64,000 nucleotides of DNA from positions 62,001-126,000 of the forward strand of contig JBBHKE010000565.1 in assembly GCA_037447655.1 (NCBI GenBank), given 5' to 3'. The notes beneath the pieces were generated by a model. The model did no database searches and had not been told where the DNA came from. It saw only the letters and a list, made by a program, of their open reading frames with translations. Of the stretch, positions 1-64,000 are shown piece after piece (positions within the stretch are counted from its first letter, which is position 1; each line of letters begins with the position of its first letter). Both the position numbers and the translations under genes were made by a program. Source of the DNA: Zygnema cylindricum. Lineage: Eukaryota; Streptophyta; Zygnematophyceae; Zygnematales; Zygnemataceae.

Positions 1-265
1 TAATGAACACGTTTTCTAGCATATAGCTGGGGTTTCCTGGAGATTTTAGCAAGTTTTAGGTCAACATAAATGTGCAATAAAAAATAATCAGGAATTCAAG
101 ATTTTGTTTTTGCAGTTTTATGAGTATTTAATAAAATATACACCTATAAAAAATCCATGAAAGAGTCGAGCTTGTCTTATTCCAAATCTTTGAGTCATTT
201 TTGCGTTACAGTCAACTTTCTGGTATTGTAACTTTTTGACCCTGTTCCTGATTTTCGTGGTGCAG

Positions 266-1912
266 GAAAAAGAAGCGAAAGACATTGAGATACCAAACAT
301 AAGCTGGAAGGTTTTTGAGTCCATGATGAGGTATGTGCAGGCAAGACAGGGTACTTCTGATCCTGTTTCTGTGTAGCCTTGTTTAGGTTCATGAGAGTTG
401 GCCAGATCATGGCACCTGTCAATTTTTTTCATCATGAATTTGGGGCGGTAGTTTTGTCATGTTCTTCCTGTTTTTTCTTTTATTTTTGTAGTCTATAAAC
501 ACATGCAGTCTAAGTTGGGTTGGTCTTTAGATTGTTTTTAAAATATTGGCTGTAAGTTTGTGAACAAACAAGTTGTGTGCCTTTTTTCTTTCCAACGTCA
601 TAAATAAGAGACTTGGATTATGGCCAGGAAGGTCGAAGTTTGTAAAACAGGTAGGAGAATCAAAGATAAAACTGCAGGTTATATAATGCTTGCACTATGT
701 TGATCATTTTTGAATTCCAATGTGTCTTATACTGCAGTAGGGCGACGTGCGTTTCATACCCGTCTGGTTTACATCAGCTGACTTTTCTGACATAGTGTAC
801 TATTTTTCGATGTGTTTTGTATGTTACCATGTTTATGAATTCAGAAGACGAAGGTGTGCGTTATTCTTAAATAAAGTTTGGTATGAATGGTTTGCAGGTG
901 CATATATACTGGGACAGTGGAGGTCACATCAGACATGGCTCAAGAACTTTTGAGGGCTGCTGATCAATACCTGCTAGAGGGCTTAAAAAGGCTTTGTGAA
1001 TACGCTATTGCACAGGTAAGCATAAAACTGCTTGCAAGATGTTGCACCAGATAATTTCTTCGTCGTGTTCGCAAGGACTTTTGTTTATAATTTCTTGGAG
1101 GACAAGTTTTTGAACAGCGAGTATTTCACCAGGGCCTTGAACTTTGAGGCTCTTGTTTTCCGTCCGAAGTTGTCTGTCGTGGTTGTCCTTGTGTAGGCTG
1201 AAATGCCTCTTTCCCTTTCTTTATCGTTTTGAAAGTAGGACTTTTTGTTTTCGAGCTGCACCTCAGAGTAGACTTCAGCAGCTTGAAGCTGTAGTGGAAG
1301 TAGGAAAATTGACCAAAGGAAAAATTGTTTAAGGAATGTATGGCCGTTTTCTGCTGTTTTTCTCATCCCTTTGAAAGAGCTCTGGCATGGTAGGGCATTT
1401 CATGGAATAAAAAAAAACCTGCATGCTCAATGACACAGATTGTCTTTCCTTCTTCTTCAGTCTTCTTTTGTATGGATTTGCAAAAAAACAGGCAGCTAGT
1501 TTCATGTTTGGATCATCTTAAAGAAAACGAAAAAAGGTCAATACACTGATGTCTTTTCTTGAACGCGGTTTCCAGGACTTGACAACTGAGAACTTGGCGA
1601 ATGTATACGAGCTTGCAGAGGCATATCATGCACAATCGTTGCGACATACATGTGTCCTTTTTGTATTGGAACACAATGACCTCATGAGCACTTTGCCCGG
1701 GTAATTCAACTCGACTTTACCTTCACAAAATTGCTGTATTTCATAGGAATCTTTTCCTATTTTATGTTTCGTTTTCTCGCCGAAGTCTTTTGCAGTTTTC
1801 AAATTTATGACTTGGCTTTGACGTTACTATGTGCAGATATCATGAACTGATATTGCGAATGATCCCTGAAATGCGAGAATATATCCACAGGGTTCTCCGG
1901 CCAAGACTTTGA
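266..1912 (+). CDS. ARIA/ABAP1-like ARM-BTB protein, 3' part (four terminal exons; 5' part lies left of the window)
   Basis: Four exons read in one frame: 266-330, 898-1015, 1576-1700 and 1837-1912 (TGA at 1910-1912). All have GT/AG borders, and the lengths 65+118+125+76 keep phase. The product includes IEIPNISWKVFESMMR, then CIYTGTVEVTSDMAQ, LLRAADQYLLEGLKRLCEY and HAQSLRHTCVLFVLEH, and ends MIPEMREYIHRVLRPRL. This is the second half of a BTB/POZ domain plus the BACK-like C terminus found in plant ARIA (ARM repeat protein interacting with ABF2) and ABAP1. Known members carry N-terminal armadillo repeats, here outside the window. BTB domains dimerise and recruit CUL3 ubiquitin ligase; ARIA binds the ABA transcription factor ABF2 and ABAP1 restrains DNA replication in the nucleus. 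Which of the two this gene matches cannot be told from this portion. Bases 1-265 are intron. Confidence 0.9.
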
Positions 1913-4900
1913 TAGTGTCTGGAGTTTTGATACTGAGCTGATTTAGTTTACCGCTCGGGATAATAGATAAAATTTGTAAAGATGGTTTGCATGTTCGCAT
2001 TGTTGCTCGTCTTTTCTTGTCTTTTAAGAGTCTGTAAAAGTCGTCCCAAGTTCCTGTAAAAGCTACCACTCTAAATTGCACAACCCTAAGGAAGATGGTC
2101 TCCCACATCCAGTCAAAAGTCTCGATCAACCGGCAGATAGAGAGAAAGGTGTGTGTTCTTTTCCTGCAGATGTAGAGCGAGGTATTCATAGGCAGAAGCG
2201 GATGAAGTATGGGGCTAAGTTCCATGCTAGTTGCACCAAAATGCCTTAGGCTTGCACACACACATGTAGCTGGCGTGCAGTCAAAGGCAGGCTGAGCAGC
2301 AGGGTCACGCTATTTTTTGTGATTTTTTTCGGTTTTCCATAAACATTAGAGAATTCTTGCCTTTGTTCAGTGGTAAACATTTACCTGTCGCAATTTCAAC
2401 ATGTCTGTCGCGTCTGTTTCTCATGCATTTTCGGAGTTTGATTTTCAACTCGCCTTTTGCAACAGAAGAGGCTCGTTTTTTCGGCTCGGCTAGCCAGCCT
2501 TGCTTTCGTTTGTGTGTTTTTATGTATGATGCAATTTGAATGTGGATTTCATGCTATGCATAGGTGTGGATTTTTTGTTGATTTTTAAATTTTATGATTT
2601 GCCATTTATGGAAATCATGTCTCTACTCGAACCTTCATTCGTCGTTGTTAAGTGTCCTTAATATGAGAAGTGAGTTGAAGAAGTCTATAGCGTTTCTTCT
2701 GTCTTTATGAAACGTGTTTTGTAATGTCACTTGTAACAGTGATAAGTACTGTTCATTTGTATATCATCTTCTGTACTTATAAGCCAAAGCAGGCTTCAAT
2801 TTGCTTTAGGAGAAAGACATTCGGATAAGAGTTAATTTAAAATCAATGGCTCAAAACTCACAGTTGCGTCGCACGGGAAAACTCTAGTTATTCAGTATTT
2901 TGTACACAAATATCCCATTGTATCTGCTATGTTCGTTTGAGCACGTTGGATATTGAGAATTGTTTACTTGTATCGGTTGCCTCCTTTGGTAGACGACTTC
3001 ATCCAGCCCTATTTTATTAACAAGCTCGGTAGTAAACCTTCTGAGTCTATGGGACCAAACAAGGGGCAGCAATGCTAAAACTGAAAACTACATGTGGAGG
3101 ATAGCAAAGAAAAAAGATAATCAAAGCAAAAGCAATGAACTCCCAGTAACAGGACAAGTAAAGTCACTCAACATGAAGCGAAAACCCCTGAAGGAAAGAC
3201 CCAACAAAGTGCGGAAATCAAAATTGAGTGTGTTAATGATTGGGTTTGCACAGAATTTTTGGTTGTGAGAGGATAGCATTTTGCCTTTTGGTCCTTTTCT
3301 GTTTACAATTTGTAATCTCCTCCATTGTAACTGCTTTTTTTGTTGACACTAAAATTGGATAAAAGGTTTCAAAGTTTTTTTTTTTTTTTAATATTGTCGA
3401 TAGTGGTAATGAACTAGCAGAGTAAATACTAAAATATATTTTCTGGCATGTGAGTGAAGCACTTCACAATTTAAATACATGATTTTTGGGTCAAAGAAAC
3501 ACTCACTTGTATCAGAATTATTATCTAATGTAGGTAGTTCAGTGTCATTTATCAGTTGCCCCTCAACCAAATGCAGTAAACCGTGAATCACTATTAAAGT
3601 GAGAGAATGTTCTGGGGAGGTTTATATTAGTGTTGTTGATAACATATTTGTGAGGGGTTAATATTAATGTTGTTTATTCGTATTCGATTTCGAATGACGT
3701 TGATGCTTTTGAACCGTGTTCTAGTTATTGTTTAGCTCTATGCTAGGTCAAAGTGTCAGAATCTAGGGCACCGATGTGGTGATAATAACGCTAATAGCGA
3801 CTCACGGAGTACCAATGGTTGTAAGATTTTGTCGGTCGAGATATCGTTTATCAGCATTTCGGCCGTACATCATCATCATGATACATGATTTCACTATCTA
3901 ACCGATAAATTTAGCATCGAAAAGGACAAAGGCTGATGATGTAATTTTCGGAATTTTCGTCACAGAAAAGCGTACTCTCAGGAGTTAGGTCATTCTTGTT
4001 CGATTACTGCGATTACTGGACGGAAACGTCAGTAATCCCAGAAATTCCACGTGTTACCTAAGTGCATTTTATCATAGATTCATAGATGATTCATGCTGCT
4101 ACGGAGGCTACGATTGCGCCACGTTGATAATTTAACGACGGGCCGAGCTTTGTCAGAGCAGCACGCACCAGATAAGCCTCGTCGCGCGGCAGCTGGCTAC
4201 GCGACAGAGCTCATTATATTTGCAGATTCCAGATGCGTACACGTGGTCGCTCATTGTTTAACACTGATCGCGATGGGAAGTGTACGGAACAACACAGAGT
4301 TTCAATTTAGTGATTTATTACACAAGGGGGGTGTCTAATGAGTACTGACACAGCCCAGAGAAGGTCATTTTTGCTGCCGTCACACGGAATGTTTTTTTTT
4401 TTTTTACAAATTCAAGGGTTTTAGTTTTTAGAGCTGTCAGTCGACCATTTTCGTACGACGTACAGCTTGCGGACACGCGTTGACGACCGCTTGGGCGAAT
4501 AAAGTGAAAGGAACGTTGCCGTCTCGTCGCGTCACAATGCGACGAAATTTCTGTGGTCAGATTCGTTCCAAACTTGTCATATTAAATTCTGTCTTTTTCT
4601 GGCATAATTGGCCTTTCCTAGATCACTTTGATTAGGTGATATACAATCTAAATTTTGGAAAGAGAATCTAGTATCTACAGCACTGTACTGTAGCTTTTCT
4701 ATTGGTCTTTTAGGGTTTTGACCAAAAGGTTTGAGCTCGTTTCTGACGAATGAAATAAATCCGACGTATTTGACCACTGAAAACGTCGTACGTCGTTTGG
4801 ACTGGCAAAGGTTTGCTTCTTGATATTGCCGTGAACGAATAAATCGCATTGGAAATCGGAATTTTCGGCGGAAAGTACACATTTGCCGGCCGTCTAGCAC

Positions 4901-5298
4901 AGCCACCGAACCTGGCATTGCCGTCAGGCCTGTCAGGACCATACGGAATTGTGTCGTTCTGTACGAGGAATCAGATTTGGATACAGCCCTAGCAAAGCTT
5001 GGGCTTTTGCCTTTGCCTTTACAAAATGGCGATTCCGTTTGTACTTTCTATACACCACCTCGACATCTGTGACTTTACATCCGTACGTTCAAGTATATTC
5101 AGCAACAAATTAGTACATAGCTAGAGATGCTCCCATGTGGCGCGTCCAAAGTTCAGGTACAGTACGCAGTATCGTATTGCAAAATCGGTAGCAAGTGGTG
5201 TATGGTGATATCTGATTGACTACAGTATTGGTATACCAATGGAAAGTAAATAAATAATGTTTTACGGATGCGAGCGCAAGTAATAAAAAGCGCATCAT
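1913..5298. other. Intergenic, no gene recognised; ARIA-like 3' UTR at the left end
   Basis: The first few hundred bases after the stop are presumably 3' UTR; part of them (to about 2060) recurs in the decayed copy at 19.5-19.9 kb. No protein with recognisable domains is seen on either strand. Around 3790-3835 there is one end of the TIR element family described below (ctaatagcgactcacgg), without a partner end. The 3.8-5.1 kb stretch is rich in GTACG motifs, which are typical of the MITEs in this window. Confidence 0.5.
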
Positions 5299-5300
5299 TA

Positions 5301-5924
5301 CAGTACGGTACACCGCGAATCGTAATTAGAGTAATGAAAAAATTAGAGTAAAAAAACAAAAAAAAACAATTAGAGTAATGAACTCTAATTTATGTGATTC
5401 AACTTTTTCACAGTCGAAGTTTACTCTAATTTATTTAAGTACTCTATATTGGGATATGTCGGCAATAAATATCCGCGTTGAAACTATAAACACTAAATTA
5501 CGTGAGCGTACAAAATCTGTCATAGTTTTGACGTCATTATGACGCTAGCATTATTTGTCGCGCTGAATGTCAGTTAATGTTCACAGTGACGACGATGCTG
5601 TCGACGGACGAGAGTTATGCGAACGGCTTTTTTTCGATGTGATTGATTTTTCGTTTAGTCCGATTTCACGTGCGAGCGCGATTGTATTAAATCATTATTT
5701 GTACCTTTTTACTTAAAAAAGTACAGTTTTGCACGGTCGAACGTCGTCCGTACTCCACACTATTTAAAAATAACCTACATTACAATTCTGTTACGCTAAT
5801 TAAACTTACCTAAATTAGAATAATGAAAAAATTAGAATCGTTTACTCTATTTTATGTCATAGAGTCGAAATTTCGAGCGACCGAATTAGAGTAATTTACT
5901 CTAATTACGATTCGCGGTGTACTG
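5301..5924. mobile_element. TIR miniature element (pogo/Tc1-mariner-like MITE), copy 1
   Basis: The ends read TA|CAGTACGGTACACCGCG on the left and CGCGGTGTACTG|TA on the right, so CAGT...ACTG termini flanked by TA dinucleotides (5299-5300 and 5925-5926). Just inside, both ends carry inverted copies of cgaatcgtaattagagtaa. No transposase is encoded in about 620 bp. TA target duplication and CAGT termini are typical of pogo/Emigrant-type MITEs; the superfamily call is inference. The same internal sequence recurs inverted at about 12.3-12.8 kb. Confidence 0.75.
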
Positions 5925-5941
5925 TACAAACCTTACCTGTA

Positions 5942-6600
5942 CAGTACACCGCGAATCGTAATTAGAGTAAATTACTCTAATTCGGTCGCTCGAAATTTCG
6001 ACTCTATCACATCAAATAGAGTAAACGATTCTAATTTTTTCATTATTCTAATTTAGGTAAGGTTTAATTAGCGTAAAATATTCTAATATAGGTTTAATGT
6101 AAATAGTGTGGAGTACGGACGACGTCCGATAGTGCAAAACTGTACTTTTCTGAATGAAAAGGTACAAATACCGATTTAATAGACTCGCAGTCGCACGTGG
6201 AGTCGCACAAAACAAAAAGACTTAATCACATCGAAAAAAATCTGTTCGCATAACTTTCGTTTGTCGAAAGCATCGTCGTCAGTGTGAACATTGACCTTAA
6301 GTTACATGTTACAAGTTCATAGTATAACGGCGACAACACGTGTTTGCGTTTATTTCTATAAAAACTTTGTAACTGCTGTTCGACGTTCTGCGTATTCAGT
6401 TAGAATAGGGGACTTCGCACCAATTTCATTAAAACTATATTCTAATATAGGATCACGTCCGTTTTAGCGTAAATATTAATTCTAAAAAAATCAAACTTAC
6501 CAAAATGCCCCTTGAAAGGAGTAACTTATTACTGTAATATGGGTTTTTTAACACAATGGCACATAAAATAGAGTAAACATACTGACAAAAATAGAATAAA
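5942..6600. mobile_element. TIR miniature element, copy 2, right end degenerate
   Basis: The left end is TA|CAGTACACCGCGAATCG starting at 5942. Its first about 185 bases are the reverse complement of the last about 175 bases of copy 1 (5750-5924), so the two copies meet head to head across 17 bases and form a long inverted repeat. A clear right terminal repeat is not seen; the sequence loses resemblance near 6600, so that boundary is approximate. Confidence 0.55.
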
Positions 6601-9600
6601 ATTACAGCATTTGGCGTGGGTGATATGTGTCGTGAGGCAACGCCAAATGCGGACAGACCTCATAAAATATAATCGTTTTGGACCAATCACAAGTCACGCT
6701 TTTTATGTCCAATCGCAGCAACTCTTTTTTTTTTTTGGTTCCCTGTGGAATGTGACGACTGCGCCGCCATCCTCAATGTCTCTCCATTTTTTCAACAGGG
6801 ATCTAACACAGTTTCGTTTCCTCTTTCACCGCCATGGATTACTTCGCCCACGTCATCGCTTTTACGCTGTTTTCTTACATTCTTTAATTGTGTAAGACGA
6901 AACGGCAAACATGTTGTTGCCCGTCAACTCCACCATTGATGACGTGGCAAGAGCCTACGCTTTACTGAAGTGGCTCAGTATGACGTGGCAATTACCATTT
7001 TCCTCTAAAATGCAAATAAAATTTCTGGAGACTCATGGTTTCCCGAGAGCCACTTTTTTCTCGGTTTTTTCCAAGACGGTTATGTCTTTACTAATCTTTA
7101 TTATTTTCTCTTGTTTTATGAAGGCTTATTTGAAGGTAACTCCTATTTTTTTTTTTGCTTTTGTTTCCCTCCTTTCACCTTTTTATGTTAACCGTTTTAT
7201 CTAAGCTTGGTTTTTTTCCCTCTTGTAAATATTCATGTTATGAGTTTTGAAAGAAATTTTGTGAATGTTTAGAAGGGAAATACAAATTCGTTTGTTATGT
7301 TTTGGCTGAAAAATGTTGTCTTTTTTTCGAAACGGAAACGGTATGCTACTCTTTAAGTATTTTTCTTACTTTTCTTTACCTTCATTTTATTTTCCTCTTT
7401 TCGATTTCAGTATATACGCCGGAGTCTACTTCCGAAAATACGTAAAGGATGGCTTGAGTGTTGGTCTCAAAGTACGTTGCAAAAAATCAAAAATAATAAA
7501 GAAAAAAATCATACTAACTCAGACTATCAATGTTTTAGTGAACATGTTTTCGTTGTTTATGAACTGATTATACAAGTCTATAGTACCTGTGTTTTACCTA
7601 TATACTTTTTCTGAAGGACTCCTCCAACCACAGAGTTATTTGCTGCCCTCTTATCAGCCGAAATCTCCAATGCAACTTGTAGTTATCTAGGGTTTGGTAG
7701 ATTTTAGTCCATTCCAGCTTTCCTTCGTGTATTCTCCCTCTTCACCTCCTGTCTTTATCTCTCTCTACTCCCTTTCGGTCATTTCACATTTTTTTAGCTT
7801 GGCTACCTTAATTTTTTTATGTGAGAAAAAAATTTCTAGCCTCTGTTTTTCGCTGACCTTTTGAGGCAGCATTGCAGAGGTTTTATTCAAAACCTCTGGA
7901 GGCTCTTAACTTTGTTCTATTTTTAGGTCCAGTTTTCTCACAACTTTTTGTTCTCCCCTATTTTTTCAAAACAATGTTTGTGTATATGAAATCAAAAAAA
8001 TTGGAGCAAATCCTACCAAATACCAAATGATAGGATTGTAACACACCGGAGTGCCTAGCCCGCACAAATAGTCACAAGCTGAAGCGAAAGGAAACTCACA
8101 ACAAAAAACACTCACACTCTCAAATTCACCACCATAAAGTTCTCGGGGAAATATGCATATATTAAGCCGAAGCTTTTCTTACTCACTTACAAAACTTCTT
8201 CTCATTTCACACTTCTCTCAAAACTTGGAATACACTTGATAGATTACGGCCGCGAGGTCAAACTGACATAGTTTAATCCTAGGACACAAGTTAACATCAC
8301 TTTTCCAAAACCATACTAAGAGTTAAACAATTCAATTATCGAAGTCATATTTAATTGAAGCAAAACGTGAGCAGGACCGTGTGTACGGTATGAAGGCATA
8401 ACTAAATACATATACTAAAATACCAAATGTTATTTACCGGAATGAACATAAACACTCACATAGACACTTAGACGATTATCACTATGTCAACCTTAACACC
8501 CTCTCACTCAATAGTTTTGTTCTTCCCTCATTCTCACTTGCGACAATTCCCCACTCCCTGTCTCTTGTTACCCCTTAATATTTCTCTGATAAGCCCTTCC
8601 TCTTTAACCCATTGCTCCCTTGGTCTCTTTATCCCTCACGAACAAGCCCCTTAGTTGTAAGAGAGGAGAAGTGGAAAAAATACCGCTACAAGTGAACCTA
8701 TGTGCAATTAAGTGTTAGCCTTGTTTGACAAAAAAAAATGTATGTACACGTGAAAATCAACTAAACAACTACATGGCCAAAATTTAATTTTGTTTTGGAA
8801 TCATTAACTATGCCTATCGCCATCATATGTTGTCCAAACTCAAACTCCAAAATGATGTGCAATTAAGTTTAAACAGTTTACGATACCTTAGTCCATTTCG
8901 TTTCCCGCTCCACCAGTTCACCTTTATGACGGTTTTAATCGGTTTACACGATGCCCTATCCAAAAATATATTTTTTTTCTTTGGCCTCAAACGAGGTAGC
9001 CACCAATGGGCCCTCTTTGTGCCACCGTGTAAACGTTTTTTTTTGTTGAGGTTGAGCTCTTCTTTACACTATTTATGGTCACGTGGAACCCTCATTTTGT
9101 GATACTTTGTGAACGGATTGGGATCTCTTCTACATTATTGATAATTACGTGGACATATGTCATATGCACTATGATGAATAATATGTCAAAACATATGTAC
9201 TTTGAAACCTCAATTTATATCTCACTGGCAGCTACAAAAAGTGAAGGATCAAAACAAGTACGCCTATCCGTACATGTGGAATAAAAAATATATAAAAACC
9301 TTTTAAGTGTCGACCATTCGTGAAATTATGAAAGTTTCATTGAAAAGGATACTATTAAGATGGAAAAGAAACATGGTTTACAAGATGGGCTATACAGTTT
9401 AGTTTTACAGCTAAAAACAGTTTTTTTGGGTTCAAGTTACAGTAGAAGCATCTACCTTGCTAATAGAGTTACAAAATTTGTTTTTTTCTTGGCCGAAAAC
9501 CATCTGTTAATAACACTATTTAATTGAGTGGATTACAATCTCCCTCGTCCCCTACACTAAATGAGTATTATACTTTCTAATATCATGTAAACGCTTATAT

Positions 9601-12269
9601 TTTCTTTACTTTAATGGGCAGTCTTGCCATGTTCTACAGTGTTTGATACCATGGTTGGTGTTGTCAGTAGTTTTCACTCGCTTTTAGCAGCCTTGCCATT
9701 CGTCAACATTTTCCTTAAATACTAATTCACAATTGATGCATCATCTAGCAAGATTTTATTACCAACAATACAATTTTACGGAAATGGAAACATGACAGAA
9801 CACGAGTGTCAGTAAAACAAACATCAACATCTGCCTTTTGTTGAAATAAATATATTTTTAAATAGACAATAGTTGCAATTATACATTTTGCACTCAAGCT
9901 GCGGATGTACTTCACTCAACAACACACTATAAACGAAACAATCTCGGTCATTTTTCCAAACAAGACTACCGTGGCGATGAAATAGATTTACAAAAATGTA
10001 AACTAGAATCATTCAAAACCTAAAACCCTAATTTTGTGGTCTAGACAAGAATGTCATTATGTATGTATGTTCGTAGGTACATATTTGACTGGGCTGTTGC
10101 AAACATATACATAACTCTTTTTTACAAAAAAAAAAAAAAACGTACCCAAAGAAGTTACATACCATACCATCGTTGCCAAACCCTAATCTATAAAACGATG
10201 GTCAGTTTTATCTACCAACTTCTTCACTGGAGGAACAAATAAACAACAAACTCTCCCGGTGTTTAACCTAAACTATATCGCGAGAAACAACATCCACTGC
10301 AAAAGAGCAAAAACTCTTTAAATAAACAAGCTCCAAAAGTCGAAGCTGTGACATTTTTTCCCACAGTTTGCATTTGAGTTACTTCGTCTATTTGTCCTTC
10401 ATCTTTAATCCTCTTCATCGTTCTCTCTTCATCTTTCTCCTTACTTCTTGGATACTTCTGGCTCGAGGCTCGTATACTTCTCAGATTTAGCCATTTCTAG
10501 GCTGATGAAAGTAAAAAGGAAGAGAACGGTGTACACAAGGTAGTACTCGGGCTGTAAAACCAAAACATAGAAACTGATTCAGCATACTAGGAAAAAAAGG
10601 AGAGCCGAATGTTTGATCTCCATAAACACACAAAACAAAAAAAAAACCTAAGGTACAAATATCACTCAGGTTCAATTAAATGAGCTACCTAAAAAGGTCA
10701 TTAAACAAATGCGATTATTAGTGTTACTGGCCAGTGATCGCAATAATTTTTACAACAAACTTTGGAATAACGCCAGTAACTGCATGTATAATTACCATAT
10801 AAGACAAATCAGGAGCATAACTGAAGATCTTCAGTAGAAGCGTAATAATAAATTATCTATCCAACACTTAAGCCAATTCAGAGTATTGTAAAACAAACAA
10901 TCGTAGAGAACACATGGTCCTCAACAATCAACTCAAACAGGGATCACCATTGCTACTTATAGTATAATAATACAAATAAGTTGGGGTCAACAGAACAGAA
11001 CAAAAAAAAAACTTCCGCAAAATACAGAATATCCTCGAAGATAATGCTTCCGAGGGACTGATGAAACCTGTACATATTCAAACTGATATACTCTAACTGA
11101 CTCAGTCAACCGGAACGAATCGAAAGAAAACTTACCTCGACACCAAATGCAACCATGACAAAAAAGTTGGGGAAAAAGAGATGTGAGATCCACTCTGCAA
11201 AAAATAAAATTAGAATCGTTAAAATACTCGAATATCTCAAAAGTGAATAAAAAAAGTGGATCGTTCGAGTGAGCGATAGAACTAAATAGTAAAACTGGAT
11301 GGCAAAGGTGAATTGTAACCCTAATCATGACCATGAGAGCTAATCTCAGTTGCACTAACGACTGTCTAAACACCTAATAAAAGACCTAATCAGAAGCAGT
11401 ATTGTTATTCTCACATTCAATAAGGTTTTGAATAACAGAATCAGAAGTAATTCTGCAACTAGGCCTCAAAACTATAAAGAAACCCAAAGAGAAACCAAGC
11501 AAAAAAGGCTAAAATATACATTTGAGGTCTAATCGACTTTCAAATGTATCCACTTACAATACAAAAAAAGGTAAAGAAAGAAAGGTATACAAAGAAGGGG
11601 TGAATGAAGAAAGAGTATACAGGAAAAGGGCAATAAAGAAAGGGTATACAAATAAAAGGTGAACAAAGAAAAGGGGCAATATGATAATAAAAAGGTATAA
11701 AAGGACAGGGTGGAAATAATACAAAGAAAGGTTGGTCTCACTCACTTTATGGTAACATGTTGTTTTTTCCGGCGGACACCTGCGGGTTAACATCTGTAGG
11801 TTGAGTCCTCACATTTCCGCCCGTGGTGTTGTCATCTCCGTTCAAAGCTTCTTCCACGAGTGCAATATATATGGGAAAATTAGAAAAGTGAGAGGTAAAA
11901 AAAACGAGGCAATTCATTATGAAAGAACAGTGGGCTCAAAATTTAGATTTTTATTTTTGGTTTTAAATTTCGAATCTCACGTTCGAAGCGAGAATTTGTA
12001 AAAGTTGCCGCTGAAAAATTATACGAATATTCCATGAAAAACGATGCAGGTTATTGAATGCACGAAATTTTATTACAAGAGAGACCAAAAGGACAAGACG
12101 GTGTTGTATTATTGTTGTTTTGCAGCCGTGACTTTTTTGCGGTTAAAAAGTTAGCCGCGTGTAATTGTGGTCATCCAATAATATGTCGCGTTACGTCGAT
12201 TCATCAAGATAATTGTAAATTGCGACAAAATTATAATCATTTTTTATTGTAATACGTGTGCCTTCTGTA
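6601..12269. other. Long AT-rich stretch without a recognisable gene
   Basis: Open frames here are short (under about 130 codons), have low-complexity hydrophobic or Ser/Phe-rich translations and match no family I know. 10.98-11.4 kb and 7.0-7.6 kb hold the longest open stretches, but neither shows domain motifs or convincing splice structure. At 11.52-11.72 kb a degenerate tandem of gtataca-aaagaaaggg-like units runs about 200 bp. The stretch may contain UTRs or non-coding RNA, but nothing supports a call. Confidence 0.4.
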
Positions 12270-12793
12270 ACTTACTCAACAGATCGCAACTTTATTAGAG
12301 TTAAGGCACTTTATTAAAGTGAAATGACTCTAATAAAACCAACAACGTGCGACGTTATTAGAGTTCAAAAGTACCTTTTTCATATGAAAATCAAACAACG
12401 TAACGGAAGTGCCGTTTACACTCGAATTAAAAGCGTAATACATTCATCCATAAATGTGGATTTCAAATTATTTAACTGCGCACAATTTACATGTAACCTT
12501 TGACGGTGGCCCGAGGTAACTGACATTCAGCGCGACAAATAGTACGAGCGTCAGAATGACGTCAAAATGTACGGTCTGTCAGTTTTTGTACGTCTACATA
12601 ATTTAGTGATCATATTTACAGCGCGGATAATTATTGCCGACATAACCCAATATAGAGTACTTAAATAATTTAGAGTAAACTTCATAGTTGAAAAAGCTCT
12701 ATCACATAAATTAGAGTTCATTACTCTAATTTTTTTTTTTGGTTTTATTACTCTAATTTTTTCATTACTCTAATTACGATTCGCGGTGTACTG
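12270..12793. mobile_element. TIR miniature element, copy 3 (inverted relative to copy 1)
   Basis: The right end is exact: acgattcgcggtgtACTG|TA ending at 12793. Internal stretches (for example gacattcagcgcgacaaat and caatatagagtacttaaata) are the reverse complement of the interior of copy 1 (5301-5924). The left end near 12270-12290 is degraded, so the start is approximate. Confidence 0.6.
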
Positions 12794-12797
12794 TACA

Positions 12798-13300
12798 GGT
12801 AAGGTACACCGTGAATCGCTATTAGCGTGCATGACGCTAATTGGAGTACCCATTTTTTTGGGGCAAATTCTCAAATAGAATAAAGTACGCTAAATGATTT
12901 TGCACGTTATTTGAGGTACCCCGCTCAATACGGTTCATAACTGTAATTTAGTGCCCTTTTAAATAGTGTGGTGTACGGACTGTCAGATATGTACTATTCC
13001 GTACCTTTTTAAATTTAAAAGTACAGAAAATATAATAATATATAATTGCGTAAATATTTTCCGGCATACGCAGATGTCAAAAAAACGCGACGGCGTACGA
13101 TTTGAACAATTTCGTACATCTACATGTTTTAGTGTGGACATATTATGTGCCGAAAATTTTTACAAAGCAGTTTACAAATTAGAGTACATGATAAATTAGT
13201 ATCACGGTGTACCCGAAAAAACACAATTTACCGTAAAGTACGCTATTTGTTTCATTACGCTATATTTTTTATTACGCTAATAGCGATTCACGGTGTACTG
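12798..13300. mobile_element. TIR miniature element, copy 4 (CACCGTGAATCGC subfamily)
   Basis: The left end gtacaccgtgaatcgctatt and the right end aatagcgattcacggtgtACTG|TA are inverted copies of one another about 500 bp apart. The first base of this copy lies only a few bases from the end of copy 3, the same tail-to-head crowding seen at 5.9 kb and 40.84 kb. It belongs to a different subfamily from copies 1-3: the subterminal sequence reads attagcgt instead of attagagt. No coding capacity. Confidence 0.7.
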
Positions 13301-14545
13301 TAGCGTGCTCACAAAGTGCAACGCCTTATCGACAAATTTGAAATTTGAAATTCAAAAACCAATTCAAAATTTCAACCCCCTCCTGCCAAAACCGTACAAA
13401 ACATCAACATTGAACAGTACAAACAATATTGGAATTTGTCTGCGGTTTAGATACACTTTATTTTCTGTGGATTTCAAGGGGACCAGTGCTGTTCCATGGA
13501 ATCATTGCTCTGAACTATTGATGAAAACATTGTTTAGGAAGTTCTCCATTGAAACATATAGCAATCCCATTCACTTGTGATATATAGTTATTTAATTATA
13601 TGCTGATAGTACCGGAGAAGGAAAATCGATTCTCCATTACGATACGCCATCCTCGTCTCCATTATTTTTTTTTAAGTTACACACGTGTTACGGTACAGTA
13701 ACTTACGTTTACGTAAAATCTTAGGGCAAAAAGTTGAATTGTTGAAAGAGAAAGTTGTTGACGCTACGCGAAATTTGGAACGACAAAAAAACAAGTGTGT
13801 AAGAATCATCGCCGACATTGTGTTTGGACGCTACGAAATAGTTTACAAAAGGTCAGTTTTTAATGCTACGAGGTCATTTTATTGGCTAGGAGATCAATTT
13901 TATTGGCTTCGAGCTTCTCCCCGCTTCCCAGAGCAGAGAGGTGACGTCGAATTTCTTGTTTGGCCACAAAACGTACGTGCTCGCAGATTCGTTACCTTGT
14001 GCATCGTTTCAGAGGAACGGAGTAACGAACTGCTCTCCCTTTCAATGAAAAAGCACCCTAAGAGTTTAGAATCTAGACGCTCACCAGTGTACAGAACTTT
14101 ACTGTTTGTAGGAGCTTTTGATGCAATTTCCGTACGATTCGAAGAAAGCAGGAAGAAGAAGGCTTCCGTGTAATTCATAGCCATGGAAACAGCCGGAAGC
14201 ATTGCAGGAGCTCGCACGTTTCACGAGAACTTTACACGTGTCATTTGTCATCCTTTCTTTAGACAGCTGGCTTTTTCTAATGCGAATAACATGGTGAATG
14301 TGTGTAGACGATTGTTTTATTTTGTTTTTTTAGTTCTTTGAAATTTGGATTAAAAAACATAGATAGAGTTTGATTTAAGTTGCAATAAAGACATTCGCTT
14401 GCAAATCTTCTTATTGTTGAAGATTGTATATATCAAAATTTGTCCGAAAAGTGACGACACTTTCTGGTATTAGAGGAGAATGCAAGTGTTAGAAACGGTC
14501 CTGAATTCATTAGTTTTACGTACTTTATTGAAACAGTGATAAGGA
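13301..14545. other. Upstream region of the 14.5-kb ORF; no recognised gene
   Basis: It holds an open frame at 13685-14173 (+, 162 codons) with a basic, Arg/Lys/Ser-rich product that matches no family I know. It could be chance or a fragment. The rest is presumably promoter and 5' UTR of the next gene, but no convincing TATA box or transcription start can be fixed by eye. Confidence 0.3.
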
Positions 14546-15115
14546 ATGGAGTCGAGAAAGAAGCCAAGTAAACCAAGGAAACTTCCAAAAGTTGAGGAAG
14601 AAGAGAAGGCAAACGATTTTTCTTCTCCATTGCCTTTGTTTCATGTTACTCGACATCCAGGGTTTTGTAAGAGCCCAGTTCAGATAGGTTACATATGGAA
14701 TGTTGATCATGAATTCAAAATTAGAGATTTAGGTCAATGGAAAAAGTTAACGGCACCGGTGCAAAAATTATTGGAAAAGGAGTCTGACAAGGTGGAAACT
14801 GATACTTTGAAAAAATCAGAAAACCCTAAAAGCATGAATGCTGAGTTACATCTTGTAAAAAAAGTTTGTGAATCGCATAAGAATGGAACAAACCAGGGTG
14901 TAAAGGCGATTTCTTGCAATACTGAGAAAAAAGTTAGGCGTACTGAGGAGGACGACGAGGGGGAGGGGGAGGGGGAGGAGGAGGAGGAGGAGGAGGAGGA
15001 GGAGGAGGAGAAGGAGAAGAAAATCTGTTTGAAAAAATGTCGAAAGCGTGGTATCAAAGTTCGTCATAAAGCTCCTCCTCTCGAAGTGAACCAAAATGTG
15101 ACGACTAGAGAGGGA

Positions 15116-15146
<31 letters not shown>

Positions 15147-17656
15147 GCAGATGGGAGTTGCTGAATGCAAATGGTTCAATAAGGAGAAAGGCTATCAGTA
15201 GACCGACCGATTCACCGACGGAGTCTCCGTCAGGACCGTTGAGGGGAGAGGGAGAGAGGGAGGGGGAGGAGGGAAAGGTGCTTCACGTATTGAATTCTGT
15301 TAATAATCAGGAAAGTAGTAGAGCCTCTGAAAAGGAGGAAGACGAAAGTATCTCTCTCCCTCACCGTACACAAGATGAGGATTTGGAGCTTCATAAGAAA
15401 AATCAGGACTGTGACAAGAGAGGCTTTGTAAATAGTGTGATAAAGGTAGGAAAAAGAGGGAGAGCATCAAAAATAACTAAGGTTTTAAATGAATGTGGGA
15501 AGCTCCAGAGTCTCATTTCTGAAGAGAATTATCCCAATGACCTCCTTCTTGTCTCGAGAGAGATAAAACGAATGCAGTTAGGGTTGAGGAGTAAGAGGAG
15601 TAAGGGCGACCTGAGAGATGGGAGGAGTGGCAGAAAAGGAGTAGAGAGCGAGATCGCACAAAGACAGGGGAGTCTTGAGCTTAATGTTCCCTTGGAAATC
15701 GATAAAGAAGATGCAAATGCAATAGCCAATATGGGGCCTGAGGAGGAAATTCAAGGACAAAGTGTGGCGGAGAAGAGAGAGAGAGGGAATCCCGCTACAA
15801 ATGAATTGGTTGATTCGAAATGTGAAAAAAATGGAGAGGAGAGTGATTGGGAGGGACAGGAGGATGGGGGAAATTTGCTGTTGTCACTAGCAAACCTTCA
15901 GGAGAAAGTCGAGGAGTTGAAGTATTCACTGGAAGATGAGATAGGAGTGATGCTTTGGATAGTAGGAGAGGATGGAGAGTGGGTAAACATGCCAGATGTG
16001 ACTCATAACAGCCAAGAACATAGTGATGGACAATCCTGTCTTGGTAGTGTGAAAATGTGCTTTATTGGGCCTCTACCAGGGAAAGGAAATGGCAAAAAAC
16101 CTCAAAAGAAACGGACTTTGGAGGACCTTCTCAGAAGCTCACCAAAGTCTTGTTTGCGAAATAAAAATAAGGAAGAGAGTGGAGGACTAATAATGCAGGA
16201 GTTTTTGCCTGGCAATGGGGTTCCTCTATTTCAACAGAGAAAACGAATGAAGGTTGCGTTCCGCCAAGGAGGTCAGATTATTGACATGGAATCGTTTAGA
16301 GGAAAAGACAAGGAATACATTTTGGGTAAACCTGCCAGTGGAGTAGGTGAAGGTCCAGGAGAACCAAAACCAAGTGGCAAAGGTGAGCCTCAAAAAGTGG
16401 CAGTGGTTTGTAAAAAGAGGACTGGCTTCAATGGTCTACTAGGCCAAAAAGGAGAGAAAGAGAGGAGGAGAGTAGGAAAAACTGGAGGAGGAGGTGAAGG
16501 TCCAAGGGAACCAAAACCAAATAGTGAAGATGAGCCTCAAAATGTGGTAGTGGCTTGGAGAAAGAGGACTGCATGTGATGGTCTGCAAGACCAAAAGAGA
16601 GATAAAGAGAGAAGAAGAGGAAAAACTGGAGGAGTAGGTGAAAGTGAACCTGGACAAGTGGCGGGGGCTTGTAAAAAAGGGACTGCCCTTGATGGTTCAC
16701 AAGACCGAAAGAGAGAAAGAGAGAGGAAACTTTGGAGAAGTGAAAAGACTGAACGAGTAGTTAGAGTAGGTAACAGTCCAAGGGAACCAAAACCACGCGG
16801 TGAAGGTGAGCCTGGACAAGTGGCAATTGCTTGTAGAACGGGGAATGCCTTCGATAGTTTGCAGGACCAGACGAGAGAAGGAGAAAGAAGTGTTTGGAGA
16901 GAAGGAAAGACTGGAGGAGCAGTAGTTCCAGGGATTCCAAAACAGAATGGTGAAGGTGAGCCTGGAAAAGTGGCAGTGGCCTGGAGAAAGAGGATTGGGT
17001 CTGACGTTCTGAGGGGTGGAAAACGGAAAAAAGAGAGCAGTGTTTGGGGAAGAGGAAAGACTGGGGGAGCAGATGACGGTCTACACGAGCCAAAACCAAA
17101 AGTTGAAGGTGAGCCTGGACAAAAGACAGTGGCTTTTAGAAAGAGGACTGGGTTTGATGGTCCGCGAGACCAGACAAGAGAAATAGAGAGAAGGAGAAGA
17201 GGAAAACTTGGAGGAGTAGGTGAAGGTCCAGGGAAACCAGAACCAGATAGTGAAGGTGAGCCTCGAAAAGGAGCAGTGGCTTGGAGAAAGAGGGCTGGAT
17301 GTGATGGTCTGCAATATCAAAAGAGAGAAAAAGAGAGAAGAAGAAGAGGAAAAACTGGAGGAGTAGGTGAAAGCGAGCCTGAACAAGTGGCAGTGGCTTG
17401 TAGAAAGGGGACCGCCTTTGATAATTCACAAGACCGAAAGAGGGAAAGAGAGAAAAGTCTCCGGAAAAGTGGAAAGGCGGGAGGAGTAGTAGTAGTAGGT
17501 AAAGGCTCAAAGGAACCAAAATCAAATGGCGAAGGTGAGCCTGGACAAGTGGCGGTGGCTTCTAGAAAGAGAACTCAGTTTGACGGTCCGCGAGACCGAA
17601 AGAGAGAATTGCAGAGAAATGTTCGGAGAAGAGGAAAGACTGGAGGAGTAGGTTAG
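14546..17656 (+). CDS. Hypothetical highly charged protein with ~9 C-terminal repeats of ~50 residues
   Basis: A single intronless frame of 1036 codons. The start ATG at 14546 is preceded directly by in-frame stops (TGA, TAA), which supports it unless an acceptor lies just upstream. The N-terminal ~80 residues (including PGFCKSPVQIGYIWNVDHEF) look globular and match no family I know. An acidic tract (Glu/Gly, about residues 130-158), basic and acidic low-complexity stretches and a short predicted helix (NLQEKVEELKYSLEDE) follow. From about residue 590 to the end a ~50-residue unit repeats about nine times. Its core is EPKP-x-GEGEPGQVAVA-x-RKRT, then (F/C)DG-x-x-DQKRE-x-ERRR and GKTGGVG. Short units beginning GESEP occur at positions 3 and 8, suggesting block duplication. 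The length of the open frame and its purine-biased codons argue for a real gene. The composition suggests a nuclear, possibly nucleic-acid-associated protein; that is inference only. Confidence 0.7.
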
Positions 17657-17875
17657 GGAAGAAGGACACACTATTGAAGGATGAGGCAAGAAAACACAAG
17701 GTACAGAGTTAGTTTAGCAACCGGGGTAAAGGGCTCAGAATTGAAAGAGAGTGTGGAGAAACATATGGATAGGGAAGAACCTGCTTTAGAACCTGGGAAA
17801 GTTTCGGGGTCTGACGAACTGGAGGATGTAGAGGAAATAGACATGGAAAGGGCAGAGGAAAATCTTGAGGAATAA
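17657..17875 (+). pseudogene. In-frame continuation of the repeat-protein ORF after two stop codons
   Basis: The frame of the preceding 1036-codon ORF meets TAG at 17654-17656 and TGA 15 bases further on, then stays open for 65 codons from ATG 17681 to TAA 17873-17875. The product is Glu/Lys-rich (for example KVSGSDELEDVEEIDMERAE), with the same composition as the main ORF. The gap between the parts is too short (about 32 bases) to be an intron. I read it as former coding sequence now cut off by stops, or as 3' UTR of like composition. Confidence 0.35.
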
Positions 17876-19474
17876 GAGAGAGGACAATATATGCGTACGG
17901 GTAAAGAGAGAACTAATGAGGACAGGGTGGAGGAAGATGCAATTGGTGTGGTGTACATTCATTACTTAACATGAAAAAGCAGGTCATTGACGAATGTGTT
18001 CTACAGCCAGTTATCTATTTCCTTAGGTAAGTCTTGTATGAACTGAACTTGCCTTTGTAGAGCTCGCTGATGCCTTGCTTATTGCATTTTTCAAAATTAT
18101 TTTTTCAAAAAAGGTATATGGTTTTGGGTTATGCTCCGTGCTATGACCTGAGGACCTTAAGGGTGTTAATTGTGATCGCCAAAATGAAACGGGTTTCGGG
18201 TTTCTTTGGCAGCTTGAGGTCCCCAGAGAGTCAACGGGAGGCTTCTCTCTAGATCGGACATTCACTACGCTGGCCATGGCTATTTGAGTTAATCACTCTA
18301 ATTCGAGTGAGTGTTTTTTCTTACCTATGATCAGAAATTAGTTCTAATAACACTGATTAGTTAAGTGGCCCATAATATTTAACGTAGTTATAAATCGACG
18401 TTTTAAAAAATTGTTCAAATGGACTAATGACCTCATCTTGACGTCAATATTATTCCTTCAAGCCATATTAGGTTTGTGGATTCGTTACTAAAAATCATTA
18501 AGTAGTGTCACTATGGTTGACTTGATACGCCATGTCGCCCAATGGCCGATTTACTTATAAATTAGCTAAAATCTATAACATACTGAACGGACCTATAAAA
18601 TATTGTTCATACCCTTTTAATTGTTCCACTACAAAGATAAGCAGTGTGGAAAGTTCAATTTGGAAGTAAAAAAAATATTGTTGAAAAAAACCTAAACCTA
18701 AATCTAAACCTGTTCTTTATTCCGAATAAAAGAGTGTAGAGTTTTTTAGCACTTTTTTCAGTTTAGCTTTCAACACACAATTTACTGGAAGCAAGCGAAC
18801 TCCTAGGATGATGGTAGGAAGAAGGAAACTGATGTGAAGCAAACATGACTTTCATATTATACCCAAATATCAATTTTTTTACCATGAATGGAGAAAAATT
18901 GGATTACCGGATATCCGCTTATCCTCGTCTTAAATGGTACATAGCTATTCCGGTAAGTTATATTATAGTTTATACTTTATCTGAGTGTATGTCCTAACAT
19001 TTTTTATATTTTGCTTTTTTGATAGTACAGAATTTGGACGATTAGGTGAGAATTGCACATGACGGTGGGTTGAGGCCTCTCTTGGAATTGCTACACTGGC
19101 CAACCCTAATAAGAGTTAATCACTCTAATTTGGGTGAGTTCTTTTTCAACCCAAAATCATAATTTATTTTTGATAACATTGTCCAGTTAGGTGGCGCATA
19201 ATAAGCCAGGTTGGAAAACATAATTTAGTCTTATTCTAACAAAGTGTTTAGACTAATAATAGTTCACTAACTTTAATAGTGATGGGTGATTTTAAGAATG
19301 GTTCACTCCACAACAGTTTGCCTTTGCCTTGTACAATTAAGCAGATAACGAGGGTTCCTCGCTAATATTTGTCCATGTCCTTAATTTGTTGTTTTTGTTT
19401 GTAATTTTCTATTTGTAGTGTTGTTAATTTTCGTTTTGACACAGTTGTTTAAAAACAAGTACCAAAAGTCATTT
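17876..19474. other. Intergenic, with two related ~120-bp blocks
   Basis: No gene is recognised. The segments near 18265-18380 and 19085-19205 are diverged direct repeats: both contain a ctggcca motif followed by gagttaatcactctaatt, then ggtgagt-like and taataacatt-like sequence and agt-aggtggc-cataata. They look like two copies of an old dispersed repeat. Confidence 0.4.
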
Positions 19475-19870
19475 GTTCGAGTGGCTCAAATGAATATGAG
19501 ATTATCAGAGCATATCATGCAGAATCATTTCCACATACATGTCTTCTTTTTGTATTGAAGGGATTTTTTGCCGGTTTATGTTTCATTTCTCGTCAAAGTC
19601 TTTGGTAGTTTTCAAATTTATGACTAGCTTTCATGTTATTATCTGCAGATACCACAAACTGATATATTGCGAATGATCCCTGAGAATATATCCACGGGAT
19701 TCTCCTGTCAAGACTTCGATATTCTTTTGGAGTTTCGGTGCTGAGCTGATTTGTTTTACGGCTCAGGATATCGATATATTTTGTAAAGATGTTTTTCATG
19801 AGGACATTAATGTTCTCCCGTGCCCGTCTTCTCGGAGTCTGTAAAAGTCGTTCTTTCGGTTCCTCTAAAA
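19475..19870 (+). pseudogene. Decayed duplicate of the 3' end of the ARIA/ABAP1-like gene
   Basis: The segment is colinear with 1600-2060. It matches part of exon 3 (gcatatcatgca-aatc and catacatgt-ttctttttgtattg), the last intron (gttttcaaatttatgact), the acceptor (tgcagatacca), the last exon (ttgcgaatgatccctga then gaatatatccac) and the start of the 3' UTR (gagtctgtaaaagtcgt). The frame is broken by several small indels and substitutions. Because the intron is retained, this is a DNA-level duplication, not a retrocopy. Confidence 0.85.
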
Positions 19871-19892
19871 AACCCTAAAAAACCCTAAAGGT
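19865..19892 (+). repeat. Short interstitial run of plant telomere-like units
   Basis: Two adjacent copies of aaaccctaaa-type sequence lie directly at the end of the duplicated ARIA-like segment. This is too short to indicate a former chromosome end and may simply be a telo-box-like motif. Confidence 0.35.
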
Positions 19893-22378
19893 TCCTCTTC
19901 TACTTTCGACAAAAGGTGATGTCAGTCTTAGTTGGATATTTAAGGGCCTTCTTAGTGTGGAATACATCTATTAGCGTGCATACGCACCTTCTTAGCAGGT
20001 ATATATGTATTTAGAGTGAGAGTATTCGACCTATTGTAGTATTTTTTAAATGCGTACCTCTGTGAAACCGTAAAAGGATGTATAAACCTCATTTAGTTAT
20101 ACTGACCCTGTTGGTAATGAGTGTCAAATAATCATGTCTTTAATGTGAAATTAGTGTTGCTTTGTCTTTAAAACCTTAAGTGGCATATGCTATCAGTTCC
20201 AAACAGATAATTAGCATCAACTAACACAACCATTTCTATAAGTAGGTTCAAATTTCTACAATAAAGGGTGGAAAACGAGACTAATAAATGATAGTCGCAA
20301 GTTCCAACCAGCATTTGTTTAAACAATGTGTGAATGGAAGAAGAGACAACTTTACATCCTACAAATTTATAGAAACTCGGTTTTCCGTACGAAAACCAAA
20401 TATTTTGTACTTAGACATACAAATGTATACCTCTAAGATGAAAATGATTTGAAATTTATTTATACCACCTTAAGAGTAGACATATCCCACCCTCTATATA
20501 TATATATATCTCACTTACAAGCCTTTGGAAAGATAAGCTCACATATTTTTTTTTCTCGATAAAACACAAAAAGTACGGAAGTACTTGCTGGTTAAATGAC
20601 ATATGACTGTTTTTTGTTCCCATATCTCATGTCCGTCATATGTATCTTTCACATCAAGGAAGAACGAAAGTGTACATGTTATCATTTGATTGACTTTTTT
20701 TTTATTTTTATTTATTTGTTTGTTCGTCTTATTTTTCTATTGGTCAATTTTAATATGTATAACGGACCCATGATTGGCTAGTGGCGGTTAATCGATTATT
20801 GAGAAAATGTCACAATATGAAACTCTTATCAGAAAAATAGAGAAATATAATCTTCTGATAACGGTCGTAATTGCAACCACGAAAAGCGTCGTGGATAGAG
20901 AGGTATAAGTAAAAAAAACGGCCATGTTCTGAATAGAGACTTTATTAGACAAAAAAGGAAGTTCTATATTCTGGTGTCACATATAAATCCTATATTATGG
21001 TGCCCCAAAACGTGCCTCTAATTAATGCGACAAGACGAGGATGTGCAACCTAGTAAGCCCTCACATGCTACACTATATTTGATTATTAACGCTGATTTTT
21101 GTCGCTTAAATCAGCTTAAACTGAAACCGAAAAGGAAAAGAAAAGCGAATAAAGACGGATATGGAAAAATAAAGGGAATCAAAAAGCAGAAATGTGTGCA
21201 CACAGAAAAACTGATATGAATAGCAAAGCAACACTAAAGTAATAGCGGTATACGGTTTACTTACCTGTCACAATGCAGACATTTTAACAATAACGTTGTT
21301 TTTTTTCTTTTTTTTTAACAGTAATCTTGTTTTATTACTGTTTGCCACCAATTTCAGCAAGATGCTTTCAACGACACAAATGCCGGTCAATGAAAGTCTT
21401 GAATGGATAAATTGCCAATCTTTATTGGTGAAAATGTAAAAAAAAAAATGTGTTACATGTAGGAAATTGCAATCTAATAATTTAAGTTGCTATAGTACTT
21501 TGGTCAGATTCCTTGGGGTAGGGAAGAAATCATCATCCACAGTAATTTAGTTCAAAAACGAGTGTCGTAACATGGAGGCAATATAACAAACAAATTCCCT
21601 CGATAGGTAGAGGGCGAATCCCCTCGTCTCAGAAGCTCGTTCTCTTTCCTTGGTTTTTCCCGGCTTTTCTCTTCTTGTCTTCTCTTGACTTATCTTTTCT
21701 TGTCTTGTCTTTTCTTTTTTTCTTTTCTTTTCTTGTAAGGGATGCATGAATGGGAGACAGAGGACTGCATTCGAGATCGAAAGTCCCCCGACCCGATAAA
21801 CGGTGGAGGAATGTAATAATCAAAGGTGGAAAGAGATGAGACAAAAGGTACGGATGAGAGGGGAGGTACAGGAGAGGTAAAACGGACGATGATTGAAAAA
21901 CCTCCTCAAAATAGCCAAAACCACCCGAGGGTCGGGAAGCTTGGAGGGATTTTCTACATGGGACAAATCAATATGAAGGGCAAAATCAAGAAACTGGGTC
22001 TAGAAACACAAACTTGGACGGTTGAACGGAAAGGTTAAGTTCTGTGAGGCGATTTCCGTAAAAGCTGTAGAGCGACATGACCTAGACCACAAAGTCAAAA
22101 ACAAATGTTCGCCATCCACCATAGGGGAAAAGAGAAGAAGGGAAGCGACAGGAAGGGAAGAGACAAGAAGGAAAGTGGGAGGGCGCGGTAATGAGCAAGG
22201 GCTAATAAAGGATCGCCAAAAGGGTTGGTCCGATGGATCACAGGTGCCGGTCGTAAAGGAAAGAGAAACCAAATCACCCGAGAAAGAGAGGTGACTGGTC
22301 AAAGAATAAAAGGCTCGCACGAAAGGAAAAGTCGGGAATCGAGGAGGCGGCCATTAGCTCTGAAAAAATAACATTTCA
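19893..22378. other. Intergenic, nothing recognised
   Basis: AT-rich with microsatellite-like patches (ta repeats near 20500, a ttcttgtcttttct-type pyrimidine tract at 21650-21735). Several open frames between 21.8 and 22.3 kb are purine-rich and Lys/Arg/Glu-biased (for example 22022-22294 +), but they lack motifs and a clear start context. They could be fragments of a decayed gene resembling the charged proteins nearby. Confidence 0.35.
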
Positions 22379-22920
22379 TTTTGCCTTGTTATCGTTTTTG
22401 TTTCTTCCCCCGACATGTAGTTTTTCAGTTTTTGCCATGCTACTTCCTTTTGTTCCCATGGACTCAGATGGTTTACCATCGCGCTTTTTAATAAAGTCAG
22501 TCATTTTTTTTTGTTTTTTTTTTATATATATAAATGACATGGGAAACACCAACGTGAGGGAAATCTTGCAAAGCCAGAATACCGTGGACCATGGCCTCAA
22601 ACAAACTGAGTGCAAGAAAGAATGTTTGCAGTGTAAGGAAACAATGGTACGGACATTGATGATATTACAATATCGATATAGTTATATCACGATTATCAGC
22701 AACACAGTATGTCGAAGAGATATATCGGTTATTGAGGGTCACCTAAAATTTTAGAAAAAGATGCAGGATAAATTAAAAAGCACGATGGTAAACCATCTGA
22801 GTCCGGGGGGTACAAAAGGGATGGCATGGCCAAAACCGAAAAACTACCAGGACAATAAAAACCAAGCAGAGCGAAAACAACACAACAACAAAAAAGGAAA
22901 TAACAACAAGGCAAATAAAA
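22379..22920. repeat. Fold-back (inverted-repeat) element
   Basis: The left arm 22417-22493 and right arm 22770-22848 are near reverse complements. Both contain gactcagatggtttaccatc (or its complement), gtagtttttc-gttttt-gccatgc and cttttgt-c. Weaker complementarity extends outward, to ttttgccttgtt near 22379 and caacaaggcaaa near 22908. The spacer is about 275 bp and contains gatatatcg-like palindromes. It could be a MITE/foldback transposon or a hairpin-RNA source. Confidence 0.6.
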
Positions 22921-24872
22921 GCACCCAAACCCTAAAATGAAAAGCACAGCAACTCACAAAACCAAAACTACAACCCCAACCCCAACTCAATTAATGCAAC
23001 ACTAAAAACTGTATTTGCATGCGAGCATTGCAAATTAAAAATGCAGATATAAGACATAGCATTCATCGCTGGTTTTTGCTGTTTAAATATTTATGCATTA
23101 TCAACATGGTAGTCAATCGTTCTCATTTACCTTTAATCTATTTGACTCCTTACAACAATGTCTACCTTATGTCCATTTACAAAAGGTAAATACATTTACG
23201 AGGTACATTTTACACGCTTAGAGATGTTAATCACTACAAAACTTAAAAACACACCCTCAAAGGCAAAAAATGATATCTTTTATCAAGGATCGTTTCTGAC
23301 TTTGTGAGGGCTGTCAACCGATATGGGTCTCAAAGTCATCCTAAACTTCGTGAAAACTCGAAGACAAAATTCCCCAAAACCTCCTCAACTAAACATCGAG
23401 CTCAACATCAGAAAAAAAGGAGTGCATTATACACTAAATATTTTGATTTGTGTTTCAATCTAGGTCTTAGATGCACTGCGACAACTTGCCAAACTTTGTC
23501 ATTTTAAGCGATTTGTGACCCAATATCTCAATTCCAAAACTTCTGCCTTTCATAGCTTTGCCTTTCAATAGGCTTTCCATATCTACAGGAGTTCCAGTTC
23601 TCAGACCAAATTTCAGAACAATCAGATAACTACGCAGGAGGTGTTAAACCTTCAAAGGCACACAAACTGATTAACAAATCAAACCATTCCGAGTTATCAG
23701 TTTCATAAAAGTCAAAAACTGCTACATGTAGCCAATCTCAATTAGAAACTGCTAGCGATATAGCTTTCCAAACTCAGATCCAGTACCATAGATAACTCAC
23801 TATATTATTTACTCGTATTCTCGTATATATAAATAACTCGTATAATATACTCGTATTCTTTATGCGGGTGCTGATTAACAAACGAATATTGACTAAGATA
23901 TCATGCATCAAAATGATTAATGCAGCAACAACAACATCCAAAAATCACAACATTTAATACCTTATAAAACTCTTGTCTAGAGTCTGAATGAATTGATTCT
24001 TTGATTGCATTGGAACAAATGATTGTTTCATCACAAGTGAGTGATCCTCTTGGTTTTATTTCATTTTGTAGATCCTAAGTACAGGACAGTCCAGGGCAGT
24101 CTCCTCTGGCTGCTGGTCATAGACTAGAGTAGTCTAACATTCAACTAACTTCTACCTCATACTCTCAACAGCTCTACTATTTGCCATTATCTACCATGCA
24201 CTCATATTTCTGGATAGTTTTCTCTTCGAGAGAAATTGCAGATTCTCTTCGATCCTAGAATTGCTACCAGAAGTGGAGTGATGATCTTGCCCCTAGTCCC
24301 TTCGCCAAATCAGCATTATTTTGTCCATTCTTTAATCCTTTTTTAGGGTTTGACAGGGTCACAAAACATTTCCAATTCCCACGAAAACCGTTGAATCTTC
24401 CGTTGCTCGGTGCACAGTCGACCAGCCTTGTCTCGTACTCGCCCGTCCACACTGTATTTCCGTTAAGCAGTTCTTTCAGTTTACTGATCCCGAACACTAC
24501 AAATAGTAAATGTTGAATCTTTCTGACCGAATATAACTATGTACAGAACCGATCTCACTTCAACTCTTCAATTCTAATTTCCAAACCATTTTACTATCCT
24601 GCTATTTCAACCTACATTGACATTAGCCACATTATTTATGGCAAACATGCGTCTAATTACGTGCAAACCATTTACCGTACACGTATACCTACGAGCTCTT
24701 CTTCTGCAAGAATAGAAGTAGAGATTTGCGATATACAAACATTGTTAATTCACAATATTTGTGTGATTGAAATTCCACTATGGGTGACCTAGCGAGACAG
24801 CCATGTACTTTCTTGGTCTCTGTATTGTGTACTGCGATGGTAATAGTGTAGTGGGGGATAAAACTGGAAATC
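22921..24872. other. Downstream of the multidomain gene; no clear gene
   Basis: Probably 3' UTR and intergenic DNA. One minus-strand open frame at 24264-24497 (78 codons) is preceded by an acceptor-like tactatttgtag. It reads like protein, including FNGFRGNWKCFVTLSNPKK, which faintly resembles the strand part of an AP2 domain. It might be an extra downstream exon of the minus-strand gene used when the 24873 stop is skipped, but this is weak. Confidence 0.3.
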
Positions 24873-25312
24873 CTATTGCATTGTTTGCTGAGCTAGACGT
24901 TCTACAGTCATTTGCTCGTCCACCATTGTGTAAGATCCTTCATTGCTATTATGAGAAATTGTTAAAGACGGGTTTCGCATAGTAGCAACAGAAGAAGAAG
25001 GAAAAGGAGAAGAAGAAGAAAAATCCTTCACAGTGTTCCGAGATTCAAAACCCGGCGGTAATTTTTTTTCTGCCCTACGAGGCGAAGTAAAATCTGTCTG
25101 AGTTCGTGAAATGGGAGGAGGACGTATAATTGATTTGCCCAAAGTGTTGACAATATCAGTCGAATGGAAAGCTTGTTCAGAATGACTGGGATGAGAAGAC
25201 GCAACTGCAAAAAGCGCAGAAGGAAGAGGTGGGTTTAATCCAATAGCACCAAAAATTGAATGAGAACTGGTAGAACGAAAACTGGGAGAAGGAAGTGGTT
25301 GTTGATCTCGAT
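24873..25312 (-). CDS. Exon 9: C-terminal Ser/Pro-rich exon
   Basis: From acceptor ttaacaag|at, joining codon phase 1 with exon 8, open for 146 codons to TAG at 24873-24875. The product is Ser/Pro-rich (PLPSPSFRSTSSHS, SIIRPPPISRTQ) with no known domain. The same frame is open upstream apart from the single TAA at 25317-25319, inside the optional 192-bp intron. Confidence 0.5.
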
Positions 25313-28300
25313 CTTGTTAAAAAGGAACATGTTGGAACTCTTGGGGATAGTAAGGGATTTCTTGGAGAGTTAAGATTTTCCGAGGAAAACCACTAGAATA
25401 ACGTTGTTGTTGTTTTCCGGAAGCTTGATACATAATTTGATAGATTTCCTCAGGAGAGGTAGAAGCATACGTTACTGTGGTACAAACTGGCTGCGGTCCC
25501 TTACCTCGATCGATATATTGTATTGAGTTTGAAAGAGGATTTGTGAAAAGTTGGGAATGAGTGAAAAACAAAGAATTGTTCGTTCCGGAAAAACGTGAAA
25601 AGTTTGTTACTGGATTTGGTTTACTGGAGTATTGTAAAGACTCTGAATAAGAAGCAAACAAAGGCCACAAAGGACAAAGTAATAAGAGCTCAGAATCTTT
25701 TTCTTTCTAAAACATTTGCGACGGTGACAACTAAAAGCATATTCGATCCTGTTCAGAAAGGAATATGTTTGTTGAGAAATAGTTTCAAGTGAAACAAAAA
25801 GAAAAAATAGTGTGAGAATGTCTCTCGAACTGGATCAACACAATCCATGAGCTACACTGTCCCTCAAAGTCCATCACAGCAGTTATGAACAACGACTTAA
25901 AAAGACAAAAAAAAATCCTAAACCATGATTAAAAATATACAAAAAAGAGTAGATGTTTCCCTACCTTTGGCTTGTGGAATAGAAATACAACTGCTACTGA
26001 AAGGAACAGCATTTGTTTGGTTTCCAGGTTCCTCCCTCCGTTCAGATCTCTTTTGAATTCCTTCTCCGTCATTGTTTTTAACTTCAAGCTCTCTGTTTCT
26101 TGCTCTTTGACTCTTGCCAGGAGTAGAATGAACACTGAAATTGTCCTCCTTGGTTTCGTAATTTTTTTCACTCCTACATCCAGTTTCAACATGGTTTTTT
26201 GGATACTTATCCTGTTCTTGTAACTTTTCAAACATATTTATCACCTCCCTCCCCCTCTCTCTATCTCTATCCCTCTCCACTATCTTTCCTTCTCCAGCAC
26301 CAACAGTTCCACCTTGCAGAAACTCCTCCATATTCTCACAAAGTTTCTTTTTTTTTAATCCTTCTTTTTTCTTTTTTCTCCTTCTAAGTGCTCCTCCACC
26401 CTCATTCAACTCTTCCGGCTTCACTATCCCAGCACTTGACAATTTGGCCATAACAAGAAACCACAAATCACTACTCTTATCTACCGTATAAAGTGGAAAA
26501 TTTAAATTTTTTGGATTCGTGAAACATCGTCTCGCAGCAATGTCATAGGCGCGTTTCGCTTCAAACTCGGTATCAAAATTCCCAAGACAAAGACTCTTCA
26601 TAGAGGGAAGAGACACAAAAGCTCTCCACATTTTCCCACAAAGCTTCACTCCAAAAGTACATTTTTTTCTCAAAGCTTTTTCTTTGCGCTTGTGGGGTTT
26701 TAAGCAATCTGAACCCTTCTTTTCCACCCCTCTTTTTATTTTATTTGGAAGTTGAATTGCTTCTTCTTCAGTTTTATATTCTCCAAGAATTGTTCCGGAT
26801 GGTCCAAATGCGGCAAAAGTTCCCCAAGAAGTCCTATGACAACCCTCCATCCCTATCGAAACCACTTTCTTGTCCTCATCCTTTTCCAACTCACCTGAAA
26901 CATTCTTCTTTTCCATATTGCCTAGCTGTCCATTTCCAAGTACCAAAGAACTCTGTTTTTTTTCATTCTTCGGTTCCATACTTTCCATCGTAAAGTCCTT
27001 TAGTTCCGAAAATATCCTTACCTCTTCGCTTTTTTGATCCGCACTGCTGAGTGGAATTTCCTGAAATCCCCGAAATCCTCTCTCTTTTTCTCTCCCTATA
27101 TCTTCCCTCTCCACCATATTGCCTACCTGTACATCCTCAACTCCCAAAAACTCTCCCTCAACTTCAGTCTTCTCAACAGAATTATGATTTTGTTCTCGCC
27201 CAAAGTCCTCAGCTCCCATATTCTCTCCTGTTTCTTCTCCCAAATTGTCGACATTTAACGGACAGGAACCCTGAGATTGTCCATTAGAAACAACTTCCCT
27301 AACTTCTCCACCCGTTCCTTTACAAGCTTCTGCAGAAGATTCAATTCCCGACGTTAAAGCTCTACACTCCCTCATCCTTTTTCTGTTTACATCCTTATCT
27401 TCTCCCTCTCCGTTCACGTCATAATCTACTCCCCAGTGTTGTGGGAAATTTAATTTTTTCAAAATTCCTAACTGAATGGATTTCCTATCATATGCAAGAG
27501 CCGCTTCTTCCTCCGTTTTAAAAAACCCCAACTTTGAATCTCTCCTCTCTACATAACACCGAAATCGAGCTGCCCAAAACCCATTTCCAACTCTCGTCAC
27601 TCCTCTATATATTGAATCCTTTCTCTTCTTTCCTTTGTCCCTTTGCACCCAAGGCTCGATCGCCTTATCTCCTTCATTTTCTACCAAAACCTCATTTTCC
27701 AGAAGTTCCTGCCCTTCCCTATTCTCTCCTTCTGAGAATTGAGAATCAATTTCCTTCTCTGTCTTCCCAACCTCAAAAGACACTCTCCAATGATACTCCT
27801 CTGTCAAACCCTCCTCTCTCAAACCCTCCTCTTTCAAACTCTCCCCTCCCTCCACTCTCATGGCTAATTTATCCTTAAGATCGTCTACTCTCTTCTGAAG
27901 TGTCCACAACTTGTATGCCGTCTCCCCCTCCTCCTCCTCTTGAAGGTTATCAAAGTCAATTTCGACATCTACTTCGGTCACCTTTCCAGACACTGCTTTA
28001 ACAGACAAATTTTCTTCTTGCTTGCTCAGAAGTTGTTCAGTCAGAGGCAACCAAGTTGTTAATGTAATATTCGATGATGATGGTGCAGTTAAAATGGGAG
28101 AGATTTCATTTTCATTTTCAGATCGTGTATTATTTACAGTAGAGTCATCAACGTTTTTTAAGGATCGAAACTCCGTCTCGTCCTGTTTTCACACAATAAA
28201 TTGGAAAAGACACTGTTCACCAGAATTAGTATGGATCATGTTTTTTTCTAGAACTAATTTCTTAAAGTCCACATGTGATGAATGTGAACCACAATAATTA

Positions 28301-31300
28301 CAAATCCCATAATTTTTAGTCCACACTGTTTCCAATCCATACTACGAATTTTCCCACACTAATTAAGGTGGTCTTGGTGTAAATAAATTAAGGTGGTCTT
28401 GGTGTACATAATTGACCGTCAGAAATTAATAGCAGCGAAGCACCAATTTATCACTCGGGATTTTAAGTTTTTTTCTATTCTTGACACCCATAGGCTACTC
28501 CAAAGTCTTGGAAACACCATCAACTAAAGACGTGTTGTACATTAGACTGCATACGTTTCTGCATTTTAATCTTCTATCTTCACCTAACCCATGCATGATA
28601 CAAAACAAAAGCTTAGAAGTTGCCTTGAGATTTACAGCACTCCATCCTATGTAAAAAATGTTCCTGAACTAAAAAGGGATAAAACTCACCCAATCATCAA
28701 ACTTTTGTTGAAGGTCCTTGACCTTATTTCTCAAGGCATTCATGCTCTGCAGGAAGACCACAGCCTCCAAGGGTGACAAAATTTCGAAGTCTTTTTCGAG
28801 CTCCAACACTCCTTCCTCTATTTCTTTCTCCTTTGCGGCCTCCTTGAAAGATTCATTTACCACTTTCTCCCCTGAAACTGGCGCTAACAAAGATATTGAA
28901 GTGCCCTCAAGTTCTTGCTCTCTGTTTAACTTTTCTTTTATTCTGAGGAGTGCTCCTGTAGGGCTTTTGCTTCTACAATCCTGTACCAGAAAAGACACAG
29001 CAGGGCAAAAGGACAAAAAAAAACACAAATCATTCTCTGGTGTGGTACAAAACAAAAATCCTTACCATCCGGGAGTCCAAAGTTTTAGAGACAATGAAAA
29101 ACTTTCTCGTGGTTTCCAGGATGTCTAAAAGATTCAATGAAGTGCATTTCTCAAACCCACTAACCCAAAAATAGTGATGCTTATCAAAGATATCCTTGCG
29201 ATATTTGACGAGTCATTAAATTTAAGGTCTTAATATTCGGTCAATCAAATCAACAAGTGGCCATGGGTTTGAATATCGATAACTTCCAAACATTTTAAAC
29301 AACATTACTATGATTGAGTGTATGTGAACTTTTTCTTTTTTTTTTCACAAAAGCCCTTGGAGGGAAGATAAAATGAAGATAGCCCATTTGGACAACAAAT
29401 ATCATCTGCCTTTGTGTATGTCAAAAATCGAAAATTGATAGCCACCGAGAAAAAATGAATGAAGTTGACAATTTTCACTTCATTCAAGCTTGTGAGGTAT
29501 AGCTTTTATACATGTTTCAACAACGAACAAAACTTAATGTGTAACATTCGGTTATCGTGATTACTCCAATAACAATAATCAGGACAAAACAAATAGCAAA
29601 CATTTTTCTTTTCATAAAGTCGATACATAATTGATATCGCAATTAAGCGACCTTCACTTGATAAGCAACACTATGAATTAGAAATGATTATTTGCCTCAA
29701 CAATGAAGCTGATGAAAATACAAAAGATGTGAGCAGCAGAGGTAAAAGATAATGTAACAAATAATGGAATGATGAAGGCTTACAAGAGGAGGAAGTTCCC
29801 AAATACCAAAATCCCAAACAAGAGCCACACGAAGGTCATCGACAGAAACCTCATTTTTAACACCAGCTTCTCCAATTGGTTTGGGAGGAAGGTCGACCTG
29901 TCCCCATAGTCTCACCATAGAGAGTCAAAAAGTAAAAAAGGAGGGTTTAAAGGAGGCGAGCCAAAAAAGTAAGACATTTCCCTGTTACTTCTTCTACCTG
30001 CCCATTGAAAAAAAAATCTTTAAAACAAACAGCCAAAAAAAAACAGTCTCAAAGATCAAAAGTACGAACCCAAACTCTACCAATTTTGAAAAGGTTGAAA
30101 GTTATTGGAAGTTCAAAAACTTGAAGTACTTACCAATGCTATTGTCTCGTTTTTGAAGCCCGAGATGGTCCCAACCCACCAACATTTTGCTGCTAACCAT
30201 TCAACTTTATCTCCCACCTCCCAGTGACCTCTCCACGCTATTTCCATCAATTCCCTAACTCCTTCCTGCTTCGTTTGAGAAACCCTCTCTCTTGTATCAT
30301 TTGGGTACGGTAAATGACGTTGTGGCCGGATCATAAGCTCCCAGTCTTTCTTTGACTTGCCAGGATGTTGCTGATAAAGATTACACCATACAGTCAACCT
30401 TTCGCCTGCACCCTTTCCACAATTTTCCATAACTCATTAGCCATACGTTCGTGAGTCTATTTTGCCTATTTTGTCTATTTTGTTGTTGAACCTTACCAAT
30501 GTTGTCATAATTGTTACAAATCACATGCGTTTCAGAGGTACTCACTAAGCATAAGGAATTTCCCCTTCATAAAGTTTAGGCATCAAGACCACACTAATAG
30601 TAGTGAACATACAGTAACACAATTTAAGCTTAGTATACCTTATGTTGTTATCACAGCTAAGAACACTGATCGTACATTTTTCTGACCCAAAATCATAAAG
30701 TAGTGCTAATAACACTAAAGAAAGGAGTGGACAACAAGCTACTAAATCACCAAAACCTTAGTGCTTTACTCTAATAATGATCAAAAGTGAAGCTGCCAAG
30801 TAGTATTTCTTCTTGATGTATAGACCTCATATACATCGGCGGTATCTCGCATTTGTGACTAGATATGCGAACTTGAAAGGTAGACTATACAAAAGGTTCA
30901 TTTTTCTATTGCAATATGCTGGAGTACAAATTGTACACCTTTGGGTAGTACAATATGCGTACTGGAATGATCTGCAGAAAAAACTGGCCAAGTTGACTTA
31001 AGAAAAGTGAAGCAATTTTAGGACCAATAAATGTAATGAACTCCAAAATGCACTAAACTTATCGCTCCTACTGCCTCGTCTTGCGTGAGGCGCACATGAA
31101 AACGGCAAATACCTTAGAAAACTGAAAATAACAATTGAACATGAAAAAATGACTAGCATGCACATTAGTTTTAATGGTGTGAACTTGGCAATAAGTCTTG
31201 ACTAATTAGTATGGACAGGAAAATAGTACAGTCCACGGGGAACCGTGTACAGGAAAAATGGGTTTAAAAGACAATTGATGTCCAACTACTGTGGTCTACA

Positions 31301-34300
31301 TTAATTTACTCGTAAACATCAGATTTGTCGTCCATACCAATTATTGTGGAAATTGTGATTGTACGGATTGGTACTGTTTCTATGTTGCTGGATTGGTGAT
31401 TACAAAACATCAAAGGTTTGAAAAATGCACCGCCCTATGAAAGGAATAAGTGCGTTATACAAAAAAAGAAAAAACAAAACAGAAAAGCGCAATCTGTCCT
31501 TGAATTGAGGAAAGGACTTCTTTCGAAGAACTAAATGTTGCTTTGCTCTTACCTCCTGAGGACGGGAACCACATAATATTTTCTCTTAATATGCACTCAT
31601 CATCCATTGTTGATCTTGAAATTTTTTACTATTTCACAAGCTGAATGTATGTAGTTGTAAATCTGCATCTAACCTCTGTGTAGATATATTTTGGTGTCAT
31701 CACTAACTCTCAAACTAACTTTAGCTTGAACTTTTTTAAGACTCACAAAAAACCTGCATCACATTACACCCATACATCTTCTCAAGTTTTGCAACACAAA
31801 TGTCACATTTCCTTAAGGAATACCATCTTGCCTCATCCGCAAATACACCTTCACAACTCACCCTCGAAGCAGGTAACAAAATCTAACCAGAGTCCTGAGA
31901 GAGTTTCAAACCTCTAGAAGCATGTCGGCTGTCCGTGGCATAGTCCGGATACATAAGCTTGTATTCAATATTTGCAGCTTTACCTCCCCTTCTTCGGCTT
32001 AACTTTTTTTTCGCTGCATTCACATAAGGTGCTCCAATCCTTAACTCCACAACCTGACCAAAAACAGAAAAGTTAAAAGGTCAATAAAGACAAAAGACAA
32101 AAGACGAACGACAGAACAAACGACAAAAGACAAAAAGTGAAAAAGAAAAGAAAAAAGCACTTAAAAAGACAAAAGGACTCAAAAAGTCGTATAAAAGGTT
32201 CCCGAGAAGGTATATAATTTGTGCCGACATTTATATCTGAGGGAATTCCTACACACCTGTTGTTAAAGAGCAGACTGCTTTGCTTTACAGTTTTCATGAA
32301 CAAGGTGAACATATAAGCTTTAGATTTCAAAAAATAGTCTAAGAAAGATTTCAAAGTAATAAAAAAGCACAATAGATTCATGCTAATACCTGTGCCAAGA
32401 ACCATGCGCCTCTGTAACCCTCCTCAAAATCACAAACCTCAACATTTTCTCCCAATTTAAATGGAGCGCCTTCTTCTCTCACGTGGCTAAAATCCAGAGG
32501 GAAAGACACCATTTTAGGAAGTTTCCAGTGAGTAAATACTGTCCTCGTCGTACTCGTGGGTTCTTTCTGACCAGATAATTTTTCTTGTCCCTTATTTCCT
32601 TCCGTTTTTTCTGCGTGAACACAGTCTGGACAAAGCCACATTCCTTCTGGAACTCGGACCATTTTGGGATCCAAACAATCCATATGCCATCCGGTATTAC
32701 AGTTGTTATCACACAAAAGCATCGTATCTTCTGAATCGAATTCTCCACAAATTTCACAGGAAACATCTTCTACCCAACCCGTCTCTTTAGACGATTCTTT
32801 GTCTTTAGTTACAATATGCGCATTTACTCCATCTCCATCAATTTCCAAACCATTGGTTCCAGAATTTTGGCTAACATTTTGCTCAACAGGAACAGTCCTC
32901 CTTGGGTCAACTCCATAACCAGCATCTCCCAATAAACTCTCCTTTTCTATAGTAACTTCTATCGATTGATTAACAACATTGTCAGTTATTTGAGCTCCTT
33001 CACCCACCAGTCTCTGATTCTTAACACTTTCCCTAGTACATTCAATCCCTTGATCATCTTCACGAACACCAACCTCTACCAAAACCTCCTTCTCTACTGA
33101 AAATTCCTTCCCCTCAATATCTCCTTTCCTTTTACTTGCAAGATTGCCATTTACGCAAGCTCCTTCACTTATCGATATCTCGTTTCCTGAATTTTTCTCT
33201 GGACAGTCGATCGTTTTCAATTTAACTTCGACAGCGAACTCCTCAATCGACCTCTTCTCCTCTTCAGAAAAACATTTCTCTCCAGCTATGACCTTTCCAC
33301 CTACGCTATCTCCTCCAGTTGTCAAAATACAATTTCCAGAATTTTCTTTAGAAAAATTAGCCGTGTCTGAATTAACTCCATGACTAACATCTTCTAGTTG
33401 AATTTCCTTCTTTCGACACATTTCTCTCTCTTCAGAAACAGTTCCACTCACAATCGCCCCCAAATCTTTCGACTTTTTGTCCCCAAAATTTCCCAAAATA
33501 CAGTCATTCCTTCTTCGATCAACGTCATGACTGACACCCTCTACTCGACTCTCCTTCTCTTGAGACATTTCTTTCTCCTTAACTAACAAAATTTCACTTC
33601 TCATAACTCCATCACTCATTGATCCTGTCCTCTCCCATACAACTCGGGAATCGACATCAATGGAGCTGTCTCTATTCCCCCTAGTCTCCCTATTCTCCCT
33701 ATTCTCCCTATTCTCCCTATTCTCCCTATTACTCCCTATCTCGAAATTAGACGCCACCTCCACTGCAACATTTTTAAGCAGAACCTCTGATAACATAGAG
33801 CTCATTTTCCCTCTTTCCTCTCCACTCAAACCGACCTCAGGAACCCTTTCCCTTCCTTCCTTTAGTAGTTTTTCAGAGGACGGAGCACTAACTTCTTTGT
33901 TGTATCTCTCTAACTCCATGGGTTTACTTTGGACCTCAAAGAGAGATGGCAAATGTGGAAACTTTTGTGAATTTTCTCCTTCGAATTTGTTAGACTCTAA
34001 ATCATTAGACAGGTATTTTTCTGCCCAAAGATAAGCCTTATTTTCCTGTACTTCCATCTCCTTTTTCTCCTCCTTACTTTCATGACGTTTCTTTTCCAAA
34101 AGACAGTTATTTCCAACAGGAGAGCAATTCCCAAGGTTCTCCCATCCCTGTCTCTCAAACGCGGGTGGTTTGCTCCCACTCCCTCTCCCTCTCCCAAAAG
34201 ATCCCATGCAATCAACTCTTTCAATGCTCTCTAAATAAAGTCCAAGACTGGGATCCTCTTCCCAACTCTCCTTCCTTTTTGGCATCACTCTCCCTCCAAT

Positions 34301-37300
34301 TTCCCTCTCTCTGCATTCTCCACTTACTGATATCCCGTGTCCAGAATTCCATCCTTTACTTTGATCAAATCCACTAGTTAACTCACCTTTCCCAAACGAC
34401 TTCTCCTCTCCCTCCTCCACATTTTGCTGAAATTCTATCGCAGAAGCCCCATTTCCACCTCTGTCAGGCCCCTTCTCTCCTCTCTCCTCTACGTTTTGCA
34501 TACTCCCACCATCCACCCTTGCATGAGCACGCCTTCTCCCACCCTTCTCCCCACCAACTCTCTCTCCCTCGCTCCCTCCTGATCCTTCCCCTCCCTCCTC
34601 TCTCCCCTCTCCCTCGTCTCCCTCCTTTCCCTCCTCTTCACTCACTCTCCCACCTTTCTTCCCTCCTAAGTCGTCCTCTGCATTTTCTCCCTCCTCTCCC
34701 GCCTCTCCCTCCTCTCCCGCCTCTCCCTCCTCTCCCGCCTCTCCCTCCTCTCCCGTCTCTCCCTCCTCTTCTTCCTCTCCTTTACTTTCACTCCACACCT
34801 CTAAGTTCTGTGAGTGCAAATCCGCCACAACTTCAACATCTTCCGACTCATCCACCCTTTGTGTATACTGTACATGAACAAACTGTTTATTTATATTCCC
34901 TATTAGAGTGGTCCTCAAAATGTTTTTTCTCTCACTAAACCTTTTGTTTCCGATTGCAGAAGAGAACCTTTGAGAACCTCCACACCCTCCGTTGACCTCT
35001 CCCTGCGAATTCACCCTCTCCAACTTCTCTTTCTCGATGAACGCTTTCTCCAACTTCTCTCTCTCCACCTCCTTTCTCTCCGCCATCTTTCGCTCCGTTA
35101 ACTTTCTCTCTAACTTCTCGTCGACTTCTCTCTCCAACTTCTCTCTCCTCTCCCTCTCCAACTTCTCCCTCTCCGACTCTTCCTCGTCGACCTCTCTCTC
35201 CAACTTCTCGCTATCCACTTTCTTTCTCTTTGCCTTCTTTCTCTGCAACTTCTCTCTCTCATCGACTTCTCCCTCAAAATTCGCTCTCACAGAACTCTCT
35301 TCCTCTAACATCTCACTCAACTTCTCTTTCACGTGGACCTTTTTCTCCAACTTCTCTCTCACCGACTCCTCTCGCTCCAAGTTTTCGTTCTTGTCGACCT
35401 CTCCCTCCAATTTCTCTTTCTCCGACTTCTCTCTCTTTAACCTCTTTTGCTCCGTTTTTTCTTTTTCACCCAAATGTGGAGGCTTCCCTGACTCGCTTGT
35501 GCTTTGCAATATACTATCCCCCCCATCAGAGGAGGCATTCTTTGTTTTATTAAAATCCTCCACTTTTTTTGCACTTTCTAGACGAAACTCAACACGATTT
35601 AACTCAACACACTTTTTCAGAAGTTTTAACTCCGTTAAATCATCATCTCTGTCTTTCCTTTTGAAAGACTTTTCTCCAATAATTCTTCTCCGAGGCACCT
35701 TTACTTTTCGGGTCCTCTCAACTCTTCCACAGCAATGTGCGCTACATTCCCTCAGTGAAACGTTTTTATGTTTTATCTTTTGAAAACTCTGTTTCGGGTA
35801 AAGTAATTCATTCTTTTCACGCTCAAAGTCGCGACTGTCATTCTCAGACTCTTCTCCATCCTCACTTAAAGAAGCCACAAACTTTTTGTATTTAAATGAA
35901 ATCTTCATTTTAAACAACCGCCTATCTGGGAAAGCTGCATTTAATTTTCCCTTCCTCAATTTAATTACGTTCAAATTTGCATTTTCTAGAAGAATCCTTT
36001 CATTCCTCTCTTGTGAGAGGTGTTTTCCACAGTGTGACTCCTCTCTGATTGTTTGTTCCTCTTTCTTGTTCACTCGGCTTGAAAGGGCTTGAGAACTACA
36101 TTTCTGCAAAAAAAAAAAAAAAAGGTCCACTGTCAAGGAGCCCTGGTTGGAAATGGCCCATTTAATGCTCGATTTCCGTTGAAAGAAAACAACACAAGAG
36201 AAAGGAGAGAGAAAATAATATATAATTGGAAAAGAAACCCTAAAACAAGCAAATAAGGTAAGGAGGGAAAGGTAGCTATGTCATAACAACAATAACAGAG
36301 TGAGATTTCATTAAGATTTTGATAAGGTTTAGTCTTTTCCCAGAAATTCATGCATTCCCCCCATAGCAATTTGCCACTTTCATAAAATGAATCACATATT
36401 TATTCTCTTTAAAACCTCTTGCATTCAGATATGAGAGGGAGAGGGAGAGGGAGAGGGAGAAGGAGAGGGAGAGGGAAAGTGGGAGTGAGGGAGACGGAGC
36501 TGGAGAGACTTAGCTGGAGAGACAGAGCGGGAAAGACGGAGCGGGAGTGAGAGTAACATATGTTCTGATGCATGTTACCACCAATATGACCATTCTATAG
36601 TCTTGACAAAAATAAAAGAATAAGATGTCTTCTGGAAAAGACACGGCCATATTGAAGTGGAAATGTTTGCTTTTAGTATGTATGGGAAAATCTAATGGCT
36701 AAGGAAAAAAAGGCAATATAGCATGTTCAAAAAAATTGCCTGTGAGTCAATGGAGTTCGTCATACAAAAATTGAAAAGGCGGATCATAAAGGTCACGGGC
36801 AAGGTAATAACCTTTCAAGACGTTAAAAAGAGCCTTATATTCTCATCACCCATAAACTAAGCGGCAGCATCTATTCCAAAAATGACAGAGTGCAGGAATT
36901 GACAAGAAGCTCATCAAATTGAGGGGCCTCGCTTGCTAACCCACGGGAAGAGGGGCAAACCAATTTAGAGTTGATGGTCTCATGACATTCAACTGAGACA
37001 TTTTACCAATCAGAAAATAGTTTTGAATGGGAAGAAACGGATAATGGAAAGTTTAACATACTCCTCGACACCGATAAGATACACCTACGCATTCCATTTT
37101 AAGCATGTTTGAAGCAGAACAAACGAGAGAAGTAGGTTGGCAGTTGTAAAAAGTGGCTTGACTTGACAGTATTTTCAAACATAGCCATTTCGCATTATTT
37201 TTGCATGTATGTACGAACATCCATGATTATTTTGTGAAACACTTGTAGTGGTTCTCACTATTAGCCATCCAGTCACTAAAAATCACAAAATTCAGCATAG

Positions 37301-38018
37301 TGGTAACAGCGCGTCATCTATGTCTATCGTGAAAAAATGTGCCATCCATGTGGAAATTTCATCTTGAAGATTGTTTTCCTAGTCAAAAACCTTCAGCTGA
37401 ATTCTACAATTCTGGGAAATGTTCCATTGAGTCACTTCAAACAAGATGAACCAATGAAAACCTATTCAGCAAAAGTCTCCTTTAATGGTAAAATTAAAAG
37501 GAAAAATGGGAGAAAAGGAAAAGACAACATACCTCCAAACCAATTTCGCAATGACACTCCTCCACTCGAAACAGATACTCAGCAATTTGGATCGTACTTC
37601 CCACATCAAAAGTACGAGGAAGTTGGCAAAATACCGGTTCTTGATTCACATGCACTACAGGTTGAGATTTGCTTCCCAGATTTGTAATATTAAATTTATT
37701 CCCTTCAGAGCAAGAAATGACACATTGCCTCCTTGAAATGGACTTTGGTTTAACAATGCTGTCCAGTATGATGTCAGAGTTTTTGTCCCTACCGAAAATG
37801 ACATCATGCCCTTGCAATGGATAACAAAGTAGATGGCCATGGCTTGAAGAGATGTGAAATTTTGGATGAGAGAAAAAGGGAGCCATTTGTGATATCAAAG
37901 AGGCATTAACTTTATTTTGCTTTACAACAAACCTTACAGTATTGTAACACGAGCAGCTTTGCGAGTTGAAATCCAAAACTTTTGATGGTATTCTTACTGT
38001 AAATGTATCATGTCGCAA
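24873..38018 (-). CDS. FHA-PHD-Agenet-Agenet-AP2 multidomain nuclear protein (spliced gene model)
   Basis: Exons on the minus strand: 38018-37533, 36103-32390, 32053-31912, 30432-30134, 29897-29784, 28980-28690, 28182-25965, 25642-25505 and 25312-24873 (TAG). Each border is GT/AG and the phases agree throughout, for 7842 nt or about 2613 residues. Order: FHA; a long Lys/Glu-rich disordered region; a C4HC3 PHD finger; tandem Agenet (Tudor-like) domains, each split by an intron; a coiled coil; one clear and two degenerate AP2-like domains; and a Ser/Pro-rich C terminus. FHA binds phosphothreonine, PHD and Agenet read histone tails, and AP2 binds DNA. I infer a chromatin-bound regulator or scaffold. 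I do not know a described family with this set. The weakest links are the 1.43-kb intron after the FHA exon and the A-rich acceptor at 30433. Two or three separate genes remain possible. The start could be Met at 37886 instead. Confidence 0.6.
25505..25642 (-). CDS. Exon 8: C-terminal Ser/Asn-rich exon
   Basis: Starts after acceptor cttcttattcag and completes the split codon left by exon 7, then reads SLQYSSKPNPVTNFSRFSG and onward. At 25504 a strong donor (CGAG|gtaagg) can be used. If it is not, the frame continues for 61 codons to TAA at 25317-25319. No known domain; the composition is low-complexity and probably disordered. Confidence 0.55.
25965..28182 (-). CDS. Exon 7: AP2 domain exon (one clear, two degenerate AP2-like segments)
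   Basis: Opens after acceptor gtgaaaacag at 28182 and stays open for 739 codons to donor CCAAAG|gtaggg. At about 27445-27615 a clear AP2/ERF fold reads YRGVTRVGNGFWAARFR, GFFKTEEEAALAYDRKSIQL and LNFP. Near 26760-26870 a shorter copy (WGTFAAFGPSGTILGEYKTE) lacks the helix AYD. At about 26495-26660 a third reads TFGVKLCGKMWRAFVSL, NFDTEFEAKRAYDIAARRCF and LNFP, with the Arg-Gly start altered to FGV. The YRG and AYD blocks define AP2 and contact GC-rich DNA. The arrangement differs from the euAP2/ANT tandem and from single-AP2 ERFs. Charged linkers separate the copies. Confidence 0.85.
28183..28689. repeat. Intron with a duplicated 24-bp unit
   Basis: Within this intron of the minus-strand gene, attaaggtggtcttggtgta occurs twice in tandem at about 28361-28408. 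No other feature is seen. Confidence 0.5.
28690..28980 (-). CDS. Exon 6: charged coiled-coil segment
   Basis: 97 codons, phase 0, between acceptor tctggtacag and donor TGG|gtgagt. The exon is Glu/Lys-rich. Its last ~35 residues, FLQSMNALRNKVKDLQQKFD, have regular hydrophobic spacing expected of a short coiled coil. A similar L-x-x-LQ-(K/R)-V-(D/E)-(D/E)-LK pattern occurs early in the next exon and in the protein at 14.5-17.7 kb. It resembles the C-terminal coiled-coil region seen in DUF724/Agenet proteins, where it mediates dimerisation; that parallel is inference. Confidence 0.65.
29784..29897 (-). CDS. Exon 5: second half of Agenet domain 2
   Basis: 38 codons, phase 0 at both ends, between acceptor tggggacag and donor CTT|gtaagc. 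It encodes VDLPPKPIGEAGVKNEVSV and then DDLRVALVWDFGIWELPPL. The DLR-x-A-x-x-W-x-x-G-x-W signature is the last strand of plant Agenet domains, continuing directly from the WWVGTISGF segment of exon 4. Confidence 0.8.
30134..30432 (-). CDS. Exon 4: linker and first half of Agenet domain 2
   Basis: It restores frame after the phase-1 donor of exon 3 (142+299 nt = 147 codons). It encodes WELMIRPQRHLPYP, equivalent to the IRP hinge between tandem Agenet domains, and then WEVGDKVEWLAAKCWWVGTI, the first strands of Agenet 2 with its conserved V-(D/E)-x3-x3-WW-G pattern. It ends at CATTG|gtaagt. The acceptor (gctaatgag) has a CTAAT branch-like motif but no pyrimidine tract, so the left border is the least certain of the gene. 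Confidence 0.65.
31912..32053 (-). CDS. Exon 3: rest of Agenet domain 1
   Basis: It opens in phase 0 after acceptor ttttggtcag and encodes VVELRIGAPYVNAAKKKL, a basic RRRGGK loop and IEYKLMYPDY. This completes the first Agenet domain begun in exon 2 (GAWFLAQ|VVEL). It ends in phase 1 at AGAG|gtttga. The frame would reach a TAG soon after if that donor were not used. Agenet domains are plant Tudor-like folds that bind methylated or unmodified H3. Confidence 0.65.
32390..36103 (-). CDS. Exon 2: Lys/Glu-rich disordered region, PHD finger, start of Agenet 1
   Basis: 1238 codons open from an acceptor with an exceptionally long T tract (36104-36120) to donor CAG|gtatta. The N-terminal ~200 residues are basic. 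About residues 230-390 are a (D/E)-R-E-K-L-E-R-type charged repeat. Near 34680-34780 lies a GEEGEA array, and near 33660-33730 an NRE array. At about 32620-32760 a PHD finger is clear: CEIC, an LLCD-x-x-C pair, GWHMDC and WLCPDC give the C4HC3 zinc ligands. The exon closes with FKLGENVEVCDFEEGYRGAW, the first two strands of an Agenet domain. PHD fingers read the histone H3 N terminus. The residues giving K4me3 preference are not obvious, and EDTMLLCD resembles fingers that read unmodified K4. Confidence 0.85.
36104..37532. other. Large first intron of the multidomain gene, with a purine microsatellite
   Basis: The 1.43-kb gap between the FHA exon and the long Lys/Glu exon. It contains a gagagg-type run at 36430-36480 that decays into ggagagac-type units to about 36550. 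No further exon could be recognised. If the FHA exon belongs to a separate gene, the promoter of the PHD gene would have to lie here. Confidence 0.5.
37533..38018 (-). CDS. Exon 1: FHA domain
   Basis: 162 codons ending at a strong donor (GAG|gtatgt). An FHA fold is visible: FGRDKNSDIIL (the Gly-Arg of strand 3-4), then PKSISRRQCVI, where the family usually has S-x-x-H (here S-R-R-Q, so the His is replaced), then a NLGS segment and a final strand EYLFRVEE. FHA domains bind phosphothreonine peptides through the conserved Arg and Ser, and both are present. The first Met is at 38018; Met 45 (37886, MAPFFSHPKF) is closer to the domain and may be the real start. The exon ends in phase 0, as does the acceptor of the next exon. 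Confidence 0.7.
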
Positions 38019-39064
38019 AGGGAAAAATGCGTACTTGACAAAAAATTGCCCTAAATGAAAGTAACTAAAATAAACTTTGCAGCTTCACTTCATTTGTTCA
38101 CTGTTACTACATGTTTTCCATCGTCAATTTATGAGTGTCTTGAGGTGGATGATGACGTCATCCGGACCAATACATTCTCCAAACAATTGTTTTTTTTTGT
38201 CATGCTGCATAAACATGCAAAAGGAATTCACTAACTATTTGATAACTGCAAATTTGACAACAGTTTCTTGGTTGTTTTCCTTTGCTCGGAGAATGTCATG
38301 CAAACGTAGTTTTACTGCAATCTAGTGAAAGTGGCATAACGTACGGAATTAAGTTCGGAACTTTGGATCGTGTGCCCTTTTCAAGCCACTTGGAAAGTTG
38401 CTTTAACCATAGTAATCAGTTAATCACATGCATCGTTTTGCCATGGCGAGCAAAGGCATACGTCAGCATGTGCAAAAGTGAATAGCTGAAGTACGCAATA
38501 GTACGAATATCTGTGTCGAGATTTGATCGCAATCCGTAGCTTTTAATCATAGATGTGAGATGTCTTATGAGCATGAAACGCACGCATGAAAAGCCCGAAA
38601 AATAACGAATATGCGCATGAAACAAAATTCAAAAGTTTTTAAAATGCGTTGACCGAATTTGACTTTATAACAAAATAAAATTTTAAAAATATAGAAACAT
38701 TTAATCAAATATACTAGTAGAGCTTTATCAAACTTAATTTTTTTTTCCGCTAATACACGCACTGTTAAATTAGCGTCAGTTACTCTAATTTCGACTGCCT
38801 TTAAAAAGTGCAATGTACGAAATGTGTTATTTCGTACTAAAACTGCTCATTATTTCGTACAGTCGTACAAAATAAGTGTCAGAATAAAAGCGTCGACAGT
38901 GTGAAATTGAGTGCGTCGCCACGGAAAAGCATACTCAGATTTGATTCTAAGTCATAAAGACGAAAGAAAATGACGACAAAACCGGTTCTCACATGTTCAT
39001 GCATCGAATATGTGAACGTAGACTATCGCGGCTACATCCAAATTAGTTATAAATTTATAAACTA
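38019..39064. other. Upstream of the FHA exon; no gene seen
   Basis: AT-rich. The right half (about 38740-39064) carries attagcgtcagttactctaatt-like and GTACG-rich sequence characteristic of the local MITE family, so an old, end-less copy may be present. Promoter elements for the minus-strand gene would be here, but none can be fixed by eye. Confidence 0.35.
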
Positions 39065-39091
39065 ACACCGTGAATCGTCATTAGCGTATTA

Positions 39092-40091
39092 GGGTGAAGT
39101 TCCATTAGACGAAAAGTGAGGTTGTTTACAGAAATTCGGACCTCTCCGTACTACACCGTACCTCTTATTTTCTTTTTATCAGGAAAACAACATTACAGAG
39201 AATCTTCTCAATATTCTCCAAAAGTATGGGAGTTAACAATGACCGTTGGATAATTTTTCGCGAAGCATTCGCTTCGAAAGTTTCTGTAATTGGTGATGTA
39301 CCTCACGAGGTACATCACCAATTACAGAAAAATTTGAGCCGCGACACGGTTGGATAATGAGCATACGTGTCAATATGGCAACCAACGGAAATCAAAAAAA
39401 TTCGCACACGATATACGCATTCAAAAATACAACAAAAAATACAAACGAAATCTCGTAACGCACTTTCGTCACGCTATTTTTGTTAACGCCCATTCGTCAC
39501 ACTATTTCTGGAAACACTCATTCGTCACGCCCAAGAGGGTGATGCGAAGCCAAGAACAAGATGTACCTTTCTTCCTAAGGATCGTTGCATGCATATTTGA
39601 CAATATAAAGCTAATCCTATATTGATGGCAAACAGTTTAGATTCACTCAACCGAGTTATTTCTCGAAAGATATTTAAATATTTTCCTCTAGCGCCTACCC
39701 CTAAATGTCCATATTGAACTGAAACAGAAAAATATCCACACGAAGTAAGAATTTTGAAACCTTACCTCCAACACTAGCCCTAAGACATTGCAACTCTTTC
39801 TCACTAAGGCGGAACCCTAAAAAAATGAGGTGGTACCTGACAAGGCGTCTGCAAAGAGTACAAAAGTTGTGTGGCACGATGACCTGGTACGCACGTGCAT
39901 GGTACGCAAATGAAGATTTTTGGTCGGTGTAAAAATCATTGACGATTTTCAATATCCGATATTGACTTACGTGGTACCACTCAATTTCGAGCACGTGGAT
40001 TACAGACTCTACGCAATGGAACTTCGTTCAAATTGAAGCATTCTGTAATGTTGGCCGTACAATTACAGAATGTCCTAATGGAATTTCACCC
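39092..40091. mobile_element. Tourist/PIF-Harbinger-like MITE, copy 1 (TTA target duplication)
   Basis: Termini GGGTGAAGTTCCATTAG and CTAATGGAATTTCACCC are inverted repeats. TTA stands on both sides (39089-39091 and 40092-40094). The three-base TTA duplication and the G-rich terminus are typical of PIF/Harbinger MITEs. No transposase is encoded. A perfect internal hairpin lies at 39281-39330. Confidence 0.8.
39281..39330. repeat. Perfect 23-bp hairpin
   Basis: The arms 39281-39303 and 39308-39330 are exact reverse complements (tttctgtaattggtgatg... against ...catcaccaattacagaaa) with a four-base cacg loop. It lies inside the 1-kb Tourist-like element. Confidence 0.95.
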
Positions 40092-40300
40092 TTACATTAA
40101 TTATTTCTCTACACTTATTATTTCCTAATTCTAATATCGACTCACGGTGTAATTTCAACCCTCTTATAAAAAATTTCCGTACATTGTATCCGTACGTTTT
40201 ATCCGTACGAAACCTATACGCAATTTACGGAAAATTCAAAATCTATAAAAAAAATAACGAAATTTCGTTAAAATGTCAAAATCCGTACGAATGAGACATC

Positions 40301-40843
40301 TACACCGCGAATCGTTATTAGTGTCAAAGTTTAAATAGTGTTGAATAAAATTTACCGTAATTGATGCTAATTAAGAATTTGATTTTTTTTTTTTAAAAGG
40401 TGCATTATAATTTCGGCATTATGCTAATTTGGGAACAACAAAAATAGAATATTCGCCGTACGATTATATACATTAATATATGTATCCGTACAAAATATTA
40501 GAAATCGTACGCCGTCGTGAATTTCAATATCGGTACATGTCAAGACTAGTTTACGTACCAGACTAATCCCGTTTTTGAGTGCACGTTCCTATGCGTGCGC
40601 CTATAATTTAATTCATTTTTTGTAAAATTTTCACTTGAAAAGGTACATCTATGTACGGTCTGACAGCGACCGTACACCATACTATTTATATTTTATTGTA
40701 CTTTCGGTCTTTACGCTATTTTGTAGTGTACTTTAATTAACGTCAAGGAAAAATTAAAATTATGTATCCTATTTGGAAAAAAAAAACAAAATTTTAAGAA
40801 CCCAAATTAGTGACTTTGACACTAATAACGAAACGCGGTCTAC
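40301..40843. mobile_element. TIR miniature element, copy 5
   Basis: The left end tacaccgcgaatcgttattag, continuing tgtcaaagt, is mirrored on the right by actttgacactaataacg and aaacgcggt. About 540 bp, no coding capacity. The right end abuts the next copy. Confidence 0.65.
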
Positions 40844-41407
40844 TACACCGCCAATCGCTATTAGCGTTGTGTACGCTAATTCCGTCCTGCTTTTTATTTT
40901 TTATTCTCCATTAGCGTAGTTCATTCTATTTTTTTCTTTACTCTATTTAGGGTTAATTTTTTAGTACCGTACAAAATGGAAGTACGCCATCAGTCAATTA
41001 GTTTGGTATACGGACAGTGTTAGACCGTACAAAAATGTACCTTTTTAAGTGAAAAAGTATAATTAATGAGTTTTAGTAGCCGCGGACGCATGAGAATGTG
41101 CGCTCTAAAAAAAGGCTCTAATCGGGTTATCAAATATCACGTTCGCACATATTCGTCCAGCAACCACGTTTCGACTGTGTGAAAGTACGATTTGTGTATG
41201 ATTTGTCAGATTTTGTACGAATACCTATATTAGTGTAAGCATGTTTGCACCGACATTTATTTTTTTCTAAGACCCAAATTATAATTATTAAACAATTAGA
41301 ATGTATGTTTTTTTTCAAAATTTTCAAATTCTTAATTAGCATAAACCACGGTAATTTTTCATGTACGCTAAAGAAACTTCTACGCTAATAGCGATTGGCG
41401 GTGTACA
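40844..41407. mobile_element. TIR miniature element, copy 6
   Basis: The left end tacaccgccaatcgctatt and right end aatagcgattggcggtgta are inverted repeats about 560 bp apart. It directly follows copy 5, as copies 1/2 and 3/4 also adjoin each other. Confidence 0.7.
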
Positions 41408-42364
41408 GTACAGTGACAGCAGCAATCAGTACATCCGTAGAATGCTCTATTGCTCTGCGATTCTTCGCGTGATGCAAAACGACACGACCGGAAGGCTGCA
41501 GCGGCAGCGCGTTGCCCAAAATGTCGCCCGAAACGCTAACGCAAGATCGCGCAGCTCGCGCTCGTCGCCACCCAAACTGCCCATTCGCTGGCCTGGCGAG
41601 GGAAACTCACTGGATGGTACGGTTGGTACAATTGTACTTTTTGAATTGTAAGCTTGACCTTGTTGAAGTAGGCTTGTTCACCAGCTGCTTAGTTGCAGCT
41701 TCCGCAATAATTTATGTTTGTCACATAATGGTTCAGAGGATAGTTCAAAAGTAGCGTTTCAATTGTAGGCTTTTTGTCGGCGCCATTATCGTAAGTTGTG
41801 TTATGGGCTTTTCATGTGATCTTCTTTAAGTCCCTACTTTTATCAGCGACCGTCCGATAGTCCAAATCTGACGATAGTCTTATCATAAGTTGTGTTATGG
41901 GCTTTTCATATGACCTTCTTACGTCGCTACTTTGATCAGCGAACGTCCGATCGTCCAAATCTGACGGTTTAAATAAAAAATACCTCAAAACTCACAGAAA
42001 AATAATTTTTTGTCCGAATGTTTTTCAAAATTTTGACATGACGTTTAATTCCATATCGAACGATGTGCAACTCAACCCTGTTACTATTTTATTTCATTTT
42101 GCGGCCAATACAATATGGGTCTTAAGGGTATATTGCATAGTTGTTCAAAACGTATTTTACGCACGTTTCGAACGAGCGTACAATACGTAGAAATTGGAGA
42201 GGTCGATTTGAAAAAAACGTTAATGAATTTTTTTCCATACAAATCCGTACATTTTTAATAAATTTAATTGAACATGTACCGTAGTTTGTACGCTTTCCGT
42301 TAAATGAGCGGTGAAAAACATTAGTAAATTAATTAAATATCACACTCTACGTATGTAACGAATC
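41408..42364. repeat. Intergenic with a 94-bp tandem duplication
   Basis: At about 41787-41973 a unit containing taagttgtgttatgggcttt and cgtccgat-gtccaaatctg occurs twice, offset by 94 bases with several differences. Nothing else is recognised in the stretch. Confidence 0.7.
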
Positions 42365-42714
42365 AACTACATCAAATGGTTAAGGACGGTTGTACCGGTT
42401 TGTACCGGTTTGTACTAGATGTCGTTCACAGGCGCAGGTTCAGTTCCCCCGTAAAGCATTTTTATTATAATAAATTTGCCTGTCCTTCACAGATAGGCAG
42501 CCATGGCCTTCTTTCTCTACCTCTCCGAGAGCATGCAACTTCAAATAAACAAAGTTCACGCTGTATGCAGATTCCATTTTTCATCATTCCACATTGCACG
42601 ACGTAACACATTGATAAAAAAAAACAAAAACAATCACATTAAAGCAAAAAAAAAATACATATATGTCCTTTACCTACTTTTATTCTAAATCTTCTTCCCC
42701 TACATCGAATTCCA
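42365..42714. mobile_element. Possible remnant of a distant LTR with a tRNA-like module
   Basis: tcaaatggttaaggac (A-box-like) is followed about 65 bases on by caggttcagttccccc (B-box-like). About 45 bases further is ggcagccatggccttcttt, resembling the gtagccatggctctagctt block found in the same order in the copia LTRs of this window. The similarity is only local. Confidence 0.3.
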
Positions 42715-43164
42715 TCATGTCTTCATCTGAATCATATCACTAACCTCCCCTTCCTCTTCTTCCCATTCTATCAGATTTTCTTCATAGTTGACATCCCTAG
42801 TCTTCTTTAAAAGTCTGAGATTAGTGAAGACCCATACTAGATCATTAGCCCCTTTAGCCGTTAACCTATTTCTTTTCTTTGAGTGAATATGGTCATATGT
42901 TGACCAATTCCGCTCACAGGAGCTGGCAGCTGAGCACTGTGCAAGTATTTTTACTACTACCTTCTGCAAAATAGGGGTGGCACACCCAAACTCTTGCCAC
43001 CACTTCCATGCTGGCATCAACTTTGAACAAGATATTGCCAGTTCCCTACCAAAAACACACTCAAACTCTCTATATTTTGACAACTCTATGCGGGCAACTT
43101 GTTGCTCCTCTATATTTAGAAGCATCCTCTCCAACATTGTCTGAAAACCTTCCATAATAGTCAC
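42715..43164 (-). pseudogene. hAT transposase, C-terminal fragment
   Basis: The translation contains SAASSCERNWSTYDHIHSKK and RNRLTAKGANDLVWVFTNLR, the hAT C-terminal dimerisation signature (A-x-S-x-x-x-E-R-x-(W/F)-S). Only about 150 residues remain: no DDE catalytic core or BED zinc finger is seen. At its upstream side (about 43165-43190) it abuts a copia fragment. Confidence 0.85.
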
Positions 43165-43189
43165 GTTGGCACGCTGCCCATATGCATGG

Positions 43190-43953
43190 CCGTTTCATGT
43201 AGATGGTCTTTTCTAATTCTCCATGCAAGAAAGCAATTTTAACATCCATTTATTGTATTTCCATATTTTCTATTGTCGCTAGACTTAGCAAGATTCTGAT
43301 AGTAAGAAATCCAACAACTAGGGAGAAGGTTTTTTCAAAATCAATACCTTCTTTTTGATTATACCCCTTGGCCACTAGTCTGGCCTTATACCTTTCAATG
43401 GTGTTGTCCGGGTTGAACTTCACTTTGAATACCCATTTGCTGCCGATTGCTTTTCTGCCTGGTGAAGATCCACCAACTCCCACGGTTGTGCCTCTATAAT
43501 AGATTTCATTTCATCATTCGCCGCCTCGATACAATGATTTCTCTCAGGTGATAAAAAGGCCTCCTGAATTGTTAGAAGCTCCTCTGTAGCTGCAGAAAAA
43601 GCAAAGTGGGAGCTTGCTTGTAGACGGCTGCTAAATCTCTTTCCCCCCGGAAATTCTGAGGCTGAAGTTGTCGGCAGTCTCCGATTTGCCTGCCTTTGCT
43701 GATCCACGACATGTGGTGTAACAATTTGTTACGCCTCAGATGGAACTTGTTGTGAAGCCTCCTGTGAAGTCACTAAGGGAACTGAAGGAAGAGTGGTCCC
43801 ATTTGGTTGTGGAAAGTAAACCCGCTGCGTGTGGTGAAAAATGACATATTCTTGGTTTTCATTTGTCGATTTGTCTGGCACTTGAAAAGAGTCAACCGAA
43901 TCCATCTTGAAACTCTGAGACCTCCATAAGTCCTTAGAGTGGACAGCTTCCAA
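43190..43953 (-). pseudogene. Ty1/copia pol fragment (integrase-RT linker and start of reverse transcriptase), a different family
   Basis: The minus strand encodes [20 protein letters not shown] and LVAKGYNQKEGIDFEKTFS, the start of a copia reverse transcriptase, preceded by linker sequence. Frames are broken between 43420 and 43483, near 43710-43730 and again near 43245. It stops before the YVDD region. The sequence differs from the two large copia elements to the right. Confidence 0.8.
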
Positions 43954-44232
43954 GAAGCCTCTAGGATAATCCTGACCCCTTTGTGTTTAAGCAAAAATAA
44001 CTGCCACCCTGGCAGACAAAAACTCTGACCAACTTCACCCCTGTGAAGACAAGACTCCCCTGAGTTGATAGCAAAAAGAATCTCTGAATTTGCTCCCCTG
44101 AGCAGTAAGTTATGGAGGGTCAAAGTTGACCTTTTGTACAGAAGCTCTCTGGGAGAGGGGGTCTTATCTTCTAATTTTTCTAAGTCCTATCTCTCTCACA
44201 GACTCTATCTACTGATGTACGGAACCAATCAG
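43908..44232 (-). mobile_element. Partial copia LTR cut by an assembly gap
   Basis: From tgaaactctgagacctcc to ggaaccaatcag the sequence is nearly identical to the first 325 bases of the LTRs at 49164 and 54556, and it stops exactly at the N run. The rest of the copy is missing from the assembly. It lies against the older copia fragment. Confidence 0.85.
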
Positions 44233-44242
44233 NNNNNNNNNN
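44233..44242. other. Assembly gap (10 N)
   Basis: Ten N residues. Because the left side is a high-copy LTR that ends abruptly, the true missing sequence is probably far longer than ten bases. Confidence 0.99.
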
Positions 44243-45462
44243 TCCCTTGCGCTGTTTCGCAGCGTTTAGACTGTGCCATCATGTGATAAGTAAAGCTTTT
44301 AGAATCCCTTTGTCGGGTTCCCTAAGATTTTCGAAATGAATAGTGTACTACCGTGTCAGATTTGCGACGCTTTGTCGCGTTCCCTTTGATTTGCGAAATA
44401 AATAGCTTACTACAGTACCGTGTCAGATTTGCGACGTTAATCATGATGTCACGTACTTCCACGATGCCAAAGAGTACAAAGTACAAGAATGCTGGATTAT
44501 AGGGACAGTACAAAATTTTCATTTTTTTTCGTTTTTTGGTTGACCGACCGTAACCGACCGTTTTTTTTTCGTGGGTGATTCAACCACCCGTAACCGCCCG
44601 ACCCCCAAAATTTGGCAACCGAATCCGTTCCGGATCCGGCGCGGGCGGTCGTTTAACGGTCGGTCACGGTTTCGGTTGACCGTCTGCGACCTCTGAACTG
44701 AATAGACCGGCGAATCGTATCGATTAGTGTTGGGTATCGGGTAAATTCATATCGCGATAATTTCGATATTAGATATATTGAATATCGATCGAGCAGAATC
44801 CTCGATATATTGTACCGAGACCTAGAGGTTGCAATAGTCAAAATTTTACATAACGGAAACCGACCGTTTTTTTTTTTCAAAATCTGAGTAACCGACGCCC
44901 GACCGCGTTATGTCACGCTCCAAAATAGTTAACCGGTAACCGACCGACGTTTACGAAAATAAAAGTTAACCAAACTCGATTTCTCGCGACTAACCGTGCC
45001 CGCCTGTAACCGAAAAAGTACAAAATTAACTAATGTACAATGTATCGATAAGCCAAAAATTACAATTTGTCGCGTTCCCTTAGATTTCCGAAATGAATAG
45101 TGTTTACTAACGTGTCAAATTTACGACGCTTTGTCGCGTTCCCTATGATTTGCGAAATGAATAGTGTACTACCGTGTCAGATTTGCGACGCTTTGTCGCG
45201 TTCCCTAAGATTTGCGAAATGAATAGTTTTACTACCGTGTCAGATTTGCGACGCTAATCATGATGTCACGTTCTTGCACGATACCAAAGAGTACAAAGTA
45301 CAATAATGTAGGATTCTATGGACAGTACATTTTTTTATTTTTTTTGGTTTTTTGGTTGACCAACCGTAACCGACCGTTTTTTTTTTCTCGTGAATCAACC
45401 GACCGCAACCGCCCGGCCCTCAAAATACGCCACGTACAACGTGATTTTCGTTCCGTGACTTA
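44243..45462. repeat. Duplicated array of ~62-66-bp units
   Basis: A unit with gcgacgctttgtcgcgttccct, then gatttgcgaaatgaatag and taccgtgtcagattt, occurs about twice near 44300-44440 and about three times near 45065-45260. Each block is followed by ttggttgacc-accgtaaccgaccg and gtaaccgcccg-type sequence, so a segment of several hundred bases is duplicated. Between them lies an accgaccg-rich and gatatat-rich region. No gene. Confidence 0.75.
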
Positions 45463-46222
45463 GGGTAGAATTCCATTAGGTGGTCCTAGTAAATGTACAA
45501 AAAATTCTATTGACAGCGTTTACTGGAAGACTATTCCATTTTGTCGGGCCAGTAACAAACCTTCCTCAATTATGATTGGCGCCACGTAGCTTAGACTCCA
45601 GATTTGAAAATGTTAAAGAAAATCTTCAAACGGAAAGTCAGAACAAAATATCTGTACAACCGGAGGTAGTTAATGATTCGTACATAAAGTTTGCGGCCAG
45701 ATTTTTGATTTTGAAGACGGAAATCGAAATTTCAAAACTGAATGGCAAAAAGACGCGGCAAACTTTGAAGGTCGCGGCAAACTTTGAATGTCGGTGGATG
45801 TCCGACGGAGCGCGCCAAAATATTTTCGGCTCACGTGCATCCAGCGTGGCAGGCGGCACATGGACCGTACAACGTAGGCACATGGCCTATACGACGTGTA
45901 GATCTGTGATCGCTTGTTCAAAGCAGATATTTTTTTGCTTTTTCACGTGTACCAATGGTACACGTCTAATATCATACAACTCTCCTCGCGAGGAGAGTAT
46001 CGTCACACTGGATGATGTGCACGATTGCTTCGCGGATCTAAAAAAATGGAATATCCAACGACCAGGAATTACGCCTACATCATTAAAGCTTCCCGACAAT
46101 TTTCCGACAATACTGATGTTTCGTCTGAAAAAAAAAGTTAAGGTGAGGCGTGGTACGAATCTGTACGAACTTTTACGGCGTCCAGTAACAAACCACACTT
46201 TTCGTCTAATGGAATTCTACCC
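45463..46222. mobile_element. Tourist/PIF-Harbinger-like MITE, copy 2 (TTA target duplication)
   Basis: Termini GGGTAGAATTCCATTAG and CTAATGGAATTCTACCC are inverted repeats, flanked by TTA at 45460-45462 and 46223-46225. The same family as 39092-40091. The interior is open for 216 codons on the plus strand (45576-46226), but the product shows no transposase motif. Palindromes tctcctcgcgaggaga (45981-45996) and cgtgtaccaatggtacacg lie inside. Confidence 0.8.
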
Positions 46223-46598
46223 TTAAAGGTAGACGCCGCAAAATGTAACCGACAATAAAGTACTAATTCTGTAATTCATATAAGAGCGTGTTCCCATGTA
46301 ACCAAAAATTTTAAAACGTTACTTTGGAGTTTAGCGTAGATTTTACGGTGTACTTTTCAAAGTGTGCCTATGTCAATCGTTACTTGCGCCTTCATTTCTT
46401 CAAATATGTGACAGTTGTAGACGTCGCCAATATCTTACAACACTGTAGACACCAACAAACTATGGACATTTGTACACTAGAACGAGTTTCTGACATACTG
46501 TGGACATTTGTCGCCGCCAACAAGCTCCTGACATTTGTAGACGCCCACACGTGGACAACATAAGAAATCGCCTACGTCTACAAATGGGCTGTACAGTA

Positions 46599-47156
46599 CA
46601 GTATACCATCAATCGCTATTAGAGTAAAGGAATAAATAGCGGAAAAAAAAAGTTAGTGTTATTAACACTAATCGGGATTTTTTTTTTTGAAAAAAAAAAG
46701 ATATACTAATTAATCCCTAACTGTCATTTGGGTTGTCCTGAATAATAAATGCCCGCCCTTTCGATGTCCACGGTAATATGCATATCCGTACAAAATCTGA
46801 CAATTCGTACACCGTCGCGCTGTTCACACTGTCAATGGACGAACATATGAGAACGTGATTTTTATCGACGAGTTTAAGTCTCTTTCTTACAGTGCACATT
46901 CACATGTGTGCGCAATAATGTTAAGTGTTTTTTTATGCCTTTGTAATTTAAAAGGTACCATTTTGTACGGAGATACCTTGTCCGTACGCCACTCTATTTC
47001 CATCGCAGTCTACTTCCATTATTAACGCTAATTGCAAAAAAACCCTAATAAGGATAATGGAAAAAATTGAAGTAGGAATTTTATTTCAGGTTTTTTTTTT
47101 GAAAAAAAGGCACCAGATTAGCGTTATTTACTCTAATAGCGATTGGTGGTGTAGTG
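46599..47156. mobile_element. TIR miniature element, copy 7
   Basis: Left end TA|CAGTATACCATCAATCGC; right end aatagcgattggtggtgta. About 560 bp with gtccgtac- and aaggtacc-type internal motifs shared with the other copies; no coding capacity. The right terminus is slightly altered (gtagtg instead of gtactg). Confidence 0.65.
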
Positions 47157-48483
47157 AAAGTGACATTGAATGTTCAGTGTGATATTGTAGACATCCGGCT
47201 TTCTTTCACTGCCATGTGCGTAGTTCCGGCAGATCCTGTCCGGCTGCTTGTTGCCATTTTTTACGCTTTTCCATTTAACGCAATTACATACAAATTCCGT
47301 ACATCTTAACAAACAAACAAATTGTTTGCAAACAGACAAACAACTTGTTTTTCGTGTACTCTCCCAACTGCAAAAAAAAAATAGAAAACGTTTGACGCGT
47401 GCAATCTAGGTTATCTATTCGTCAATAGAGTAAAATTTTGATTAGAATCAGGTCGCGGTTTGTTCAACTGCAAGTGTGAAGATGAGCTAGAAGTGGGTCA
47501 CGATGATAATAGCGCCAATTTGCCGTACCTTCCAAGTTCCAAGAAGATGCAAAATGTACTTGTCTTTTTGCCCATTTTTAGTACGGCGTAATATTTTCTC
47601 GTTGGAAGTCCCATTTTCTGTGAAAACATTGGAAAAAAACCTTTACTTGAACACATGGGAACAATTTGAAATTCTATGGGCTCCATTGCCCACAGAATGG
47701 CAGATCCAAAAAAGCTAATCTAGATAGTGCCGACCCCAAGTTGATATAAACTCCAAATGAATGATCCCTTGACAATTAGGACCCCAATACACCTTCACCC
47801 CTGTGAAGAGAAGACCCCCTGTGTGCTCAGTTCCACCACAGAATGCAAAGCTTGAATATGTGTTTTGGACAATATTCCCCACTTTGACTTTCACACTGAA
47901 TAATTGCCACCCTGGCACGCAAAGACTCTGACCGACTACAACCCTGTGTAGCTTAGACTCCTTTGAGTCCGCAGCAAAAAGAATCACTGAATTTGCTCAC
48001 CCGAGCATTAAGTTATGGCTGGTCAAAAATGACCTTTATAGTTACAAGCTCTCTTAGAGAGAGGTACCTAAATATCACTAATTCTTGGTCTGCCTACTCA
48101 CGACTACCTACTACTAAACCCTAGTCCAATAAGAACACTATATAGTACAAGAAGGTACAATAGGAGATGTACTTAATGTACGGCCATTGTACGACATGGT
48201 CTACAAGGTGACACCTGTCAAATCGGGAGCCATGGTTCCTCCTCCCATCTTCTCCGGTATCAAATAATGTGACGCCACGTGGCACCGCGTGACGCTATCT
48301 CCGAATGCAGCCAAAAGCTCACTTCGCGTGGCGGGTACAATGTCGGTCGTTCCATCAAAACATATTTTACTCGGTTCAGATTCGCGTAGATGCATGAATT
48401 GTTCCTCTTCGTTGTGTGGTGTTAATTAGCTGTTACGTAAATGTTTATAAATCTTTGAAACCCGTCACGCGTATCGTTTTGTA

Positions 48484-48704
48484 GCGCCTTAATGGTTAAG
48501 GCGTTGGCATTAGAGATTCGAGAGGTAACAAGTTCAAATCTTTCTAAATCAACTTTTTGTTATTTGTCAGTCTTTCTGGCAATTCTCTGCCTGAACACTT
48601 TTAAATACTTATTGTACCAAAACTATCTCAACGTTGATTTGGTCTAATGGATAAAGCTAACTTAAGTCCTTAAACGGCTGGTAGGTGCCAAGATCAAATC
48701 CTTG
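48484..48704 (+). other. Two tRNA-like (A-box/B-box) modules in the solo LTR
   Basis: Module 1: gccttaatggttaaggc (48486-48502), a D-arm/A-box match, then agttcaaatctt with the exact TTCAAAT T-loop (48531-48542). Module 2: ggtctaatggataaagc (48641-48657) and caagatcaaatccttg (48689-48704). Spacing is tRNA-like. Both lie antisense to the LTR. Confidence 0.6.
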
Positions 48705-48781
48705 ATTCGGCGGTTTTTTTTTTGGTACAAACTAAGTATTAGCATGTTCTCTGTCTACTTGGACATTATACACAGCCATGG

Positions 48782-48845
48782 CTCTAGCTCTCTCTCCGGT
48801 CTTCAGTGACTGCAACAAGTATGGGGACTGGAGAGTTTTGAGCGA
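48782..48845. repeat. Conserved LTR stem-loop
   Basis: ctctctccggtc pairs with gactggagag around a cagtgactgcaacaag loop. It is the equivalent of the structures at 50078, 55471, 56256 and 58744. Confidence 0.6.
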
Positions 48846-49163
48846 GAAGCAGGATGCCTTTGCTAACTTACTCTATTTATTTTTCCAATACAAACCTAGA
48901 AAATACATCAATTTCAACACAACCTAATTACTTATTTGGGATATGGTTACATTAGGAGGTCTTTGTAATAGTACAGACAGCAATTTATGTATTACAGAGG
49001 CCTCGGTTACATCGCGTATCGTCTCTAAACAAGTTTTTACATACGTGTTTTTAATCGAGTGGTTCCTTGTAAGTTGACGATCAAATCTCTAAAATCGTCA
49101 AAGCTTTGAATACCGACCATTTTCGTATGGAAATCCGTACTTGCGTATTATGTACGTGTACTT

Positions 49164-50210
49164 TGAAACTCTGAGACCTCCATAAGTCCTCAGAGTGGAC
49201 AGCTTCCAAGAAGCCTCTAGGATAATCCTGACCCCTTTGTGTTTAAGCAAAAATAACTGCCACCCTGGCAGACAAAAACTTTGACCACCTTCACCCCTGT
49301 ATAGGCAAGACTTCCCTGAGTCGATAGCAAAAAGAATCTCTGAATTTGCTCCCCTGAGCAGTAAGTTATGGAGGGTCAAAGTTGACCTTTTGTACAGAAG
49401 CTCTCTGGGAGAGAGGGTCCTATCTTCTAATATTTCTAAGTCCTATCCCTCTCACAGACTCTATCTACTGATGTACAGAACCAATCAGATTACAGTTCCG
49501 TACGCAAAAGTATAGCTGCCGGTGTACTTTATGTACGGACATTGTACGACATGGCCTAAATGTCCACACGTGGAATATCCGGATTCGCTCCTTTAATCCT
49601 CGGAGATGTGGCGCTCCAATGTTACATCGCCACGTGTCATCCGATGTGGCGATGCCCACAAACCGCCGAATTCTCCTTCCACGATCTCGGCGCTAATTCC
49701 GGCCGTCCGATTAAACTCACATTTGATCGTAGCCGTAATAAATACATGCGCGATATTTGTTTTGCTTACGAAATCAATGCGCGGTATTGATTTCTTATCC
49801 GTACCGCAATTCGTACTTTTACACTACCATATCTATGTATCCCGTTGATAGTTATAGTTAAATGATTTATCTTACGTGTACATGTTTAAATAATTATCGT
49901 ACTATATACTACGTAACATTACTTCTAGACTTAACGGCTAAGGCTACCGGCTATCTACTCTCTGACGGCCGGCAGGTACCATGATCAAATCCTGCCGCCA
50001 GCACATATCTTTTAGTAATTGATCCCTAGACTAATATAAATTTCCCGTAAACCTGAGGACAGCCTAGGTAGCCATGGCTCTAGCTTCCTCTCCAATTTCT
50101 CAGTGACTGCGACAAGTTTGAGAGTCGGAGAGAGAAGTTAGAGGTAGACTGCCTCGGCTTCTTTATTTCTATTCAGACCTAGAAAATACTTAAGACCATT
50201 AATTTCTACA
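49164..50210 (-). repeat. 3' LTR of the complete copia element
   Basis: 1047 bp, plus-strand ends TGAAACTCTGAGACC and aatttctACA. It contains the tRNA-like module at about 49929-49993 (acttaacggctaaggc and atgatcaaatcct) and the stem-loop at 50078-50143. Confidence 0.95.
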
Positions 50211-50223
50211 CTCCCCTTATTTT
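50211..50223 (-). promoter_or_regulatory. Polypurine tract
   Basis: On the element strand aaaataaggggag lies immediately upstream of the 3' LTR, the usual plus-strand primer position. The same sequence is found at the equivalent place in the second element (58885-58897). Confidence 0.85.
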
Positions 50224-50514
50224 CTAGTCAATCTTAATTTCAGACCACACTTCTCCCTGCACAAAATTAGCTTAGGGGAAGGCACAGGTTTGGTCATTAT
50301 ATCTGCTACCATCTCACTATCTGGTCGGTACTCTAAACTGATTATTTTATTTTCTACTTTCTCTCTATCAAAGCTGAGTCTAATGTTCATGTGTTTAGCT
50401 TTAAAATGATGTTTATGATTGGCAGAAATAGCGATTGCTGCTTGATTATCACAAAATATTTTCTGCACACCACTCTTAACCAAGCTCACGAAGTAAAGAC
50501 TTGACCCATATCAA
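50224..50514 (-). pseudogene. Copia RNase H C-terminal part, out of frame with the rest of pol
   Basis: Encodes FCDNQAAIAISANHKHHF and MNIRLSFDREKV, then MVADIMTKPVPS, the usual end of copia RNase H. It is separated from the main pol frame by a TAA at 50515-50517 and by a small deletion near 50478-50482, relative to the other copy at 59150. Confidence 0.85.
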
Positions 50515-53500
50515 TTATTTTACAACAGAGCAAGAGGCCATATACTCAGCCTCCATGGTGGACTGAGCAATAACCTTTTGCTGTTTGCTACTCCAACAGC
50601 AAGCCCTATCACCCACATATAATACATATCCAGAAGTGCATCTCCTCATCGGAGCATCACCATAACTAGCATCACTCCAAGTAGTGATGTCAGTATTCTC
50701 CCCACCCAAATGCAACCATAGATCCCTAGTTCCTATCAAGTATCTAAGAACTCTATTAGCTGCCTCCCAATCCTTCTTAGTGGGAGCATTTAGACTTCTA
50801 CTCAGCACTCCTACAGCTGCAGCTAAATCCGGCCGGGTACAATTCATAAAATAGATTAGACTTCCCACTACTTGCCTGTAAGGAATAGTCTGCATGAACT
50901 TCTGTTCTTCAGGAGATAATCCCTTGTCTAAGACTATGACTCCTTCTTCCTCACTCCCCTCACTTCCCTTCTTCAATTCCATTGGAGTTGTACAACTCTT
51001 AGCTTTATCCATTTGAAATTTTTCAAGCATGTTCCCTATTGCTTCTTTTTGAGTCAATCTTATAATTTTTCTTTTTCGGTCTCTCTCTACTTGAATTCCC
51101 AAAATATATTTTGCTTCCCCCATATCCTTCATTTCAAATCTCCCCTTAAGATCGGTTTTCAGTTTATTAATTTTTTCCATTGATTTACTTAAAACAAGCA
51201 AATCATCAACATAAATTGCAATAAATATAAAACCTTCCTCATCTTCGAAAACATAAATTGAGTGATCTGAGCTGATCCGGATATATCCCAGACCGGTAAG
51301 AAACTCATCAAGCTTTTTATTCCACTGTCGAGGCGCCTGTTTCAAACCATAAAGAGATTTAATCAGCCGGCATACCTTACTCTCCTCTCCTTCTTCCACA
51401 AACCATTCGGGTTGTCGCATGAAGATCTCCTCTCCCAATTCTCCATGCAAAAAGGTTGTTTTGATGTCCATCTGGTGCACTTCCATGTCTTCCGCAGCTG
51501 CCAGGCTGAGAATTATGCGGACGGAGGGAAATCTGACCACCGGGGCAAAGGTTTCCTCGTAGTCAATTCCCTCCTTTTGTGTAAATCCCTTTGCCACTAG
51601 TCGGGCCTTGTAGCGCTCGATTGTGTTATCTGGGTTCAGTTTTAATTTGAAAACCCACTTACAACCGATTGGTTTTCGCTTAGGTGGACAATCCACCAGC
51701 CCCCAAGTATCCGCTGCCATGATTGAAGCCATCTCCTCATTGATGGCTGTCTTCCACCGATTTATTTCTGGACAAGTCATCGCCTCTCCATAAGTTTGAG
51801 GTTCATCTTGATGAGATAGTTTTGTTACCTTGTTATTAACCTGTTTTTCTTGCAGTCTTTTACTACTTCTCCTTCCTCCTTCAAAATCTGAGGCCGGAAT
51901 AGATGGTTCTCGTGGATTCTTTCGAACAAACTCGGTTTCTCCCCTATCCCTTAATTCCGAATCAATTTCCACCACGTCTTCCGCTTCGGGTAGAGTTGTC
52001 AGTGGAGTTCCCACAGCCGAGTCCTTTTCAGTCTGATTTTTACCTGCAAGAATGTCATCGTCTCTAAAACCTGGATAGTTAGGAATCTCAAAGTCATCAG
52101 AATTTTCTGACTCAAATCTGATTTTTACTGACTTTGTATATTTGAAGGGGTCCACAGACTTTCCTTCATCCATAACTACTAGATGCTTTACTAAGATTAT
52201 ATCTTCTCTTTTTAGATCATAAACTCTATATCCTTTAACATCCTCATCATATCCTAATAAGAATCCCGGTTTTCCTTTAGGATCTAGCTTCCAATTGGAC
52301 CAATCAGTATCTAAACTAAATATTTGACTGCCGAAAACCTTTAAATGAGATAAGTCTGGTTTGCGGCCTGTCCATCTCTCATAAGGTGTTTGATCTTTTA
52401 TAGCTGAAGTAAGAAGTCTATTTTTGAGGTAATTAGCATAGTTCATTGCTTCTACCCAAAACCTTTTTCCTATCTTCTTATCCGACAACATACTTCTAGC
52501 AATATCACTTAGTGTTCTAATTAACCTTTCAGCTACCCCATTCTGTTCCGAATTTTTTGGAACTGTCTTTTGGTGTTGAACCCCATCTTCCCTCAAAAAA
52601 TCCTCAAACTGGTTAGAAGTATACTCTCCACCATTGTCACTCCTTACTCTCTTGATTAGAGTTTCATGGAGTTTTTCGCTCCATGCTTTATGTTGTCTAA
52701 AACAATCCTCAGCTTTTGACTTGTTTTTCAAAAAATACACCCGGGAATACCGAGACCAATCATCAGTTATATTCATCATAAACCTCTTCCCCCCCGGTGA
52801 GGGCACTCTAGCCGGTCCCCAAATATCTGTGTGTACTAGATCTAGAAGTTTTTCTCCCTCGTAGATGGCTGTTTTAGGAAAGGGTAATCTGTGTGCTTTA
52901 CCTTGAGCACACCCACTACAATCACTTATATCATCACTCTCACAGAATTGAATCCCTTCCACCACTCCCATCTTTTTCATATCTCTTAACTTATCTAGAT
53001 TCACATGCCCAAGCCTCTTATGCCACATCATAATATCATGAACACCAGCAAAATAAAGTTTCTTCTTTTCATTACTTAAGATCAGCCTAAACATCCCATG
53101 GCTACCTTTCTCAGCAATGAAATAGACATCCTCCTCAAAACTAGCAGTAAAGACTCCTTCCCTAGTGCTAGTGAAAAAACCCTTATCATCTAATACAGAT
53201 GTAGAGATAAGGTTTTTGTTCAGCTCCGGAATAAACAAGACATCGGAGAATGTTAATATGGATGTCTTTCCTTCTACTAACACTTTCAGATCTACCGATC
53301 CTACAAGAGTAGTGGTGACTATCCTCCCATCCCCGTACTCTATCTCTACGATGGGAATCTTTCTTATCTTAGTGAACAGGTGCCTATCCTTACACATGTG
53401 CATTGAGGCACCTGAATCTATAATCCAGCCTGCTACACCTTTCAATCCACCGTAAGCACATTTCTGCCTTCGTGGAATTTCAACCTCAGTTTTCGCCTCC

Positions 53501-53679
53501 AACTCCTCATCCAAAAGGAGCTCATCTTCCTCATCTTCGGATTCCGCCTCAAGTACCTGTGTGACAAGGGCCTTTTTCTTTCCTCTCGGGGTACCACCGG
53601 TCTGCCCCTCCTTTAACCGAAGCTCGGTTAGCTTAATGCACTCTGCCATATAGTGCCCCGGTTTGTTACAAAATGACAT
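50515..53679 (-). CDS. Copia pol polyprotein (protease, integrase, reverse transcriptase, part of RNase H)
   Basis: 1054 codons. The zinc knuckle remnant (FCNKPGHYMAEC) is at the start. Protease active site WIIDSGASMHM is near residue 87. The GAG-pre-integrase HHCC zinc site reads WHKRLGHVN and then CSGCAQGKAH. The integrase DD35E residues lie in DLVHTDIWGP, RSDNGGEY and NGVAERLIRT. Reverse transcriptase begins [12 protein letters not shown] and has the catalytic YVDD motif (AIYVDDLLVL). RNase H reads TWSDASYGD and STMEAEYMA. The order protease-integrase-RT is diagnostic of Ty1/copia (Pseudoviridae). It ends prematurely at TAA 50515-50517, and its link to gag is broken by a one-base difference in the T run at 53670-53673. 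Confidence 0.95.
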   Translation of the reverse strand: MSFCNKPGHYMAECIKLTELRLKEGQTGGTPRGKKKALVTQVLEAESEDEEDELLLDEELEAKTEVEIPRRQKCAYGGLKGVAGWIIDSGASMHMCKDRHLFTKIRKIPIVEIEYGDGRIVTTTLVGSVDLKVLVEGKTSILTFSDVLFIPELNKNLISTSVLDDKGFFTSTREGVFTASFEEDVYFIAEKGSHGMFRLILSNEKKKLYFAGVHDIMMWHKRLGHVNLDKLRDMKKMGVVEGIQFCESDDISDCSGCAQGKAHRLPFPKTAIYEGEKLLDLVHTDIWGPARVPSPGGKRFMMNITDDWSRYSRVYFLKNKSKAEDCFRQHKAWSEKLHETLIKRVRSDNGGEYTSNQFEDFLREDGVQHQKTVPKNSEQNGVAERLIRTLSDIARSMLSDKKIGKRFWVEAMNYANYLKNRLLTSAIKDQTPYERWTGRKPDLSHLKVFGSQIFSLDTDWSNWKLDPKGKPGFLLGYDEDVKGYRVYDLKREDIILVKHLVVMDEGKSVDPFKYTKSVKIRFESENSDDFEIPNYPGFRDDDILAGKNQTEKDSAVGTPLTTLPEAEDVVEIDSELRDRGETEFVRKNPREPSIPASDFEGGRRSSKRLQEKQVNNKVTKLSHQDEPQTYGEAMTCPEINRWKTAINEEMASIMAADTWGLVDCPPKRKPIGCKWVFKLKLNPDNTIERYKARLVAKGFTQKEGIDYEETFAPVVRFPSVRIILSLAAAEDMEVHQMDIKTTFLHGELGEEIFMRQPEWFVEEGEESKVCRLIKSLYGLKQAPRQWNKKLDEFLTGLGYIRISSDHSIYVFEDEEGFIFIAIYVDDLLVLSKSMEKINKLKTDLKGRFEMKDMGEAKYILGIQVERDRKRKIIRLTQKEAIGNMLEKFQMDKAKSCTTPMELKKGSEGSEEEGVIVLDKGLSPEEQKFMQTIPYRQVVGSLIYFMNCTRPDLAAAVGVLSRSLNAPTKKDWEAANRVLRYLIGTRDLWLHLGGENTDITTWSDASYGDAPMRRCTSGYVLYVGDRACCWSSKQQKVIAQSTMEAEYMASCSVVK

Positions 53680-53840
53680 AAACCTTTGGGAGCCCTTGGT
53701 TCGAACTCGTCAGCCTGTTTTTTCTGCTCCCTACCCCCATAGTTTCCGACTGGTTTTCGGGAATCCTTGTTCCTCCAATCAGTCGCTGTTGCCAAGGCTT
53801 GGCCACTTTTTCCTCCCCTTCGGATCTCAATCGTATTCTC

Positions 53841-54491
53841 TCAAACGAGATTCATCCCTACCACTGAGTTCCATATCCACCTTGAGTCCGGCAAGTCCTG
53901 CACACGGTTGACTATGTTCTCGAACTCATCAGGTAATTTCATCTGTAAACAGTTAACCTTTTCTTTTTCACTAAAATCTTTTCCCGCACTCTCTAGCTCC
54001 ATGAAGAGTGTAGCAAGCTCATTGCAAAAATCCAACATATTTCCCCCTTTGTATACATACTCCTTAACTTTCTGATCAGCCAACTGTTGTTGCTGAATCG
54101 TACCATTTCCGTACATCTCTATGAGAGCCATCCAAAGATCTGATGCCCTCTCTACTTGCAAATGAGGACATGCAAGTCCTTGAGTGAGATGGCGTAGAAT
54201 GAAGTGCTTTGCCACCATATTGTTGAAGTCCCAAGTTTCAGTATCATTCTCCTCGTTCCTCGGAATAGGTGACATGAATGCTAAACCAGTTGCTATTGGT
54301 GTGGTCGCCTCCTTCTCCTTTCTTTTTTCCACCACCTCTCCTTCCTTTGTTTCCTCCGTTGAAGGTGAATCCTCTTTCCTGGTGAATCTGCTTCCTTTAA
54401 ACCTTAGAGGAATTCCAAGACTTGATGGACGCCCCAATCGTCCACTCACTATCCCCCAAAACCTTTTTTCGCATAGAGCTCCTATCATCAT
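53841..54491 (-). CDS. Copia gag (UBN2-type capsid)
   Basis: 216 codons from ATG 54491. It includes LTQGLACPHLQVERASDLW and LADQKVKEYVYKGGNMLDF, a gag-polypeptide (UBN2/DUF4219-like) segment of plant copia elements that builds the virus-like particle. It stops at TGA 53841-53843. Similar codons continue in the same frame to about 53680, so this stop is probably a secondary mutation and the nucleocapsid part is cut off. Confidence 0.85.
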   Translation of the reverse strand: MMIGALCEKRFWGIVSGRLGRPSSLGIPLRFKGSRFTRKEDSPSTEETKEGEVVEKRKEKEATTPIATGLAFMSPIPRNEENDTETWDFNNMVAKHFILRHLTQGLACPHLQVERASDLWMALIEMYGNGTIQQQQLADQKVKEYVYKGGNMLDFCNELATLFMELESAGKDFSEKEKVNCLQMKLPDEFENIVNRVQDLPDSRWIWNSVVGMNLV

Positions 54492-54540
54492 ACTTTCCCA
54501 CTATATAAAGCCAGTTCCATTAAAGATTGGTACCCTAGAG

Positions 54541-54555
54541 GGTGGGCCCATAACC
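54541..54555 (-). promoter_or_regulatory. Primer-binding site complementary to the anticodon arm of initiator tRNA-Met
   Basis: The plus strand reads ggtgggcccataacc, directly adjoining the LTR start at 54556. This equals the anticodon arm of plant initiator tRNA-Met (with the CAT anticodon), so the element strand is complementary to an internal tRNA segment and not to its 3' CCA end. Internal (half-tRNA) priming from the same arm is known for Drosophila copia and yeast Ty5. Confidence 0.85.
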
Positions 54556-55603
54556 TGAAACTCTGAGACCTCCATAAGTCCTCAGAGTGGACAGCTTCCA
54601 AGAAGCCTCTAGGATAATCCTGACCCCTTTGTGTTTAAGCAAAAATAACTGCCACCATGGCAAACAAAAACTCTGACCACCTTCACCCCTGTGAAGGCAA
54701 GACTTCCCTTGAGTCGATAGCAAAAAGAATCCATGAATTTGCTCCCCTGAGCAGTAAGTTATGGAGGGTCAAAGTTGACCTTTTGTACAGAAGCTCTCTA
54801 GGAGAGAGGGTCCTATCTTCTAATTTTTCTAAGTCCTATGTCTCTCACAGACTCTATCTAGTGATGTACGGAACCAATCAGATTACAGTTCCGTACGCAA
54901 AAGTACAGCTGCCGGTGTACTTTATGTACGGACATTGTACGACATGGCCTAAATGTCCACACGTGGAATATCTAGATTCGCTCCTTTAATACTCGGAGAT
55001 GCCGCGCTCCAATGTTACATCGCCACATGTCATCCGATGTGGCGATGCCCACAAACCGCCGAATTCTCCTTCCGCGATCTCGGCGCTAATTCCGGCCGTC
55101 CGATTAAACTCACATTTGATCGTAGCCGTAATAAATACATGCGCGATATTTGTTTTGCTTACGAAATCAATGCACGGTATTGATTTCTTATCCGTACCGC
55201 AATTCGTACTTTTACACTACCATATCTATGTATCCCGTTGATAGTTATAGTTAAATGATTTATCTTACGTGTACATGTTTAAATAATTATCGTACTATAT
55301 ACTACGTAACATTACTTCTAGACTTAACGGCTAAGGCTACCGGCTATCTACTCTCTGACGGCCGGCAGGTACCGGGATCAAATCCTGCCGCCGGCACATA
55401 TCTTTTAGTAATTAATCCCTAGACTAATATAAATTTCTCGTAAACCTAAGGATAGCCTAGGTAGCCATGGCTCTAGCTTCCTCTCCAATTTCAGAGTGAC
55501 TGCGACAAGTTTGAGAGTCGGAGAGAGAAGTTAGAGGTAGACTGCCTCGGCTTCTTTATTTCTATTCAGACCTAGAAAATACTTAAGACCATTAATTTCT
55601 ACA
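54556..55603 (-). repeat. 5' LTR of the complete copia element
   Basis: 1048 bp, nearly identical to the 3' LTR. The tRNA-like module is at about 55322-55385 (cttaacggctaaggc and gggatcaaatcct) and the stem-loop at 55471-55536. The promoter of the element should lie here on the minus strand. Confidence 0.95.
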
Positions 55604-55608
55604 TACTT

Positions 55609-56176
55609 CGCAAGTGTACCACGTCAATGTACCTTAGAGATCTCCTTCACTCTGCTGACTTTCAGGAAAAAAATCGTATTTGTTTTCGGCAAAGATTTTA
55701 CGGTCACCTTGTCTCGAAGGCACGTCACTTTGGAGACCTGTGAAATTTTTTATTTTTTATTTTTTTAATGCCTCGATATATCGGCGATACGATTTATTAG
55801 CGATATATCGCAACTTTTTTTTTCGATATCTCGAAGCGATATATCGAATATTGGGTACCTGAAATTCGATATATATCTAATATTAGTAAAAGGTCCTCGA
55901 TACCCAACACTAATATCGATAGTGTTAATGTTTTTTAATTTTTTCCGCCACTTACATTCTATTTTCCCCGTCCAAACGTATCTATTTCCAATTGTAAACC
56001 GCCAATCGGAAGGGGAGAACCTTTGTATTTCAATCCCTACCTTCGAATTCACAATCTGAAAAGTGTGAACGACAAAAAAGAATTTTAAAGTGGCTAAAAT
56101 AGCAAAAACTATTCACTAGAGAATAGTACAGTACTAGTGGAACGATGTGCATCACAGGTGCTACAATAATCTTCGG
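55609..56176. other. Unique-looking AT-rich DNA between LTR elements
   Basis: A cluster of gatatatcg palindromes lies at 55770-55900 and resembles the gatatat-rich stretch at 44700-44820. No gene is seen. Confidence 0.5.
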
Positions 56177-56181
56177 TCATG

Positions 56182-57374
56182 TGTTGGAATTCAAGTATTT
56201 TCTTGGTCTAGAGATTGCAAAATAAAAAGCAAAATAGTAGATATTGCCAGCCTGCCTCTAACTCCTCCTCAAGTCCCCACACTTGTCGCAGTCACTGAAG
56301 ACTGGAGGAGGAGTTAGCCATGGCTGCCTGTGCTGTCTAGAGGGAGACAGACAGTTGTTTTATAGGGGGTTTTCTCTAAAAGATAGTGTTGCCAATCCAG
56401 GATTTGATCCTGGTACCTGCCAGTTGTCACACCCGCAATAACCGGTAGTCTTATCCAGATAGCCTAAATTGTATTAGATATTATGAGGTATGATATTTAT
56501 TTAAATAGTTACAATAAGAATAATTCATTTAACTAAAACTATATGCATACTGCATAGAAACAGTTGTGGAAAGTACGACGTACGGTACTTTTACGAAATA
56601 AATACCGCGCGGTTTGTTTGACGCCGGAAAGAATACCGCGCATGTATTTATGACGGCCGCGGTTGAAATCCAAATTTGATCGGACGACCGCGAAGGATGC
56701 CGAGATCGCGGCGTACGATTTTGGCGGTTTGCGATCACCGCCACATTAAGTGACACGTGGTAACACTACATTGGATTGCGGCAACTCCGGAGATTACGGG
56801 AACAAATCCGGATATGACACGTGTCGACATTTTGGCCATGTCGTACAATGGCCGTACATAAAGTACACCGGCACCTGTACTTTTATGTACGATACAGTAA
56901 TTTGATTGGTGCCGTACTTCAGTAGATAGAGTTTTAGAGAGGGAATAGGACTTAGATAAATTTTGGGTAGGCAGGTGCCTCTCCCAGAGAGCACCCTATA
57001 TAAATGGCAAACTTTGGGCAGCCATAACTATCAATTTACTTGACCATTTTCAGTGATTCTTTTTGCTGCGGACTCAGGGGAGTCCAGGCTACACAGGGGT
57101 GTAGTCGGTCAGAGTTTTTGTCTGCCAGGGTGGCTGCATTTATAAGGGAAAGTCAAAGTGGGTGAATGTGTCCAAATCTCATATTCTAACTTTGCATTCT
57201 GTGGTGGAACTGACCACACAGAAAGTGTTATTTCACAGGGGTGAATCTAAATTGGGATTGTGACTGTCAAGGGGTCAGTCATTTGGGTTTATATTAACTT
57301 GGAGTCGGCACTATCTAGATTAGCTTCTTTTGGATCTGCATACTCTAAGGGCCAATGGAGGTCTCAGAGTTTCA
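56182..57374 (+). mobile_element. Solo LTR (copia family 2) with TCATG target-site duplication
   Basis: Starts TGTTGGAATTCAAG and ends gtctcagagtttCA; TCATG stands directly outside on both sides (56177-56181 and 57375-57379). About 1.19 kb, no internal region: the product of recombination between two LTRs. It carries the tRNA-like module antisense (T-arm ccaggatttgatcctgg at 56397-56413; gtcttatccagatagcc at 56448-56464) and the stem-loop at 56256-56317. Confidence 0.9.
56397..56464 (-). other. tRNA-like module with an intact T-arm
   Basis: On the minus strand ggctatctggataagac is a D-arm/A-box match, and ccagg-atcaaat-cctgg is a perfect five-pair stem with a seven-base loop that differs from TTCAAAT at one position. 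The best preserved copy of the module in the window. Confidence 0.65.
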
Positions 57375-57514
57375 TCATGTAGATGTTTACACTCTACAGG
57401 ACTATAATCCGTGATTTCACACTGTAAAACCGCGTTATATGGCAGACGTGGTGACATGGACACCAAAGTTGACCAAAGTACAGTACAGTACTGTATAGTA
57501 CATTAAAGTACACA

Positions 57515-57830
57515 ACACCACCAATCGCTAATAGAGTAAATAACTTTAACTTGGTGCCATTTAAGAAAAAAACATGAAATACAATCCATAATTCTATTTT
57601 TTCCTTTATGCCTTTTAGGGTTCTTTTTTTAATTAGCGTTAATAACGGAAGTACATCGCAATGATTATAGTGTAGTGTACGGATAGTTTTTTTCGTACCA
57701 AAATGTACTTTTTGAAATAAATGTACAAAAAGTCATTTAATGTAATAGCCCACGCATGTGAATGTGAAAAGAGTCGCAAACTCGAATATTGATATTTTGG
57801 CGTTCAAATTGTCAGATTTTGTGCTGATAC
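57515..57830. mobile_element. TIR miniature element, copy 8, interrupted by a copia insertion
   Basis: The left end acaccaccaatcgctaatag, then agtaaataac and ttggtgcc, mirrors the right end of copy 7 (ggcaccagatt... and cgattggtggtgta). It is cut at 57830 by the LTR starting at 57831. The other half would lie beyond the window. Confidence 0.65.
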
Positions 57831-58884
57831 TGAAACTCTAAGACCTCCATTGGCCCTCAGAGTAAGCAGCTCACTTGAAGCCCCTAGAGTAACCCTTCCC
57901 CCTTTCTATTTCCACAAGAATAACTGCCACCGTGACAGATAAAAACAATGACCAACTTCACCCTGTGAAGCTAGACTCCTTTGAGTCTATAGCAAAAAGA
58001 ATTTTTGAATTTGCTCCCGTGAGCAGTAAGTTATGAAGGGTCAAAGTTGACCTTTTGTACAGAAGCTCTCAAGGAGAGAGCCGTCTACCTACCAAATTTT
58101 CTAAGTCATAAATCCCTCTCTAAACCCTATGCTACTAGAGTACGGACCAATCAAATTTTATTATCGTACATAAAAGTACAAGTGTCGATGTACTTTATGT
58201 ACAGCCATTGTATGGCATGGCCAAAATATCGACGTCTGCCACATCTGGAATTGTTCTCATATTCTCCGGAGATGACGCAGGCTAATGTGATTTTGCCACG
58301 TGTCATTTGACATGGCGATGACCAAAAACTACCAAAGCGTCCATTGCGCGATCGCGACATCTATCACGGCCGTTCAATCTAGATCGGCATTTAATTGTAG
58401 CCGTCGAAATTAATTGCGTGGTATTTATTTCGAGGTCGAAACAAAATGCTTGATATTCATTTCGTGAAGTAACGTACGTCGTACTATACAAAATTGTGTC
58501 TATGTCTCAAAAACTTTTCGCACCGTAAAACGAACTTGCGTACTTATAGTAATTTAAATAAATGTCAAACCCAGTATATATCAGCACCGATCCTACACTA
58601 ATAGGATAAAGCTAGCAACTACAGCTAGACTCCACGGACGGTAGGTACCAGGATCAAATCTTGTGTCAGTCAAGTAAGTTTTGGTAAATCTACCAAAATC
58701 TACCACCTATCTCTCTATCACTAAGTGGCATAGGTAGCCATGGCTCTAGCTTCCTCTTCAGCCTTCAGTGATAGCGACAAGTGTGGGGGCTGAAGAGAGG
58801 AGTTAGAGGCAGAATGCCCCGCCTTCTTTTTTGCATTTTATTTTAGACCTAGAAAATACTAAAAAATAACCATTAATATCTACA
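57831..58884 (-). repeat. 3' LTR of the second copia element
   Basis: Plus-strand ends TGAAACTCTAAGACC and taatatctACA, 1054 bp. tRNA-like module at about 58593-58662 (actaataggataaagc; accaggatcaaatctt), stem-loop at 58744-58807. Confidence 0.9.
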
Positions 58885-58914
58885 CTCCCCTTATTTTCTA
58901 GTCACTCTTTAATT

Positions 58915-61900
58915 TCAGACCACACTTCTTCTGCAGAAAATTAGCTCTAGGAAAGGCAAAGGTTTGGTCATCATATTTGCTACCATCTCGCTATCTGACC
59001 TATACTCTAAACATATTATATTGTTTTCTACTTTCTCTCTAACAAAGCCGAGTTTAATGTCCATGTGTTTGACTTTAAAATGGTGTTTAGGATTGGCAGC
59101 AATAGCGATTGCTGCTTGATAATCACAAAAAAAAAATTGCACACCACTCTTAAGGTGACCAAGGTCACCAAGCAAAGACTTGACCCACATCAATTCTTTT
59201 ACAGTAGAGAAAGAGGCCATATACTCAGCCTTCATGGTGGACTGAGCAATAACGTTTTGTTGTTTGCTACTACAGCAACAAGCTCCATCACCCACATACA
59301 ATACATATCCAGAAGTACATCTCCACATCGAAGCATCACCATTATTGGCATCACTCCAAGTAGTGGTGTCAGTATTCCCTCCACCTAAATACAACCATAG
59401 ATCCCTAGCTCTTATCGAACACCTAAGGATTCTCTTAGCTGCCTCCCAATCTCTCTTAGTGGGAGCATTTAGACTTCTACTCAGCACTCCTACAGCTGAA
59501 GCCAAATCCGGACGGGTACAATTCATAAAATAGACTAGGCTTCCCACTACTTGTCTGTAAGGAATAGTCTACATGAACTTATGTTCTTCCGGACCTAATT
59601 CCTTGTCTTAAATTATAACTTTTTCCACACTCGCCTCACTTCCCTTCTTCAACTCCATTAGAGTTGTACAATTATTAGCCTTATCCATCTCAAACTTTTC
59701 CAACATGTTCCCTATTGCTTCCTTTTGAGTTAGCCTTATAATCTTTCTTTCTCGGTCTCTTTCTACTTCAATTCCCAAAATATATCTTGCCTCTCCCATA
59801 TCGTTCATCTCAAATCTCCCCTTAAGATCAGTAATTTGTTTATTAATTTTCTTCATTGATTTACTTAGAACAAGCAAATCATCAACATAAATTGCAATAA
59901 AAATAACATCTTCCTCATCTTCAAAAACATAGATTGAGTGATCTGAGCTGATCCGAATATATCCCAGACCTGTAAGAAACTCATCAAGCTTCTTATTCCA
60001 CTGTCAGGGCGCTTGTTTCAACCCATACAGAGATTAAATCAGCCGGCATACCTTACTCTCCTCTCTTTTTTTCACAAATCCTTCGGGTTATCGCTTGAAG
60101 ATCTCCTCTTCTAATTCTCCATGCAAAAAGGTTTTTTTGATGTCTATGTGGTGCACTTCCATGTCTTCCGCTGTTGCCAGGCTGAGAAGTATGCGAACGG
60201 AAGGAAATCAGACGACCAGGGCAAAGGTTTCCACGTAGTCAATTCCCTCTTTCAAAGTAAATCCTTTGGCCACTAAGCGGGCCTTGTAGCGCTCAATGGT
60301 GTTATCTGGGTTCAGTTTTAATTTGAACACCCACTTACACCCGATTGGTTTTCGGTTAGGTGGACAATCCACCAGCTCCCAAGTATCGGCTGCCATGATT
60401 GAGGCCATCTCCTCATTAACGATTGTCTTCCACCTATTCTTTTTTGGACAATTCAACGCTTCTCCATAATTCTAAGGTTAATCCGGATAAGAGAGTTTTG
60501 TTATCTTGATATTAGCCGTTTTTCTTGCAACCTTTTGTTACTTCTCCTTCCCCCTTCAAAATTTGCGCCTGGTATAGATGGTTGTCGTGGGTTCTTTCGA
60601 ATAATCTCGGCTTCTCCCCTGTCCCTTGATTCTGAATCATTTTCCATCACGTTTTTCGCTTCCGGTAGAGTTATCACTGGAGTTTCGGCAGCCGAGTCCT
60701 TCTCGGTGTGATTTGTACCTGCAAGAATGTCATCTTCTCTGAAACTTGGATAGTTAGGAAGCTCAAAGTCATCAGAATTTTCTGACCCAAATCTGATTTT
60801 TACTGACTTTGTATACTTGAAGGGATCCACAAACTCTCCTTCATCCATATTTAATAGCTGTTTTACTAAGATTATATCTTCTCTATTTAGATCATAAACT
60901 ATGTATCCTTTGACATCCTCATCATATCCTAACATGTATCGTGGTTTTCATTTAGGATCTAGCTTCCAGTTAGACTAATCTGCATCTAGACTGAACACTT
61001 GACTGCCGAAAACCTTTAGGTGAGATATGTCTAGTTTTCGACCGGTCCATCTCTCATAAGGTGTTTGGCCTTTTACCGCTGAAGTAAGAACTCAATTTTT
61101 GAAGTAATTAGCACAGTTCATTGCTTCGGCCCAAAACCTTTTTCCTATCTTCTTATTCGACAACATACTTCTAGCAAAATCACTTAGTGTCCTATTTAGT
61201 CTTTCAGCTACCCCATTCTGTTCCGGGTTTTCTGGAACTGACTTTTGGTGTTGGACTCCATCTTTGCTCAGAAAATCCTCAAACTAGTTAGAGGTATACT
61301 CTCCACCATGTCACTCCTAACTCTCTTGATTGGGGTTTCATAGAGTTTTTCACTCCATGCTTTATATTGTCTAAAACATTCCTAAGCCTCTTTTTATTTT
61401 TCAAAAAATACACCTTGGAATACCGAGACCAATCATCGGTGATAGTCATCATTAATCTCTTCCCCTTGGGTGAGGGCACTTTGGCCTTTCCCCAAATATC
61501 TGTGTACTAAATCTAGGATCTTTTCTCCCTTATAGGTGGAAGTTTTTGGGAAGGGTAGCCTGTGTGCTTTACCTTGAGCACATCCACTATAATCACTTAG
61601 ATTCTCACTCTCACTGAAATGAATCCCTTGCACTACTCCTATATTTTTCATCTTCCTTAACTTATCTAGAATCACATGCCTAAGCCTCTTATGCCACAAC
61701 ATTATATCATGAACACTAGCATTATAAAGTTTCTTCTTTTCATTGCTTAAATTCAGCCTAAACAACCCTTGGCTGCCTTTTACAGCGGTAAAATAAACTA
61801 CCACCTCAAAACTAGCAGTAAAGACTCCTTTCCTATTGTTAGGATCAAAACCCTTGTCATCTAATACAGATGTAGAGATGAGTTTTTTGTTCAGCTCCGA

Positions 61901-62353
61901 AATAAACAATACATTAGAGAATGTAACTATGGATGTCTTTCCTTCTACTAACACTTTCAGATCTACCGACCCTATAAGAGTAGCACTGACTCTCCTCCCA
62001 TCCTCGTACTCTATCTCTACGGTGGGAATATTCATTATCTTAGTGAACAAGTGTTTATCCTTACACATGTGCATGGAGGCACCTGAATCTACAATCCAAT
62101 CTGCTTCACCTTTCAATCCACCGAAAGCATATTTCTGCTTTCGTGGAATTTCGACCTCGTTTTGCTTCTCCAACTCCTCATCCAATAGGAGCTCATCGTC
62201 CTCGTCCTCGGATTCTGCTTCATGTACCTGTGTTACAAGGGCCTTTTTCTTTCCTCTCGGGGACCCACCGGTCTGCCCCTCCTTTAACCAAAGCTCGGTT
62301 AGCTTAGTACACTCTGCCATATAGTGTCCTGGTTTCTTGCAAAAGTGACCCAC
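58915..62353 (-). pseudogene. Decayed copia pol of the second element
   Basis: Pieces in different frames at 62353-61433 (knuckle, protease, pre-integrase), 61479-61288 (integrase start), 60935-60501 (linker), 60456-60208 (RT start), 59877-59608 (RT end) and 59547-58915 (RNase H, MEAEYMA-like block replaced by MKAEYMA). Motifs [23 protein letters not shown] and CDYQAAIAIAAN are visible. There are at least half a dozen stops or frameshifts. Useful as the comparison copy for locating lesions in the first element. Confidence 0.9.
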
Positions 62354-62446
62354 CCCTTAGAATACCCTCGGTTCCGGATTCATCAGACTGAGTTTTTTGT
62401 TCTCCTCCTTCATAGTTCCTGCTGATTTTCTGCGATCTTTGCTCCT

Positions 62447-63179
62447 TCAATCAGTTCCTGTTGCCAAAGCTTGCCCACTCTTCCCTCCCTTTCGGATCTC
62501 AATTGTATTCTCTCGAACGAGAATCATCCCTACCACATAATTCCAGATCCACCTGGAATTCGGCAAATCTTGCACACGGTTGACTATGTTTTCATAGTCA
62601 TCGGGTAACTTTATGAGCTGACAGTTCACTTTCATCTTTTTTGTTTGTACTTGACCAGCACTCTTAGTTCCATGAAAACGGTGGCAAATACATTACAAAA
62701 GTCTAGCATTTTTCCCCCTTTGTATACATATGCATCTATCTTTTGTCTGCCTATTGCTGCTGCTAAATAGTACCACTCCGGTACATCTTTATGACGGCAT
62801 TACACAGATTGGATGCCCTTTCCACTTGCAAATGAGGAGATGCAAGTCCTTGAGTAAGATGACAGAGAATGAAGTTTTTTGCCGCCATATTGTTGTAGTC
62901 CCAAGTATCAACATCATTCCCCTCATTCCTCGAAATAGGTGACATGAACGCTAAACCGGTTGCGATAGGTGTTGCAATCAGTGTAACTGGCTCTTTGTCT
63001 TTCCCTTTTTCCATTACAATGCTCTCCCCGTCGTCCGAATCCTCCGGTGGAGCTGGATCTGCTTTCTTGGAAAATGTGCTTCCCCCAAACCCTGGAGGAA
63101 TGGCTGAACTGGATGGACGCCTCACTCGTCCGCTTATTATCCCCCAAAACCTCTTTTCGCACAAAGCCCCTGTCATCAT
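62447..63179 (-). pseudogene. Decayed copia gag of the second element
   Basis: 63179-62763 encodes a gag N-terminal part (LTQGLASPHLQVERASNL), interrupted near 62763; a further piece at 62635-62447 covers LPDDYENIVNRVQDLPNSR. Colinear with 54491-53841. Confidence 0.85.
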
Positions 63180-63228
63180 ACTTTCCTAATATATGAAGCC
63201 TGCTCCATTTAATATAGGTACCCTAGAG

Positions 63229-63243
63229 GGTGGGCCCATAACT
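63229..63243 (-). promoter_or_regulatory. Primer-binding site of the second copia element
   Basis: ggtgggcccataact directly precedes the LTR at 63244, the same initiator tRNA-Met anticodon-arm match with one end mismatch. Confidence 0.8.
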
Positions 63244-64000
63244 TGAAACTCTGAGACCTCCATTGGCCCTTATAGTAGGCAGCTCACTCAAAGCCCCTAG
63301 GATAATCGTGACCCCTTTGTGTTTCCACAACAATAACTGCCACCGTGAAAGATAAAAACTCTGACCAAATTCACCCTTGTGAAGACAAGACTCCCCTGAG
63401 ACTATAGCGAAAAGGATCTATGAATTTGCTCCCGTGAGCAGTAAGTTATGAAGGGTTAAAGTTGACCTTTTATATAGGAGCTCTTTGGGAGAGAGGGATC
63501 TACCTACCAAATTTTCTAAGTCCTAAATCCCTCTCTTAACCTTATACTACTACAGTACGAACCAATCAAATTACTGTATCATACAGAAAAGTACAGGTGC
63601 CGATGTACTTTATGTATGGCAATTGTACGGCATGGCCAGTATGTCGACGTCTGCCACATCCGGATTTGTTCGTGTATTCTCCGAAGATGACGAAAGCCAA
63701 TGTGATTTTGCCACGTGTCATTTGATGTGGCGATGATCGAAAACCGCCAAAGCGTCCACTTCGCGATCTCGGCATCTATCACGGCCGTACGATCTAGATC
63801 GGCATTTAATTATAGCCGTCGAAATTAATTGCGTGGTATTTGTTTCGCGGTCAAAACAAATGCGCGATATTCATATGTCAAGTAGCGTACGCCGTACTAT
63901 ACAAAATTGTGTCTATGTCTAAAAAACTTTTCGCTCCTCAAAACGAACTTTGTGTCTCTATAATAATTTAAATAATTGTCAAACCCTGTATGTTTCAGCA
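63244..64000 (-). repeat. 5' LTR of the second copia element, truncated by the window edge
   Basis: Starts TGAAACTCTGAGACCTCC and aligns with 57831 onward to the last base of the window. Confidence 0.9.

Follow-up and report, generated by a model that had tools for sequence, protein, structure and literature searches.

A predicted gene carrying FHA, PHD, tandem Agenet and AP2-like sequences in the alga Zygnema cylindricum

Introduction

Plant transcription factors usually rely on separate chromatin readers. In a 64,000-nucleotide stretch of Zygnema cylindricum DNA (contig JBBHKE010000565.1; hereafter the window), sequences for FHA, PHD, Agenet and AP2-like domains follow one another on the minus strand. 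Do they belong to one gene and, if so, what might its product do? An earlier note on this DNA had proposed a single reader protein of a new type. Here we follow up this proposal with splice and coding scores, domain searches and comparisons with known proteins.

Results

An eight-exon gene model on the minus strand

Between 37886 and 24873, the minus strand can be read as an eight-exon gene of 2,478 codons, predicted from sequence, whose sole stop is the terminal one. The exons are joined as 37886-37533, 36103-32390, 32053-31912, 30405-30134, 29897-29784, 28980-28690, 28182-25965 and 25204-24873 (window coordinates), and encode FHA, PHD, the start of an Agenet domain and AP2-like sequence in that order. 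The parts of the model, with the two introns discussed most below, are:

Exon 1: 37533..37886, minus strand; aa 1-118, with the start codon (37886) and the FHA domain
Intron 1: 36104..37532, minus strand; 1,429 nt, the best-scoring intron of the model
Exon 2: 32390..36103, minus strand; aa 119-1356, a Glu/Lys/Arg-rich low-complexity region, then the PHD finger, then the start of Agenet 1
Exon 3: 31912..32053, minus strand; part of the spliced model, carrying part of Agenet 1
Exon 4: 30134..30405, minus strand; end of Agenet 1 and start of Agenet 2
Exon 5: 29784..29897, minus strand; end of Agenet 2
Exon 6: 28690..28980, minus strand; aa 1533-1629, charged linker
Intron 6: 28183..28689, minus strand; 507 nt, the Agenet-to-AP2 join
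Exon 7: 25965..28182, minus strand; aa 1630-2368, three AP2-like units within a charged protein
Exon 8: 24873..25204, minus strand; Ser/Pro-containing C-terminus and stop codon

All of the introns have GT-AG borders and phases that are compatible across the joins, and no stop intervenes, as the earlier note had observed; there are, however, seven junctions rather than the eight it counted. Its product of about 2600 residues shortens to 2,478, and the upstream edge that it placed at 38018 moves to the ATG at 37886. The domains do lie in the order it described on one strand, with FHA, PHD and, after splicing, Agenet scoring above their Pfam cut-offs, but the AP2 units are divergent and fall below theirs.

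Exon 2 is contained in a single ORF of 1,300 codons. Exon 8 has a coding score close to zero (-0.01 bits per codon), which is nonetheless above the mean of the null (-0.49, with a maximum of -0.12 bits per codon over 258 overlapping windows); it should be noted that this null is not independent, since it was drawn from the same sequence that sets the background, and introns 1, 3 and 5 of the model are part of it. A recoded stop, with a TAA read through in the last exon, was considered and rejected: a strong acceptor before 25204 opens the last exon in phase, and a Copia frame in the window stays open for 1,064 codons under the standard code.

The FHA exon is joined to the rest of the gene

The ORF holding exon 1 matches the Pfam FHA profile with 36.7 bits (cut-off 20.7). 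PDB sequence matches to this domain are weak (best E 0.026), and a scan with NCBIfam gave a single match in the FHA exon, below its cut-off, and none in exon 7. FHA domains conserve an Arg and a Ser that bind phosphothreonine, plus a structural His. Here, G32-R33 and S51 are present, and Gln54 occupies the usual His position.

The FHA and AP2 joins were gauged by counting how many of 789 decoy ORF pairs, taken from other parts of the window, can be joined in phase at the same splice strength. None of the 789 equalled the join between the FHA exon and exon 2; the intron 1 donor ranks in the top 0.3% of GTs and its acceptor at a fraction of 0.000 of the AGs on the strand. The FHA could nevertheless be a small gene of its own, in which case the remainder would start either at exon 2, from its first ATG, or in an unseen exon within intron 1. 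Intron 1 is long, and the FHA exon, if read on, terminates after only 12 codons, at 37494. Such a split would leave unexplained both the strength of this intron and the positive coding score (+13.5 bits) of the 65 start-less codons that open exon 2, and we consider it very unlikely.

The PHD finger resembles readers of unmodified H3K4

PHD finger: 32618..32764, minus strand; aa 1232-1280, in exon 2; Pfam 35.2 bits, cut-off 24

All eight C4HC3 ligands are present (C1234, C1237, C1249, C1253, H1258, C1261, C1276 and C1279). The second-best PDB match is the PHD finger of ATXR5 (2.1e-12), which, like that of PAIPP2, is described in the available part of PMC7718874 as a reader of unmodified H3K4. 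Once numbers are mapped onto the aligned chain, five of the eight ATXR5 contact residues given there are identical in the algal domain (V23, L39, C40, P60 and G62 of ATXR5), one is changed conservatively (Leu37 to Met) and two are altered, with Phe in place of Gly31 and Asn in place of Asp44. In the same available text, Asp44 contacts H3R2, the position taken here by Asn. The algal finger further differs from that of ATXR5 by one additional residue between zinc ligands 3 and 4, and the predicted gene shows no SET domain. By its type, this finger is a putative reader of unmodified H3K4, with two non-conservative changes at contact positions.

Predicted splicing gives a tandem Agenet match

Agenet 1: 30320..32464, minus strand; aa about 1332-1432, over exons 2, 3 and 4, with introns 32054-32389 and 30406-31911 inside
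Agenet 2: 29787..30226, minus strand; aa about 1464-1531, over exons 4 and 5, with intron 29898-30133 inside

In exon 2 alone, the Agenet profile of Pfam scores 24.7 bits, below its cut-off of 27, and rises to 36.9 bits in two stretches once exons 2-5 are spliced; this increase supports the middle introns. The Agenet start also scored 28.4 bits in a profile search of the alga's own genome. The best PDB sequence match of the pair is 6ie5; the alignment of Agenet 2 to its chain A spans the 30134/29897 junction, over a stretch that is weak on its own.

Tandem Agenet pairs are a feature of the ADCP1/AGDP readers of H3K9 methylation, in which an aromatic cage formed by Y301, W306 and F323 of ADCP1 reads H3K9me2 (PMC6318295). 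Only one of these three residues is kept in Agenet 2, where they correspond to A1475, W1480 and D1496; the assignment of D1496 lies in a low-confidence part of the 6ie5 alignment, whose neighbouring residues are not aromatic either. Unlike ADCP1/AGDP proteins, which have three Agenet pairs, the algal protein has one, in a predicted gene that fuses it to PHD, FHA and AP2. Co-occurrence of PHD with plant Agenet domains is reported in the available part of PMC4634149; compared with those PHD-Agenet proteins, and with the DUF724, ENT and BAH Agenet proteins described there, FHA and AP2 are additional here. The Pfam scan of exons and spliced pieces gave no match to DUF724, ENT or BAH.

Exon 7 encodes divergent AP2-like units

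AP2 unit 1: 27430..27621, minus strand; aa about 1817-1880; Pfam 15.2 bits; PDB sequence matches WRI1 2.2e-8 and ERF1 1e-4
AP2-like unit 2, degenerate: 26725..26850, minus strand; aa about 2074-2115; no Pfam AP2 match
AP2 unit 3: 26482..26664, minus strand; aa about 2136-2196; Pfam 18.4 bits; PDB sequence match WRI1 1.7e-5

The exon 7 ORF as a whole scores 23.6 bits against the Pfam AP2 profile, below the cut-off of 33.3, and matches plant AP2 proteins from 2.1e-6. Unit 1 retains the YRGV motif and unit 3 the second half of the domain. The relationship of unit 2 to the other two comes from self-comparison, its score being reached by 1 in 1000 shuffles against unit 1 and 4 in 1000 against unit 3. 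An AP2 alignment of 21 rows helped little with units 2 and 3.

AP2 domains are expected to fold in the order strand-strand-strand-helix. Folded as single sequences, units 1 and 3 show this order, in models of low confidence (mean pLDDT 51.5 and 64.3, respectively). When these folds were used in a structure search, none of 90 matches for unit 1 and none of 473 for unit 3 reached E <= 0.001, and AP2 was absent from the best 50 of each. A search for the AP2 family in the alga's own genome (352.8 Mb, 2,689 contigs) returned 20 matches, none of them on this contig, the units described here being missed. Units 1 and 3 are thus recognisably related to the AP2/ERF factors WRI1, ANT and ERF1, but are far from canonical, lying below the Pfam cut-off and within one exon of what is predicted to be a large, charged chromatin-reader protein.

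The Agenet-to-AP2 join is the weakest link of the model

The splice sites of intron 6 are ordinary (donor in the top 5.2%, acceptor in the top 5.7%), and its splice strength was reached by 49 of the 789 decoy pairs, or by 106 of 789 at other, looser thresholds. Exons 6 and 7 can moreover be joined in phase in two ways at this strength, the second being equal or better. The earlier note had held that such matching junctions would be unlikely for unrelated genes; for the AP2 join, this is too strong a claim.

Exon 6, which gave no Pfam match above any cut-off, scores as coding at 0.30 bits per codon, and the opening 107 codons of exon 7 reach the same value; codons 1-54 of exon 7, taken by themselves, score only 0.06 bits per codon. 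There is no in-frame ATG throughout these 107 codons, and because they nevertheless score as coding, the AP2 exon seems to depend on another one upstream.

Could these be two adjacent genes on the same strand? An FHA-PHD-Agenet reader would then stop after exon 5 or exon 6, and a divergent AP2 gene of its own would begin within intron 5, exon 6 or intron 6. Beyond exon 6, the frame stays open for just 6 codons before a stop at 28669, and a short alternative first exon within intron 6 (28596-28555) has a coding plus donor score of 8.1, compared to 5.7 for the joining donor, before any search penalty. Elsewhere in the genome, the stretches examined upstream of the 20 AP2 matches showed no PHD-Agenet match, in a scan of limited sensitivity that recovered AP2 itself in no more than 13 of these 20 locus records. 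A two-gene arrangement would, however, have to fit a 3′ end, a promoter and a 5′ leader into the 507-nt gap; since the best start exon in intron 6 lies only about 70 nt past the upstream stop (28596 vs. 28669), the space for the first two of these would be tight. Reading on past exon 5 adds 28 codons at -16.1 bits, which is strongly non-coding. Furthermore, the fusion of Agenet to AP2 has a precedent, because the Marchantia protein MARPO_0093s0032 (PTQ32953.1) joins Agenet to three AP2 domains, together with B3 and zf-C3Hc3H, according to the available text of PMC6781369. On balance, we regard two separate genes as unlikely.

The single-gene reading is thus the best supported, backed by the splicing of the Agenet pair, the coding score of the start-less exon sequence and the FHA join. 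Judged from these sequence features, all eight predicted exons quite probably belong to one gene.

Related loci and known families

Our searches of the alga's own genome found no second copy of this gene, and the protein database searches found no homologue with the full architecture, the matches resembling AP2 or PHD alone. The 37 matches from the AP2-region search each have a precomputed AP2 domain; the others were three animal and one fungal PHD proteins, from searches that together spanned candidate lengths of about 440 to 4,300 residues. As these searches require shared 5-residue words, distant orthologues can escape them.

Several loci were rejected as relatives. C1108 matches in its PHD alone (46%), the remainder being a different protein. 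C1477 and C1321 share the same partial Agenet match (profile positions 1-25), with no PHD seen in the ORF by eye. C1071 is a cluster of ERF-type AP2 sequences in which no Agenet was seen by eye, and C608 has a zf-C3Hc3H, but neither an AP2 nor an Agenet match within the 8 kb read.

A last locus, C2585, bears on whether the gene arose as an independent combination or belongs, as a diverged member, to the three-AP2 (TcA3Bz1) subgroup of land plants. Like that subgroup, as described in the available text of PMC6781369, the predicted gene has several divergent AP2-like units in one protein, with an Agenet on the N-terminal side as in Marchantia PTQ32953.1; AP2 motifs in the subgroup are called variable there, and members other than TcA3Bz1 (Taxus), Gb_05581 (Ginkgo) and PTQ32953.1, which all carry B3 plus zf-C3Hc3H, are given as lacking one or both of these domains. 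Unit 2 also has its best match, a weak one, in a unit of C2585 (17.7 bits, nearly equal to the 17.3 bits for ANT). Of the three AP2-like units of the algal gene, the first and third are clear and the second is degenerate. The gene nevertheless differs from the subgroup in its Agenet tandem, and from the three named proteins in that neither B3 nor zf-C3Hc3H was matched by Pfam in the exons and spliced pieces scanned. For units 1 and 3, ANT domains give better scores (42.4 and 34.7 bits, respectively) than C2585 does (29.3 and 27.3 bits). C2585 itself is the better fit to the subgroup, having B3 (37.6 bits), zf-C3Hc3H (42.6 bits) and divergent AP2 sequence. Membership of our gene in this subgroup therefore seems quite improbable to us.

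The words 'PHD' and 'FHA' are nowhere present in the main text of PMC6781369, and a literature search for FHA with these domains found no description of such a protein; Agenet and FHA domains are co-mentioned in a proteome study. The phrases 'PHD and AP2' and 'AP2 and PHD' do occur in the literature.

Discussion

The earlier note knew of no described family with this combination. For parts of it there is company, in the Agenet plus AP2 of Marchantia (PMC6781369) and the PHD plus Agenet of other plants (PMC4634149), as far as the available text of these papers goes; FHA, PHD, tandem Agenet and AP2 together do appear to be a new combination.

We think it rather likely that this is one gene, whose predicted product would carry FHA, PHD, tandem Agenet and divergent AP2 in that order and serve as a chromatin-docked, DNA-binding scaffold. 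A single transcript over all exons is something we infer, as is every binding step that follows. The PHD finger would sense a histone H3 N-terminus without K4 methylation, and the Agenet pair may add a further protein or histone contact, lacking a methyl-lysine cage of the ADCP1 type. AP2 units 1 and 3 would hold a nearby DNA site. A long charged tether of about 1,100 residues would separate the FHA domain from the other modules, and from its far end this domain could bring in or release a partner bearing phosphothreonine. The idea of one reader linking a phospho-signal, histone state and DNA thus gains from the single gene being best supported, and is weakened by a cage with one residue of three, altered PHD contacts and non-canonical AP2 units.

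These same departures raise the possibility that, within one gene, the Agenet and AP2 units have lost their capacity to bind, the product being mainly an FHA/PHD scaffold with structural repeats. The incomplete cage is consistent with this, as are AP2 scores (15.2 and 18.4 bits) that stay under the cut-off of 33.3 and a unit 2 that is not recognised at all. Against it, unit 1 has kept YRGV and a likeness to WRI1 and ERF1, unit 3 has kept the second half of its domain, and the frames are intact across 2,478 codons. Loss of function on this scale strikes us as doubtful.

Returning to the functional scaffold, we propose, with about even confidence, that this is an algal protein in which modules for reading phosphothreonine and unmodified H3 are fused to a cage-less tandem Agenet and AP2 units, an architecture found in no database searched. 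Such a protein may direct a kinase signal to selected DNA sites, and only where the local histone state permits. The Marchantia protein, C2585 and this gene suggest that AP2 units have joined other nuclear modules more than once. If the proposal is true, at least one lineage of streptophytes would have a physical link between DNA binding, histone-tail reading and phosphorylation reading.

Domain architecture of the predicted gene

The earlier note had placed FHA, PHD, Agenet and AP2 domains in that order on one strand in an open frame. This order was indeed found, with seven junctions instead of the eight claimed: exons joined by seven GT-AG introns of compatible phase give 2,478 codons, the sole stop being terminal.

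24873-37886, minus strand: gene model running from FHA exon through very long exon 2, Agenet exons, linker and AP2-like exon to last exon
36104-37532, minus strand: intron 1 (FHA join)
28183-28689, minus strand: intron 6 (Agenet-to-AP2 join)

Exon 2 contains charged low-complexity sequence and the PHD finger, and the tandem Agenet is distributed across four exons (2 to 5); exon 6 encodes a charged linker, exon 7 (2.2 kb) the AP2-like units, and exon 8 is short. In a Pfam scan of nine ORFs, FHA and PHD exceeded their cut-offs (36.7 vs. 20.7 and 35.2 vs. 24 bits, respectively), with Agenet in unspliced exon 2 (24.7 vs. 27 bits) and AP2 in exon 7 (23.6 vs. 33.3 bits) below theirs. The spliced Agenet region reached 36.9 bits in two stretches (cut-off 27), and its alignment with the tandem-Agenet structure 6ie5 crosses the 30134/29897 junction, the second stretch alone being weak. 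Both the rise on splicing and the alignment across the junction serve as an internal check on the middle introns. From its residue numbering, we infer that the 6ie5 chain is Agenet 3/4 of the H3K9me reader ADCP1. At the sequence level, the architecture is real.

One gene or two

The earlier argument from GT/AG borders and matching phases proved strong at the FHA join but weak, taken alone, at the Agenet-AP2 join. Splice sites were scored with a plant splice matrix, and 789 pairs of ORFs of at least 60 codons, from the plus strand at 18.5-42.5 kb and the minus strand outside the gene, served as decoys. Intron 1 has the highest-scoring sites in the model, and none of the 789 decoy pairs could be joined in phase at its strength. 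The FHA join is also supported by 65 start-less codons of exon 2 with a coding score of 13.5 bits. In contrast, intron 6 has ordinary sites, its donor ranking among the best 5.2% of GT and its acceptor among the best 5.7% of AG; 49/789 decoy pairs equal their strength, 106/789 are joinable at other, looser thresholds, and exons 6 and 7 allow two in-phase joins at intron 6 strength. Phase-matched GT-AG borders by themselves are therefore weak evidence here. Ordinary sites are normal for this gene, since intron 3, which lies within Agenet 1 and is supported by the domain match, scores similarly (donor 6.7 and acceptor 5.7, vs. 5.7 and 5.8 for intron 6).

With codon frequencies trained on the domain-bearing parts only, the untrained exon 6 and first 107 codons of exon 7 each scored 0.30 bits per codon. 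The null of 258 overlapping non-coding windows averaged -0.49 bits per codon and reached at most -0.12; it is not independent, as these windows were drawn from the sequence, introns of the model included, on which the background was based. In-frame ATGs are absent from the first 79 codons of exon 6 and the first 107 of exon 7. The lack of an early ATG in exon 7, together with its coding score, suggests that the AP2 exon needs an upstream coding exon, but its first 54 codons score only 0.06, which counts against the join. If there were two genes, the best alternative first exon within intron 6 would start at 28596, about 70 nt past the upstream-gene stop (28669), a cramped layout. We moderately favor a single FHA-PHD-Agenet-AP2 gene; the architecture is probably that of one predicted gene, with a putative transcript that would span 28690/28182.

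Properties of the individual domains

The best PDB sequence matches of the PHD finger are CHD4 (4.1e-13) and ATXR5 (2.1e-12), the latter described as reading unmodified H3K4 (PMC7718874). Of eight ATXR5 contacts named there, mapped via alignment, five are identical and one is conservative; Phe replaces Gly31, Asn replaces the H3R2-contacting Asp44, and there is one residue more than in ATXR5 between zinc ligands 3 and 4.

Plant Agenet domains are reported to co-occur with PHD (PMC4634149). Only one of the three aromatic cage residues described for ADCP1 (Y301, W306 and F323; PMC6318295) is kept here (A1475, W1480 and D1496, respectively), D1496 being aligned with low confidence and its neighboring residues likewise not aromatic. 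H3K9me reading of the ADCP1 kind is therefore not supported for the Agenet pair.

The FHA domain has weak matches to PDB sequences (best E 0.026). Phosphothreonine binding by FHA usually needs an Arg and a Ser; both are retained, with a nearby His changed to Gln. AP2 unit 1 matches WRI1 and ERF1 among PDB sequences (2.2e-8 and 1e-4), unit 3 matches WRI1 (1.7e-5), and unit 2 is degenerate; a structure search with low-confidence models of units 1 and 3, each folded from its sequence alone, gave no match at E <= 0.001.

Related sequences in the genome

We searched 352.8 Mb in 2,689 contigs, the window lying within C429; the genes present suggest a streptophyte alga. The PHD-Agenet-linker protein revealed no second copy among the 103 of 423 candidates scored: five were the gene's own exons, and the other 98 stop at or before query residue 107 and thus before the Agenet. 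Of seven genome-wide Agenet matches, that of this gene scores lowest because only the exon-2 part (28.4 bits) was detected. None of 20 AP2 family matches fell in C429, so the AP2 units of this gene escape that search. No PHD-Agenet match lay beside these 20 (20 locus records, one downstream), in a search of limited sensitivity, AP2 itself being detected in only 13/20 records; some upstream stretches were <10 kb (contig end) and one contained N.

About 100 PHD-finger copies, 31-51% identical to that of the gene, are spread over 98 sites beyond the window; many sit in short frames and some contain stops, which suggests a mobile element carrying a PHD finger. Near-identical gene pairs (C187/C1192, C1477/C1321 and two places in C1329) are as expected for allelic or recent segmental duplication.

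Other features of the window are:

5303-6295 and 12517-12805: inverted repeats in nested arrangement that share sequence with 12.5-12.8 kb and may represent a hairpin-type mobile element; in one of them, at 5802-6064, 127-nt arms, 98% complementary, lie only 9 nt apart
14543-17653, plus strand: 1,037-codon Glu/Lys/Arg-rich ORF in which a segment of about 49 residues recurs nine times (143-nt unit, nine copies), with no Pfam match at E <= 0.1
18000-19600, plus strand: short open pieces resembling armadillo-repeat fragments by eye (e.g. AHDGGLRPLLELL), which may belong to a gene that is degraded or rich in introns
42718-43194, minus strand: hAT transposase dimerisation region (39.1 bits), near a 10-base N gap at 44233-44242
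50257-54635 and 58931-63323, minus strand: two Ty1-copia-type elements related to each other (several stretches 80-88% alike), of which the first has reverse transcriptase and integrase domains

Three-AP2 relatives

A land-plant subgroup of three-AP2 proteins is described from Taxus, Ginkgo, Physcomitrella and Marchantia (PMC6781369). According to that account, B3 and zf-C3Hc3H are both present in TcA3Bz1, Gb_05581 and PTQ32953.1, other members lacking one or both, and the Marchantia protein PTQ32953.1 additionally bears an Agenet domain. PTQ32953.1 is thus the nearest precedent, and its Agenet plus three AP2 domains correct the note's statement that it knew of no such described family. Unlike these three proteins, our gene gave no Pfam match to B3 or zf-C3Hc3H in the ORFs and spliced pieces scanned.

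A locus on contig C2585 fits the subgroup better, carrying on one strand, in order, B3 (37.6 bits), zf-C3Hc3H (42.6 bits) and a divergent AP2 (16.1 bits, cut-off 33.3), with no Agenet match seen in the 8 kb upstream. It likely represents an algal counterpart of the TcA3Bz1 proteins, a subgroup whose members reported in 2019 came solely from Taxus, Ginkgo and bryophytes (PMC6781369). AP2 units 1 and 3 of our gene are nearer to ANT domains than to C2585, and unit 2 is weakly and about equally similar to both. Full-text searches, covering few subscription papers, found nothing combining Agenet, PHD finger, AP2 and FHA domains, nothing on Agenet, PHD and AP2 with streptophytes, and nothing on FHA, AP2 and PHD with algae; one proteome paper mentions both Agenet and FHA domains, and five papers, PMC6781369 among them, mention Agenet together with AP2 domains.

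The predicted gene represents a novel version of already known chromatin-reader and AP2 proteins and not a category of its own. Its product is likely a tethered scaffold joining the AP2, PHD and FHA roles, with each step inferred: the AP2 units would hold DNA, the PHD finger would sense histone H3 and the FHA domain would recruit a partner.
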